Shown piece after piece: positions 1 through 64,000 of a stretch of DNA of 64,000 nucleotides. Numbering within the stretch: the first letter of the stretch is position 1; every line of letters begins with the position of its first letter. Source of the DNA: Brachypterus glaber (lineage: Eukaryota > Arthropoda > Insecta > Coleoptera > Kateretidae); assembly GCA_958510825.1 (NCBI GenBank), contig OY294049.1:620001-684000 (forward strand). The letters are read 5' to 3'. The translations under genes and the position numbers were made by a program. The notes beneath the pieces were generated by a model, which did no database searches, had not been told where the DNA came from, and worked only from the letters and a program-made list of their open reading frames with translations.

Positions 1-20
1 TGAAAAATATTATTCCGCTT

Positions 21-38
21 CTATTATTATTATTATTA

Positions 39-103
<65 letters not shown>

Positions 104-137
104 GTATCATCATCATCATCATCATCATTGTTTTTAT

Positions 138-175
<38 letters not shown>
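21..175. repeat. Trinucleotide microsatellites (TTA)n, (CAT)n, (AAT)n
   Basis: Three adjacent trinucleotide tracts: an interrupted TTA run (about 21-104), a CAT run (about 107-128) and an AAT run (about 141-172). They lie in the H1-H2B intergenic spacer downstream of H2B. The same tracts recur at 12106-12260. No coding signal is seen between 173 and the H2B stem-loop, only AT-rich sequence with poly-T runs. Confidence 0.9.
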
Positions 176-592
176 TAATAATAATTATTGTTCGTTATTT
201 TGTAAATCATGATTATTATTTGCAAAACAAAAAAGTTAAAGTCCTACCATATTTGATTCAGGGAAACCGACTTTTAATAGAATTTTCGGAAAGATCGGTA
301 ATTTTAATAAAATTAATCGATTTTTTTTTTTTTACTGTCGATCTTTTCACTATCGATTCTTTTTTTTTCTTTGAATCGATCTTATAGAATCGCAAAAATT
401 CGGTAAAATCTTTTTTTTTAATTTTTCTTTTCTACGCCCAAATTTCTAGAGATTGGTTTGTACTGTACAATTATTAAAAATTAAAAAAAAATCGTAAAAA
501 GTCCAAACGATTTGCAAAAAAAAAAATTAATATTGGTATATGGTAGACTGATGATGACTGGGTAAATGCTTTTTTTTTTTTACAAAAATTGT

Positions 593-608
593 GGTTCTGA
601 AAAGAACC
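593..608 (-). terminator. Histone 3' stem-loop of H2B (unit 1)
   Basis: Reads on the minus strand as GGTTCTTTTCAGAACC: a 6-bp stem with a TTTC loop, the canonical metazoan histone mRNA 3'-end hairpin bound by SLBP. It lies 32 bp past the H2B stop. H4 and H3 carry the identical hairpin. Confidence 0.95.
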
Positions 609-640
609 GTTTTATGATTTATCAGCAGACACAGCACAGC

Positions 641-1012
641 TTATTTCGAGCTGGTGTATTTGGTCACGGCTTTCGTGCCTTCGCTGACGGCGTGCTTGGC
701 CAATTCACCGGGCAACAAAAGACGCACCGCAGTCTGGATTTCCCTACTGGTGATGGTCGATCTTTTGTTGTAGTGAGCCAAACGGGAAGCTTCGGCGGCG
801 ATTCTCTCGAAGATGTCGTTGACGAAGCTGTTCATGATGCTCATGGCTTTGCTCGAGATACCGGTGTCGGGATGTACTTGTTTCAACACTTTGTAAATGT
901 AGATTGCGTACGATTCCTTCCTCCTCTTCTTCTTTTTCTTGTCATTTTTGGAGATGTTTTTCTGGGCTTTTCCGGCCTTTTTGGCGGCCTTTCCGCTAGT
1001 CTTCGGTGGCAT
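641..1012 (-). CDS. H2B: Histone H2B (unit 1)
   Basis: Core histone H2B, 123 residues, partner of H2A in the nucleosome. The reading frame runs on to 1126, but I place the start at 1012, where the protein begins [12 protein letters not shown] as insect H2B does; the extra 38 upstream residues are leader read-through. Visible features are a basic Lys-rich tail, the histone fold from about residue 34 ([13 protein letters not shown]) and the C-terminal AVTKYTSSK with the conserved ubiquitination lysine. It ends in a canonical histone stem-loop. Only about 43 bp of the leader remain upstream: a retrotransposon is inserted at 1068-5912 and separates the ORF from the TATA-like sequence at 5926-5933. 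The protein is intact, but transcription from the native promoter is doubtful. Confidence 0.96.
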
Positions 1013-1055
1013 TCTGTGTCGGTCGAATGCGATGTCGAAAGTAAAAAAAGAGGCA

Positions 1056-1067
1056 CCTTTGGGATCC
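1056..1067. repeat. Target-site duplication, left copy (12 bp)
   Basis: CCTTTGGGATCC, repeated exactly at 5913-5924 on the other side of the retroelement. The bases outside differ, so the duplication is 12 bp. It places the insertion in the H2B 5' leader, 44 bp upstream of the start codon. Confidence 0.9.
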
Positions 1068-1160
1068 ATCATCATCATCAATAGTTTGTTTGGGTCTTTA
1101 AGAGACAGGCGCAGCCTATGGCTCATTTATCTAATAAAATATTTAATCTGAATTGAAAGT

Positions 1161-1260
1161 TGGGGCAGTGAGTCTATGCTCACTGATGCGAGTTGCATCT
1201 GTCATAATTTGGGGGGAGTGAGTCTCTGCTCACTGATGCGAGTTGCATCTGTCATAATTT
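1161..1260. repeat. Two 50-bp tandem repeats with double hairpins in the element's 3' UTR
   Basis: 1161-1210 and 1211-1260 are near-identical. Each contains two adjacent hairpins: AGTGAG/CTCACT (for example 1167-1172 with 1179-1184) and GATGC/GCATC (1185-1189 with 1195-1199). A diverged third copy lies at about 1323-1368, with GTGAG/CTCAC and GATGC/GCATC again. In target-primed retrotransposition the 3' UTR is what the reverse transcriptase binds, so these are candidate recognition structures. Confidence 0.8.
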
Positions 1261-1384
1261 GGCGCTGTGGAGTGGGTGGGAGGGGGATGGGGAGGGATGT
1301 GATAGGGAGAGGAGGGATGTGCGGGAGGAGTGAGACTATCTCACTGATGCTGGGAATGCATCTGTCCTGTATTAGTGGGTACCA

Positions 1385-4132
1385 TTACTGGTTGAGGACG
1401 TTCTTGATCTTTTTGTGAGTGTTGTGTATTTCGTGATCGTAATCTAGAAAGTTTGAAATGAGGGGGTTTGGGTGATCTAAATTGTCTTGTATAAAAGACG
1501 TGCTGTAGCGGATGATTTCCGTTTTTAGGAGGGGCATTTCGAGATCTCTGTGTATCTGGTTGTTCCTCATGAACCAGGGGGCATCGAGGCATATTCTGAG
1601 TGCCTTGTTTTGGAAGGCCTGAAGTTTTGCTGAGAGCGTTTTGTTAAGGGTGATTTTATTCCAGGCTGGGGCTCCGTAAAGAAGTACCGGCTTTAGGGTT
1701 TGGTTGTAGAGAAGAAGTTTGTTTTTAATGGATAGGGGACTCTTTCTGCCTATTAAGGGATAGAGTTTGGAGAGGCGGCAATTTGCTATTTGGAGGGTGT
1801 TTTTGACGTGCTGATCCCACGTCAAGTTTTTGGAGATTGTAATGCCGAGGTATTTGGCATGGTTTTCCCAGTTAATGGGGTGGCCATTTATCTGAATGGG
1901 TTGGGGTGGGCCTCTTCTAATCCTAGAGATTAGGATGCCTTTGGTTTTATTGGCGTTTACTTTGATTTTCCATTTGGAGAACCATTTGATTAGGGCATCC
2001 ATTTGGCGCTGGAGGGCGATATGGATGCGCTGGGGGTTTCTGGCTTTTGCTAGGATGCCGGTGTCATCGGCGAACAGGGCTAGTTCAGTGCCCTGAGTTT
2101 TTGGAATATCTGCCGTAAAGAGGTTGTACAGAAGGGGGGATAGTGGGGAACCTTGTGGAACTCCAGCTCTGATGCGGCGGGTGTTGGACTTACAGTCGCC
2201 TATTTTTATCTGAAAATCTCTGCCTTTGAGGAAGGAGGCTATGAGTTTGGTGATGCCTGGGGGGAGGCCGAGAAAGTGGAGTTTGGCTACAAGACCTTTG
2301 TGCCAAACCTTATCGAAGGCTTTTGCGATGTCCAGGAGGATCAGTCCCGCGGCTTCGCGCCTATTTAGTCCGTCCGTTACAGAGTCTACCAGGCGAGCTA
2401 CCTGGTGGACTGTGGAGTGTCTGCTTCGGAAGCCGAATTGCTCATTTGGAAGGAGATTTAGTTCTTCAACTAGAGTTTGAAGTCTGGTTAGTATGACTTT
2501 CTCGGCTATTTTGCCTAGGGAGGAAAGGAGGCTTATGGGGCGGTAGCTTTCAGCAAAAGTTGGATTTTGTCCGGGTTTTTTGATTACTATTACGTCTGCG
2601 TTTTTCCAGGGCTTTGGAAAGTGGCGCAGTCTGAGCATTGCGTTAACAATGTTAACGATTTCCATAATGGTTTTCCGGGGGAGTATTTTAAGAATTTTAT
2701 TCGGTATTTGGTCGGGACCGGGGGCTTTCCTTTTTGGGAGATTTTTGATGATGCGTTTGATTTCCTCGGGGGATGTGGGGGTGATAATGTCGTTTTCAAC
2801 TTGGTTAGTGACTCTATTATAGATGTGGTTTATGTCTCTTTCATGCATGAGTTGCTCGTAGTTCTCGTCGTCCGAGTCGGGCTCGGAGTCGGTCTCTGAT
2901 TCGGAGTCGGAGTCGGGGGGGATTGGAGGGTTTGGTTGAAATTGTTTCCGCATTGCGTCAGCAAATGCTTCGGCTTTTTCGGGGGTGGAGTAGACGACTC
3001 CTCTTTCGCCGTGAATTGGGGGCATGCCTCGTTGGTGGTCGAGGGATAGGGTTTTGGCCATTCTCCAAAGTGATCTATCCTGGGGGTTGAGTGACTTTAT
3101 TTTTCCCTCCCAGCGGGAATTTGCTAGTACGTTTAGTCGGTCTTTGACTTCCTGGGTAAGTCTGTTTGCTTCGCGTTTGATATGGGGGTCTTGGAGGGTG
3201 CGTGCACGACGAAGAAGTCGGTTTTTCTCTCTGATTAAGTCTTTGAGATCTCGGGGGAGGTCCTGTGGGTTTTGGATATCTACTTTTTTGATTAATTTGG
3301 CGCTGTCCATTGCGGATTTTATGGTATTGGTGAGGGTGGTTACTGCAATATCTAGTTCTTGGACGGAATTTATTGAATTGATTTTGGTGTTGCTTTCTAG
3401 GAGTTCGGATATATAGGAGAAGTTGTAAACGGTTTTTTTGGTGTGGTTTGCGGTTGGTATGCCTCCTGCCGTGATAATGATTGGAAGGTGGTCGGAGCTT
3501 AGTTCGTGTCTTAGTTCGATGTTAATGTTTAGTGTCGTGTTTTTATACAAAACGATGTCAAGGATATCAGGAAGGCCGTGGCCATAGTGGGTTGGGGAAT
3601 CGGGTGCGGTAACCATTATATGGTTACGTTGTAATATTTCGTAAAGCCTACGGCCGTTGGCCGTAGTTGTTCTAGAGTGCCAAAGGGCGTGTTTGCAATT
3701 CAAGTCTCCGGCTAGGATTGTTGGATGATTGTCGTTAAAGTAGCCTTCGAAGTCGGCGGGTCTGACCTCCTTATTTGGGGGTTTGTAGAGGGACACGATC
3801 CTGAATTTGGAATTGTCGTGCATGTTGACGAATATGGAGGTAGTTTCGACTTGGTCGCTTTGTGTGGGGGGCGCATGAAGAAGATCGTGAGATATGTGTT
3901 TTTTGATATAGATTGCTGTGCCTCCTTTGCGGTCCTGGAGTCTATCGTTACGGTAGCAGGAATAGTTGGGTATGGTACCCCTATGATGTGGTTTAAGACC
4001 AGTCTCTTGGATGAGGGCTATATCTATTTGATTTTCGTGTAGAAATTCTATGAGTTCCGGTTTTTTTGAATTGAGGCTATCAGCGTTCCAGGTGACTATT
4101 TTAAGGGCTCTGGGTTTTGTTTGTCTAGACAT
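1385..4132 (-). CDS. Jockey-like ORF2: AP endonuclease and reverse transcriptase (unit 1)
   Basis: 915 residues, apparently intact. The N-terminal APE-type endonuclease shows WNADSL near the start, IQETG, GDLNCKH (about residue 140) and SSDHLP (about 210), matching the catalytic Asn, Glu, Asp/Asn and Asp-His positions. An acidic Asp/Glu/Ser-rich linker precedes the reverse transcriptase. The RT shows KAPGPDQIP, YRPISLLSSL, FGFRSRHST, LDIAKAFDKVW (about 600), AGVPQGSPLSP (about 655) and LFADDTG (about 687), so the metal-binding aspartates are present. The C-terminus is typical of Jockey ORF2, with no RNase H. Its ATG overlaps the ORF1 stop (ATGTCTAG, 4125-4132), a layout known for termination-reinitiation in other non-LTR elements. 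Confidence 0.95.
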   Translation of the reverse strand: MSRQTKPRALKIVTWNADSLNSKKPELIEFLHENQIDIALIQETGLKPHHRGTIPNYSCYRNDRLQDRKGGTAIYIKKHISHDLLHAPPTQSDQVETTSIFVNMHDNSKFRIVSLYKPPNKEVRPADFEGYFNDNHPTILAGDLNCKHALWHSRTTTANGRRLYEILQRNHIMVTAPDSPTHYGHGLPDILDIVLYKNTTLNINIELRHELSSDHLPIIITAGGIPTANHTKKTVYNFSYISELLESNTKINSINSVQELDIAVTTLTNTIKSAMDSAKLIKKVDIQNPQDLPRDLKDLIREKNRLLRRARTLQDPHIKREANRLTQEVKDRLNVLANSRWEGKIKSLNPQDRSLWRMAKTLSLDHQRGMPPIHGERGVVYSTPEKAEAFADAMRKQFQPNPPIPPDSDSESETDSEPDSDDENYEQLMHERDINHIYNRVTNQVENDIITPTSPEEIKRIIKNLPKRKAPGPDQIPNKILKILPRKTIMEIVNIVNAMLRLRHFPKPWKNADVIVIKKPGQNPTFAESYRPISLLSSLGKIAEKVILTRLQTLVEELNLLPNEQFGFRSRHSTVHQVARLVDSVTDGLNRREAAGLILLDIAKAFDKVWHKGLVAKLHFLGLPPGITKLIASFLKGRDFQIKIGDCKSNTRRIRAGVPQGSPLSPLLYNLFTADIPKTQGTELALFADDTGILAKARNPQRIHIALQRQMDALIKWFSKWKIKVNANKTKGILISRIRRGPPQPIQINGHPINWENHAKYLGITISKNLTWDQHVKNTLQIANCRLSKLYPLIGRKSPLSIKNKLLLYNQTLKPVLLYGAPAWNKITLNKTLSAKLQAFQNKALRICLDAPWFMRNNQIHRDLEMPLLKTEIIRYSTSFIQDNLDHPNPLISNFLDYDHEIHNTHKKIKNVLNQ

Positions 4133-5591
4133 TTTGGGGGCCTAGATTGGGTAATTGAAGGGAGCCAAAAGCCTGCATGAAGCTGGCGAATTCTTGCATG
4201 AAGGTGTGGATTTTTGAAATTTGGGATTGATCAAAAATATTGGGGGGATTTGCACTGGGACCTGGGGCTGCCTTGGGTTGTTGTGGGGTGGCGGCGTTGG
4301 TTGCCTTTTGGGCGTAGGAGATGCCCGGGGTGAATTTTTGGGTTGGGGGTGTGACCCTTGTACGGGTTGGAGCGATGTTTGATGGGTGTTTGGGGCATTT
4401 ATGATAGTTTGCCGTGTGGGGGCCCAGGCAGTTGGCGCATTTTGCGTCCGTGTGACGGGGTTTTTCACACTTTGTTGTGTGGTGGTCTTGTGCGCATTTT
4501 ACGCATTTGGCCGGGGCGTTGCAATTGGCCTGGGAGTGGCCGAAGAGTTGGCATTTGTGACATTGCCTGAATTTGGGTTTATAGGTCTGGCTTTCGACCT
4601 TTATGACTAGGTGTAGAAGCCTAGTCTCTTTAAATATGGGGTGCTGTTGTCCTGTCACCTTGGGAAGGATGACTAGGATCAGGGGCATGGGGGTCTTGTC
4701 TTTAGTGCGCGTCATTCTCGCGACTGACGTGGGGAGGTAGCCACGCTCGATAAGAGCGGCTTGGACGTCTGCGACGTCTATCTGGGTGGGGATTCCCCGG
4801 ATTACGGCGTGGATTGCCTTGTCCTCCGGGAGGGTAAAACTATGATAGGGAATTTTTTCGGTGTCTAAGTGCCTAGTGACTTTGCGGAAGTCGTCACTGG
4901 TCTGGGTGCGAATTTGCACTCCTTCGGAGGTATTTTTCGCGTGGAGGATGTTTACTTTTTGGGAGTTGAAGTGGCGGGACAAGGCTAGCCATTTTTCAGG
5001 GGCTCGAATGATGATGGGGGGGATTTTGGGGGTTTTGTGGGCTTCCTGGTCGGGGGGGGTTCCTGGGCCAGTAGCTTGGGTTTTTGGGTTTACAGGGGCC
5101 GTAACGGGGGGTTGGGGCCCTGAGCCGGAGGGGTTAGCGACTTCTTCGGAGGCAGTCGCTTTGCCGGGGGTTTTTTGGGTCTTAGCGGGTTTTTCTTCTA
5201 GGTCTGAATTTAATTTGTGTTTCCTTCTGCGCCGGTTTAAGCGCTTGCGCGGGGAGGCAAGGGGGGACCGGACTGAGTCCGAATCAGTCTCTACTACGGA
5301 CATGTCCGTTTCGAAATGATCGGGGGCATCGGAGAGCTCTTGGGTGGGAGTTTGGGTTTTTTGGGATAAGAGTGTCCCTATTTGAGAGGAGAGGCGGGAA
5401 ATTTCCTCGCGGAGTCCATTGATGGTCTCGTTTGCGGTGGCTAGTTGTGTCTGAAGGAATACGAGCTGATTTTTATGTGATTCAGCCTGGATTTTATAGT
5501 GCTCTGTCTGGGCCTTGATTTGATCTTGGAAGTAGTCTGACATTTGTTGGTTCGGGAAGTTTGCCATGGTGGCGTCGATATTTTCAGCCAT
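4125..5591 (-). CDS. Jockey-like ORF1: gag-like RNA-binding protein (unit 1)
   Basis: 488 residues. After a short N-terminus comes a predicted coiled coil (about residues 20-75, Gln/Glu/Leu-rich), then an acidic Ser-rich stretch, a basic cluster (RKRLNRRRRKHK) and a Pro-rich linker. An RRM-like/PRE_C2HC-type region follows (about 195-330). Cysteine-histidine knuckles follow at about 340-400 (CHKCQLFGHSQANC, CVKCAQDHHTTKC, CANCLGPHTANYHKC). This is the standard domain order of Jockey-clade ORF1, which packages element RNA. It starts with a true ATG at 5591 after a 321-bp leader. Confidence 0.93.
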   Translation of the reverse strand: MAENIDATMANFPNQQMSDYFQDQIKAQTEHYKIQAESHKNQLVFLQTQLATANETINGLREEISRLSSQIGTLLSQKTQTPTQELSDAPDHFETDMSVVETDSDSVRSPLASPRKRLNRRRRKHKLNSDLEEKPAKTQKTPGKATASEEVANPSGSGPQPPVTAPVNPKTQATGPGTPPDQEAHKTPKIPPIIIRAPEKWLALSRHFNSQKVNILHAKNTSEGVQIRTQTSDDFRKVTRHLDTEKIPYHSFTLPEDKAIHAVIRGIPTQIDVADVQAALIERGYLPTSVARMTRTKDKTPMPLILVILPKVTGQQHPIFKETRLLHLVIKVESQTYKPKFRQCHKCQLFGHSQANCNAPAKCVKCAQDHHTTKCEKPRHTDAKCANCLGPHTANYHKCPKHPSNIAPTRTRVTPPTQKFTPGISYAQKATNAATPQQPKAAPGPSANPPNIFDQSQISKIHTFMQEFASFMQAFGSLQLPNLGPQNV

Positions 5592-5912
5592 AGTGGTTTT
5601 TGAATTTCGAAGGGAAAAAATAGAAGTAGTGTTCTCGGGGGCCTGGGTGGCCCCGGGCGGGGGGGGGGTGTAGTGTTAAGCACTAATTGTTAGTGGTTGG
5701 GGTCTCAGGGAACCTTTAACACACCAAACCGCCAGCCTCAGCGGTTCGTGGGAATTGGCTTAAGTCCACAGTGTGAAAAGGGCTGCAACACTTAGCAAGC
5801 AAGCTTACAAGTGAGCATATGTTAGTTAGAATAATTATATACCAAAATAATCTTACTCAATGGAAATCTGCTGGGCGACGTCTGACCTCTTCACTGTCAC
5901 TCACTCGACTCT

Positions 5913-5924
5913 CCTTTGGGATCC
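5913..5924. repeat. Target-site duplication, right copy (12 bp)
   Basis: CCTTTGGGATCC, matching 1056-1067. It lies just downstream, in the H2B sense, of the TATA-like element at 5926-5933. Confidence 0.9.
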
Positions 5925-5925
5925 G

Positions 5926-5933
5926 TTTTAAAC
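5926..5933 (-). promoter_or_regulatory. Candidate H2B TATA element, now cut off from H2B
   Basis: TTTAAAAC on the minus strand (within GTTTAAAACGG). In the unoccupied site it would sit about 60 bp upstream of the H2B ATG, similar to the spacing of the H1 and H3 TATA boxes from their ATGs. The retroelement now puts 4.86 kb between them. The assignment as TATA is inference. Confidence 0.5.
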
Positions 5934-5996
5934 GCTCGCATCTAACATGGCCACGCCCCCGAACTATCGGTCTCGGGGATTGGTGGGGTTAGAGTC

Positions 5997-6004
5997 GATA
6001 AATA
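5997..6004 (+). promoter_or_regulatory. H2A TATA-like box
   Basis: GATAAATA followed by GG, 79 bp upstream of the H2A ATG. The H4 promoter has the same ATAAATAGG element, which supports it being real. Confidence 0.65.
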
Positions 6005-6076
6005 GGAGGTCGAATAAAATTTTGGCCATATTATCATTAACATTTGCTCGTGTAAGGTGTTACTGAACTAAACTAA

Positions 6077-6457
<381 letters not shown>

Positions 6458-6506
6458 ACTGTTGGAGAATCATCATCAAAAAAAAAAACACACAACAGCA
6501 TAGAAC

Positions 6507-6522
6507 GGCCCTTCTCAGGGCC
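6507..6522 (+). terminator. Histone 3' stem-loop of H2A (unit 1), variant loop
   Basis: GGCCCTTCTCAGGGCC: a perfect 6-bp stem, but the loop is TCTC where the other histone genes here have TTTC. Confidence 0.9.
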
Positions 6523-6592
6523 ACAATTTGTTTACTGTATAAAAAGAATTTACTGCTTCCGTAGTGTGTTGTTCAAGTGTAGTAGGTATATG

Positions 6593-6900
6593 CCGTACAT
6601 ACGGTACACTTAGTGTGTGAGTGATGTCACGAATATCGGTGACGTACGTCCACTCGGTAGTGTTTGATTTGGACTGTTTACCGTAACACACGGTAATTAC
6701 TGTTTGTCTGCCACCGTACATACGGTGTTTGTTGTGCACAAAGATATAGTATTCACGGTACTTGGTTTTATGGATATTTACCGTACACACGGCACTTGGT
6801 AGTGTTCACCGTACACACGGTGAGGTGATTAGTGTCTAACACCGTACGTACGTCAGTACGGTGTTTTTTCACGAATATAGTGTTCACCGTACACACGGTA
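6593..6900. repeat. Cluster of seven CCGTAC-ACGG palindromes between H2A and 5S
   Basis: Short near-palindromes built on CACCGTACACACGGTG lie at 6593-6604, 6678-6696, 6712-6727, 6781-6792, 6807-6822, 6838-6864 (extended 10-bp stem AACACCGTAC/GTACGGTGTT) and 6885-6900. Spacing is irregular (about 15-85 bp), unlike a satellite. Half sites (CACGGTACTTGG) also occur. The role is unknown; dimeric-protein binding sites or a decayed inverted-repeat array are possible. The cluster recurs at 18678-18985. Confidence 0.85.
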
Positions 6901-7404
6901 CTTTTTTTTGTGTTTGTAAGTGCTTGCCAGAAGTGATTGATAAGAAGTCACAAGCAAGTCCAAACGAGCCGAATAGGTGCCGCCTCTTCGAGGTGAGTCT
7001 TAGATATAAGGATGCACGTCGAACGAACTGGTATCTAGAAGAACTAAAAAAAAAAATACCGCCGCCAACAAAATAGTGCTTTCCCCTGTTAAATCAAAAA
7101 CGAAAACTTTGTTTTTTTTTAAAAAAAGCCTACAACTTTGGATAATCAATCAACCTATGTTCAAAATTTCAAGTCTTTAGCCCGAAGCGTTCTTGAGTTC
7201 TCGTGGTCACAAATTTCCCGGACACACAGACAGACAGAATTTTTTTGTAATTTTACGGAAATCATATTTTTTTGGATATAAAAACTCCGGAAACGTAAAA
7301 AAAAGCGTTAAATTTTTTTTTCGAAATTGATCGGCAGTCGACCTGTTAAGACATCTCCTTTCGTTCTTCTTCAATTACAATCCAACTCGAAATTTGAAGA
7401 AAAA

Positions 7405-7440
<36 letters not shown>

Positions 7441-7593
7441 GGACTTTTTCGTTCCAAACGAAAATTGATAGAAAAAAAAAATTGAAAAAAAAAATTCGAA
7501 AAAATTTTTTTTTAAACCATCGATTATTATTGTGCCGCACCCCAAATCGGACCCGCGGAATCCGCGACTTTTTTTTGACTTTCTGATTTTTAC
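6901..7593. other. H2A-5S spacer
   Basis: No gene is recognised. The region is AT-rich with long A/T homopolymers, including a 27-A run at 7410-7436. That run is where similarity with unit 2 ends (19495-19526 there). Confidence 0.7.
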
Positions 7594-7713
7594 GGCAACG
7601 ACCATACCACTTTGAGAATGCCAGTTCTCGTCCGATCACTGAAGCCAAGCAAAGTCGGGCGCGGTTAGTACTTGGATGGGTGACCGCTTGGGAACACCGC
7701 GTGCCGTTGCCCC
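7594..7713 (+). rRNA. 5S rRNA: 5S ribosomal RNA gene inside the histone unit
   Basis: Recognised from the conserved 5S sequence. GGCAACGACCATACCAC at the 5' end pairs with CGTTGCC at 7705-7711 to close helix I. CTCGTCCGATCACTGAAG and the internal control region follow: a box-A-like AAGCCAAGCAAAGTCGGGC around 7642-7660, an intermediate element GGATGGGTG, and box C ACCGCTTGGGAACACC. A T6 pol III terminator lies at 7714-7719. The length of about 118-120 nt matches animal 5S. Promoter boxes and terminator are intact, so it is a plausible functional gene. It shares the + strand with H2A and H3. Unit 2 is cut before this point, so its 5S copy is not in the window. Confidence 0.95.
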
Positions 7714-7719
7714 TTTTTT
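7714..7719 (+). terminator. Pol III terminator of the 5S gene
   Basis: TTTTTT directly after the 5S 3' end, the standard RNA polymerase III stop. Confidence 0.85.
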
Positions 7720-7983
7720 GTTTTCGTTTGGACGTTTTTTTTTTTTGCGAAGATTCTTGCATTACAGCCGGTCAGAGCATGCATCATCCCCTGATTTGGA
7801 ATTCCCTCTAATCGGATTTTAATTCTCGCATTTCTCGATTTATCCATATTACGTAGGTACTGATGTAAAATGTCAACAGAGGTAGGTACATACACTCGTA
7901 CACATTTATTTTATTTTATACGGCTGAAATTAAACAAAACATTGGGCAAGGGTAAATTCCTTTTCTCTGATGAGAGAACTTGT

Positions 7984-7999
7984 GGTTCTGAAAAGAACC
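7984..7999 (-). terminator. Histone 3' stem-loop of H4
   Basis: Minus-strand GGTTCTTTTCAGAACC, 37 bp past the H4 stop, identical to the H2B hairpin. Confidence 0.95.
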
Positions 8000-8036
8000 G
8001 TTTTTCTTTGTGTTTTCGTTTTTGTCAACGTTGGTT

Positions 8037-8354
<318 letters not shown>

Positions 8355-8434
8355 CTATCAAGAAGCAAAGCAACAAATGTGACTAAACTCGAATCGAAGC
8401 AGCTAAACTGTGTGAACTTTCTGTGGAAAATGTG

Positions 8435-8445
8435 CCTATTTATTG
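8435..8445 (-). promoter_or_regulatory. H4 TATA-like box
   Basis: CAATAAATAGG on the minus strand, about 87 bp upstream of the H4 ATG. It shares ATAAATAGG with the H2A promoter. Confidence 0.65.
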
Positions 8446-8481
8446 ACTTTCGGTGGACTCCGCCTCTCCGGTTTCCCCGAA

Positions 8482-8520
8482 CCAATCGGAGCGATGTACG
8501 GTTGGCTGTAGTTTATAAAG
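8482..8520 (+). promoter_or_regulatory. H3 promoter: CCAAT and TATA boxes
   Basis: CCAAT at 8482-8486 and TTATAAAG at 8513-8520, the latter 64 bp upstream of the H3 ATG. Spacing and order are those of a standard replication-dependent histone promoter. Confidence 0.75.
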
Positions 8521-8571
8521 ATAGAGCGTCCTCTCTGCTGGCATTATTTTCAGTTCAACTTCGTTGTGTGA

Positions 8572-8994
<423 letters not shown>

Positions 8995-9048
8995 TTTAGT
9001 TGCGTTTCTTTAGGGTCGTCCAGTCGACAAAATCACAACAAAAAAAAC

Positions 9049-9064
9049 GGTTCTTTTCAGAACC
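9049..9064 (+). terminator. Histone 3' stem-loop of H3
   Basis: GGTTCTTTTCAGAACC on the plus strand, 6-bp stem and TTTC loop. Confidence 0.95.
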
Positions 9065-10331
<1,267 letters not shown>

Positions 10332-10347
10332 GGCCCTGAAAAGGGCC
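10332..10347 (-). terminator. Histone 3' stem-loop of H1
   Basis: Minus-strand GGCCCTTTTCAGGGCC, 60 bp past the H1 stop. The stem bases match the H2A hairpin and the loop is the canonical TTTC. Confidence 0.95.
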
Positions 10348-10406
10348 ATTTAATGTCGAACACGACGTCGTAGAATCGGTGCTTGTGCAACAACTTTGGT
10401 GACCGT

Positions 10407-11117
10407 TCACTTCTTTCTCTTGGGAGAGGCGGCTTTTTTGGCCTTCGACGCGGCCGGAGATTTGGCGGTTTTCGGTTTGGGTGCCTTCGGTTTCTTGGTC
10501 GGACCGGCCTTGTTTGATTTTTTCGCCTTCGACGGAGACTTGGTGGGTTTCGCGGCGGCGGCGGCGGCTGCAGTCTTGGCCACGGGTTTTTTCTCGGCCA
10601 CGGCCTTTTTTGCCTTGGCTGCGACTGCGGTCTTTTTCTCGGCCTTCTTCGCTTTGGGTGTTGCAGCTTTCTTGGCGGTCTTCGGTTTGTCGGTGGACGC
10701 GGCGGCGGCGGCGCCGCCACGTTTGGCCGGAGATTTTTTGGCCCTGCTGGCGGTCGTCTTTTTCTCGGCCTTCTTGGCGGCACCACCAGTTGCTGCTGCG
10801 GCCAACTTGAACGATCCGGACGCTCCCTTGCCCTTGGTCTGTACCAAAGCTCCGGAGACGACGGCCGATTTCAGGTACTTCTTGATGAAGGGGGCCACTT
10901 TTTCGGCGTCGACTTTGTAGTTGGAAACCAGGTATTTTTTGATCGCCTGTAATGAGGAACCTCCGCGTTCTTTCAACGCTTTGATCGCGTTGTTTACCAT
11001 TTCGGAGGTTGGCGGATGTGTCGGCTTCGCGCGAGGATTAGGCACTTTCTTCTCCTTCTTCGTGGGTGTCTGGGCCTGAGCAGCAACGGCGGAAGCTTGA
11101 TTTTCGGTATCGGCCAT
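10407..11117 (-). CDS. H1: Linker histone H1
   Basis: 236 residues. A short acidic/Ala-rich N-terminus ([11 protein letters not shown]) precedes the winged-helix globular domain at about residues 34-105 ([37 protein letters not shown]), which binds the nucleosome dyad. The long C-terminal tail is almost pure Lys, Ala, Pro and Ser/Thr, with SPKRKK, TPKAKK and SPSKAKK type CDK sites, and condenses linker DNA. Length and domain order are normal for insect H1. TATA box at about 11176-11184. It is transcribed toward H3 on the minus strand. High-GC codon usage in the Ala-rich tail creates long open frames on the opposite strand. Confidence 0.97.
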
Positions 11118-11175
11118 GACAGTGGGTTATTTTTCGGAAAAAAATCTGTCGATCTGGTTACACTCGGCGAGAATG

Positions 11176-11184
11176 TATATAAAT
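11176..11184 (-). promoter_or_regulatory. H1 TATA box
   Basis: Minus-strand ATTTATATA, about 59 bp upstream of the H1 ATG, similar to the H3 spacing. Confidence 0.75.
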
Positions 11185-12085
11185 TCTCATTTCGCCAAGT
11201 GTTTTGACCGTATCGGAGCGAACGGACGGGGGACTGAACGAGCGTACTCGACTCTGGCGGCAGGCCCGGCTTCTTTCGTGATGGCACCGCGTTCGCAGGG
11301 TCCCGCTCGGGGTCAATCTGTGGGAACGGCGGGACTCCAGAGGTGCCGTCCTCGGCCGAGGTGGACGGTGAGGGCTTTCATCTGTCGCCCGGATCGAACG
11401 CGGATCGTCTGTTTGACCGAGAGCTTTGTCGAAACGCCGTCGAAAGATGGAGTTCCCATAGTTTGAACATCGACGTCCAGCTTTTCGGCGTCGCATCGGC
11501 CCGCCAGCACGGAAATGCAATTTTCCGGAGGGCGCGGACCGAAAGGCTGAAGTGTCCAGATTGGAAATGTGCGGCCATCATACCGTTGAGGGCGATATTT
11601 CAAATGGAAATAGGTGTCGAGCGCGAGCGTGTCGGCTGAACCGGCAAACGGTTTGCAACACCAGGAGAACGTGGAAATTTCTGCGCCCGGCCCGTAGTCG
11701 GTACCGGGACAAATGCAATGTTATGGGCTAAAGATGACTTCGATTATCAAACTTATTCGAAAGAAAAAAAAACTAAATTTCCACGGGTGCGATCTTCGAG
11801 GAGATAGCACTTCTTACTTGTCACGTCGCGTCAAAACTTGTGATATCTTGACCTAAAAATAGTCAGTATTGGCGCAATTGAAAAGTTACTGACTTTTTTT
11901 TTTATAACTGATCTCTTGATCCCGGATAAGGTCAGTCGGTCGTTCGCATGAATCGTTTTTTATTTCTAAAGTTCGGGTTTTCCCGAAACATCGCCCTGCG
12001 CACTGAATTGTTAAAATCGTTAAGTAACGGCCTGCAGCAACTTTCTTTCCGCATTTAATTCGACAGGACGTTTTTTATTCGTTAA
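11185..12085. other. H1 upstream spacer with a GC-rich 500-bp core
   Basis: About 11200-11720 is much richer in G+C than any other spacer here and holds overlapping open frames on both strands. None reads as a known protein; composition explains them. The rest (11721-12085) is ordinary AT-rich spacer leading to the next unit. Confidence 0.6.
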
Positions 12086-12123
12086 TGAAAAATATTATTC
12101 CGCTTCTATTATTATTATTATTA

Positions 12124-12188
<65 letters not shown>

Positions 12189-12222
12189 GTATCATCATCA
12201 TCATCATCATCATTGTTTTTAT

Positions 12223-12260
<38 letters not shown>

Positions 12261-12677
12261 TAATAATAATTATTGTTCGTTATTTTGTAAATCATGATTA
12301 TTATTTGCAAAACAAAAAAGTTAAAGTCCTACCATATTTGATTCAGGGAAACCGACTTTTAATAGAATTTTCGGAAAGATCGGTAATTTTAATAAAATTA
12401 ATCGATTTTTTTTTTTTTACTGTCGATCTTTTCACTATCGATTCTTTTTTTTTCTTTGAATCGATCTTATAGAATCGCAAAAATTCGGTAAAATCTTTTT
12501 TTTTAATTTTTCTTTTCTACGCCCAAATTTCTAGAGATTGGTTTGTACTGTACAATTATTAAAAATTAAAAAAAAATCGTAAAAAGTCCAAACGATTTGC
12601 AAAAAAAAAAATTAATATTGGTATATGGTAGACTGATGATGACTGGGTAAATGCTTTTTTTTTTTTACAAAAATTGT

Positions 12678-12693
12678 GGTTCTGAAAAGAACC
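12678..12693 (-). terminator. Histone 3' stem-loop of H2B (unit 2)
   Basis: Same hairpin as 593-608. Confidence 0.95.
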
Positions 12694-12725
12694 GTTTTAT
12701 GATTTATCAGCAGACACAGCACAGC

Positions 12726-13097
12726 TTATTTCGAGCTGGTGTATTTGGTCACGGCTTTCGTGCCTTCGCTGACGGCGTGCTTGGCCAATTCACCGGGCAA
12801 CAAAAGACGCACCGCAGTCTGGATTTCCCTACTGGTGATGGTCGATCTTTTGTTGTAGTGAGCCAAACGGGAAGCTTCGGCGGCGATTCTCTCGAAGATG
12901 TCGTTGACGAAGCTGTTCATGATGCTCATGGCTTTGCTCGAGATACCGGTGTCGGGATGTACTTGTTTCAACACTTTGTAAATGTAGATTGCGTACGATT
13001 CCTTCCTCCTCTTCTTCTTTTTCTTGTCATTTTTGGAGATGTTTTTCTGGGCTTTTCCGGCCTTTTTGGCGGCCTTTCCGCTAGTCTTCGGTGGCAT
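12726..13097 (-). CDS. H2B: Histone H2B (unit 2)
   Basis: Second copy, 123 residues, same protein as the unit 1 H2B. The start is placed at 13097 (MPPKTSGK) for the same reason. It too is separated from its TATA-like element, by the retrotransposon at 13153-17997. Thus both H2B genes visible in the window lack their native promoter. Confidence 0.96.
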
Positions 13098-13140
13098 TCT
13101 GTGTCGGTCGAATGCGATGTCGAAAGTAAAAAAAGAGGCA

Positions 13141-13152
13141 CCTTTGGGATCC
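13141..13152. repeat. Target-site duplication, left copy (unit 2)
   Basis: CCTTTGGGATCC, repeated at 17998-18009. The same 12-bp duplication as in unit 1 means both units descend from a single insertion event. Confidence 0.9.
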
Positions 13153-13469
13153 ATCATCATCATCAATAGTTTGTTTGGGTCTTTAAGAGACAGGCGCAGC
13201 CTATGGCTCATTTATCTAATAAAATATTTAATCTGAATTGAAAGTTGGGGCAGTGAGTCTATGCTCACTGATGCGAGTTGCATCTGTCATAATTTGGGGG
13301 GAGTGAGTCTCTGCTCACTGATGCGAGTTGCATCTGTCATAATTTGGCGCTGTGGAGTGGGTGGGAGGGGGATGGGGAGGGATGTGATAGGGAGAGGAGG
13401 GATGTGCGGGAGGAGTGAGACTATCTCACTGATGCTGGGAATGCATCTGTCCTGTATTAGTGGGTACCA

Positions 13470-16217
13470 TTACTGGTTGAGGACGTTCTTGATCTTTTTG
13501 TGAGTGTTGTGTATTTCGTGATCGTAATCTAGAAAGTTTGAAATGAGGGGGTTTGGGTGATCTAAATTGTCTTGTATAAAAGACGTGCTGTAGCGGATGA
13601 TTTCCGTTTTTAGGAGGGGCATTTCGAGATCTCTGTGTATCTGGTTGTTCCTCATGAACCAGGGGGCATCGAGGCATATTCTGAGTGCCTTGTTTTGGAA
13701 GGCCTGAAGTTTTGCTGAGAGCGTTTTGTTAAGGGTGATTTTATTCCAGGCTGGGGCTCCGTAAAGAAGTACCGGCTTTAGGGTTTGGTTGTAGAGAAGA
13801 AGTTTGTTTTTAATGGATAGGGGACTCTTTCTGCCTATTAAGGGATAGAGTTTGGAGAGGCGGCAATTTGCTATTTGGAGGGTGTTTTTGACGTGCTGAT
13901 CCCACGTCAAGTTTTTGGAGATTGTAATGCCGAGGTATTTGGCATGGTTTTCCCAGTTAATGGGGTGGCCATTTATCTGAATGGGTTGGGGTGGGCCTCT
14001 TCTAATCCTAGAGATTAGGATGCCTTTGGTTTTATTGGCGTTTACTTTGATTTTCCATTTGGAGAACCATTTGATTAGGGCATCCATTTGGCGCTGGAGG
14101 GCGATATGGATGCGCTGGGGGTTTCTGGCTTTTGCTAGGATGCCGGTGTCATCGGCGAACAGGGCTAGTTCAGTGCCCTGAGTTTTTGGAATATCTGCCG
14201 TAAAGAGGTTGTACAGAAGGGGGGATAGTGGGGAACCTTGTGGAACTCCAGCTCTGATGCGGCGGGTGTTGGACTTACAGTCGCCTATTTTTATCTGAAA
14301 ATCTCTGCCTTTGAGGAAGGAGGCTATGAGTTTGGTGATGCCTGGGGGGAGGCCGAGAAAGTGGAGTTTGGCTACAAGACCTTTGTGCCAAACCTTATCG
14401 AAGGCTTTTGCGATGTCCAGGAGGATCAGTCCCGCGGCTTCGCGCCTATTTAGTCCGTCCGTTACAGAGTCTACCAGGCGAGCTACCTGGTGGACTGTGG
14501 AGTGTCTGCTTCGGAAGCCGAATTGCTCATTTGGAAGGAGATTTAGTTCTTCAACTAGAGTTTGAAGTCTGGTTAGTATGACTTTCTCGGCTATTTTGCC
14601 TAGGGAGGAAAGGAGGCTTATGGGGCGGTAGCTTTCAGCAAAAGTTGGATTTTGTCCGGGTTTTTTGATTACTATTACGTCTGCGTTTTTCCAGGGCTTT
14701 GGAAAGTGGCGCAGTCTGAGCATTGCGTTAACAATGTTAACGATTTCCATAATGGTTTTCCGGGGGAGTATTTTAAGAATTTTATTCGGTATTTGGTCGG
14801 GACCGGGGGCTTTCCTTTTTGGGAGATTTTTGATGATGCGTTTGATTTCCTCGGGGGATGTGGGGGTGATAATGTCGTTTTCAACTTGGTTAGTGACTCT
14901 ATTATAGATGTGGTTTATGTCTCTTTCATGCATGAGTTGCTCGTAGTTCTCGTCGTCCGAGTCGGGCTCGGAGTCGGTCTCTGATTCGGAGTCGGAGTCG
15001 GGGGGGATTGGAGGGTTTGGTTGAAATTGTTTCCGCATTGCGTCAGCAAATGCTTCGGCTTTTTCGGGGGTGGAGTAGACGACTCCTCTTTCGCCGTGAA
15101 TTGGGGGCATGCCTCGTTGGTGGTCGAGGGATAGGGTTTTGGCCATTCTCCAAAGTGATCTATCCTGGGGGTTGAGTGACTTTATTTTTCCCTCCCAGCG
15201 GGAATTTGCTAGTACGTTTAGTCGGTCTTTGACTTCCTGGGTAAGTCTGTTTGCTTCGCGTTTGATATGGGGGTCTTGGAGGGTGCGTGCACGACGAAGA
15301 AGTCGGTTTTTCTCTCTGATTAAGTCTTTGAGATCTCGGGGGAGGTCCTGTGGGTTTTGGATATCTACTTTTTTGATTAATTTGGCGCTGTCCATTGCGG
15401 ATTTTATGGTATTGGTGAGGGTGGTTACTGCAATATCTAGTTCTTGGACGGAATTTATTGAATTGATTTTGGTGTTGCTTTCTAGGAGTTCGGATATATA
15501 GGAGAAGTTGTAAACGGTTTTTTTGGTGTGGTTTGCGGTTGGTATGCCTCCTGCCGTGATAATGATTGGAAGGTGGTCGGAGCTTAGTTCGTGTCTTAGT
15601 TCGATGTTAATGTTTAGTGTCGTGTTTTTATACAAAACGATGTCAAGGATATCAGGAAGGCCGTGGCCATAGTGGGTTGGGGAATCGGGTGCGGTAACCA
15701 TTATATGGTTACGTTGTAATATTTCGTAAAGCCTACGGCCGTTGGCCGTAGTTGTTCTAGAGTGCCAAAGGGCGTGTTTGCAATTCAAGTCTCCGGCTAG
15801 GATTGTTGGATGATTGTCGTTAAAGTAGCCTTCGAAGTCGGCGGGTCTGACCTCCTTATTTGGGGGTTTGTAGAGGGACACGATCCTGAATTTGGAATTG
15901 TCGTGCATGTTGACGAATATGGAGGTAGTTTCGACTTGGTCGCTTTGTGTGGGGGGCGCATGAAGAAGATCGTGAGATATGTGTTTTTTGATATAGATTG
16001 CTGTGCCTCCTTTGCGGTCCTGGAGTCTATCGTTACGGTAGCAGGAATAGTTGGGTATGGTACCCCTATGATGTGGTTTAAGACCAGTCTCTTGGATGAG
16101 GGCTATATCTATTTGATTTTCGTGTAGAAATTCTATGAGTTCCGGTTTTTTTGAATTGAGGCTATCAGCGTTCCAGGTGACTATTTTAAGGGCTCTGGGT
16201 TTTGTTTGTCTAGACAT
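13470..16217 (-). CDS. Jockey-like ORF2: AP endonuclease and reverse transcriptase (unit 2)
   Basis: 915 residues, same translation as 1385-4132. Endonuclease motifs (GDLNCKH, SSDHLP) and RT motifs (AGVPQGSPLSP, LFADDTG) are intact. Overlaps the ORF1 stop by 8 nt (16210-16217). Confidence 0.95.
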   Translation of the reverse strand: MSRQTKPRALKIVTWNADSLNSKKPELIEFLHENQIDIALIQETGLKPHHRGTIPNYSCYRNDRLQDRKGGTAIYIKKHISHDLLHAPPTQSDQVETTSIFVNMHDNSKFRIVSLYKPPNKEVRPADFEGYFNDNHPTILAGDLNCKHALWHSRTTTANGRRLYEILQRNHIMVTAPDSPTHYGHGLPDILDIVLYKNTTLNINIELRHELSSDHLPIIITAGGIPTANHTKKTVYNFSYISELLESNTKINSINSVQELDIAVTTLTNTIKSAMDSAKLIKKVDIQNPQDLPRDLKDLIREKNRLLRRARTLQDPHIKREANRLTQEVKDRLNVLANSRWEGKIKSLNPQDRSLWRMAKTLSLDHQRGMPPIHGERGVVYSTPEKAEAFADAMRKQFQPNPPIPPDSDSESETDSEPDSDDENYEQLMHERDINHIYNRVTNQVENDIITPTSPEEIKRIIKNLPKRKAPGPDQIPNKILKILPRKTIMEIVNIVNAMLRLRHFPKPWKNADVIVIKKPGQNPTFAESYRPISLLSSLGKIAEKVILTRLQTLVEELNLLPNEQFGFRSRHSTVHQVARLVDSVTDGLNRREAAGLILLDIAKAFDKVWHKGLVAKLHFLGLPPGITKLIASFLKGRDFQIKIGDCKSNTRRIRAGVPQGSPLSPLLYNLFTADIPKTQGTELALFADDTGILAKARNPQRIHIALQRQMDALIKWFSKWKIKVNANKTKGILISRIRRGPPQPIQINGHPINWENHAKYLGITISKNLTWDQHVKNTLQIANCRLSKLYPLIGRKSPLSIKNKLLLYNQTLKPVLLYGAPAWNKITLNKTLSAKLQAFQNKALRICLDAPWFMRNNQIHRDLEMPLLKTEIIRYSTSFIQDNLDHPNPLISNFLDYDHEIHNTHKKIKNVLNQ

Positions 16218-17676
16218 TTTGGGGGCCTAGATTGGGTAATTGAAGGGAGCCAAAAGCCTGCATGAAGCTGGCGAATTCTTGCATGAAGGTGTGGATTTTT
16301 GAAATTTGGGATTGATCAAAAATATTGGGGGGATTTGCACTGGGACCTGGGGCTGCCTTGGGTTGTTGTGGGGTGGCGGCGTTGGTTGCCTTTTGGGCGT
16401 AGGAGATGCCCGGGGTGAATTTTTGGGTTGGGGGTGTGACCCTTGTACGGGTTGGAGCGATGTTTGATGGGTGTTTGGGGCATTTATGATAGTTTGCCGT
16501 GTGGGGGCCCAGGCAGTTGGCGCATTTTGCGTCCGTGTGACGGGGTTTTTCACACTTTGTTGTGTGGTGGTCTTGTGCGCATTTTACGCATTTGGCCGGG
16601 GCGTTGCAATTGGCCTGGGAGTGGCCGAAGAGTTGGCATTTGTGACATTGCCTGAATTTGGGTTTATAGGTCTGGCTTTCGACCTTTATGACTAGGTGTA
16701 GAAGCCTAGTCTCTTTAAATATGGGGTGCTGTTGTCCTGTCACCTTGGGAAGGATGACTAGGATCAGGGGCATGGGGGTCTTGTCTTTAGTGCGCGTCAT
16801 TCTCGCGACTGACGTGGGGAGGTAGCCACGCTCGATAAGAGCGGCTTGGACGTCTGCGACGTCTATCTGGGTGGGGATTCCCCGGATTACGGCGTGGATT
16901 GCCTTGTCCTCCGGGAGGGTAAAACTATGATAGGGAATTTTTTCGGTGTCTAAGTGCCTAGTGACTTTGCGGAAGTCGTCACTGGTCTGGGTGCGAATTT
17001 GCACTCCTTCGGAGGTATTTTTCGCGTGGAGGATGTTTACTTTTTGGGAGTTGAAGTGGCGGGACAAGGCTAGCCATTTTTCAGGGGCTCGAATGATGAT
17101 GGGGGGGATTTTGGGGGTTTTGTGGGCTTCCTGGTCGGGGGGGGTTCCTGGGCCAGTAGCTTGGGTTTTTGGGTTTACAGGGGCCGTAACGGGGGGTTGG
17201 GGCCCTGAGCCGGAGGGGTTAGCGACTTCTTCGGAGGCAGTCGCTTTGCCGGGGGTTTTTTGGGTCTTAGCGGGTTTTTCTTCTAGGTCTGAATTTAATT
17301 TGTGTTTCCTTCTGCGCCGGTTTAAGCGCTTGCGCGGGGAGGCAAGGGGGGACCGGACTGAGTCCGAATCAGTCTCTACTACGGACATGTCCGTTTCGAA
17401 ATGATCGGGGGCATCGGAGAGCTCTTGGGTGGGAGTTTGGGTTTTTTGGGATAAGAGTGTCCCTATTTGAGAGGAGAGGCGGGAAATTTCCTCGCGGAGT
17501 CCATTGATGGTCTCGTTTGCGGTGGCTAGTTGTGTCTGAAGGAATACGAGCTGATTTTTATGTGATTCAGCCTGGATTTTATAGTGCTCTGTCTGGGCCT
17601 TGATTTGATCTTGGAAGTAGTCTGACATTTGTTGGTTCGGGAAGTTTGCCATGGTGGCGTCGATATTTTCAGCCAT
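16210..17676 (-). CDS. Jockey-like ORF1: gag-like protein (unit 2)
   Basis: 488 residues, same translation as 4125-5591: coiled coil, basic cluster, Pro-rich linker, RRM-like/PRE_C2HC region and C-terminal zinc knuckles. Confidence 0.93.
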   Translation of the reverse strand: MAENIDATMANFPNQQMSDYFQDQIKAQTEHYKIQAESHKNQLVFLQTQLATANETINGLREEISRLSSQIGTLLSQKTQTPTQELSDAPDHFETDMSVVETDSDSVRSPLASPRKRLNRRRRKHKLNSDLEEKPAKTQKTPGKATASEEVANPSGSGPQPPVTAPVNPKTQATGPGTPPDQEAHKTPKIPPIIIRAPEKWLALSRHFNSQKVNILHAKNTSEGVQIRTQTSDDFRKVTRHLDTEKIPYHSFTLPEDKAIHAVIRGIPTQIDVADVQAALIERGYLPTSVARMTRTKDKTPMPLILVILPKVTGQQHPIFKETRLLHLVIKVESQTYKPKFRQCHKCQLFGHSQANCNAPAKCVKCAQDHHTTKCEKPRHTDAKCANCLGPHTANYHKCPKHPSNIAPTRTRVTPPTQKFTPGISYAQKATNAATPQQPKAAPGPSANPPNIFDQSQISKIHTFMQEFASFMQAFGSLQLPNLGPQNV

Positions 17677-17997
17677 AGTGGTTTTTGAATTTCGAAGGGA
17701 AAAAATAGAAGTAGTGTTCTCGGGGGCCTGGGTGGCCCCGGGCGGGGGGGGGGTGTAGTGTTAAGCACTAATTGTTAGTGGTTGGGGTCTCAGGGAACCT
17801 TTAACACACCAAACCGCCAGCCTCAGCGGTTCGTGGGAATTGGCTTAAGTCCACAGTGTGAAAAGGGCTGCAACACTTAGCAAGCAAGCTTACAAGTGAG
17901 CATATGTTAGTTAGAATAATTATATACCAAAATAATCTTACTCAATGGAAATCTGCTGGGCGACGTCTGACCTCTTCACTGTCACTCACTCGACTCT

Positions 17998-18009
17998 CCT
18001 TTGGGATCC
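17998..18009. repeat. Target-site duplication, right copy (unit 2)
   Basis: CCTTTGGGATCC matching 13141-13152. Confidence 0.9.
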
Positions 18010-18081
18010 GTTTTAAACGCTCGCATCTAACATGGCCACGCCCCCGAACTATCGGTCTCGGGGATTGGTGGGGTTAGAGTC

Positions 18082-18089
18082 GATAAATA
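18082..18089 (+). promoter_or_regulatory. H2A TATA-like box (unit 2)
   Basis: GATAAATA, same as 5997-6004. Confidence 0.65.
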
Positions 18090-18161
18090 GGAGGTCGAAT
18101 AAAATTTTGGCCATATTATCATTAACATTTGCTCGTGTAAGGTGTTACTGAACTAAACTAA

Positions 18162-18542
<381 letters not shown>

Positions 18543-18591
18543 ACTGTTGGAGAATCATCATCAAAAAAAAAAACACACAACAGCATAGAAC

Positions 18592-18607
18592 GGCCCTTCT
18601 CAGGGCC
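18592..18607 (+). terminator. Histone 3' stem-loop of H2A (unit 2), variant loop
   Basis: GGCCCTTCTCAGGGCC, same TCTC loop as unit 1. Confidence 0.9.
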
Positions 18608-18677
18608 ACAATTTGTTTACTGTATAAAAAGAATTTACTGCTTCCGTAGTGTGTTGTTCAAGTGTAGTAGGTATATG

Positions 18678-18985
18678 CCGTACATACGGTACACTTAGTG
18701 TGTGAGTGATGTCACGAATATCGGTGACGTACGTCCACTCGGTAGTGTTTGATTTGGACTGTTTACCGTAACACACGGTAATTACTGTTTGTCTGCCACC
18801 GTACATACGGTGTTTGTTGTGCACAAAGATATAGTATTCACGGTACTTGGTTTTATGGATATTTACCGTACACACGGCACTTGGTAGTGTTCACCGTACA
18901 CACGGTGAGGTGATTAGTGTCTAACACCGTACGTACGTCAGTACGGTGTTTTTTCACGAATATAGTGTTCACCGTACACACGGTA
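18678..18985. repeat. Seven CCGTAC-ACGG palindromes (unit 2)
   Basis: Same cluster as 6593-6900. Confidence 0.85.
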
Positions 18986-19489
18986 CTTTTTTTTGTGTTT
19001 GTAAGTGCTTGCCAGAAGTGATTGATAAGAAGTCACAAGCAAGTCCAAACGAGCCGAATAGGTGCCGCCTCTTCGAGGTGAGTCTTAGATATAAGGATGC
19101 ACGTCGAACGAACTGGTATCTAGAAGAACTAAAAAAAAAAATACCGCCGCCAACAAAATAGTGCTTTCCCCTGTTAAATCAAAAACGAAAACTTTGTTTT
19201 TTTTTAAAAAAAGCCTACAACTTTGGATAATCAATCAACCTATGTTCAAAATTTCAAGTCTTTAGCCCGAAGCGTTCTTGAGTTCTCGTGGTCACAAATT
19301 TCCCGGACACACAGACAGACAGAATTTTTTTGTAATTTTACGGAAATCATATTTTTTTGGATATAAAAACTCCGGAAACGTAAAAAAAAGCGTTAAATTT
19401 TTTTTTCGAAATTGATCGGCAGTCGACCTGTTAAGACATCTCCTTTCGTTCTTCTTCAATTACAATCCAACTCGAAATTTGAAGAAAAA

Positions 19490-19526
<37 letters not shown>
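18986..19526. other. H2A downstream spacer, truncated at poly(A)
   Basis: Colinear with 6901-7436; no gene seen. Ends in a 32-A run, after which unrelated repeats begin. Confidence 0.7.
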
Positions 19527-19530
<4 letters not shown>

Positions 19531-19708
19531 AAAATGAAGTTACGGTGCAGTTTTTATGTCTTAGTTAGGGCGCATTTTTTTCAATCTCTGTTACGGCGCA
19601 TTTTTTCAATCTATTAAAAAAAGTCCAAAATGAAGTTACGGTGCAGTTTTTATATCTTAGTTAGGGCGCATTTTTTTCAATCTCTGTTACGGCGCATTTT
19701 TTCAATCT
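19527..19708. repeat. 96-bp tandem repeat, two copies
   Basis: GTCCAAAATGAAGTTACGG starts at 19527 and again at 19623, so the period is 96 bp; the second copy ends at about 19708. Only scattered differences are seen. The repeat directly abuts the poly(A) end of the histone unit. Confidence 0.85.
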
Positions 19709-20935
19709 AACCATGGGAGATCTCTTAGTTCCACTTGGTTGAGGCATTGAGTTTCAAAGACTTGCTACCAGATCCTGTCGTATCTGACACACTCGGCTAA
19801 GTAATGAGAGGATGTTTAATCCTCTCCGCACTCTGGGCATAGCGGACTCTCTAGAATCTGCATTATTGTCAGATACTAGTTGTCTGAGTGCAGTTTTTCC
19901 TTCCTTCCTTCCTTTTTCCAGCAACCAGTCGGTCTTTGATTTGCTTGAGCCAGCCAGGAAGTCCTTAGCTTGCTTGCTTTTAGCTTGGTATAAGCCAACT
20001 CATCGGGAGCGGTCTTTACATGCTTCCCTGTAACACCCAATAAAGGTTCCGGCCCCTTGCAGGCCATCCCTGATCCCGGTCTAGCTAGTTCATCTGCTTT
20101 CTTGTTTCCGGAAATTCCTCTATGACCCGGTACCCATACCAGTTTAGCTAACTCTTCTAGAGCTACTGCACACTCCCTGACTAGTGTGATATAGCGCTGG
20201 GATTGCACAATGCCTTTAGAGCAGCTTGACTATCCGAGCAGATGTATATATCGTGACCCCGATACTGCCTTATTTCCCTACAATTTTCCGCTTCCTGTAT
20301 GGCATAGACCTCAGCTTGGAAGACAGGTGAAAAGCAGACAAGTGGAAAACTCTACTGCAAGTCAGAGTGTCTGTATAGCACACCAAAAGATTTGGCGCAA
20401 ATTGTATTTCTTTTTCCTTCCATTCTTCCTTTGTCGGAATCCTGAGAGAGTAGCCTCTGTCAAACTTGCTAGCCATCGCCTCCTTCTGAATCCAGATGGA
20501 GAGTGACGGCCGACCCAGTAGGACCTCTAGAGCAGCTTGGGTTGTTATCCTTATTACTCCGCTGTTTCCAAGATAAGCTAGTCTTTGGATTTTTATCAAG
20601 TTCTGAGAAATTGTGGTTTTCCGAACACTAAACTACCAGACCACTGAGCCATACTGGACTCTTGGCCTTATGACCACTGAGCCATACTGGACTCTTGGCC
20701 TTATGACGGCTGTGTAGATCTAAGGACCTTGGGTGTAACACCCCAGGGTTTTCCCACAACTCGACGTATTTGCCAGAAGAACGACGTAGACTTGTCAATC
20801 TACATGAGACTTCCAACTAAGCTTGCTATCTAGAGTAACTTCCAAGTAATTTACCTCCTTAGTTAATTCAAGTGTTTTTCCGTACATTCTAGGAGCCCTA
20901 AATTCCTATATGTTCCTTCTTTTGATATAGAGTAT
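19709..20935 (-). pseudogene. I/LOA-like non-LTR element fragment: RT C-terminus and RNase H
   Basis: On the minus strand from about 20935 downward I read the RT thumb region (EVNYLEVTLDSKL) and then the connection region (IQRLAYLGNSGVIRITTQAA; LEVLLGRPSLSIW). An RNase H domain follows in shifting frames (VCYTD; YICSDSQAALKAL; WVPGHRGISGNKKADELAR). RNase H places it in the I/LOA/Ingi-type group. Several frameshifts and a 33-bp tandem duplication near 20640-20706 make it a pseudogene. It probably belongs with the endonuclease remnant at 24690-25748. Confidence 0.8.
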
Positions 20936-21235
20936 GTCAGCTCTGCTCTCCGATTGTGCTAGTAAACATTGTTTTATTTTCTATGTTAAAAATTCTTTTT
21001 TTTGCCGGGGTTTCTTTTACTTCAGTAAAGTTAAAACATATTTTTTGGCCAAGGTGGTCTGAAAGTTGATAGTTAATAATGTAAGGTTTAAATTCAGAAA
21101 AATTAACAAAGATGTTATCTATGCAACTTTTTGTTGTAGCAGTTATTCTAGTGAATTCATTTGTTGAAGGTTTGACATTACCGGAGCGCAAAACTGACAA
21201 AAAATCCCTTTTGTCAGTGGAGTTTTCCCTAATAT
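20936..21235 (-). pseudogene. CR1/Jockey-type endonuclease, C-terminal half
   Basis: Minus-strand frame with NEFTRITATTKSCIDNIFVN and QLSDHLGQ, the C-terminal motifs of a non-LTR AP endonuclease. It is the second half of the endonuclease whose first half lies at 24076-24500; the two were split by the plus-strand element 21236-24075. It stops at 20936, where the RNase H element resumes. Confidence 0.75.
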
Positions 21236-24075
21236 ATGGTACATGGTGGAGTAGTGGAACTTTTGGACAATGCAGTCAGTTACGTAAAACTTGACTATTT
21301 AAATTCCCTCTCAGTGGAACAACACTGTGAAATTTCTGCAATATTCGTACCAATTTTTAATTTAACTGTTGTGACTGTTTACAGATCTCCCTCTCCCAAC
21401 GGAAATTTTGCCATTTTTAATGAAATTATTGTAAAGCTCTGTGATAAAATTAATTTTAAAAAGGGTAAAATTGTGATTGTTGGAGATTTTAATGTATTTT
21501 TTAGAAACCAAAATAGAAGTGAGGACAAAGATGCTTTTGAGCTCAATGACCTCTTTAAAAGCTACGGTTTGCAAAATATGGTAAATATGCCTACTCGCTT
21601 TGATAATACTTTGGACAATGTATTCACAAATATTGAAAAGGTAAACGTTGACGTCATTGACACCCACTTATCTGACCACAGAGGATTGGCTGTGCATTTG
21701 GAATTTGATATAGACCCTGGTGACAAAAAAATTCCTTTGTTAACTAGACCTATTACAAAAATGGGTAAGTCCATATTATATCATGAACTTTCTAACTATG
21801 ATTGGTCATCAATTTTAAATTTAAATATAGAAACTGATGATAAGTTTACTATGTTTTTGGATGTGATAACTAACAGTTTTAACGCTGAATTTCCTGAAAA
21901 ATTCATTTACAAAAAGAAAAGTCAATATAATAGAATTTCATGGTTTACACCCCGCCTACAAAGATTAAAAGAAACTGTATCCTTTTTGGACGATTCTTAG
22001 CAATTTTGTAAAACTGAGGAACTAAAGTCTTTGTTAAAAATCTACAGAAGTCTTTATAGGAAAGAGTTAAAAAAATCAAAAATATTAACCCATGACAATC
22101 TTATAAAAAATTCCAGCAATAGCTCCAAAGCTTGTTGGAAACTTGTAAATGCTTTTAGGAAACCAGGAAAGAGTAGTGAATCTTGCAATATTCAACCAAA
22201 CACCTTTAACGATTTTTTTCAGAACATTCCTAAAGACATAGTAAACAAACTTCCGCCTTTTCAAGTTGACCCAATTAATTTGTTACTAGGTGTCGCTGTT
22301 CCTGATGGTGTTAGCTTTAGCTTCAGAGAGGTTACTTTCAACGAAGTGCGAGATACTATTGATGGTCTTAAACAGAGTAAGAGCAAGGATATTTTTGGTT
22401 TAAATATAGACATATTAAAAAGCATCAAGAATGCTTTGATTATTCCTTTGACAAAGCTGTTAAATCAGTGCATACAAGCTAACATTTTTCCAACCGTGCT
22501 TAAAAAGGCAATCATCATTCCTGTCCATAAAAAGGGCAGTAAGGATGATCCTACCAACTTTAGGCCTATTGCTTTGTTACCATTTTTGTCAAAGGTTTAC
22601 GAAAAGCTTCTCTTGGTGCAAGCTGTGGAATACTTTGAAAGTAACAATTTGCTCTCAAACCATCAATTCGGCTTTCGAAGAAACCTTTCCACAACGGGTG
22701 CTATATTGTCATTTATTGACACTATATTTGATTGTTTTGACCTAAGCTAAGCTTTTGACTGTGTGTCGCCGTTGATTTTACTGCGCAAGCTTTATTATTA
22801 TGGGTTTTCGCCAGAAACATGTTGACTGATATTGTCTTATCTGTCCTCCAGGACACAGCGTGTCCTCGTCGAAGGTGTCTTGTCAGATGAAGTTCTTATT
22901 GACATTGGAGTACCTCAAGGGTCTCATTTTGGCCCTTTCCTTTTTTTAGTTTATATAAATGCCCTACCTGATAACATTCTTGAAAGTACTATTGATGTAG
23001 TAACTGATATAACTCCTTATTCTGACATAGACACCGAGAACCTGGAGGCAGATATTGATAATGTCACCCTATTTGCGGATGACACTTCTTTTAATATAAA
23101 ACACAATTGCCTAAACGTCGCAGTTCGAGCCAACAGTGAGGCGCAGTCGAGGGCCAAGCTATGGTTTGACTCCAACAGACTTTGTTTAAACACTGATAAG
23201 CCTGTCAATATGATCTTCACTTTGCGTCGCTTTGTTGTCGTTGGTTATGCACACTGCACTGGGTTTGCACATAGACTCAAAAGTGATATGGACCGAGCAT
23301 GGGGATGCGGTTGCTAGCAGGCTGAGTCAGGGCTGTTACCTTTTAGGCAGTCTTTCTTGCTCATTGTCCAAAAGTGTACTTCGTACTGTATATTTCTCTG
23401 CAATCCAGTCCTTCCTCAGTTATGGCATTTTGGTATGGGGTCATTCTTCCTCCTCGGATAGGACTTTTGGGTTGCAGAGGAGAGCAGTGCGAATCATGGA
23501 TGGACTAGGGTATAGGGATGACTGTAGGGTAAGCTTTGTCAGGCTGGGTGTGCTTACATTCCCCTGTTTGTTCATATTAGAATGTTTGCTGTATGTAAAG
23601 AAAAATGTACAAAATTTCGCGCAACAAAGCTCTGTGCATAACCACGACACTAGATACTCGACGAATATTAACCCTCGTTTTTTGAGGCTAAGGCGGACAT
23701 CATCTGGAACCAACTACTATTGTGTCAAGTTCTTTAATGCCTCCCCACTTTCGCAATGCTGATATTAAAATCTTTAAACAAAAAATAAAAACATACCTTA
23801 TTTTAAAGGCATTTTATAGTATTGAAGAATATCTTTCCAATGATTTTCGAGATCTGTGAATAGCATTTTTATGTTATTGTTATTAATCGTGATTTATTCT
23901 CTGAATTTTTAATTGTTGTCATTATTTAAACAAAAAATAATGTATTTTCAAACTTTTTAAACTTATTTTTAATTTTATTCTTAATTACAAACATTTTTTA
24001 ATATTAAAACTTGACGTATATACAATACTTTCTGTGTTAAACATTAATAAATATTCTATTCTATTCTATTCTATT
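21236..24075 (+). mobile_element. 5'-truncated CR1/Jockey-superclade element with (TTCTA)n tail
   Basis: Plus-strand insertion flanked by a 7-bp duplication CTAATAT (21229-21235 and 24076-24082). Removing it restores the reading frame of the interrupted endonuclease. It starts inside its own endonuclease domain (GDFNVFF, TRFDNTLDNVF, LSDHRGL), so it is 5'-truncated. RT pieces (NFRPIALLPFLSKVYEK, FGFRRNLST, GVPQGSHFGP, LFADDTSF) and the C-terminal LQRRAVRIM region follow, broken by stops and frameshifts (for example near 22000, 22750 and 23320). The end is a (TTCTA) pentanucleotide tail. Dead copy. Confidence 0.85.
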
Positions 24076-24690
24076 CTAATATTTATGTTAAAATCTCCCG
24101 CTAAAAATATGTGACATTTTTCTTTGCTTACCGCTTTGATTAGTTTTTCCATTTGCTTCATAAATTTGTTTACATTTAAACCATTATTGTATACACATAT
24201 AATCACATATTTCACATTACTAGACACTAACTCCACCGCCGAACACTTAAAAACTTCTTTCTTTAATAATTGCGTAATGTCAGGTCTTTCTTTTGCAGAC
24301 AGATTTTCCTTGATATATATCGCCGAGCCTCCGTGTTCCCCTTCATTACGGCAGAAAGCTGATGAGAGTTTAAAGCCTTTAATTTGGTATAAAGGCAATT
24401 GGTCTTGTGATTTCCAGTGTTCGGTGGCACAGAAACACAAACAATCTTTGTTCTCATACACAATTTTGTTAACTTGGTCGATGCAATTTCCAATTGACTG
24501 CAGGTTGTAGTGTATAATCGACGAATCTTGATGATTTTCGTTGTTTACATTGAGCTCTGTTTTTTGATGTTCAGAACTTATGTATGTTCTATTTCCCGTT
24601 TTTCGACAGTCTGATTTGTAAATATCGGGAAATTTCGAGTTTCCGGGCTTAACCTCAAAATTTTTAATTCCTCTTTCTTTCAGGTGAAAA
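24076..24690 (-). pseudogene. CR1/Jockey-type endonuclease, N-terminal half
   Basis: Minus-strand frame with CFCATEHW, GEHGGSAIYIKENL and LAGDFNINIR, the N-terminal motifs of the AP endonuclease. Its coding continues in frame across the younger insertion into 21235. The upstream boundary with the neighbouring element near 24690 is approximate. Confidence 0.75.
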
Positions 24691-25748
24691 CTCTGTTTCC
24701 AGGGACAGTCTTAGCGACTCTTCACTAAGATGTAGTACCATCTGCCTGTTTTAGTGAACCAATGGTTTTATTAGACTTAATGCCTAAAACTCTTAGTAGC
24801 CTTGCAGAATCTGACAGGAACTCCATATTCTCGCAGTATTTCCTCCAGCTGAGTCTTTTGCTACGTCTAATTTCCCCCTTAAATTCCTTTTTACGTCCCT
24901 ATAGCTATCCCAGACCGATTCGGTTCCTCTGGAAGAGGCATGGTTGTAGGCCTGCCTGCACCTCCTTTTGAGAAGTTCAAGCTGGTCAACTACTTCATCT
25001 AGCTGGTCTCTGGTGAGTATGTTTCCTCAGGTCCTAGATGAAAAACATATTTTTCCCAATTCATGGACCTGGGGTTACGTTTCCTGACCGGTTCCAATTT
25101 ATCAGACATTAGCCAAAATCCAACCATTCTGTGGTCAGACGTTGCTATGTCCGATGTCACCCTCCAGTCCAGATATTAGTTCTACTATGTCATTCGATAC
25201 CATCGTTATGTGAATAACCCCCTTGCGTATGCGATTTACAAACGTTGGTTCTGTCCCTCTGTTCATGATCTCTAAATTGGTGGGCTTTAGATACCCTAAC
25301 AAGGTATCACCCCTGTAGTTGGTATCAGTGCTACCCCACACCGTATGATGTAGGTTCGCGTCGCAACTAATTATGACTGGTAGGCGCTGCTCATTCGCGA
25401 AGTTCACTAGATTCGTCAGTTCCCTGATAGGAATCTGACCCTCGTACGGCAAATATAGACTACTCACCAACACCTTATGACTAGTGCCTCTTACCTTATG
25501 CTCCAGGATCGCCGCCGTTAGGTCCCTGGTGCCAACTGAGGGAGTGGAACCATGATGAGCTCCTGAGATACCATAATGCAGGACCTTGCGTGCTGTCCTT
25601 CTTTTCCGACTAGGATGTTATAGCCAGCAACCCCTAAACCTCTAACCTGGTCTCTATAAACATATGGTTCCTGGATTAATAGGATCGAGCCTTTAATGCC
25701 GGCAAGGTTGAAGACCAGCTCAGCTATCGCTCCCTTGCTGTGTTGAAG
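24690..25748 (-). pseudogene. I/LOA-like element fragment: AP endonuclease
   Basis: Minus-strand frames show the endonuclease of an I/LOA-type element: LLIQEPYVYRD, SSLYLPYEGQIP, ISCDANLHHTVWGST, LEIMNRGTEPTF and, after a frameshift, SDHRMVGFW and RNPRSMNWEKY. The element continued toward RT, but the CR1-type fragments interrupt it at about 24690; its RT/RNase H end is probably 19709-20935. Decayed by stops and frameshifts. Confidence 0.75.
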
Positions 25749-25870
25749 GTTGTAATAAAGCGTTGGTCCCAATTAAAGCGTTGGTCCCAATTAAAGCGTT
25801 GGTCCCAATTAAAGCCAAAAATATTAATTATCTAAGACAGTAATTTAGAATCACACACTATTATTTGGAG
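25749..25870 (-). repeat. LTR end fragment with triplicated GCGTTGGTCCCAATTAAA
   Basis: On the minus strand this matches the end of the LTR at 33226-33312, with the terminal 18-bp segment present three times in tandem. It joins copia RNase H sequence at about 25870. Confidence 0.75.
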
Positions 25871-26220
25871 ACTCCAGCCCAATCTGAGTCACACTAGCTA
25901 AAAAGATAGATAGATACTGTAATACCAGTTTATATTTAAAAGTTTTTCGTAGGTATCTTAAAACAAGCTTTACTGCCATCCAATGCATTTTACCAGGATT
26001 GTTGCTGTATCTTGCTAGTTTTCCAACTGCAAAAACTTATATCAGGTCTAGTGCACTAGGCAGCATACATAATACTGCCAACAGCTTCTTTATATGGAAT
26101 ATTTTCATCTCTGTAGATTCTTCTACTGTTTCTGTTTCTTTTTTCTGTGACAATTTTTGATTCGGATCTAAGGGGGTTTTAATTCCGTTGTGCTCTGACA
26201 TGTTAAATCATTCTAGTTTG
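25871..26220 (-). pseudogene. Ty1/copia fragment: end of RT and RNase H
   Basis: Minus-strand pieces include TPLDPNQKLSQ, YKEAVGSIMYAA, TRPDISF, WMAVK and [10 protein letters not shown], the diagnostic copia RT/RNase H string, in several frames. It continues the copia element of 28760-30458 across the R1-type insertion. Confidence 0.75.
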
Positions 26221-28760
26221 TCCTCATGCTGACCCACTTATGGAAAAAAGTATTCAGAGAATGTTTAGGGAAAGATACCCAGAGCTTATAGAAACCGAAG
26301 TACGCTTCCAAGCACTGGAGCAAACAACTAAATGAAAGAACACGGACTTAGAATGCACGCAAAAAATTATTAAAATAGTGCACAATTCGACTGAACATGA
26401 CCTCTGGAATAAAATAACGCAACTAAAGCAGGAAAACTTGGGGGAAGAGTGGATTGCAATACATCACATAAATACGATGGACCTAATGCGCTTAAGAAAG
26501 ATGGTGGAAGCAATATACCATGGCGAAAACACCTAGGTGGTTATATATACTACCACTAAGCAAACCAATCCCCCTTAGGTAATAAGAAAAGAAAGACCGA
26601 AATACGTACTAGTCGTTCAAGAAAAGGACATGGAATACGAGGAACTTCCAAAGACAATAAAAACCAAACTAAATACCACGGATGCTAAACAGATAATTGT
26701 CTGTTATTATATTATAATTATAATTAAAAATGTATGAATGACTAAAGAAGGGAAATTGCTAATAACGGCAGAAAAAGACCAGAAGGCAATTAAAGAACTA
26801 CATGACGCTATCAAAAGTTCATCCGACACCATTAATGTGAGAATAAACGGACCAAAGGATGAGACTCAGGTTTTCCATATAAAGGGCATGGATGCAACGA
26901 CTGAACGATAAGAGGTAATAAATGCCCTGGAATATAAATATGAAGACCTGAAGACCTGAGTGGAGTATAATCAGACCAAATGCAAAAGAGACACTGGCTG
27001 CCACACTTACCATAAGCAAAGATATCTTTCAAAAACTCATAGAAGAAACAGAGATAAGAATAGGTTTTGTAAGGTGTACCATCGAAGCCCGCGTCAAAAT
27101 GGAAAAATCTCGTAAATGCTGGATATGATCACACAACCAGAAACTGAAATGGACCAGACAGAACCATTTTGTGCTACAAATGCGGCAAAGATGGGCATGC
27201 AGCTAAAGAATGCCCAAACCTAGAAAGATGCCAAATTGCGACACTGATGGTCATAAAGCGGGATCTGGGAAATGTACAAGCCATCCAAGAAATGTACAAG
27301 CCATCCAAGAGGTCGTCAGCACTGCAATACGAGAAAAACAGAAAACACACAAAAGAAGGAAACTCTGTACTATTATAACGTTAGACATAAAAAACGCGTT
27401 TGGGTCGGCTTCATGGGAAAAAATTGTAGAAGAACTAAAAATTAAGAATATCTCAACATACCTTATAAATATTATCAAGAGCTATCTGGAAAACAGAACT
27501 ATTATACTTTCCAACGGGAAATGCATAGATGTAACGTCAGGGGTCCAGAAGGATACATACTGGGACCCTTACTTTGCATTTGGACTGTACGATGGAGTAC
27601 TTAAAATTTAACTCCCTGAAAATGTTACCCTTATTGCATATGCGGATAATCTGGCCCAAGGACTGGTAGTCACAGGACGAAATGAGGATGAACTAATGTG
27701 GGATGGAAATTTAGCTCTGCAAGAAATATGTTACTGGATGGAAACAAAAGAACTTGAAGTGGCACCGCAGAAAAAAGAAATAGCAATGCTTTCTGGGAGA
27801 AAAAAACATAGCGAGATTAAGTCTAAGATGAAGGATACTGAAATACATCCATGTAAGAAGTTAAATATCTAGGGGTGATCATAGATAATAATATAAGATT
27901 TGGTCATCATGTCTCGTTTACTTTAACAGGCCAGAAAATTGAGCACGCAACTGGCAAGAAGTATGCATAAGAAAGGAGGCTCTACTGAAACGAAAAGAAG
28001 AATCCTATCCACGACCGCAAACTATATGCATCACAAATCTGGGATCCTGCTCTTAAAAAATCAAAAAAAAAGTTAGAAAGCACGTAGAGAATACTCTCAC
28101 TTAGAGTATGTCGTGCCTACATAACAGTGGCAGCAGATACGGCAATTGTGCTGGCCAAAAGCATCCCATTGGAACTACAAACGGAGGAGAACGCATTAAA
28201 ACTTTAAAAATATGGGCAAGGCAATGGGCAGAATCAAACAGAAATAATTGGACACATAAGATACTTCCGGATATTAAACAGTGGATTAGAAGGGAACACG
28301 ATGAAATGACCTTTCATCTATCGCAGGCTATCAGTGGACAGGGCTGTTTCAGGCATTACATCAAGAGAATTGGAAAAACCGAAGATGCTACCTGCACATA
28401 CTGCGGACGAGAAGAAGACACGGCAGAACATACGATCATGCATTGTAAAGAATGGGTCAAAGTCAGAAGAAACAGAGAATAAACTGGGAACACCTTTTAC
28501 AGCGAATAACCTTATCTCCATAATGCTGGAGACAGAAGCCGGCTGGAAAGAAATAAAAAACTAATCACGCATATCCTGAAGAGAATGATGAAAGAAGAAG
28601 ATAAAACAGAGCCCGCACTTATCCTGAAGCAATGCCCCTGGCGATTCCGGGATATATTTGTCAAATTAAAAGAGGTGTTTTTTTAGTCGGTAGGCAAATC
28701 TCCAGAGAGACCGAATCCGACACTGCCTAGCAAACCTAGCTAAGGCGTCTTTTGAAGATT
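26221..28760 (+). pseudogene. R1-type non-LTR element, internally deleted and decayed
   Basis: Plus-strand remnants in order: a gag with two CCHC knuckles near 27110-27235 (CYKCGKDGHAAKEC clearly readable), then directly an RT piece (TLDIKNAFGSASWEKI, 27380-27600). A C-terminal region follows, containing FHLSQAISGQGCFRHYI and a Cys/His motif CTYCGREEDTAEHTIMHC (28310-28450), typical of R1-clade ORF2. The endonuclease is missing between gag and RT. It interrupts the copia element at about 26220/28760. Confidence 0.75.
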
Positions 28761-30458
28761 TTCACCTCCAAAGTATGTCCTCTATATAACTTTCTTAGTC
28801 TAAAGTGACAATACTGCTTTTTCTATCACGTTCGATTTTTATTTCAAAGCAATACTGAGCCTCGCCTAAATATTTTATCTTAAAGATGTTCATCAGTTTA
28901 TTCTTTAATTTTCTTTTCTGCCTTTTATCTTGAGAAAACATGAAAGTATCATCTAAATAGATTGCAATAATTATTATTTTGTTTTCTGAAACTCTATAAT
29001 ATATGCTTAGACTTTATGAAATCCAGATCTTTAATAACTGAGTCAAGCTTTTTGTCCCACACAAGGCTTGATTGTTCTAAACCGTAAAAAGTTTTTATAA
29101 GTCTGCAGGTCTGTCCATCTGGAAGTTCCATGTATCTTCATATATCTTCATCTAGCTTGGGATGTAGGAATGCTGTGACTACATCCATTTGATCTATATC
29201 CCAATCGCACCTTGCAGCTAGAGATAATAGTAATCGTATTAAACTGTACTTTACCACAGGAGAAAAAGTTTCTTCATAGTCTATTCCAGACACCTGTGAA
29301 ATTCCTTTCGGAACTAATCGAGCTTTGTAGCGTTCTACAATACCGTCAGCAGTTAACTTTGCCTTGAATGTCCACTTACTCTTGATTACTTTTCTTTGAT
29401 GAGCAACATCGCAGAAAACCCATGTTTTATTTTACTGATGAGCTCTTAGTTCTTCATCCATTGCATCTTTCCAATAACTGGAATTCGTACAAGACAAGAC
29501 TTCGCTCACTGTTTTAGGGTCGCGTACGGTGACGATCATTGCTTGATATATAAAATCAGAGTTAAATATTGACTTTTTTGGTTGTCGCCCACTTATATTT
29601 GGTAGTGCATCCTCCCCGGATTTGCCATTAACAGGTGAATTTTTGGTACCTTCTAAAACGTTCTCAATATTTAATTCTTCTTCACGAGCAACAGTTGATG
29701 GGAAATCTTCTTCTGGTACGTTTTCGCCAGATATCACTTCTTCGCGGCTTGTTTCATCAACTGTTAATATTCGGGCATCTTCTCCATGACTTTCTTCAAC
29801 TATACTACCTACTATTTGTTCATTTATTTTGATAACGTTAATTTCTTATAGCTTAAAAATCGAAATCCCTTCGAGTTTTCAGCATAAACCACAAAACATT
29901 CAATCGACATTCAGTCGATTTATTATCCAACTTCTGCTGTTTCTCTTTTGTAATGTGAATAAACGCTTTGCATCCAAAGACAAGAAGATGTTGTAAATCT
30001 GGTTTTCTACCGGACCTAGCTTCTTCAGAAACCTTATTGTATAAAGCCTTGGTTGGAGATACGTGCTTCAAATAGGTTGCAGTGTTAATTGCTTCTGCCC
30101 AATATTTATAACCCAGATTTGCATCTTTTAACATAGTTCTTGCCTTTTCAACCTTTCTGCTACTCCATTTTGCTCAGGTGTATAAGGGCTCGTTTTCTGG
30201 TGTTTTATACCGGCAGATATTAATATTCTTGTAAGGGTTCGGTTGCAATACTAACTTTCATTATCTGTTCTGAGACATTTAATTTTGGTCCAGCTTCATT
30301 CTCAACCTGTTATATTCAATAAACTTATCTGTTGTCTCAGATTTTTCGCTGAGGAAGTATACCAATGTCTTTCTTGAAAAATCATCAGTGAATGTTAGAA
30401 AATATTTTGCACCTCCAATTGATTTTGTTTGCATCGGTCCGCAGATGTCAGAAGAAAT
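28761..30458 (-). pseudogene. Ty1/copia fragment: integrase C-terminal half and RT
   Basis: Minus-strand pol of a copia element. Integrase pieces: ICGPMQTKSIGGAKYFL, FTDDFSRKT, then KDANLGYKYWAEAINTATYL and LLVFGCKAFIHI (29853-30134). The RT begins SYWKDAMDEELRAHQ (29432-29737) and continues KSKWTFKAKLTADG, YKARLVPKG, YEETFSPVVK and DQMDVVTAFL toward 28761. Frames are broken repeatedly. Integrase is interrupted at 30458 by the LTR element and continues at 45744. Confidence 0.85.
30455..30458. repeat. Target-site duplication AAAT, left copy
   Basis: AAAT directly before the LTR start TGTAACAG; AAAT also follows the 3' LTR at 45744-45747. Confidence 0.7.
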
Positions 30459-31302
30459 TGTAACAGAGGGGTCACCCTGTTTATATTGGCTATTTTTATT
30501 TTATTATTATTTTAAGAAAGTGAGAACCTTATAGTTTTAAACAGGAAGTTTGCTTTTGCTAATGTTTATTTTATATTTGGTACTCTTAGATTTTGCGTCA
30601 TTGAGGCTCTTACATTAAAATGGTGTACATTTTTATTAGACTAATTAAGTGGTTAATTCGGTTTTCTTAATTAATAAATATGGGAATATCTTTAATGATG
30701 TTGTTTTAGATACTGGAAATTATTAGGGACTTTTTGTAAAAATGGTTTTTTCTACTTCGAAGCAATGACGTGAAAATCAATAAAATGTAGAAGTAGTTTT
30801 TTTAATCATTTCTCTTAATTGATTTTTAGCAATTTCAGTTCACTTCGATAGTAAACTCTTCAGATATATTTACATTAATAGTTTTATATCGGCATCTCTG
30901 GGAAGGTATATTTTGCCTGTTTTGAGTAATGGTCAAAAATGGGATTCGGAAATATGGAGTTGTCTAGTAAAGTTGGGTCTTAGGGGAATTTTAGAATTAA
31001 CGTAATATGTGAAAATTTAAAGTAAAATTTAGAGTCACGCGTATTGATATATCTGAAGGGTAAAAATGCTATTTATTCATAATTTTTTCATTTCAAATTA
31101 AAATATTTTGTTTTTTTTTTATTTGTTTTTAACTTTTAATTTTTCTTTCATTAAATTCTTTTAATTGTTTTTTAATTCTTTCGTTTTATTTACAAGATAT
31201 ATTTTAATTAATTTAAAATATATTTGAAGTTTTTTACCTTTCGCATATCTACAGTTTGTGTTATAAGAACAAGTCTTCGCTGGAATAAGAAAGTCAGATA
31301 AG

Positions 31303-31315
31303 TATTAAATAGTAA
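31303..31315. repeat. 13-bp target duplication, left copy
   Basis: TATTAAATAGTAA, repeated at 33128-33140. The single uninterrupted site is seen in the 3' LTR at 45556-45568. Confidence 0.9.
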
Positions 31316-31391
31316 GGACAGAAATTTTTAATTTTAAACAAAATTATAAAAATATTAATTTATTATTCCATCAATCTATTTTCTAATCATC

Positions 31392-31464
31392 GTACAGAGT
31401 GATATTGGTAGACTGACAGTTTCGGGCTGCTGGCCCTCTTCAGTACCAAGAGTCAACTCTGCAC
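31392..31464 (-). ncRNA. Type I hammerhead ribozyme, copy 1
   Basis: Reverse complement of the structure detailed for 33023-33095: core CTGAAGA and GAAA, stems I-III all paired, predicted cleavage between 31411 and 31410. Confidence 0.88.
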
Positions 31465-31745
31465 GCTGATTAAGAAAACGTTTTTAGACTTTACTCGCAA
31501 AAGGAATATAGCCATTAGATTGATGTAGACTTGTGCGCCATCTATTTCTAGATGTAGACAACTACTCATACCTCTCCTTATCTGGAGACTTTGAATGGTA
31601 GCAAGTTGAAGACTTGTGTGTCTCAAGCACATAGTACCACTAACGGGTGGTTAGACGTAAAATTAGTAAGGACAGAAATTTTTAATTTTAAACAAAATTA
31701 TAAAAATATTAATTTATTATTCCATCAATCTATTTTCTAATCATC

Positions 31746-31818
31746 GTACAGAGTGATATTGGTAGACTGACAGTTTCGGGCTGCTGGCCCTCTTCAGTAC
31801 CAAGAGTCAACTCTGCAC
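31746..31818 (-). ncRNA. Type I hammerhead ribozyme, copy 2
   Basis: Same 73-nt structure displaced by 354 bp. Cleavage at this and the neighbouring copy would release a 354-nt linear RNA. Confidence 0.88.
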
Positions 31819-32099
31819 GCTGATTAAGAAAACGTTTTTAGACTTTACTCGCAAAAGGAATATAGCCATTAGATTGATGTAGACTTGTGCGCCATCTATT
31901 TCTAGATGTAGACAACTACTCATACCTCTCCTTATCTGGAGACTTTGAATGGTAGCAAGTTGAAGACTTGTGTGTCTCAAGCACATAGTACCACTAACGG
32001 GTGGTTAGACGTAAAATTAGTAAGGACAGAAATTTTTAATTTTAAACAAAATTATAAAAATATTAATTTATTATTCCATCAATCTATTTTCTAATCATC

Positions 32100-32172
32100 G
32101 TACAGAGTGATATTGGTAGACTGACAGTTTCGGGCTGCTGGCCCTCTTCAGTACCAAGAGTCAACTCTGCAC
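32100..32172 (-). ncRNA. Type I hammerhead ribozyme, copy 3
   Basis: Same 73-nt structure, 354 bp from copy 2. Confidence 0.88.
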
Positions 32173-32453
32173 GCTGATTAAGAAAACGTTTTTAGACTTT
32201 ACTCGCAAAAGGAATATAGCCATTAGATTGATGTAGACTTGTGCGCCATCTATTTCTAGATGTAGACAACTACTCATACCTCTCCTTATCTGGAGACTTT
32301 GAATGGTAGCAAGTTGAAGACTTGTGTGTCTCAAGCACATAGTACCACTAACGGGTGGTTAGACGTAAAATTAGTAAGGACAGAAATTTTTAATTTTAAA
32401 CAAAATTATAAAAATATTAATTTATTATTCCATCAATCTATTTTCTAATCATC

Positions 32454-32526
32454 GTACAGAGTGATATTGGTAGACTGACAGTTTCGGGCTGCTGGCCCTC
32501 TTCAGTACCAAGAGTCAACTCTGCAC
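32454..32526 (-). ncRNA. Type I hammerhead ribozyme, copy 4
   Basis: Same 73-nt structure, 354 bp from copy 3. It is the last one before the inversion point at 32710/32711. Confidence 0.88.
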
Positions 32527-33022
32527 GCTGATTAAGAAAACGTTTTTAGACTTTACTCGCAAAAGGAATATAGCCATTAGATTGATGTAGACTTGTGCGC
32601 CATCTATTTCTAGATGTAGACAACTACTCATACCTCTCCTTATCTGGAGACTTTGAATGGTAGCAAGTTGAAGACTTGTGTGTCTCAAGCACATAGTACC
32701 ACTAACGGGTAAACTGTCAGTCTACCAATATCACTCTGTACGATGATTAGAAAATAGATTGATGGAATAATAAATTAATATTTTTATAATTTTGTTTAAA
32801 ATTAAAAATTTCTGTCCTTACTAATTTAACGTCTAACCACCCGTTAGTGGTACTATGTGCTTGAGACACACAAGTCTTCAACTTGCTACCATTCAAAGTC
32901 TCCAGATAAGGAGAGGTATGAGTAGTTGTCTACATCTAGAAATAGATGGCGCACAAGTCTACATCAATCTAATGGCTATATTCTTTTTGCGAGTAAAGTC
33001 TAAAAACGTTTTCTTAATCAGC

Positions 33023-33095
33023 GTGCAGAGTTGACTCTTGGTACTGAAGAGGGCCAGCAGCCCGAAACTGTCAGTCTACCAATATCACTCTGTAC
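33023..33095 (+). ncRNA. Type I hammerhead ribozyme, inverted copy
   Basis: Full hammerhead fold read directly. Outer stem I is GTGCAGAG (33023-33030) with CTCTGTAC (33088-33095). An internal loop has 7 nt on one side (33031-33037) and 5 nt on the other (33083-33087). Inner stem I is TTGGTA (33038-33043) with TACCAA (33077-33082). Core CTGAAGA is at 33044-33050. Stem II is GGGC/GCCC with loop CAGCA (33051-33063). GAAA lies at 33064-33067. Stem III is a 3-bp ACT/AGT with loop GTC. The cleavage nucleotide is C33076. The very short stem III is typical of animal type I hammerheads, which often work as dimers; tandem copies would allow that. Confidence 0.9.
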
Positions 33096-33127
33096 GATGA
33101 TTAGAAAATAGATTGATGGAATAATAA

Positions 33128-33140
33128 TATTAAATAGTAA
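33128..33140. repeat. 13-bp target duplication, right copy
   Basis: TATTAAATAGTAA, followed by the resumed LTR sequence TTAGATTTTTATATT, as in the 3' LTR at 45569. Confidence 0.9.
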
Positions 33141-33608
33141 TTAGATTTTTATATTAACATATGTAAGCATATGTTTGGTGGCTCGCTACCCAAATAGCAA
33201 ACATACTGCTATTTGTATTTGTTAGGTCTTCAAATAATAGTGTGTGGTTCTAAATTAACGTCTTAGATAATTAATATTTTTGGCTTTAATTGGGACCAAC
33301 GCGCTATTACAAATTGGTGGGCAGCGGAAACGCGTTAAATAACTCTGGGTTTTATTTTTTTAAGTTTTTGTAGTTTTTTGCGTTTTTACGAAGAATTTTC
33401 AGTTTTCACATATTTCTGTTTTTTTGGTAACCGATTCGTTAGTTTTACGTAAAAGTACGAACATATTTATAAGCCTCAGGTATAAGTGTTTATTTTGTGT
33501 GGATTTTAAAGTTGAGTTTTTTAGCAATTTCTTTGCGGTTATTTTTTAGTTTTTTTGTAGACTATAAATTTTTTTTCTCAAGGTAAATTTATTTAATTTT
33601 ATAACAAA

Positions 33609-34274
33609 ATGTGTTGCGAATGTTGTAAAAAGGTAACTGAAATGAAAAAGTGTAATTTTTCCTTTGATCTAATAGAAAAATTTTCAGTTGGTCCCGATTT
33701 TTCATTATTTTTTACTGCGGTAGATATTGTTGCTAAAAATAATAGTTTGACGGAGCAAGAGACAATAGATTTAATTATTTTGAAATTAAGAGGTCAGGCA
33801 TTGGTTTATTTTCACGCTTTAAGAGAAAATGAACTCCATACTAATTTGGTAGATTTAAAAGAGTTTTTTAGTAGAATTTATACGAAGAAGGTTAATTTTT
33901 TTGATATTAAAAAGGAACTGTCCACTTGTATACGTTTAAATGATGAACCGTTAGCAAATTTTGTAACTCGTTTAAAAATACTGGCAAATAAAATATTTTC
34001 AGATAAATTGTTTCCAAATGATCAAATAGTTTATAATCGTCTTCTCTTAGATCAGTTCTTTGAAGGTATAGACACAGTTTTAGCTAATGAATTACTTGCT
34101 AACGGTAAATTTTTTAACCTCGATAAAGCATTGCAAGCAGGGGAGAATATACTAGAAATTAGAACTAGACTAGTTAAACAAACTTTTCACGATCAATTTA
34201 TAGAATTTCAGGAAAATCTTAAAATACGTGTTTTACAAAATGAAATAAATTATAATAATAATAATGAATTTTGA
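33609..34274 (+). CDS. LTR-retrotransposon gag-like protein
   Basis: 221 residues, about 300 bp downstream of the 5' LTR, where gag is expected. The middle has the helical capsid-like pattern of Ty3/gypsy-type gag: FSLFFTAVDI, IILKLRGQALVYFHAL, KEFFSRIYTK and LSTCIRLNDEPLANFVTRL. It ends in an Asn-rich stretch. Beyond the stop another frame continues Arg/Asn/Tyr-rich (about 34290-34600), probably the frameshifted nucleocapsid end of the same protein; no zinc knuckle is visible. The starting methionine at 33609 gives a Cys-rich beginning (MCCECCKK) and may not be the native start. Presumed inactive, with no pol downstream. Confidence 0.7.
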   Translation: MCCECCKKVTEMKKCNFSFDLIEKFSVGPDFSLFFTAVDIVAKNNSLTEQETIDLIILKLRGQALVYFHALRENELHTNLVDLKEFFSRIYTKKVNFFDIKKELSTCIRLNDEPLANFVTRLKILANKIFSDKLFPNDQIVYNRLLLDQFFEGIDTVLANELLANGKFFNLDKALQAGENILEIRTRLVKQTFHDQFIEFQENLKIRVLQNEINYNNNNEF

Positions 34275-34599
34275 GGTAATAATAGTATTAAAACGGTTAT
34301 AATATTAATAGTAAAAGTGATTTTGGATCCAGGTATAATAAAACACGCAATAGGTACAATAATTTTTATGACAGGCGGAAATTTCAAAGGCGCAATCCGG
34401 TAGAGAATTTGGGTTTTTACAATTATAGATATAATAATACCATAAAGGGTAACAAAATTAGAGATCAGGATAATTACAAATATTTTAAATCAATTACAAA
34501 ATTAAGGAAAAGTACGAAAGTGCCCGGAAAATGTTTCTCTCGCTCACTGTGTATCAGAAGATTTAGCTATGAATTAAAAAAAGTCAAAATTTGGTAAAT

Positions 34600-36940
34600 T
34601 AGAACAATTAAGAAATCAAAAGGTTCGTACAGGCGGTTTGGCGGTTTTAAAGGATAGGTTTATTTATTATTTGGTAACGAAAAAGTATTCATAGGAAAAG
34701 CCGACATATGAAATTCTGTAGAAGTCACTTTTAGAGCTAAAAAAGCACGTAATTAAAAATAACGTTAAATATCGTTAAATATTTGGCTTTGCCAGGAATA
34801 GGACGTGGTTTAGATCAGCTTAATTGGCTTAAAGTAAAGTAAATGATTTGTTATATTTTTAAAGACGTTGATGTTAATGTTACGATTTTCTCATATCCGA
34901 TAAAAACAAGATTATCAGTTTATAGTAATTTAAATAGCCAACAAGTACATTTTGAGTCGGGTTATTATGGGACTAATACCGAAAACGAATCACATATAAT
35001 TACGCAAAATCCGGAAGCTAGCTGTACATTTCCAGGTACAGATTAACATTGTATTAGGTCTTACAAGGTAAATTGAGTTATAATAACTAGACCGAAGTTT
35101 TTTAGTATTATTACGATATTTTTCTGGGTAAAAAGATGAGAAAATTGTTGAAAATATATTTTTTCCTTGTAAGTTATTTTCGAAAATATTATTATTATAT
35201 TATTTGTGTGAATTTATTGTCTTTCTTTTAAAGTTTTGTTTTTACAAACTAAAATTTGTACATCCAAACCATTTAATGCAATATTTTGTGTGAAGTATTT
35301 TTAAAAATAATATTGAAAATTTAAGTCATAGACGTAATATTATTTTGCAAGCGAGAAAAACATCATTTCATGTTAAAAATAGTTTTTATTGTCATTAAGC
35401 TTAAATAAAGCTTATGTTAAGGTTTAGTGTAAATATTATTGAATAATATTGTTTTTTGAAAGTTAATTTTCTGATCTATTTTTTGTGTATAATTGTCATT
35501 CAGCTAAAACTAGCTAAGAATTTTTTTAGATAAAGTAGCAATCTACTAAAAAGACAATTCGTTTTTTAAATATATATATATATATATTTTTTCATTGAAG
35601 TGGAAAAGTTTATCTTAAATTTTAATAAACATAATTTTATTGGATTTATTTTTAAAAGTTTATGTGCAGAGAGTAGTTTTGAAATACAGTTTTAATATTT
35701 GCATTTCTGAAGAAATTTAGTTATAAAAAGGCTTAAAATTGGCATATTTTACAGTTAAATATATTTTTCAAGAAAATATTATTTGTTTTATGTTTTTAAA
35801 AAATAAATAAATGTTTTTTGAAGTTATTTTTGCAGTTATCGATAGTACTCAAATGTTAGGTATTAATTATTGCATATGTTATGTTTTATGTCTGTATGTT
35901 AAGGTGGTCACAGAAAATAAATGAGCGTATGATTGGTTGAATAAAAGTCTGTGAATGCTAATGCAAAATTTGTTTTGCGCATTGAAATGCGTAATTTTTT
36001 GTCTTAAAAACAGAAGGTTCGAAAAGAGGGTGTTGTCGTTTTTTTTTTTTTGAAGATACTATCAATAACTGACTATTTTTAAAAGGGTTTTGATAATTTT
36101 GTTTGTTAAATTACTCTCAGTTTTTTTTTAAGAAAAGCCTAAATTGATATTATAGAAATTAAAATTTATCTTTGGCACTTAATTTTGTTTATTTTTGATT
36201 TTTTACGAGTTTTTTTTTATAAAATTACATTTTTTCAATAACGTAATAAGAATAAGAAGCGCAATAAGAAACGTTCAATTTGGTAACAATAAATTTTGAG
36301 TATATAAGTTCTTGGGTTAGCGAGTTATTTTTTACGTAATATTGAGTTAAGTAATTACATTTTCTAAAAAGTTTGTAATCTACATAAATTTCAGTTAGAA
36401 AAATAGGAATTGATTTAATTTTTAAGGTTTGAAGCTGAAACCTCTGTTTAAAACAGACTATTTTATCAATGAAAGTATTTTGCAATAATATTTGAACCTA
36501 GAAGCCTAAATGAAAGATTGTAGCTATATTTTTAAACTGATTAACAACCATAAGATATGGACTGATCAAGTATAGTTATATCATTTGTAGTGCTACAAAC
36601 ACGTATTCTTTTAAAAAGTTCTGAGTGGAAAATATCGTAATATATATTTGTTAATTTGTCAGAATGATTAATTAGTGCAATAATTTGATTAGTTTTATTA
36701 GTTTATATAGTAGGAAATATTTAAAGTTTTTGAGATTTCGAATTATAAAAAGGTCTAGTTATAAAAGCGGTTTTATTGAGTTTATAGGTATACATTTGCT
36801 TTAAAAATTAAGCAAATTAAGAATTTAAAAATGAGTTTTTGTTCATAATTTACAGTTGAAATTAAATTTTTAGCAGAAGCTAAAAGTGTAACTATGGTAT
36901 ACCATAGAAGTATTTTTGTAATTAAAAGTATATACCGGTA
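34600..36940. other. AT-rich internal region of the LTR element
   Basis: No recognisable protein. A short open frame at 34843-35046 has no family resemblance I know. Where pol would be expected only AT-rich sequence is seen, with a (TA)n run at about 35570-35587. Confidence 0.6.
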
Positions 36941-36956
36941 TAATAATAATAATAAT

Positions 36957-36989
<33 letters not shown>

Positions 36990-37110
36990 TTATTATCCAA
37001 AAGACCAAAATTACAAGGTATAGGACTAGTCAGTAGAAAGCTTACACTAAATACTAAGATCTAAAATAGTAATACTAATTTCCAGATAATAGAAATGATT
37101 TATAAAAAGC

Positions 37111-37704
37111 TTACATATGAAAAAAATCAGACATATTATATAAACTTTTTTCGAGTAAAAATTCATGTAATTTTTTTTTAAAGGTATTATTGTTTGAAAT
37201 AGTTTTTAAATTATTTGGTAATTTATTAAAGCATTTTATAGCAACATATGTGGGTGATTCTTCATATTTCGTCAAAGTATGCCTGGGAATAATATAATTT
37301 TTGTATCTTACTTCTTGTGAGTGGTTAGAAATACTGTTTACAAACAAAGAAGGATTATTTTTCAAAAACAAAAGTGCCTCATAAATATATATTCCCGCTA
37401 ATGTTAATATTTTAAATTTCGAAAATAGGTTTTTACATGACTCGTATGAATTTACACCAGCAATGTTGCGTAATGCTTTTTTCTGTAATTTAAAGACTTT
37501 TTCAAAATTTCCTAACGATGATGATCCCCAAAATAAAACTCCGTAAATAATGCGAGAGTAAAAATGTGCATAATAGTACGGTAATATAATTTCTGTAGAA
37601 CTTACTTGCTTTAATCTATATATTACATAACAAACACTTGATAATTGAGAACTTAGATTATTAACATGATTATTCCAATTTAACTTCTGATCCAAGTAAA
37701 CGCC
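37111..37704 (-). pseudogene. CR1-like ORF2, C-terminal domain
   Basis: About 194 residues beginning DQKLNWNNHVNNL (the end of the RT thumb), then SRIIYGVLFWGSSS, FKLQKKALRNIAG and the C-terminal CFNKLPNNLK. It belongs to the ORF2 upstream but is in another frame, with the break at about 37700. Confidence 0.8.
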
Positions 37705-37712
37705 TAGAAACT

Positions 37713-38801
37713 TTACCGATTAACACTTTCACTATCAATTCTTAACAATTTACTTTGAGGATCACCTGTTGCTTTTAATTGAAATTGAATGAAATTTGAT
37801 TTAGTTTTGTTAATAATTAGTTTATTATTTTTAAACCATTCATAAAAGGCATTCAAAATTATTTGACTTGTAAATATTGCCTCATTAAAATTACAACCGC
37901 TACTTAAGTACCAATCTAATATTTTGCCCCTAAAACCATACATTTCCAACTTTTTTAGTAATATTATGTGATCTACCAAATCAAAGGCCTTACTCAAATC
38001 AAGAAATAGACCTATACATTTACTTTTATCATTTAAATTTTCATATAATTTTAATAGGAAATTGGTTATTGCTGATTTTGTAGACTTTTTTTTACGAAAT
38101 CCATGTTGAGCTAATGAAAGTATTTTATATTTATCTAGAAAGCTAACAATTCTATCAAAAATAACCCTTTCCAAAATTTTTGAAATTGTTGATAGAAGCG
38201 AAATTGGTCTATAATTGTCTATTTGGTCATGTTTGCCTTTTTTAAATAAAGGTATAACTTTAGCAACTTTTAGCGCACTTGGAAAAGTTCCGGAAGTAAT
38301 TGATAAATTTACTAAATAAGCAAGAGGTGCTGTTACAAAAAATATTGATTTTTTAATAATGTTGGAACTTAATTCATCAAATCCAGAAGAATTAGATGAC
38401 TTTAAGGAATTTATAATATTAAAGATTTCAGACTCAGTGGCAGGACTAATATAAAATGTTGGATAGTTTTTATGCTGCTTAGGCTCTTTGTACTGACTAT
38501 TATCTAAATTGCTAGAAAATTGTTTTGGCATATTTATGTAATGTTCATTAAAAAGATTGGCTATTTTTTCTGGATCAGTTTCAACACTATTATTAACATT
38601 TATTTTATCTATAGAGTGATTGTTTTTAGACTTCTTTGAAACATTACTGTTAACTATATTCCAAGCAGCCTTTGACTTGTTATCAGCTTTTCTGTACACA
38701 CTGTCATTATACATTATTTTAGCTTTTTTTATTACTTTTTTATATAGACATTTATACTGTTTATAATCGTTAATGCTTTCTTCAGTTTTTAGATTCATCA
38801 T
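37713..38801 (-). pseudogene. CR1-like reverse transcriptase lacking its catalytic palm
   Basis: 362 residues. RT motifs up to the finger/palm start are clear: SNSSGFDELSSNI, KVIPLFKKGKHDQIDNYRPI, QHGFRKKKSTKSAI and LDLSKAFDLVDH. After ILDWYLSS the protein jumps to AFYEWFKNNKLIINKTKSNF. The GVPQGS motif and the (Y/F)ADD box, normally between these points, are absent, so an in-frame deletion removed the catalytic aspartates. The element cannot encode an active RT. Confidence 0.85.
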
Positions 38802-38805
38802 GACT

Positions 38806-39765
38806 CTAAATAGTTCTTTTAACTGCTGTGATGATTTTTTTATGCCAGAAGTTATCCATATATTTTTTATTGCACCTAATTTTTTTTACAGGAAAACATA
38901 TGTTAATGTAAAATGACAATGTGTTCAGAAAATTTTGATAAGCCTCTTCTACATTAGTTACTGAATAAACATTTAGCCAATTTTCATTACTAAGGCGATT
39001 AATAAGTTCTTTGTAATTATTTTCACTAAATATTCTACGTTCTATAAACTCCTCTTTATTTGCAGAATTACCAAACATTTTTAAAATTTGAGCGGAATGG
39101 TCCGATATACAATTATGTAATACTTTACAAGATACATTATTAAAACTACTACACATATAATCAATGGATTTTTGAGACGTTACTGTTATTCTGGTGGGTT
39201 CCTTGACTAAATTCGTTATGTTATAAGATGACAATAAATTAACAAGATCTTTTTTATAGTTACTATCAGAAAGAAAATCTATATTCAGATCACCACATAA
39301 AATTATAGAACTGCTATTAAAGCATAATTTACTTAAAATTTCTTCTAAACTATTGAAAAATATAACTAATGCTTCTTTAGATTCTAAGGTTCTATAAATT
39401 GAAACAATTTTAAGGTATTCAGAATTAAATTTTACTTGAATTGCAACTACTTCGATAACTTGCTCTATGCAGTATGGTTTTAAAAATGAAATTTCCTTAA
39501 TTTGATTTTTGATATTATCCTTAACAAATATAGCAACACCACCATTTTGTATTGTTTTTCTACTATAAACTGACATTGAAGAATATCCATTAATATGATA
39601 AGAAGGTATTTCATGTTCAAATAACCAATGCTCAGTAATACAGGCTATATCAATATTGTTTTCGTTAAGGCAAATTTCAATTTCATTCATTTTATTTCTT
39701 AAGCACTGGACATTTAAATGAAGAATATTTAATTTTGACTTAATGTTATTACCAGAGCGTTTTTG
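38806..39765 (-). pseudogene. CR1-like ORF2 endonuclease domain without its own AUG
   Basis: AP endonuclease: LNILHLNVQCLRNK, ACITEHWLFE, NGGVAIFVKDNI, LCGDLNIDFL, EPTRITVTSQKSIDYM and CISDHSAQIL. The conserved first strand (ILHLNVQ) lies upstream of the first in-frame ATG (39690), so initiation there would give an incomplete enzyme. Reading back, the frame is open to 39765 and meets the ORF1 stop TAG (39766-39768) in the same frame, with CAA as the next codon. ORF1 and ORF2 are thus one frame separated by one leaky-type stop. Confidence 0.8.
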
Positions 39766-40833
39766 CTATATTGAGGAAGTATAAGATATTTTTTGTTTTT
39801 CAATTTCAATTTTCTTTTGTAGCACTGAGCAGGTTAAGTCGAAACATGAATGATTAATATACAAAGATTTTTTGGATTTTTCATTAAAATCAATACAGTT
39901 CATACATTTAATATCACTTACGTTAGGACAGTCTTCTTTTTTATGACCTACTTCAGAACATTTAAGACATCTCACCGACTTCTCCAAACATTTTTTAGAG
40001 CCATGATTAAAACCGCCACAATTATAGCACCTTAAGATATTAACATGCTCATATACACGACACCTTGACCACTCCAGATAAACTCTTTCTTCCTTCATAA
40101 ATTGTTTAAAACTATTTGAATCACACTGAACAATAGCCATGTAATTTGATTTCATTTTTTTAATGATTATAACTTTTAGTAGAACACTATCTTGATTCAA
40201 AAAATCATTTTGATTTTTCAGGCTTGCAACTAGTTCATCTGACGTCATTTCGGTTTCAATATCTAAAATTTTTACACATGGATTTTTCAGTTCCGGTGTA
40301 TTCATTTTATATTTATTACTGAGCTTGTCTTGGGCTGCTGATTTAATTTTTGCTACTTCTGCCTTTGAATTACATTTTATAATTACACCACCATCATTTA
40401 TGTTTTTTATTTCCGAAATACCAATTTGTAATCTAGAAGGATTCAGACTTTCTTTAATTTCTTCCCTAGTGACTTGTGAATTTTGTGTTGTAATGGGCTT
40501 TATAACTAGTACATCCTTGGAGATTCTAGAATTAATTTTATTCTTACTTTCATCATCATCACTAATATTTTGTTTTTTTAAAATGACTGAAATATCATGT
40601 AATTCATTTTTTACTTTACTAAATTCAGCATGAAGTTCTTTAATATGATTTTCATAGGCATTACATGTTGAACAAAACCATTTAACTCCAGACATTTCAT
40701 CATTTATTAGAGTGCAATATGCACTTCTTATGTTCGCACATTTTGCATGGAAGGAATTTTCACATAATCCAGAACACGTAATAGTAACATCACTATTTTT
40801 AAACTTTACTTTGCAAGTAGAACATTCTTCCAT
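39766..40833 (-). CDS. CR1-like ORF1: PHD finger and CCHC zinc knuckles
   Basis: 355 residues, intact. The N-terminal PHD-type finger (about 5-60) has CSTCKVKF, CSGLCENSFHAKC and WFCSTC, a C4HC3 pattern. A coiled-coil segment (about 62-90) and an RRM-like region (about 140-240) follow. The CCHC knuckles are CYNCGGFNHGSKKC and CLKCSEVGHKKEDC, followed by a third Cys/His cluster (CMNC... HSCFDLTC). A PHD or esterase N-terminus with a nucleic-acid-binding C-terminus is known in ORF1 of CR1-group elements. A true ATG is at 40833. Confidence 0.85.
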   Translation of the reverse strand: MEECSTCKVKFKNSDVTITCSGLCENSFHAKCANIRSAYCTLINDEMSGVKWFCSTCNAYENHIKELHAEFSKVKNELHDISVILKKQNISDDDESKNKINSRISKDVLVIKPITTQNSQVTREEIKESLNPSRLQIGISEIKNINDGGVIIKCNSKAEVAKIKSAAQDKLSNKYKMNTPELKNPCVKILDIETEMTSDELVASLKNQNDFLNQDSVLLKVIIIKKMKSNYMAIVQCDSNSFKQFMKEERVYLEWSRCRVYEHVNILRCYNCGGFNHGSKKCLEKSVRCLKCSEVGHKKEDCPNVSDIKCMNCIDFNEKSKKSLYINHSCFDLTCSVLQKKIEIEKQKISYTSSI

Positions 40834-41345
40834 TTTTTAAATATTTTATAACTTAAATTACCATCTACACAGTTAATGTCAATGGTTTATTTGAATCAAA
40901 CAAAGTCAGAAAAAAAACAACTACTTGCCGATAAGGTTTATGTAGAATTATTTACAATATTTTTAAAACATTATAGCACTATTTCCATGTTTTATAGTCA
41001 CACAAATAGCCACTTCTGTTTATTATGTATTAGTCTCATAGGTTATCAAAAAAAAATTGATTTTTAAAAAGCTAAAAACCACTAAGAACGTAAATATTTA
41101 CGGAGCTCGCGAAAAAGCAACCGACACCATTGACCTCATACAATGTATTCCTAAGTAAAAGAATAAGTACATAAAGCTATGAGTAAATAAATAAAAGAAG
41201 GTAAAATAAGTAAAATAAAATAAGTGGATAAATAAATTAGTAATTAATGAGTGTAATAAATAAAAGAATAGGAAAATAATTAGGCAATAAGAATTGAATA
41301 AATAACCCAACTAGTATTTTTGGTTACCACTATGTGATCATTACA

Positions 41346-41614
41346 TTTGTTTGTTTGTTTGTTTGTTTAACCTCGTACTATTCTACTTAATCAAGCATCC
41401 CCTAAGTCCAGGACTTGTGTGGGCTAGTAGTAGAGGGAACCACCGGCTTATACTGACTTTCGAACCAGTTTCTAGGGAGTGTCCGTTTCACTTAGCGCCT
41501 TCGCCAAATTTCAATTATTAATTAACTGAAAAAGGCAAATCGGCGCCAGTGAGAATCGAACTCACGATAGTAGACTTGCTATCCATACGCGCTAGCCACT
41601 ACGCTACGCCTCCC
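41346..41614 (-). mobile_element. tRNA-derived SINE with (CAAA)n tail
   Basis: The minus strand starts with a tRNA-like head (41542-41614) with A box TAGCGTAGTGGCTAGCGC and B box GAGTTCGATTCTC in a paired T-arm (GTGAG/CTCAC). An unrelated body of about 170 bp follows, ending in a (CAAA)n tail (41346-41368). The head does not form a proper acceptor stem and has extra bases before the anticodon arm, so it is not a functional tRNA gene. Length of about 270 bp is normal for a SINE. Confidence 0.8.
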
Positions 41615-42588
41615 CATCAATTGAAAGAAATTAAGTAGCGGCGAATAGTTACAGCAACGCTATAGTTACGTTGTAATTGTGTAGATACTACCAATATGGG
41701 AAAAATAAGGGTAACAATTACTTATTGTTACATGTTTGTAACTTAGTTCGGAACGATCTCGTTACAAAACAGTTAGTACGTAGCCACGTAATTGTGTGGT
41801 AGTTATTTGTTACTGCTTAGTAATGTATAAAGTTTATAAAAAACGTAGTTGCTATCTATATTATAACCAATTAGGAATGGATACTTTAAAGTAGGATTAT
41901 GGTAATTTTTTATAACTGCAGCAATGTACATTTTAAATCATTTTAGTAATACAACCCTGGTGGTCATTTTGTTGAGTAATTGCTTAATTAAGGCAACTTT
42001 ATTATTTCTATTGAGAAAAATAAATAAAAGTAATGTTTTTGGTAGAATATACAATTCTGTTACTAATAAAAATATGTATAATTGTGTTTAACACCATAAA
42101 GTGTTTTAATAAGTTAGATCTACGTAATAGCAATTCATGAATAGTAGCGATTCCAGTTATTTAGGTAAAATTTACAAAGAACACTAGTTAAGAGATATGT
42201 AAATAAATATGAGACTAATTAATAATTGTGTTAAAAATTAATTAATAAGAGGTACCTCGCGAACATAACACGAACTTGAATTAGAATTTTAGCTGATATT
42301 TTGAAGTTTATTTAAAGTTTTTTTTTGAAGTTTGTTTTAAGATTTTGTTTAGGAGTTTAGGAGTTTTATGATCATAAAGCAGTTAAAATAAAGAAATCAA
42401 ATATTTGTAATTACGATTCAATTAATAATGCAACTTAAGGTAAACGTTACAGTTACTACCTGTAGTATTTTGTGTATAATAATAATTTTTATTACAGCAC
42501 AATGGCCATATACTACAAAATAATAAAATGATTAAAAATAAAAATAAAGCAAAACAAAATAATTATAATTTATAAAGAAATAAAATGA
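41615..42588. other. AT-rich internal region of the LTR element
   Basis: No gene or known repeat recognised. Confidence 0.5.
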
Positions 42589-42963
42589 TTAGGTCACTTG
42601 TAAGAAACAAAGGCGTCGCCAAGTGGCGATTTGTGCAGAAACCCAAAAGCAGTCCGAAGATACAAACGCTTTTAGGAAAACATTAGGACTGGAGAGTAGC
42701 CGCTTCACAAAAGAGGCGAGCAACTTGCGTCTCAGAGCATCCAGGGTATCAATTCGGGCAGAGGCAAACATTTCCGAGGCACTACTATAGCGCGGTAGTC
42801 TATGGATAATGCGATATGCATCATTATAGCATACGCGAAGAGTTCGCCACGAGGCCACCGTATGATCAAGCCAAATTTCACCACAGTAAGCGTTAGAACA
42901 AAATGTCCTGAAAAGAGAGTTCTTAACCTCGACAGAGCACTTAGAGAATTTTCTAGCTAACAT
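42589..42963 (-). pseudogene. Non-LTR retrotransposon ORF2 C-terminal fragment
   Basis: 124-residue frame with KFSKCSVEVKNSLFRTFCSN, RVCYNDAYRIIHRLPRYSS and ASARIDTLDALRRKL. This resembles the C-terminal, post-RT region of some invertebrate non-LTR ORF2 proteins. There is no RT around it, so it is a short relic. Clade not determined. Confidence 0.55.
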
Positions 42964-43809
42964 GTTTGCGCGGGCACAAAGGTTTTTCTTGTGACGCTGA
43001 ATGTATACATATGTGTTTTTTATTATGAGTTTTGTGTTTATTAGAAATTAATTAAATTTAAGGTATAAATACTAATGCTTTATTTCTAATGTTTTTTTAT
43101 TAGTTTTAGGTCTGGTTTGTCAATACTGATTCTGTGTTGAGAAAAGATATTTGAATATTTGAAGTTTTTGCCAAGTTAAGGTTGTTCGTTGTGCCCAAAC
43201 TTCAGGAGTTTGTGGAAGTGCTGACAATGTGATCAGAAGAAGTTAGTAGTTAAACTTTATGTTTGCTGAAGTTTCCTTAAAGGTTAGGTAAAGTTAAAAG
43301 TTTTTCTAGGATTTTGAAGTTATTATGGAGTTGTACTGAAGTTACGCTGATACACCGATGCTTGACAGGCACTTGATATTTTCCCGTTTTCTCGTGAAAA
43401 CTCGGGAAATAAAATTTAGTTTGAACGTTTTAATTTTTGTTTTGTTACAGTTCCGTTTCTTTTTCTTTTGTTTTGGTTGTTTTCCATATTCATTCCGTAG
43501 ATGATGGTAACGCTAATAGAGAAGAATAATACTAACCACTTTAGATTTTTGTGCTATTTGGGATTGAATTGAGTAGGTTCTAAAGTAGTTCATTAATTTG
43601 AATATGGGTTTTTATTATAAGAGACTGATTGAGTAGGTCTCAAGAAGAATTAGCGTTGGATTGTCCGAGTACCAGAGTTAGGAGTGAGGATTATAGAAGA
43701 AAGAAGAAGATGATGCCCATTTCAGAAGATTCATATTGCCACTTTGTTTTGTATAAATAGTATCTAAATCAATTAATTTAAAGTTTTATTCAAATTAATC
43801 TGATTTTTT
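42964..43809. other. 3' internal region of the LTR element
   Basis: AT-rich, no gene recognised; leads to the polypurine tract at 43810-43821. Confidence 0.5.
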
Positions 43810-43824
43810 AAAAGGGGGGAGTAT

Positions 43825-45743
43825 TTTAACAGAGGGGTCATCCTGTATATATTGGGTATTTTTATTTTATTATTATTCTAAGAAAGTGAGAACCTTATTG
43901 TTCTAAACAAGAAGTTTGTTTATTTTATATTTAGTACTCTTAAATTTTGCGTCATTGAGGCATTTACATTAAAAGGGTGTACATTTTTATTAGACTAATT
44001 AAGTGGTAATCTTTCTTTAATAATGTTGTTTAAGATACTGGCAACACTAGGCAACACGGTTTCTTGACCTGATTGGAGTCATATGTTTTTTAACTAATTT
44101 TGGGTCACTGAAACCGAATCTGGCCTCAGAATATTTCTATTACCTAAGTTGAGAAAAATGAGATAAAAATGTTAAAAAATCATTATTTTACGCTCTTTTG
44201 TTCTAAAATCATAGGAGATAAAAATATTCCGAGGACAAATCTAGATTCGGCGACTCATAATTAGTTAAAAAATACCCAACTTAAAACATGGAAACTTTAA
44301 ATTCATAGGTAGAATAAATAGGGATATTATGGAAAAAATATTTAAAAAAAAATGGATAATGCCACAAAATTTGAAAAATAAAACTTGATGGATATTTTTT
44401 AAGGTCAAATTTGGATTCTGTGCCTTTAAATTGATAAGAAAAATATATTTTTTTGGGCTCGGGAAAAAAGTTTACACTGTGTACTTTAATTTTGTTTCTT
44501 TTTCATTTATTTACTTTTTACGAACAAACTAAGCAAAATAAAAAAATATTTGTATAAATATTTTTGTAGAGAGTTTTATATTCTACTAATTAAATAAAAA
44601 CTTTATACAGATTTGATAGTTTTTCCACAAAAGAGCAGTAAAGGAAACTCTGCACTTTCATTTAAAGCTTTTAATTTTTCGCGTACTTACTCTGACAATT
44701 GAGTTCCTTGTATTATTTTTAATATACCCTAAAATTTTCAAAATCCTACTCTTTTTTTTAAGATTTTGAAAAAAAAAACGTCATTATTTCACGGACTTAT
44801 ATCTCAAAAATTTTAGGTGCTGAAATTTTTCTGTTAGATTCGGTTTCTACGCCCTCGAATTAGTAAGAAAAATTTACTTTCCGATCGGGGCACAAAAAAA
44901 GTTGAGATTTGTTGCCTTAGGGACTTTTTGTAAAAATGGTTTTTTCTACTAAGCAATGACGTGAAAATCAATAAAATGTAGAAGTAGTTTTTTAATCATT
45001 TCTCTTAATTTAATTTAAATTCATTTTCAGCAATTTAAAGTATTTTTTCAATTCACTTTGATAGTAAACTCTTCAGATATATTTACATTAATAGTTTTAT
45101 GACTTTTTATATCGGCATCTCTGGGAAGTGACATTTTGCCTGTTTTGAGTTATGGTTCAAATGGGATTCGGAAATATGGAGTTGTCTAGTAAAGTTGGGT
45201 CTTAGGGGAATTTTAGAATTAACGTAATATGTGAAAATTTAAAGTAAAATTTAGAGTAATATGTGAAAATTTAAAGTAAAATTTAGAGTCGCGCGTATAT
45301 ATATATATCTGAAGGGTAAAAATGCTATTTATTCATAATTTTTTCATTTCAAATTAAAATATTTTGTTGTTTTTTTATTTGTTTTTAACTTTTCATTTTT
45401 CTTTCATTAAATTATTTTAATTGTTTTTTAATTCTTTCGTTTTATTGGCAAGATATATTTTAATTAATTTAAAATATATTTGAAGTTTTTTACCTTTCGC
45501 ATATCTACAGTTTGTGTTATAAAAAGTCTTCGCTGGAATAAGAAAGTCAGATAAGTATTAAATAGTAATTAGATTTTTATATTAACATATGTAAGCATAT
45601 TTTTGGTGGCTCGCTACCCAAATAGCAAACTTACTGCTATTTGTAATTTGTTACGTCTCCAAATAATAGTGCGTGGTGGTTCTAAATTATTGTCTTAGAT
45701 AATTAATATTTTTGGCTTTAATTGGAACCAACGCGCTATTACA
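43825..45743 (+). repeat. 3' LTR with extra 880 bp and the empty ribozyme site
   Basis: Matches the 5' LTR except for an additional segment (about 44041-44922), a 34-bp tandem duplication near 45223-45288 and scattered changes. It starts TTTAACAG where the 5' LTR has TGTAACAG and ends CTATTACA. TATTAAATAGTAA at 45556-45568 is the uninterrupted target of the hammerhead insertion. Confidence 0.85.
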
Positions 45744-45747
45744 AAAT

Positions 45748-46010
45748 CAAGTCCTGAATATTTTCAGCTCTACTACCTTCAGATTTATTAAACGGCTCTC
45801 GATGTAGTTTTCCCATTATGCAGATTTCACACTTTTCTTTAGCACGGTTTGTAAATTCGATTCCATTAGCGGTCTATTTTAAGATATTCCTAGATTGCTC
45901 ATTTAAATGACCCAGACGACGATGACAAATGTCAAAGCTATTTTCTAGTTTCACAGAGTGTACAGTTAGGTTATTATAAGTTTAAGCTTGATCCAGATAG
46001 TATAAACCAT
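45748..46010 (-). pseudogene. Ty1/copia fragment: GAG-pre-integrase and integrase start
   Basis: Minus-strand remnants HLNEQSRNI, NGIEF, KEKCEIC and EPFNKSEGS, the GAG-pre-integrase region of copia pol. It joins the integrase fragment at 30458 once the LTR element is removed. Confidence 0.75.
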
Positions 46011-46764
46011 TGTTACCGTTAAAAAAAAACTTTATTTAAAATTGGGTTAAATAGCTATTATAATTTATTTTCAATAGTTTTCCTCGATATTTTCAGTTTT
46101 CAAATTTTCAATGATAAGCCTATATCACTTTAAAATCTAAATGTCTTTGATAGAAGAAATTAATGACATTACTAAAAATAAACTTTTGTCAAGAGATGTC
46201 ATTTTTAAAAATTGATAACTATCAGTTCCTGAAAATCATTGCAATATTTGCTTACTCTTTGGAGGATTTACTCTCAAGAACTAAATTACAAATTATTCAT
46301 TTATACCTTTAAATCAATAGGACATTTGAATACCCGTTTGGGGATATACCGTTATCATTTTGAAGAAAACACTATAGGCCGAGTTAGAACAAGGTAATAA
46401 ATTAAATATCCATTTAATATTTTATCTAACTTTCTGTATTTAACTTTTAGAGCCTTTTATTTTTTCTTTATCTCTTGCCCCATATTTCTTTTAGGTATAA
46501 ACGTACAACTATCCCTATCTTTCATTATTTGGATTCTGACTCTCCGAAGACATTATTTTGTTGTAATCCATTGGAGAAGGTTTACCAAAGATTCACAAGT
46601 TTTATACCAACGCAGTTAAATCAAATCAAAACCACAAGCAGATAAGTCTACCCTTACTTAGCACCTCTAATATAGACATGTAGTACCTTTATATATTTTT
46701 ATTCCTAATTTGTGACGTATCCATAGATTGTATAATCTCTTACGGATTTAATAAATTATATTAT

Positions 46765-46808
<44 letters not shown>

Positions 46809-46942
46809 GAAAACTTATTGCGAGCTCGTAAAAAGGTAAAATTTAAATATAATATATCTGCAGATAATATAACAACACTATGTTTATTTTTATAAAATTT
46901 GTCCCTCTCTAAATTAAAATTGATATTCTTTTAATCTCGATA
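46011..46942. other. AT-rich insertion within the copia element
   Basis: No gene recognised. Contains a (TTA)n run (about 46763-46806). Lies between copia pieces, so it is foreign to that element or heavily decayed. Confidence 0.5.
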
Positions 46943-47341
46943 TACCGGGTGTCCCACCAGGTTTTTGACAAGCTATATCTCCGTTATTTGAAAAGATAGA
47001 TTTTTTTTTGCAAAAAACAGCGTTAAATGGGAGTCATTGAAGTTTTTATTCTAATATCCAAAACCACCCCTTGCTTGAAACCACCCCCAACTTCTGTTTT
47101 TCAAATAGCACCTTCCAATTTTTGTCAAAGGATATGAAAGTACATTTCATTCTAAATTCAACCATGTATTATAAGTGGTATCTTATCATTTAAGGGGCTC
47201 CAAATAACAATTATTATTTATTAATAATAGGGTGGTATTTAGAACAAAGTTGCAGGTCGTTCCAGGAGAGTGGATTATTAAGGGTGGTTTATGGATACAT
47301 TAAAAAGTTCTCTTTTTTTATGAAAAATATTGCTTGTGATC

Positions 47342-47384
<43 letters not shown>

Positions 47385-48392
47385 TCTTTATTTCCATAAA
47401 AAAAATATTTACATATTTGTTGGATAATGTCAATTTTCTATAGGTACAATTATAATTAATTTTATTAATGTTACATTTACATTAAAGTTTACAGATTACA
47501 TAAAACGTATACAGTAAATAAATAAAGTAAAATTTTACACATATAACATATTAAAGTTAAAATATTCTTGCAGGTTAAAAAATGGTTTTTCAACAAAAAA
47601 ACTTTTTGCTGCAATTTTAAATTTATTTAAACTTAAGTTTTTTATGTGAGATGGAAGTTTATTGTAGATCTTGACTGCCATAAACTGAGGTGACTTTTCA
47701 AATAAGGCAGTTTTGTGGAGGGGTACATTAAGCATTTGGGAATATCTTGTTTGCATACCTCTGTTGATCGACCCGTTAGTAGCAAATAACTCCGGTGATG
47801 GGGTTGTACTTTGGAGCCCCTTGAAAAAATAAGATATTATCTATACATGGTTGAATTTAGAATAAAATGTGCTTTCATATTCTCTAGGAAAAATGGGGGG
47901 GGGGAACTATTTAAAAAACAAAAGTTGGGAGTGGTTCCCACAGGGGGTGGGTAAGTAAGGGGTAGTTTTGCGTAAGTCAGTAAATTCTACTTTGACTAGC
48001 ATTTAATTTTGTTTTTTTCGATTTTTTTTATCTTTTTAAACAACAAAGATATAGCCCGTCTAAAACCTGGTGGGACAGTATTATTAATAAATAATAGTTG
48101 TTATTTGGAGCCCCTTTAAGAAATAAGATACTACTTAAACTTAAAAAGTCCAAACATGGTTAAATTAAGAATAAAATTTACTTTTATATTCTTTGATAAA
48201 AATGGGGGGGGGGGGTGCTATTTGAAAAACAAAAGTTGGGGGTGGTTCCAAGGGGGTGGGTAAGCAAGGGGTGGTTTTGGATACGTAATAAAAACTTCAA
48301 TAGCTCCCATTTAACGCTGTTTTTTGCAAAAAAAAATATCTTTTTAAATAACGGAGATATAGCTTGTCAAGAACCTGGTGGGACACCCGGTA
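46943..48392. mobile_element. Long-TIR (foldback) DNA element, TA-flanked
   Basis: Starts TACCGGGTGTCCCACC and ends GGTGGGACACCCGGTA, flanked by TA. The inverted arms run about 280 bp (46945-47226 versus about 48080-48390) and include GTTAAATGGGAG and the CCACCCC-type stretches. There is no transposase, so it is a non-autonomous element of probable Tc1/mariner-type target preference. A 5'-truncated non-LTR copy is nested at about 47342-47790. Confidence 0.8.
47342..47790 (-). pseudogene. 5'-truncated CR1-like element, ORF2 C-terminus and (TAA)n tail
   Basis: (TAA)n at about 47342-47382, then a minus-strand 73-residue frame (47535-47756) with KSPQFMAVKIYNKLPSHIKN and FNLQEYFNF, the end of a CR1-like ORF2, similar to the C-terminus at 37111. 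Only the last few hundred bases of the element inserted. Confidence 0.75.
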
Positions 48393-49396
48393 TGTTTCTT
48401 GTACTGGTATATCAGATTATTTCACTTCGGACTGTGGCGCCTCCAGGTAATTTAATTTCTTGTTTTTAAATCTTTCAAAAAACCGTTTTATTTAAAGGCG
48501 AAGCACACCCCACCCTGAAAGAATCTGAGCTAACGTGCATTTGTTACGTATTTTCCATCATTTCTTTCCATTAGTATCTCTGTCCGTAATATCATTTATT
48601 TCGGTTCCTGTAGCCATGATTTCTGTTCTGTATTTACTGAGACTTGTTGTTTGTTATCCTACACCCGTAGTTTTTGTCAAATAAAACTGTTAGTCCAGCT
48701 TTTGTAATTTTACTGACAGAAAGTAAATTTATTGCTAAATCTGTAGCATTGACTACTTCTTTTACTCTTACAGTTCTTGTTGTTTAGAGGGAAATCAAGA
48801 TTACCTTTTCCTGTGCATTTTAGCTTTTAACAATTTGCTATTCCTAGGCCTCTGCTCGAGTCTGGTTGAAATGATTTTAACTTCTCTCGTTTTGATGTAA
48901 AGTGCGTACTTGCTCCTGAATTAATAATCCACTTATTCAAGTTTACGCCATGGGTTTCCTTGGTTTGGGGCAAGAATCTGCTTTGTGGTTATACTCATTA
49001 CAGTAATAACATCTTGTCCGCCTATATTTTCTTCTAAAATTATTTTCTGCTGTTTTTTTTGCTGAGAAAAACAGAATCTAAGAAACCAGCGTTTGAAATA
49101 CCTTTAACATTGCCTTGCAACGATAAGCTTTTTACAAATTCTGTGGATGTAAATTCTCAAGCTGTTCTGAAATCTTTATGATTCTATCTACGTATTTTTG
49201 CATTGACAAAAACTGTTCGAACTGATTTTTGCCAGCGTTTTTAGATCTAAATTCTGGTCTGTAATTTCTTCCAAAGACATTTTTTTAGCTCACTTTTAGT
49301 ATTTTTTTTAACTTTTCTTGACTTTGACAACGAACTGTCAGAAAAAATGTCACTTGTCCACGACTCGTTTTTACAATAAAATATCTAAATCTTACA
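48393..49396 (-). pseudogene. Ty1/copia fragment: gag, zinc knuckle and protease
   Basis: Minus strand. A zinc knuckle CYYCNEYNHKADSC lies near 48985-49025, and a retropepsin-like motif WIINSGASTHFTS near 48900-48940. There the usual catalytic Asp (DSGA) is Asn, consistent with decay. Gag remnants extend to about 49310. Many stops. This is the 5' part of the copia element running down to 25871. Confidence 0.75.
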
Positions 49397-49547
49397 ATTC
49401 TTTTTGAATACAAATTAATTCCTTGGATTCACGAACTACCACGGTCCTCTACGGGGTCCAAAGGCCCATAACCTAACAGTAAGGTAAATAACAGTGGAAA
49501 GAGGAGTAAAAAAATATGTTTTATAATGTCAGAATAATTGAATTGTT

Positions 49548-49582
<35 letters not shown>

Positions 49583-49935
49583 ATATCAACGGGAAGACAA
49601 GATACAAGTAAAAACTATCTTGGAGTTATTCTAACACGCAGTCGGAGGCCCGTTCTGCCTTTATTATTAAAACATACAATTCTTTTTGAATACAAATGAA
49701 TTCCTTGGATTCACCAACTACCACGGTCCTCTACGGGGTCCAAAGGCCCATAACCCAACAGCAAGGTAAATAACAGTGGAAAGAGGAGTAGAAAAATTAA
49801 TTTTATGTTGTCAGAATAATTGAACTGTTTATAATCATAATACATAACAACGGGAAGACAAGATACAAGTAAAAACTATTTTGCAGTTATTCTTACACGC
49901 AGTCGGAGGCCTGTTCTGCCTACATTATTAAAACA
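49397..49935 (-). repeat. Copia 5' LTR plus primer-binding region, duplicated in tandem
   Basis: Two copies (49397-49674 and 49675-49935) of LTR plus leader. On the minus strand each LTR begins TGTTTTAATAAT (at 49674 and 49935), runs 180-201 bp, and is followed by GGTTATGGGCC (49463-49473; 49745-49755). That sequence is the copia-type primer site complementary to an internal part of initiator tRNA-Met. The PBS position fixes this as the 5' LTR of the minus-strand copia element. Confidence 0.75.
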
Positions 49936-50159
49936 TTTGTATATTTAAATTAAGTTAGAATATTTGTAACATTATTATGGTATTTAGGATTGGCCTCCGA
50001 CTGCGACGGTAACTATATAATTTTATTTCACATTATTCCTGTTTGATACTTTTTAGTTTATCAGTCGGGTGTTTTTTTTTTAATTAAATTATTTATTTTA
50101 AACTTTTTAAACGTATCTTTTTTGTTAAATAAAATTTTTTATTTTAGGTTGATGAATAC

Positions 50160-50422
50160 AGCTAATATAGTCGAAACCTGTACAAATACAGCTATAACTA
50201 TAATAACTATTATTCGTGGGACCAAGACACATCTCTTGAGACTTATTCATAAAAATTAAACGATTTTTTATTTTTCTCTCTTTATAAATCCCCGATGATA
50301 GCAGCCCAAATAGGTGAAACATAGACTTTTATATAACATATGTCACCCTCGGTATCAAGACAAATAGCTTGACACCTCAGTTGTCAAATTTGGATTAGGG
50401 GTTTAGGCTGTAGAGCAAAGGG
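50160..50422 (+). repeat. Direct repeat flanking the palindrome, left copy
   Basis: Diverged match in the same orientation to 59762-59985 (shared: AATATAGTCGAAAC, AACTATAATAACTATT, CCCAAATAGGTGA, TATGTCACCC). Contains a hammerhead-like but non-canonical motif. 49936-50159 is AT-rich with nothing recognised. Confidence 0.65.
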
Positions 50423-51740
50423 CCCCGCACAAACCTTATGAGTACCCCCGGATAAATTTGATAAAATTAAATATGTTATAGAACTAAACCTTCTGATAAA
50501 TAGTGTTCACGGGCACAAAGCTCTAAGTCTTATAGATTTGCCTCCCCAGGCCTCTAAACTTGGCAATAATTAAATATATTTTTTGATATAACTCATTAAT
50601 GAAAAAATATATAGAAATGGGACTTTTACCAAAATAATTTATTCTTTATTTTTAAGGTGGTCAGTGCCGTCCGAAAAAGGGGTTTATTATTTTTTTAATA
50701 TAATTTTTATATATTTTCTTGTAAGCCAATGACTTTTCTGAAAGATTTAAGTTGTAAACAAGGTCAAGAACCTTTGCTTTACAACATTTGACCAGTGGTA
50801 TCCTAAGTTTATATTATATTTAAAAAGTTGCATTTTTTACCTACGTTACTGCTTAAACAGTAAAGATAGATTTAGGGCTTTTTCACTTATACAGAGTACA
50901 ATACTTAGCTAACAATCTATAAATGATTTATTAATACATTTTTTTTAATACACAAAAAAATTTTGTAAGAAAATAGACAAAAAAAATAAAAAATCAATTT
51001 TTTTTTAGAAACTGTTAAATTCGCTAAAATTAAAATATGTTACTTACCTTACTGATCAAAAGTCTCCATAGACACGAAACTCCAAGTGCAATAGTTTTTT
51101 TTGCTAGAGTTCATTGATATTGAAAATTCGTAGTTTTTTTTTATATATAACTTCTAAACGAGAAATAATATTGAGATGGTTACTGAAACATAAATTCTTA
51201 AAATAACCTATATTTTATTTTTATATCAGTGGCGTCCCTAAAATTGGTAATTTTTTGTTATAGATTAGCTGCAAAATTGATACGACACTGCTCAGATCAA
51301 GTGTTAGTTACTTTAAAAAAAAGTTCTTTAGTTTAATTTAATTAGTGAAGTTAAAAAAAATATTTCAGTTTAATTTTCTGAGTACGCTAATGATATCTTT
51401 TTTATCAAATGGGATGGTCTTACAAAGCAACTGGTCTGCATTGAGTTTTGTCATCTGTAGTATTTTATTAACATGAATATGAAAGTAGTAATATATTTCT
51501 TAAAAAGTAAAACATTATTGATATATTATTTTAAGTTGCATTTTTTGCTATAACATGAAAAGTGCAATTTTGGGTCAACGGATTATTGCATAAAACCATT
51601 TACCTTTTGTGTGCCAGTGAATTTAATATATTTTTACAAGAAATAGGGTTTTAGAATAAGTATGTTCAAAAAGGCATCAGATCAGTTTATTTATGCTCTT
51701 GAATTTCGACTTGGACTATTTAATGGGTATTTTGTAATCT
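50423..51740 (+). repeat. Large imperfect palindrome, left arm
   Basis: Inverted relative to 52190-53270 and, for its outer 50423-50690 part, to 59429-59735. Examples: AGCCAATGACTTTTCTGAAAG near 50723 against its reverse complement near 53231, and AAAAAGGCATCAGATCAG near 51668 against 52240. The arm is about 1.3 kb, with many small differences. No ORF. Confidence 0.8.
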
Positions 51741-52189
51741 TGGACCTTGGGCCACTTCAAATACAGATAGAGGGTTACTGCATGCAACATCTGGCATAAT
51801 CTGGATGAGCAGGTAAAAGCTCCAATAAAACATGCCACAGGCGATTTTTTTTTAATTTTAAGTTGTTAAGATTAAAATAAAATTAAAAATTAAAAAAATA
51901 ATAATAAATAACTACTGGGAGGTTACTGGGTCGCCTTGTTACTTAAGCCGGTATTCTTTGAACTTGTATACTCATCACGTGTGACCACATACATAACTAA
52001 TCCGGTTATTAGTACAGATTAATCTACCCAAGAGGATTATCCCTTTTTAAACATCATATACTTTTTTGCCGACAGCAATTTTATTACCTTTATTTTCTGT
52101 TTTTCGGTCTTACCCAAAAATACGACTAAATAAAGCATGAATTTTAAATCTTCACCTTTATATTTAAAAAAGTTTTTTAAACACTTTTG
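51741..52189. other. Palindrome centre
   Basis: Unpaired spacer between the arms. No gene recognised. Confidence 0.5.
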
Positions 52190-53270
52190 AGGACGCTATT
52201 AAATAGTCCAAGTCGAAATTCAAAAGCAAAAATAAACTGATCTGATGCCTTTTTGAACATACAATCTAAAACCCTTTTTCTTGTAAAAAGATATTAAATT
52301 CACTGGCACTTAGGTAAATGGTTTTATGCAATAATCCGTTAACCCAAAATTGCACTTTTCATGTTACTGTATTTCAAAAGATGTAACTTAAAATAATATA
52401 TTATTAATATATTATTTTAAGTTACATTTTTAAAGTTTTGTCATCTGTAGTATTTTATTAACATGAATATTAACGTAGTAATATTTATGTTAATAAAATA
52501 CCGCAGATAACAAAACCCAATGCGGATCAGTTGTTGTGTAAGACCATCCCATTCGATAAAAAAGATATCAGTAGGGTACTCAGAAAATGAATCTGAAATA
52601 TATATTTTTTTAACTTCACTAATTAAATTAAACTAAAGAACATTTTTTTAAGTAACTAACAAGTGATCTGAGCAGTGTCTTATCAATTTTGCAGCTAATC
52701 TGTAACAAAAAATTACTAATTTTGGGGACGCCACTGATATAAAAATAAAATATAGGTTATTTTAAAAATTTATGTTTCAGTAACCATCTCAATATTATTT
52801 ATTGTTCAGAAGTTATATATCAAAAAAAAAACTACGAATTTTCAATATTAATGAACTCTAGCAAAAAAACTATTGTACTTAGAGTTTCGTGTCTATGGTG
52901 ACTTTTGATCAGGTAAAAGCTATAACATATTTTAATTTTAGCGATTTTCACCATTTCTAAATAAATAAATTGATTTTTTCAATTTTTTTTTGTCTATTTC
53001 CTTACAAAACTTTTTTGTTTATAAAAAAAATGTATTAATAAATCATTTCTAGATTGTCACTGAAGTATTATACCCTGTATAAGTGAAAAAGCCCTAGATC
53101 TACCTTTACTGTTTAAGCAGTAGCGTACGTAAAAAATGAAACTTTTTAAATAAAATATAAACTTAGGATACCACTGTTCAAATGTTGTAAAGCAAAGGTT
53201 CGCAACGTTGTTTACAACTTAAAACTTTCAGAAAAGTCATTGGCGTCCAAAAAACATAAAAATTATATAT
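52190..53270 (-). repeat. Large imperfect palindrome, right arm (inner part)
   Basis: Reverse complement of about 50690-51740. The arm is cut at 53270 by the TIR element and resumes at 59429. Confidence 0.8.
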
Positions 53271-54518
53271 GGTGAAGCTTGAGCTAAAGTGGTCTAACTA
53301 ACAAAATGTTAATATGGAGAAAATTAAGAAAACGCGTTTCGACTTATAATTTAATCACTTTAGCTCTTAAAACTAAACTTTTTGGGCATATGTTAGCATA
53401 AAATATAAAAAAACTTTTAATAATAAAATAACCTTAGTTTTGGGTGCCTTCAATTATTACGCGACACTTTTTAGGAAAAAACTCATAGTCTCTTTTTACA
53501 CAAAAGTTTAATTTTTTTTTGGGTAAGTTGGCACAGTAGGTGTAAAATAATACTTAAACCTAACCATATAATTTAATTTTAATTATTTTAATGCCATTTT
53601 AAAGCTATTTCATACATAAATTTTAGAAATTTCTATTTTCGCGAAAAGTAAAAAAGCTAAAGTGGTCTAACTAACATTGTTTTCAACACTCGTTATTTCC
53701 CAAACAAAACCAACTATTGCAACAGTTATACATGAAATAGTGTAGTACTACCTTTAACCTATACCATAAAATTATTTTTGGGTGTGTCCAAGTATTACGT
53801 AACACTTTTTAGGGTATACTAAATGAGCCTGTTTTTACAAAAAAAGGTCACAATATGAATAATTTTAGCTAAAAACGCAAAAAATGTTGTATAGAATATA
53901 AAAAAACCCACAAATAAAATTTTAATTAGTTTTATGCCACTTTTAAGCTATTTTACACATAAATTTTAGAAATTGCTATTTTCGCCAAAAGTGAAAAAGG
54001 TAAAGTGGTCTAACTAACATTGTTTTCAACACTCGTTATTTCCCAAACAAAGCAACTATTGCAACAGTTATACATGAAATAGTGTAGTACTACCTTTAAA
54101 CTATACTATAAAATTATTTTTGGTTGTGTCCAAGTATTACGTAACACTTTTTAGGGTATACTAAAAAGTACTACACTATTTCACGCATAATTGTTGCAAT
54201 AGTTGATTTTGTTTGGGAAATAACGAGTGTTGGAAACAATGTTAGTTAGACCACTTTAGCTTTTTCACTTTTGACAAAAATAGCAATTTCTAAAATTTAT
54301 GTGTGAACTGGCTTTAAAATTACATTAAATTAATTATAATCTTATTTGGTGGGTCTTTTTATATATTATACTACGTTTCTTGTGCGTTTCTAGCTAAAAT
54401 GATTCATATTGTGACCCTTTTTTTTTTTTGTAAAAAACAGGCTTATTTAGTATACCCCAAAAAGTGTTGCGTAATACTTGGATACACCCAAAAATAATTT
54501 TATTATATTATATAAAGC

Positions 54519-54552
<34 letters not shown>

Positions 54553-54731
54553 TTTATTTCGTGTTAATACCGTGGTTTACACATGTCAAATAATAGAATA
54601 TTACAATGAATAGACACTTAAAACAATTTAAGTAAAATAACATTAAAATGAATATACACTTAAACAACTAGAGTAAAACAATAAATATATAACTAAACTA
54701 AACTAAAAAAAGCTAAACTAAACATTATACA

Positions 54732-56572
54732 TTATATTTCAAAAATATTCATGGAAATAAACTCTTGAAGGCTATAAAATGCGTTCCTCGCTAAAAATGC
54801 TCTTATTTTGATTTTATAGGTATTTATTGGTAATTGTTGTATGTGTTCTGGCAATTTATTAAAAAAAGTGGGAACATAATAATTTAAACTAAATCTACTT
54901 GATGAAAGTCTTAAAAATTTAATATTTAAGTTGTTACTATTTCTTATATTGTGAGGTTGAATACTGGATCGCGATGAATAAATATCCTGCTCTCTAGCAC
55001 ATACCAAGCAATAATATATATATAAACACGGAAAAGTCAACAGATTCAATTCAACAAAACAGTTTTTAACATCATCCCTATAATTTTTACCACAAATGAT
55101 ACGAATAGCCTTACGTTGAAGTTTAAAAATTCTGTTTGAGTGACAAGAATGTCCCCAGCTAAGAATTGAATACAACATATGTGATATGACAAGGGAATTA
55201 TAGGCAATAAGTATAATGTCTCTAGATACTAAATTTACTAAATTACGCAAGACAAATAAGTTTTTGGAAATTTTTTTAGAAATATAATTTACGTGGGGCT
55301 CCCAGGAAAGCTTGGAATCTAACATGACGCCTAAAAACTTTACAGCTTCGGGGTTTATAAAATTGGTGTTGCGATGCGTAAAGAACATTTTTTGTGTTTT
55401 ATTTAAATTTAGACTTAGACCATTAACATCAAACCAGGTTTTTAGTTTTGATTGTGTATTCTCCAAATAACCTTCCAATTGTAATTCGTTTTTATGACTT
55501 TGGATTGCTGTGGTGTCATCGGCAAAGAGCAAAAGGTGAATACCACCAACAGCTCTGGCCAAATCATTGATAAAGATCAAAAAGAGTATTGGCCCGAGTA
55601 CAGAGCCCTGTGGAACACCATCTATGACATCACTACAATCCGAGATCTTGTCATTGAAAAAAGTATATTGTTTACGGTTTGTTAAATAAGATTTGATCAA
55701 CTTAGAACTTTTGGAATTAAAATTATAAGAATTTAATTTCTCTATCAGTTTATCTGGAGGAACACAATCAAAAGCCTTTTGTAAATCATAAAATACAGAT
55801 CCTGCTGTAAGTCCACCTTCCATAGCTTCTACAATCAAGTTAATTAATTTGTTAATAGCCTGGCTGGTTGATCTATTACTTCTAAACCCGTACTGGTCAC
55901 AATAAAATAGTTTGTTACGTTCAAAGAATGACACTATCTGGTTCTTTAATAGAGTTTCGAAAATCTTAGAAATTATTGGTACAAGTGCAATTGGTCGATA
56001 ATTGTTCATATCATCCAGTGGACCCTTTTTATGCACCGGTATTATTTTTGTTATTTTTAGCGCAGAGGGATAGATACCATTTTGAATACATTCATTGAAT
56101 AATAAAGTTAGAGGAGAAGTTATTTTATTGATGACAGACTTGATAAGCTCTACGTTCAGGCCATAGTGATCCCTACTTGTAGTTTTTTTAAGATTTTTTA
56201 TTGTATCTCTAACTTCTATAAAAGTAGGAGATCTAAAATTAAATATTTCGCTGCCTTTATCCTTACTTAGGTATTCAGTAAAATTGATATCATTGGAAGC
56301 TATGTTTTCTCTAATTTTACTGGATACGTTAACAAAGAATTTATTAAATTCTTTGACATTAATATCCCCTGTTTTAGAAACTTTTTTGTTACGGTTGTCA
56401 TTAATAACGTCCCAATATATTTTATTATTGTTTTTAGAATTTAATATGGTTTGCTGATAAGCATTTTTCTTAGCCAGGGATATTTGGTTTTTATAGGCTA
56501 GCTTTGCATTTTTTAAATTATCAGAAATATCACGATTGTCAGGGAAGTTATGATGTAAGTCAGATAAAAAAT
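54732..56572 (-). CDS. CR1-like ORF2, reverse transcriptase part
   Basis: The frame is open from about 56600 (CNWFNEDIRRHREF) to the stop at 54732, although its first usable start-like codon is a GTG at 56036. RT motifs: VHKKGPLDDMNNYRPIAL, YGFRSNRSTSQAI, YDLQKAFDCVPP, GVPQGSVLGPILF, LFADDTTAIQ, KFLGVMLDSKLSW, then the CR1-type C-terminus (FKLQRKAIRIICG; FFNKLPEHIQ). The metal-binding aspartates are intact. It is one ORF with the endonuclease upstream except for a one-base frame difference in an A-rich run, which could be a real mutation or a sequencing error. Confidence 0.85.
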
Positions 56573-57592
56573 TTAGGAACTCTCGATGACGTCTAATATC
56601 TTCATTAAACCAATTACATATTTTCTTTTTTTTATATTTACTATTTTTTTTTTTGTTTTTAACGGAAAGGCTGAATTGTATGAAGTAACAATAGTATTCA
56701 TAAATATTGAAAATTTCTTGTTTGTATCATGTTTCTTGTCCTTAATAAAGTCCCAGTCGACCTCATCAAGCAGATTAAAGAAAATTGACTTACCATTGGG
56801 GGTGATCGGTCTGTATGTGCACTTAACAGGTTTGGTGTTTGAATTTATTTTGTTTACAAATATACCTACAGCTTTGTGATCGGATATACCAGGATTGTAA
56901 ACATAAGAGGTAGAATCTCGATCAGTAGGTTTAAAATTAATTAAAACATTATCAAGGCAGTTTTTATAACGTGTTGGTGAGGAGATCGTCACCTTAAAAC
57001 CACAAGAATTTATAAGGTCATTGAATATTTTTAATTCGTTGTCCTTAGAGTTTAAAAACATTATATTAAAATCTCCATTTATTACAATATCCTTCTTTAT
57101 TTTGCTTAAAGCCTCCATAAGGTTAATAAATGGTTGAAGGAATGTTTCAAAGTCACAGCCTGACGGTCTATAAACCGTTACTATTATAGTGTTTTGTTTT
57201 AATAACTCAATCGCAGAAATTTCACAAAAATTTTCCACAGATAGATTTGAAAGATGAGGCAGTTCTTGACAGTTTAGAGTATTTCTACACAAGGTCATTA
57301 CACCACCGCGTGTCGAGTCAGCTCTTGAAAAATGTGAAATAGATGAAAAATTTTCAATGATAAAGTTTTCCACTTCATCTTCTTTAACAAAGGCCTCACT
57401 AATACATAAGACATCTACTTTGTAGCCATTAACATTTTGATTTGCCAGGTCATTTAGCTCTGGTATCTTATTACGAGCTGATTGTGCATTTAAATGTAGA
57501 ATATTTATAACTTCTATACTATTTGCTTCAAGTTTATTCTGATTATTTCTTACTGATTTGAAACGGTGATGTATACTAGAATTTTTTAGTCT
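56573..57592 (-). CDS. CR1-like ORF2, endonuclease part (no AUG; -1 frame of ORF1)
   Basis: The open frame begins right at the ORF1 end. Motifs: INILHLNAQSARNKIPEL, LCISEAF, RGGVMTLCRN, INGDFNIMFL, SPTRYKNCLDNVLI and GISDHKAVGIF. No ATG exists in this frame before the endonuclease; the first start-like codon (GTG, 57373) is already inside the domain. The frame joins ORF1 by a -1 shift at T TTT TTA (57598-57592). Confidence 0.82.
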   Translation of the reverse strand, partial: RLKNSSIHHRFKSVRNNQNKLEANSIEVINILHLNAQSARNKIPELNDLANQNVNGYKVDVLCISEAFVKEDEVENFIIENFSSISHFSRADSTRGGVMTLCRNTLNCQELPHLSNLSVENFCEISAIELLKQNTIIVTVYRPSGCDFETFLQPFINLMEALSKIKKDIVINGDFNIMFLNSKDNELKIFNDLINSCGFKVTISSPTRYKNCLDNVLINFKPTDRDSTSYVYNPGISDHKAVGIFVNKINSNTKPVKCTYRPITPNGKSIFFNLLDEVDWDFIKDKKHDTNKKFSIFMNTIVTSYNSAFPLKTKKKIVNIKKRKYVIGLMKILDVIESS

Positions 57593-58839
57593 AAAAAAGT
57601 AGAAGATGCTGAATCTTCCAAAACTGTTATGGAAACAGGTGAAGTTTGTTCAAGTTGAGTTGGTGGGACTTGGGAACCTTGTGATAAAATTTCAACGTTT
57701 ATAATGTTTATAACTGGCAAACCCTCTGAAGAAGTTTCAGCGTTTATGACTGGCAGGTCTGCATTATTCGTCGACGGGGTGATGAAAACTAAGTTTTTTT
57801 TACTGGTAACACTTTTTTGCATAATAATATCTTTCACTAAATTTGCTAGATCACTATTGTTTATTTTCTGTCCATGACTGTTATTAATATCCACATATTT
57901 AATATTACCTTGACTGAATTTATTTAGTCTAAAAACACAATTAGACAATTTTTGGTTATGTTTAAATATTAGGTCATTAGTATTAGTATTTTTTGTATAC
58001 GGGACCGAAACCATAATTATATTTGTGTTAGATATTGCTTTTATTTTTTCACTAATAGTTTTAAGGTTTAGAGATGTGTTGGTCTTGAAATCGTTAGAAC
58101 CACCGATTATTAGCACATGATCGTTTATCGAGTAGTTTTTAGTGAGAAGTTCAACATTATTTATCACATGATCACATGTAGCACCTGGTTTAATTATTGT
58201 CTCAATAATGTGCTCTTGTCCTAGTTTATTATGTAATGATTTGTTTAAACCACGACCTATTTCGTCCGTTAAAATAAGAGTTTTTTTATATTTATTTGTG
58301 TCAGTTATTTTATTATTATTATTGAGGTTTAAGTTGCTTATATTATTATTCTGTCCGTTAGTGTTGGAATTTAAACTGGTATTTTCCAATGATACCTGAA
58401 TAGATTTCGTTTTTGTGAATTTATTTAATGATGTTTGTGAACTGGTATTTACATAAGTTTTTGGATAGAGATTTTTATTATCGAGAGAAACCGCACTTTG
58501 ATTTTGGGTATGTTCAGTTTGTGTAGTTGCATTACATAATACTTTTGAGTTATGCTTTATAAAATTATTTATTGTCTTTTCTTTTTCTTCTAATTGACAT
58601 TTCATGATCGATTTATGTTTTTCCAATTTCATAATTTCTAAATTCAGAGCGTCAATTTTACTAATTGCTGATGCAAGTTTGTTTCGTAAATCACTTATTA
58701 TAGTTTTTGTGTCACATTTAGCTTCATCCTTGCCATCCCTGGAGATAATACTAATATATTTACTGTTCGGTGTATCCGGGGACGATGTCACTGTTATAAT
58801 CTTCTTGGTTGATCTAGTGTTAATTTTATGGGTCGACAT
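57586..58839 (-). CDS. CR1-like ORF1 with SGNH-esterase-like domain
   Basis: 417 residues from the ATG at 58839; the frame is open 8 codons further up but without ATG. Coiled coil at about 50-95 (EIMKLEKHKSIMKCQLEEKE), Asn-rich linker, then an SGNH/GDSL-hydrolase-like domain at about 185-340 with TDEIGRGL at the position of the usual GDS-x-GRG block I, GGSNDF at block III, PYTKN, and a late His in SHGQKINNSDL. Esterase-type ORF1 domains are known from CR1-group elements. Here the nucleophile Ser of block I is replaced, so catalysis is doubtful. The ORF ends three codons after the start of a T TTT TTA heptamer. Confidence 0.82.
   Translation of the reverse strand: MSTHKINTRSTKKIITVTSSPDTPNSKYISIISRDGKDEAKCDTKTIISDLRNKLASAISKIDALNLEIMKLEKHKSIMKCQLEEKEKTINNFIKHNSKVLCNATTQTEHTQNQSAVSLDNKNLYPKTYVNTSSQTSLNKFTKTKSIQVSLENTSLNSNTNGQNNNISNLNLNNNNKITDTNKYKKTLILTDEIGRGLNKSLHNKLGQEHIIETIIKPGATCDHVINNVELLTKNYSINDHVLIIGGSNDFKTNTSLNLKTISEKIKAISNTNIIMVSVPYTKNTNTNDLIFKHNQKLSNCVFRLNKFSQGNIKYVDINNSHGQKINNSDLANLVKDIIMQKSVTSKKNLVFITPSTNNADLPVINAETSSEGLPVINIINVEILSQGSQVPPTQLEQTSPVSITVLEDSASSTFLD
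57592..57598 (-). promoter_or_regulatory. Candidate -1 ribosomal frameshift site T TTT TTA
   Basis: On the minus strand, ORF1 reads ACT TTT TTA GAC TAA. The heptamer T TTT TTA is in the required phase (X XXY YYZ). Slippage by -1 enters AGA CTA AAA, the ORF2 frame, which is open through the endonuclease. Confidence 0.55.
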
Positions 58840-59428
58840 TGTCAATTTATTTATACAATACAAATTTCACTGGCAAAGTTTACGTTGATGTAGTATAGCA
58901 CGGCATATGAATTAAAGATAAGGATTTCGTGACCAAGCCGCCTTGATAAGCACATAAACAAATAAATTCATTACTATTAATTAAGTAACTGGTTGGTTTT
59001 AAGTTATTTTTATTAATCACACTGGATTACACTAATTTTTCTGTACATGTCTATATAAAACACTTAATTTTAAAACTTGTATTTACTTTACTAAACACAC
59101 AAACTTTGAAAGACGTCGTCTCGTGTCATACCTAAAGACACGCATTTATTATCAATCAAAGCTCGCGTATATATATTTTTTGCAAATATTATTTAGAAAT
59201 AGGAAAATACATATTTAAAATACAATGAGTTAAACCGTTTTTAATAAATTTAAAAAATAAATTAATGTAGAGTTCCTAAATGATATCGTTTAAATTAAGG
59301 GGTTTGGGCAGGTTTATAGACCTAAAATGCATTTAAACTATAAATATACAATGTCTAGTATTGAAATATGGCCGTAACTCATTTTCGCCAAAAATGTTAG
59401 TTAGACCACTTTAGCTCCAGCTTCACCA

Positions 59429-59735
59429 TATATAAAAAAATAAACCTCTTTATCGGAGGGCACTGACCTTAAAAATAAAGAATAAATTATGCTATTATTA
59501 TTAATTAAGTATTTTGGTGAAAGTCCCATATCAATATCTTTTTTCATTAATGAGTTATATCAAAATATATATTCAATTATTGCCAAGTTTAGAGGCCTGG
59601 TGTGGCAAATCTATAAGACTTAGAGCTTTGTGCCCTTGAACACTATTTATCAGAAGGTTTAGTTCTATAACACATTAAAATTTTATCAAATTTAACCGGG
59701 GGCCAGAACCTATAAGGTTTGTGCGTGGTCCTTTC
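59429..59735 (-). repeat. Large imperfect palindrome, right arm (outer part)
   Basis: Reverse complement of about 50423-50690 (for example GGTTTAGTTCTATAAC and GAGGCCTGG). Continues the arm cut at 53270. Confidence 0.75.
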
Positions 59736-59761
59736 TTAATTTATGCTGATGATAAAAAATA

Positions 59762-59985
59762 AATATAGTCGAAACGGGGCCAATACATCGTTAACTATAA
59801 TAACTATTCATAAAAAAACGGAAGAGTTTTTTATTTTGCTCTTTATAAATCCCTGATGATGACAACCCAAATAGGTGACACATGGGCTTTTATATCTCCT
59901 ATGTCACCCGCGGCATGAAGAGGAATGGTTTGACACTTTAATTTTTAAATTCGGTCTAGGCGTTTAGTCTGTAGAGTGGTAGAAA
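59762..59985 (+). repeat. Direct repeat flanking the palindrome, right copy
   Basis: Match to 50160-50422 in the same orientation. A (CATA)n run (about 59986-60012) follows. Confidence 0.65.
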
Positions 59986-60317
59986 CATACATACACACAT
60001 ACATACATACATAGACTGTTAAACACATTAACTCCTTTCTTGGTCAGTCAGGTAAAAAGAAGAATATTTGAAGACTAAACTTTGTCCCTGAGTCAGGTTC
60101 CCATCAAAAACAAATCTCAAATTTTTGAGGACTAAAATAAAGGTTCTCACGCCAAAAATTTTTGATGACTAAAAAAAAAGTCCTCACCAAAAAAAACGCC
60201 TCTCAACGGCGCCCCTCTAGGCTCGCGCCCTGAAGCAGGGCATAGACCTATATGCAATTTTTGCCGATACCTATAATCGACCGATACCGATATGGACTTT
60301 ACTGATATGCCGATATA

Positions 60318-62767
60318 CTGGGTGTTAAAAGAAGTATTGCCTACGAATTATCTCCGTAACTATAAAAGATAAGTTTTTAAAATGTACAGAACTGTAAATA
60401 CCCCCATTTTAGGATGGTCATTATAAAAAATATCACTTCCGGTCTAAGCGGAAGTAATACCAACTTTGTATTTTTAAATGGAATCCTATATATTTGTTTA
60501 CATTTTTAGATTCTCCGTTCAAGTCCAAACGCAATTGAGTTAAATAGGTTTATACCTCAACTCTTCTCTTATGTATAATAATTGATATATCACAAGTCGA
60601 TATTTGCTTTAAAGATGGCGCCACATGATCTGTTTTTTTTTTCATAAAAACAACATGGGGGTCCTATGACGTCCACCCAGAAAACCAAAATAACTCTAAA
60701 CTAGTGCACTAAATGTGAGCTATTTTTATGGTCTATGGTCATCCTTAAAATGTCCCCAAATGCACACAACTAATCCTAATAATATAGCTCGCATTTTTAT
60801 TTCTATTTTTTGATCCATTTAGAAACATAAAAGCATATTATTTTCGACATATAATAGATCGAAAATATCGACCTAAAATAGCACCTGCATAGCATGCTAT
60901 TTTTAATCCAAATAAGGTTAAAAATAGCATGCTATTTATGACCTAAATTAGCTCGAAAATATCATGCTATTTTCTACCTAGTTTAGCAGCATATTTTAGA
61001 TCTATATTTTAAATAAAAAAGGTAATATACGTAAAATAAGGTTATTATTTTTAAACAGGAGTATAAAAATATATTTGTTTGCGGTTCAGACTTGTACCAC
61101 AACACACTCTGGATATTTTTTGTTGAAAATTTAAATTTTCACATTATGTTCTTCCTCACTGCCATAACATTCGCTTTATTTACATAAATTTTCAATATAA
61201 TTTTAACTCTCATTTTCACTAATATTCACTATTTCTACTTTCACCACAACAGCTCTCTTCTACCACTCCTGTATTCTTCTAAAACCTCACTGCATTCACT
61301 AAGGTCACCTTTACTTTTGTTCTGTACTACTTTACTTCTTAATGAAGTAGAATAATCAAATTTTCTTTCTTTAGGACGATTTTTGAAAAATCTGAGAAGA
61401 ATTTACAATTCGTAAATTTTCAAAGCGGCGTGCATCCATTCTGAAAACTTTAGTAATACTAAACGTCTGTTAAGAAAAAAGAAACAAAATAAATACTATT
61501 TTGAAATATTTGCTTGCATTTTGGGCGAAAATTAGAAACATTATTAGCGAGCTAAATTGAGACGATATAAGCAGTATATTTTGGACTTAAAATGGTTCAT
61601 TTATAGCATGTTCTCAATTAAACCAATATAAACTATATATTATAGACATAAAGTTGGTCATTATTAGGTCGTCCTAAATTTTATCAAATAAAGGCGTATA
61701 ATATCGACCTAAAATAGTTTATTAATTTACCGTATAAAACTAGGGAGCATTTAGCATTAAAAATGGAACCTATAATAATAAGACCTTAAATTAACATAAA
61801 ATAGCATAAATATTTAAATATACATTTTTCATTAAACTTTTGAGGAACATTTTGAACGTCACAATAATTTCTTCCAGTTTTCTTGCTATATAAAAGTAAG
61901 TTTAGGATGCTATACTTGACTCTCAATCTGATTTCTGGGCCATATTGGAATATTTTTGAAACTTGATATTTCAAATTTTTTAGAAGTAGGCTAAGAATTT
62001 AATGTTTATGTGAAACTGATTTTCTTTCGTTTTTATGAAAATGGCATCATTTTAAAGTATTTTTTTTAATAATCAACTTTAAAGCTATTTTGTGCTTAAT
62101 TTTCAAATGGAACGACCTAATTTTGATTTCGTTAAATTAAAAACTCAGGTATACTCTACAAGAAAAAGGTACAAACACCCAAAAAGGGCCAACCCTATTA
62201 AAAATTAACCATATTTTTTCAAGTTTGATATAGCTTCCAACGGAATATGGCGATTTTACCCGAAAAGGATCAACCATTTAGGGTAGTTTACGTTTTTCTT
62301 GTAGAGTATACCTGAGTTTTTAATTTAACAAAATCAAAATTGGGTCGTTCCATTTGAAAATTAAGCACAAAATAGCTTTACAGTTGATGATTAAAAAAAA
62401 AACTTTAAAATGACGCCATTTCCATAAAAAAAAGAAAATCAGTTGCACATAAACAGTAAACTCTTAGCCTGCTATTAAAAGATTTGAAATGTCAAGTTTC
62501 AGAAATATTCCAATATGGACGTCATAGGACATCCATGTTGTTTTTATAAAAAACGGCGTCATCTTTAAAGCAAATATCGACTTGAAAAGATAATTTAAAG
62601 TTGGTCAAAAGTTGGTATCACTTCCACTTAGACCGGAAGTGATATTTCGTATAATGACCATGCCAAAATGGGGGTATTTAAAGTTCATACAAGATCTGTA
62701 AATTTTAAAAAGTTATCTTTTATAGTTACGGAAATAATTCGTAGGCAATACTTCTTTTGACACCCGG
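60318..62767. mobile_element. Long-TIR element, about 2.45 kb, TA-flanked
   Basis: Left end CTGGGTGTTAAAAGAAG and right end CTTCTTTTGACACCCGG, with TA outside each. The inverted arms extend about 260-370 bp and share the CACTTCCGGTCTAAGCGGAAGT-type hairpin region, CCCCCATTTTAGG and CGATATTTGCTTTAAAG. A second, inner palindrome lies at about 61940-62520. Short GCATGCTATTTT motifs recur at 60890-60980. No transposase ORF. The ACCGGGTGTC-like end resembles the element at 46943-48392. Confidence 0.75.
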
Positions 62768-63643
62768 TATATATTACATGTTATGTAAATTTTCAAAAAT
62801 GAAATACAATAAAAAGTAAAATACATTTATTAAGACCAGGCAATATAAAATACAGAGATATATGTTTCAAATTTAATGCATTTAAATAAAACAACTCAAA
62901 CTATCTTTTTGGATATATTTGATATTTTCAGCTTTTAAAATGTGGACATGGGAGCACAAGGGGCATTTTTGAAATTAAATGGGGGGTCGTGTGGTTTGGA
63001 GTTTTTGGTTTGATTTGGACTTTTTTTTTGATATATTTGATATTTTCAGCTTTTAAAATGTGGGCAGGCGAACATAAGGGGCATTTTTTAAATTAAAAGA
63101 GATTAAAAGGGGGATCGTGTAGTAAATCATTTTAAAACTTATAAAATTTTCTATTTGACAACATATTTTTTTATTTTTTCACAATAGGGTTGAAAATGGG
63201 AATTTCTTTAAAAAAATGATTAAATTTTTGAAAAATGGTTAATTTCATGAGCATGCAGCAATGCAAAATTATACTCTTTAACCAATTTTAAATAATATAA
63301 ATAAAATTTTACAAATAAAAATCTTAAAAATTGTATATTTTAGCAAAAAAAAAAAAAAATAATAAAAAATCAAAAGTTAAAAATAAATGTTTAAAAAATA
63401 AAAAAAATATGATGTGATGTATCACACGACCCTCCTTCCCATTAAAAAAAATCCGATATATCGAATATTTGCCTATATATCCGATATTGCCTATACGTAT
63501 AATATATAATATATACAGGATGTTTTCGGTCTTCTGGCAATAATTTTAAGGGTGGGTTTATTACTGCATTTTAAAACAAAAACTCCAACAAAAAAAATGT
63601 TTTACTCAAAAAATAAAAACGTAAAAAATTACCTTCTTTTGGT
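62768..63643. other. AT-rich repeat-bearing spacer
   Basis: Contains two diverged direct copies of about 110 bp starting GATATATTTGATATTTTCAGC (62912 and 63030), and A/T homopolymers. No gene. Confidence 0.6.
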
Positions 63644-64000
63644 TTACATATTAAAAACTTTTGACGACTGCTGACCATGCTGGTACAATAAGTGTTCGAA
63701 GTTTCCCCCACCATTCTCGATACACAGGTGGGCCCGCCGTAACAATGAATTCATGGCACGTTGGATACTACCATGTTGCCGTATTTGTATTTCAGCCGCC
63801 TCGACGCGATTTATAAGTTCCTGCAGGTTTTGTGGTTCAGCTTGCCCTGCAGGGTACACTATAGCCTTTATAAAAACCCCACAGTTAAATATCCATGGGA
63901 TTTATATCAGGAGATCGAGGGGGCCAAGACCTAACTGCTCCTCTGCCAATCCAACGATTGTGATAATTCTGGTTCAAATGGTTGCGTACACGGTGGCTAA
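63644..64000 (-). pseudogene. IS630/Tc1-mariner superfamily transposase, C-terminal remnant (runs off the right edge)
   Basis: From the window edge the minus strand reads NHLNQNYHNRWIGRG, then RSWPPRSPDINPMD, the third catalytic block of mariner-type DDE transposases. A stop follows where Phe is usual, then LWGF, a frameshift near 63860-63875, and AEPQNLQELINRVEAAEIQI with SLLRRAHLCIENGGGNFEHL at the C-terminus. It is broken by at least one stop and one frameshift. The N-terminal part lies outside the window. Confidence 0.8.

Follow-up and report, generated by a model that had tools for sequence, protein, structure and literature searches.

A hammerhead retrozyme of the beetle Brachypterus glaber with insertion ends that suggest Penelope-like integration

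Metazoan non-LTR retrozymes were described by Cervera & de la Pena (2020) as tandem elements with units of 170-400 nt and target duplications of more than 4 bp (PMC7229834). In that description the helper is left between LINEs and Penelope-like elements (PLEs), with PLEs favoured on co-occurrence. Another account states that the helper cannot be deduced from a conserved motif and names PLEs/Terminons as likely (PMC7761336), and according to a third one retrozymes may rely on PLEs (PMC8969392). The mover of animal retrozymes is so far a proposal without direct evidence. The insertion ends reported here add structural evidence, obtained purely from the sequence of the genome, and with them the question of the helper becomes testable at the bench.

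For PLEs it is described that a purified element cleaves AT-rich targets on both strands and extends both of them, and that reverse transcription starts at two adjacent internal sites, the sequence between them being the genomic “tail” (PMC11167929). The Penelope element of Adineta is reported with head-to-head inverted pLTRs and a 31-bp tail that is optional on one of them (PMC3846280).

The window analyzed by us is a stretch of 64,000 nucleotides of B. glaber. Type I hammerheads were searched with a structural descriptor (CUGANGA, stem II of at least 4 bp, GAAA, stem III of at least 2 bp, NUH, stem I of at least 5 bp), which found five complete motifs at positions 31316-33127 and nothing else in the 64-kb window, and 0 matches on both strands of a 6.4 Mb first-order Markov control. 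This is exactly the number of full hammerheads that the sequence-only reading of this DNA had claimed. Four motifs are located on the minus strand at 31391-31465, 31745-31819, 32099-32173 and 32453-32527 (predicted cleavage between 31411 and 31410, 31765 and 31764, 32119 and 32118, and 32473 and 32472, respectively), with cores starting at 31443, 31797, 32151 and 32505 in exact 354-bp spacing. The 354-bp spacing of the direct copies had also been claimed, and it is reproduced by TRF with a period of 354 and 100% matches. The fifth motif is located on the plus strand at 33022-33096, with its core starting at 33044 and predicted cleavage between 33076 and 33077. In all five window hammerheads the predicted cut falls between CTGTCAGTC and TACCAATATC. 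The layout reads 5'-CGUGCAGAG (stem I, outer) UUGACUC UUGGUA (stem I, inner) CUGAAGA GGGC-CAGCA-GCCC GAA ACU-GUC-AGU C^ UACCAA UAUCA CUCUGUACG.

Other computational views of the motif are less uniform. The lack of a hit to a covariance model had been named beforehand as a refuting outcome, and this outcome was obtained: the Rfam models returned no hammerhead family at the gathering threshold, and none in the 2.1 kb comprising the array when E<=10 was allowed. In a fold of the secondary structure only, an alternative pairing of the core reaches -30.7 kcal/mol vs -20.9 kcal/mol for the catalytic layout. With 118 out of 165 identical and 35 distinct sequences, the complete hammerheads of 38 loci vary too little to test covariation. 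The sequence of stem III (ACUG-U-CAGU) is nearly palindromic, and pairing between two hammerheads was computed at -9.7 kcal/mol; this might resemble the action as dimers that is reported for amphibian retrozymes (PMC7229834). The exact core pattern occurs in 0 viral contigs and 0 bacterial or archaeal contigs of the sets searched.

The array is embedded in retroelement sequence. A BLAST comparison of the window with itself found the same flanks without the array approximately 13 kb away, at 45256-45745 on the plus strand. The alignment of both segments reveals the 13-bp target TATTAAATAGTAA, which occurs once in the empty site (45556-45568) and twice around the array (31303-31315 on the left, 33128-33140 on the right). 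As this duplication flanks the array, and as the second copy of the host retroelement carries an empty site, the array represents a single insertion and not a local satellite. The inserted DNA comprises 1812 bp, and once the duplication is removed its exact ends coincide with the bounds of 31316-33127 given by the sequence-only reading. That reading contained neither the target duplication nor the empty site, and it did not recognize the inverted fifth copy as part of a recurring insertion structure.

The insertion consists of two arms arranged head-to-head. The long arm (31316-32710, minus strand) holds approximately 3.9 direct units of 354 bp, which are without differences except for the last bases at the outer end; this end corresponds to a site termed B (unit position ~97), where the arm would have been primed. 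The short arm (32711-33127, plus strand) is inverted, carries two substitutions that are absent from the long arm, and would have been primed at its outer end, site A (unit position ~52). The unit has a length of 354 bp, a GC content of 0.36 and one type I hammerhead, and there is no open reading frame of 120 or more amino acids inside 31316-33127.

Elsewhere in the window, positions 1-7436 and 12086-19521 form a perfect direct duplication of a 7436-bp histone unit (H2B, H2A). Between its histone genes lies a LINE that probably belongs to the jockey group; the two open frames of this LINE encode 516 and 918 aa, and its named relatives are nearly all from insects, one being labelled Acinetobacter. 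The H2A and H3 open frames flank a 5S rRNA gene at 7594-7712, so that histone and 5S genes are linked.

To describe the spread of the element, the 35-nt hammerhead core was searched in the genome of 648,179,424 bases with up to 3 mismatches, leading to 5717 matches (2892+2825), while the reversed pattern gave 0 matches in the same genome. The best 100 of these 5717 matches are all exact; they represent 69 loci spread over 16.1 Mb, and close neighbours among them are arranged 11 times as “-+” and 0 times as “+-”. One unit compared to the whole genome has at least 170 matches, of which those listed are 91-100% identical and nearly all 97-100%. The term dispersed mobile element fits the array better than the term satellite array, and the array belongs to a young family of tiny non-coding mobile elements. 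The metazoan retrozyme suspected in the sequence-only reading is supported. Two further loci deserve mention. Arms of L050 (1544-1858) and L049 have diverged from the young family (by approximately 10% in L050) and perhaps represent an older subfamily with similar anatomy. Positions 1-2705 of L037 (C12:9476300-9481000) contain an 856-bp higher-order tandem, with truncated retrozyme units within one array.

The anatomy of the insertions was compared at 38 loci, i.e. the window and 37 others drawn from the best-scored unit matches; owing to this choice long, near-identical, young arrays are over-represented. Arms in opposite orientation are present at 33 out of 38 loci, in each case with the sense 3' ends pointing outward (“-+”). 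The remaining 5 loci (L031, L044, L053, L054, L062) have no inverted arm, and all five end at A. Counting unit positions from the base after the cleavage site, 70 outward 3' ends were scored at the 38 loci: 37 are located at 42-58 (A), 31 at 93-103 (B), with one of these B ends (L037) being an artefact of the locus edge, and 2 elsewhere. The stop at site A (~52) follows GGAATAATAA, the stop at site B (~97) follows CTGTCCTTA.

The two ends do not combine freely. One A and one B end are found in 30 out of 31 scorable two-ended insertions, including a second insertion in L051 (P = 1.5e-8). Paired ends with a duplication were searched from an A end together with a B end, a design in which A/A and B/B would be missed, so the count of these combinations rests on ends called independently, which gave 29 A/B, 1 A/A and 0 B/B (P = 2.9e-8 against a 50% chance). 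The 30 A/B insertions, from 29 loci and the second, 94-bp insertion in L051, have target duplications of 11-17 bp with a mean of 13.1. As a control, mismatched pairs of left and right flanks have at least 11 bp in common in 1 out of 870 cases and at least 9 bp in 9 out of 870. Exceptions are L039 (A/A), L035 and L049 (one end elsewhere) and L037, which is cut by the locus edge and was left out of the mismatched-pair and cut-site counts. Only one end of an insertion carries the ~45-nt interval from A to B.

A bias was also observed at the cut sites. The second base outward from the duplication is T in 21 out of 30 top strands and 22 out of 30 bottom strands (pooled P = 2.4e-7), and the third base deviates with P = 0.004; the first base is biased through the definition of the maximal duplication. 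The preference agrees between both cuts, as it would if the endonuclease were symmetric and dimer-like and left 3' overhangs of ~13 nt. In the arms, 29 rows could be parsed (L041 and L047 being absent, the L037 artefact and the 94-bp L051 insertion included). One arm has at most 410 nt in 29 out of 29, the other reaches up to 5004 nt, and 17 of the longer arms start at A and 12 at B. At the inner junction the arms overlap by 1-7 bp in 16 out of 29 cases and by 17 bp or more in 4, with no overlap in 9. In L041, L047, L055 and L061 the sense arms begin at unit positions 287-288 at the inner junction, just upstream of stem I of the hammerhead, a pattern that would result if reverse transcription or the joining of strands frequently ended at this point.

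We consider it probable that the array arose when a metazoan non-LTR retrozyme was inserted into the window via RNA circles and a reverse transcriptase (RT) plus GIY-YIG endonuclease encoded by a PLE. Multimeric transcripts would cut themselves at the hammerheads into RNAs of 354 nt, and a host ligase could close these into circles. The PLE-encoded RT and GIY-YIG endonuclease would then produce a staggered break in the target, and each target 3' end might prime one cDNA on the circle, one of them at A and the other at B. One arm may roll round the circle several times while the other stops early. Finally the two cDNAs would be joined, often via a short microhomology, and gap filling would lead to the target duplication. 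The ends provide clear structural evidence from which insertion by PLE-type machinery may be read.

A more specific version can be put forward tentatively, with chances that we place slightly short of even. Two subunits of a PLE RT dimer could sit on one circular RNA in a fixed register, defining the A start and the B start and each using one target strand by its 3' end, so that both arms come from one circle and one of them rolls round many times. The insertion ends suggest in this respect a rule for PLE integration, namely one RT start per target strand, which would explain why the tail is optional. If true, it would explain why the PLE “tail” is found at only one of two inverted pLTRs.

Exact tandem copies, inverted arms and target duplications might also be seen if unequal exchange had spread ordinary satellite DNA, or in a DNA transposon with terminal inverted repeats. 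We give this explanation hardly any weight, since the 100 of 5717 core matches listed are distributed over 69 loci and 16 Mb, an empty site is present, and the tips are not inverted repeats of each other, with the ~45 nt between A and B at one end only. As the main mechanism, satellite exchange or a transposon of this kind is refuted by the dispersal, the empty site and the unlike tips; later exchange may have occurred inside arrays. Target-primed reverse transcription by a LINE with an L1-like twin priming has more in its favour and still appears distinctly improbable to us. It could account for the target duplications of 11-17 bp, for 5' inversions with a microhomology of 1-7 bp at 16 out of 29 inner junctions and for the AT-rich targets, and the window does contain LINE open frames. 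However, preferred internal sites mark the two outer ends, an A end combined with a B end in 30 out of 31 insertions, and 0 out of 70 scored outward ends lie at the 3' end that the hammerhead would make (unit position 354). Twin priming also does not agree with a cut preference that is the same on both strands, nor with an inversion in 33 out of 38 loci, as inversions concern a minority of L1 insertions.

Another question regards the template of the PLE-type reaction. Instead of a circle, an array already present could have supplied it as a linear, multimeric transcript, with hammerhead cleavage being incidental, a reading that we regard as unlikely, though less so than the involvement of a LINE. 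It agrees with PLE insertion in vitro, for which cleavage is described as not needed (PMC11167929). A comparison of 119 full copies, 44 of them identical to the window unit, revealed 4 array variants that are fixed, 16 that are partly common and 89 that are single. The 16 variants that are common to several copies but absent from others in their array argue for a linear template, as does the ordered pattern of variants in the 14-copy array L042. As from one circle, in contrast, appear the copies of the long arm in the window, without differences except for the last bases at the outer end, and the 4 alleles fixed in all full copies of their own array (L053, L057, L063, L066). Alleles that are rare in this set and common to both arms (43G>T in L063, otherwise found in L049 only, and 11A>T in L066, otherwise in L053 only) indicate a single RNA or a single source for both arms of these two loci. 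The circular template that we favour would fit the arms with several copies and the starts at a distance from the 3' end made by the ribozyme, and the partly common variants may leave room for linear multimers or later unequal exchange. The predicted 354-nt circle folds strongly on itself (-93.3 kcal/mol). The idea that A and B are two arms of one hairpin was dropped, as they are not paired together in this fold.

Regarding the helper, GIY-YIG candidates in the whole genome numbered 419, and at least 31 matches, from the 150 of these that were scored, exceed the cut-off. One PLE copy (L068) carries RVT_1 and GIY-YIG in one frame of 693 residues. Among the matches listed for its protein the named relatives are insect proteins, most relatives carry PF00078, PF28514 and PF26215, and no solved structure was matched by sequence. 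The helper of the retrozyme is most likely a PLE, because the two internal starts and the head-to-head arms represent the published PLE signature and the genome encodes PLEs with RT and GIY-YIG. L068 itself may not be the actual helper, since its comparison with the retrozyme yields only chance-level, mostly AT-rich matches and a simple pattern finds no canonical hammerhead core in it; no L068-like PLE fragment occurs in the 37 loci or the window. On C11, at 22003189, 22008816 and 22011786, three GIY-YIG matches score as the L068 copy does, in the order -, +, +. This trio looks like a head-to-head plus tandem anatomy with an approximately ten-fold larger unit. At the right end of the cluster 58 out of 60 bases equal L068; the match stops at an internal site, 8 nt ahead of where the ORF of L068 starts (one end of one cluster).

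Compared to the known systems, the metazoan retrozyme reading agrees with the description in PMC7229834: a short, low-GC, non-coding unit of 354 bp with a type I hammerhead, arranged in dimers to multimers, dispersed in thousands and flanked by target duplications of more than 4 bp. By the descriptor a hammerhead is present in every unit, and the unit lies within the 150-450 bp of non-LTR retrozymes. The assignment of the window element to this class is supported, with cleavage and circular RNA being predicted stages. Plant LTR retrozymes, as described in PMC4918200, are likewise non-autonomous and hammerhead-bearing with a proposed circular RNA stage; they differ in that their hammerheads are of type III, LTR machinery is used and the duplications have 4 bp (as given in PMC7229834). 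The family was compared to known retrozymes by their published description, and within this scope it is matched to no published sequence.

The likeness to PLEs concerns the way of insertion. As in PAc of Anolis (PMC11167929) and Penelope of Adineta (PMC3846280), as far as described there, two adjacent internal RT starts surround a “tail”, of 30-40 bp there and ~45 nt here, and inverted head-to-head arms, cutting and extension of both target strands, AT-rich targets and short duplications are common to both; for the retrozyme the two starts, one per inverted arm, may be read from the insertion ends. The duplications of the retrozyme are 11-17 bp long vs 8-10 bp in Adineta Penelope (PMC3846280). 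Unlike PLEs, the retrozyme codes for no protein, its hammerhead has a stem III and its arms hold several copies of 354-bp units; the RT and GIY-YIG frame of an autonomous PLE is absent from the insertion, which has no long ORF. The retrozyme is not a PLE, it is only inserted like one. The recurring two-site, head-to-head footprint also differs from the description of metazoan non-LTR retrozymes in PMC7229834, and titles and abstract openings of the literature searched, a scope outside of which most subscription journals fall, contain no report of it. The retrozyme class itself is already known, and the insertion footprint is the new part.
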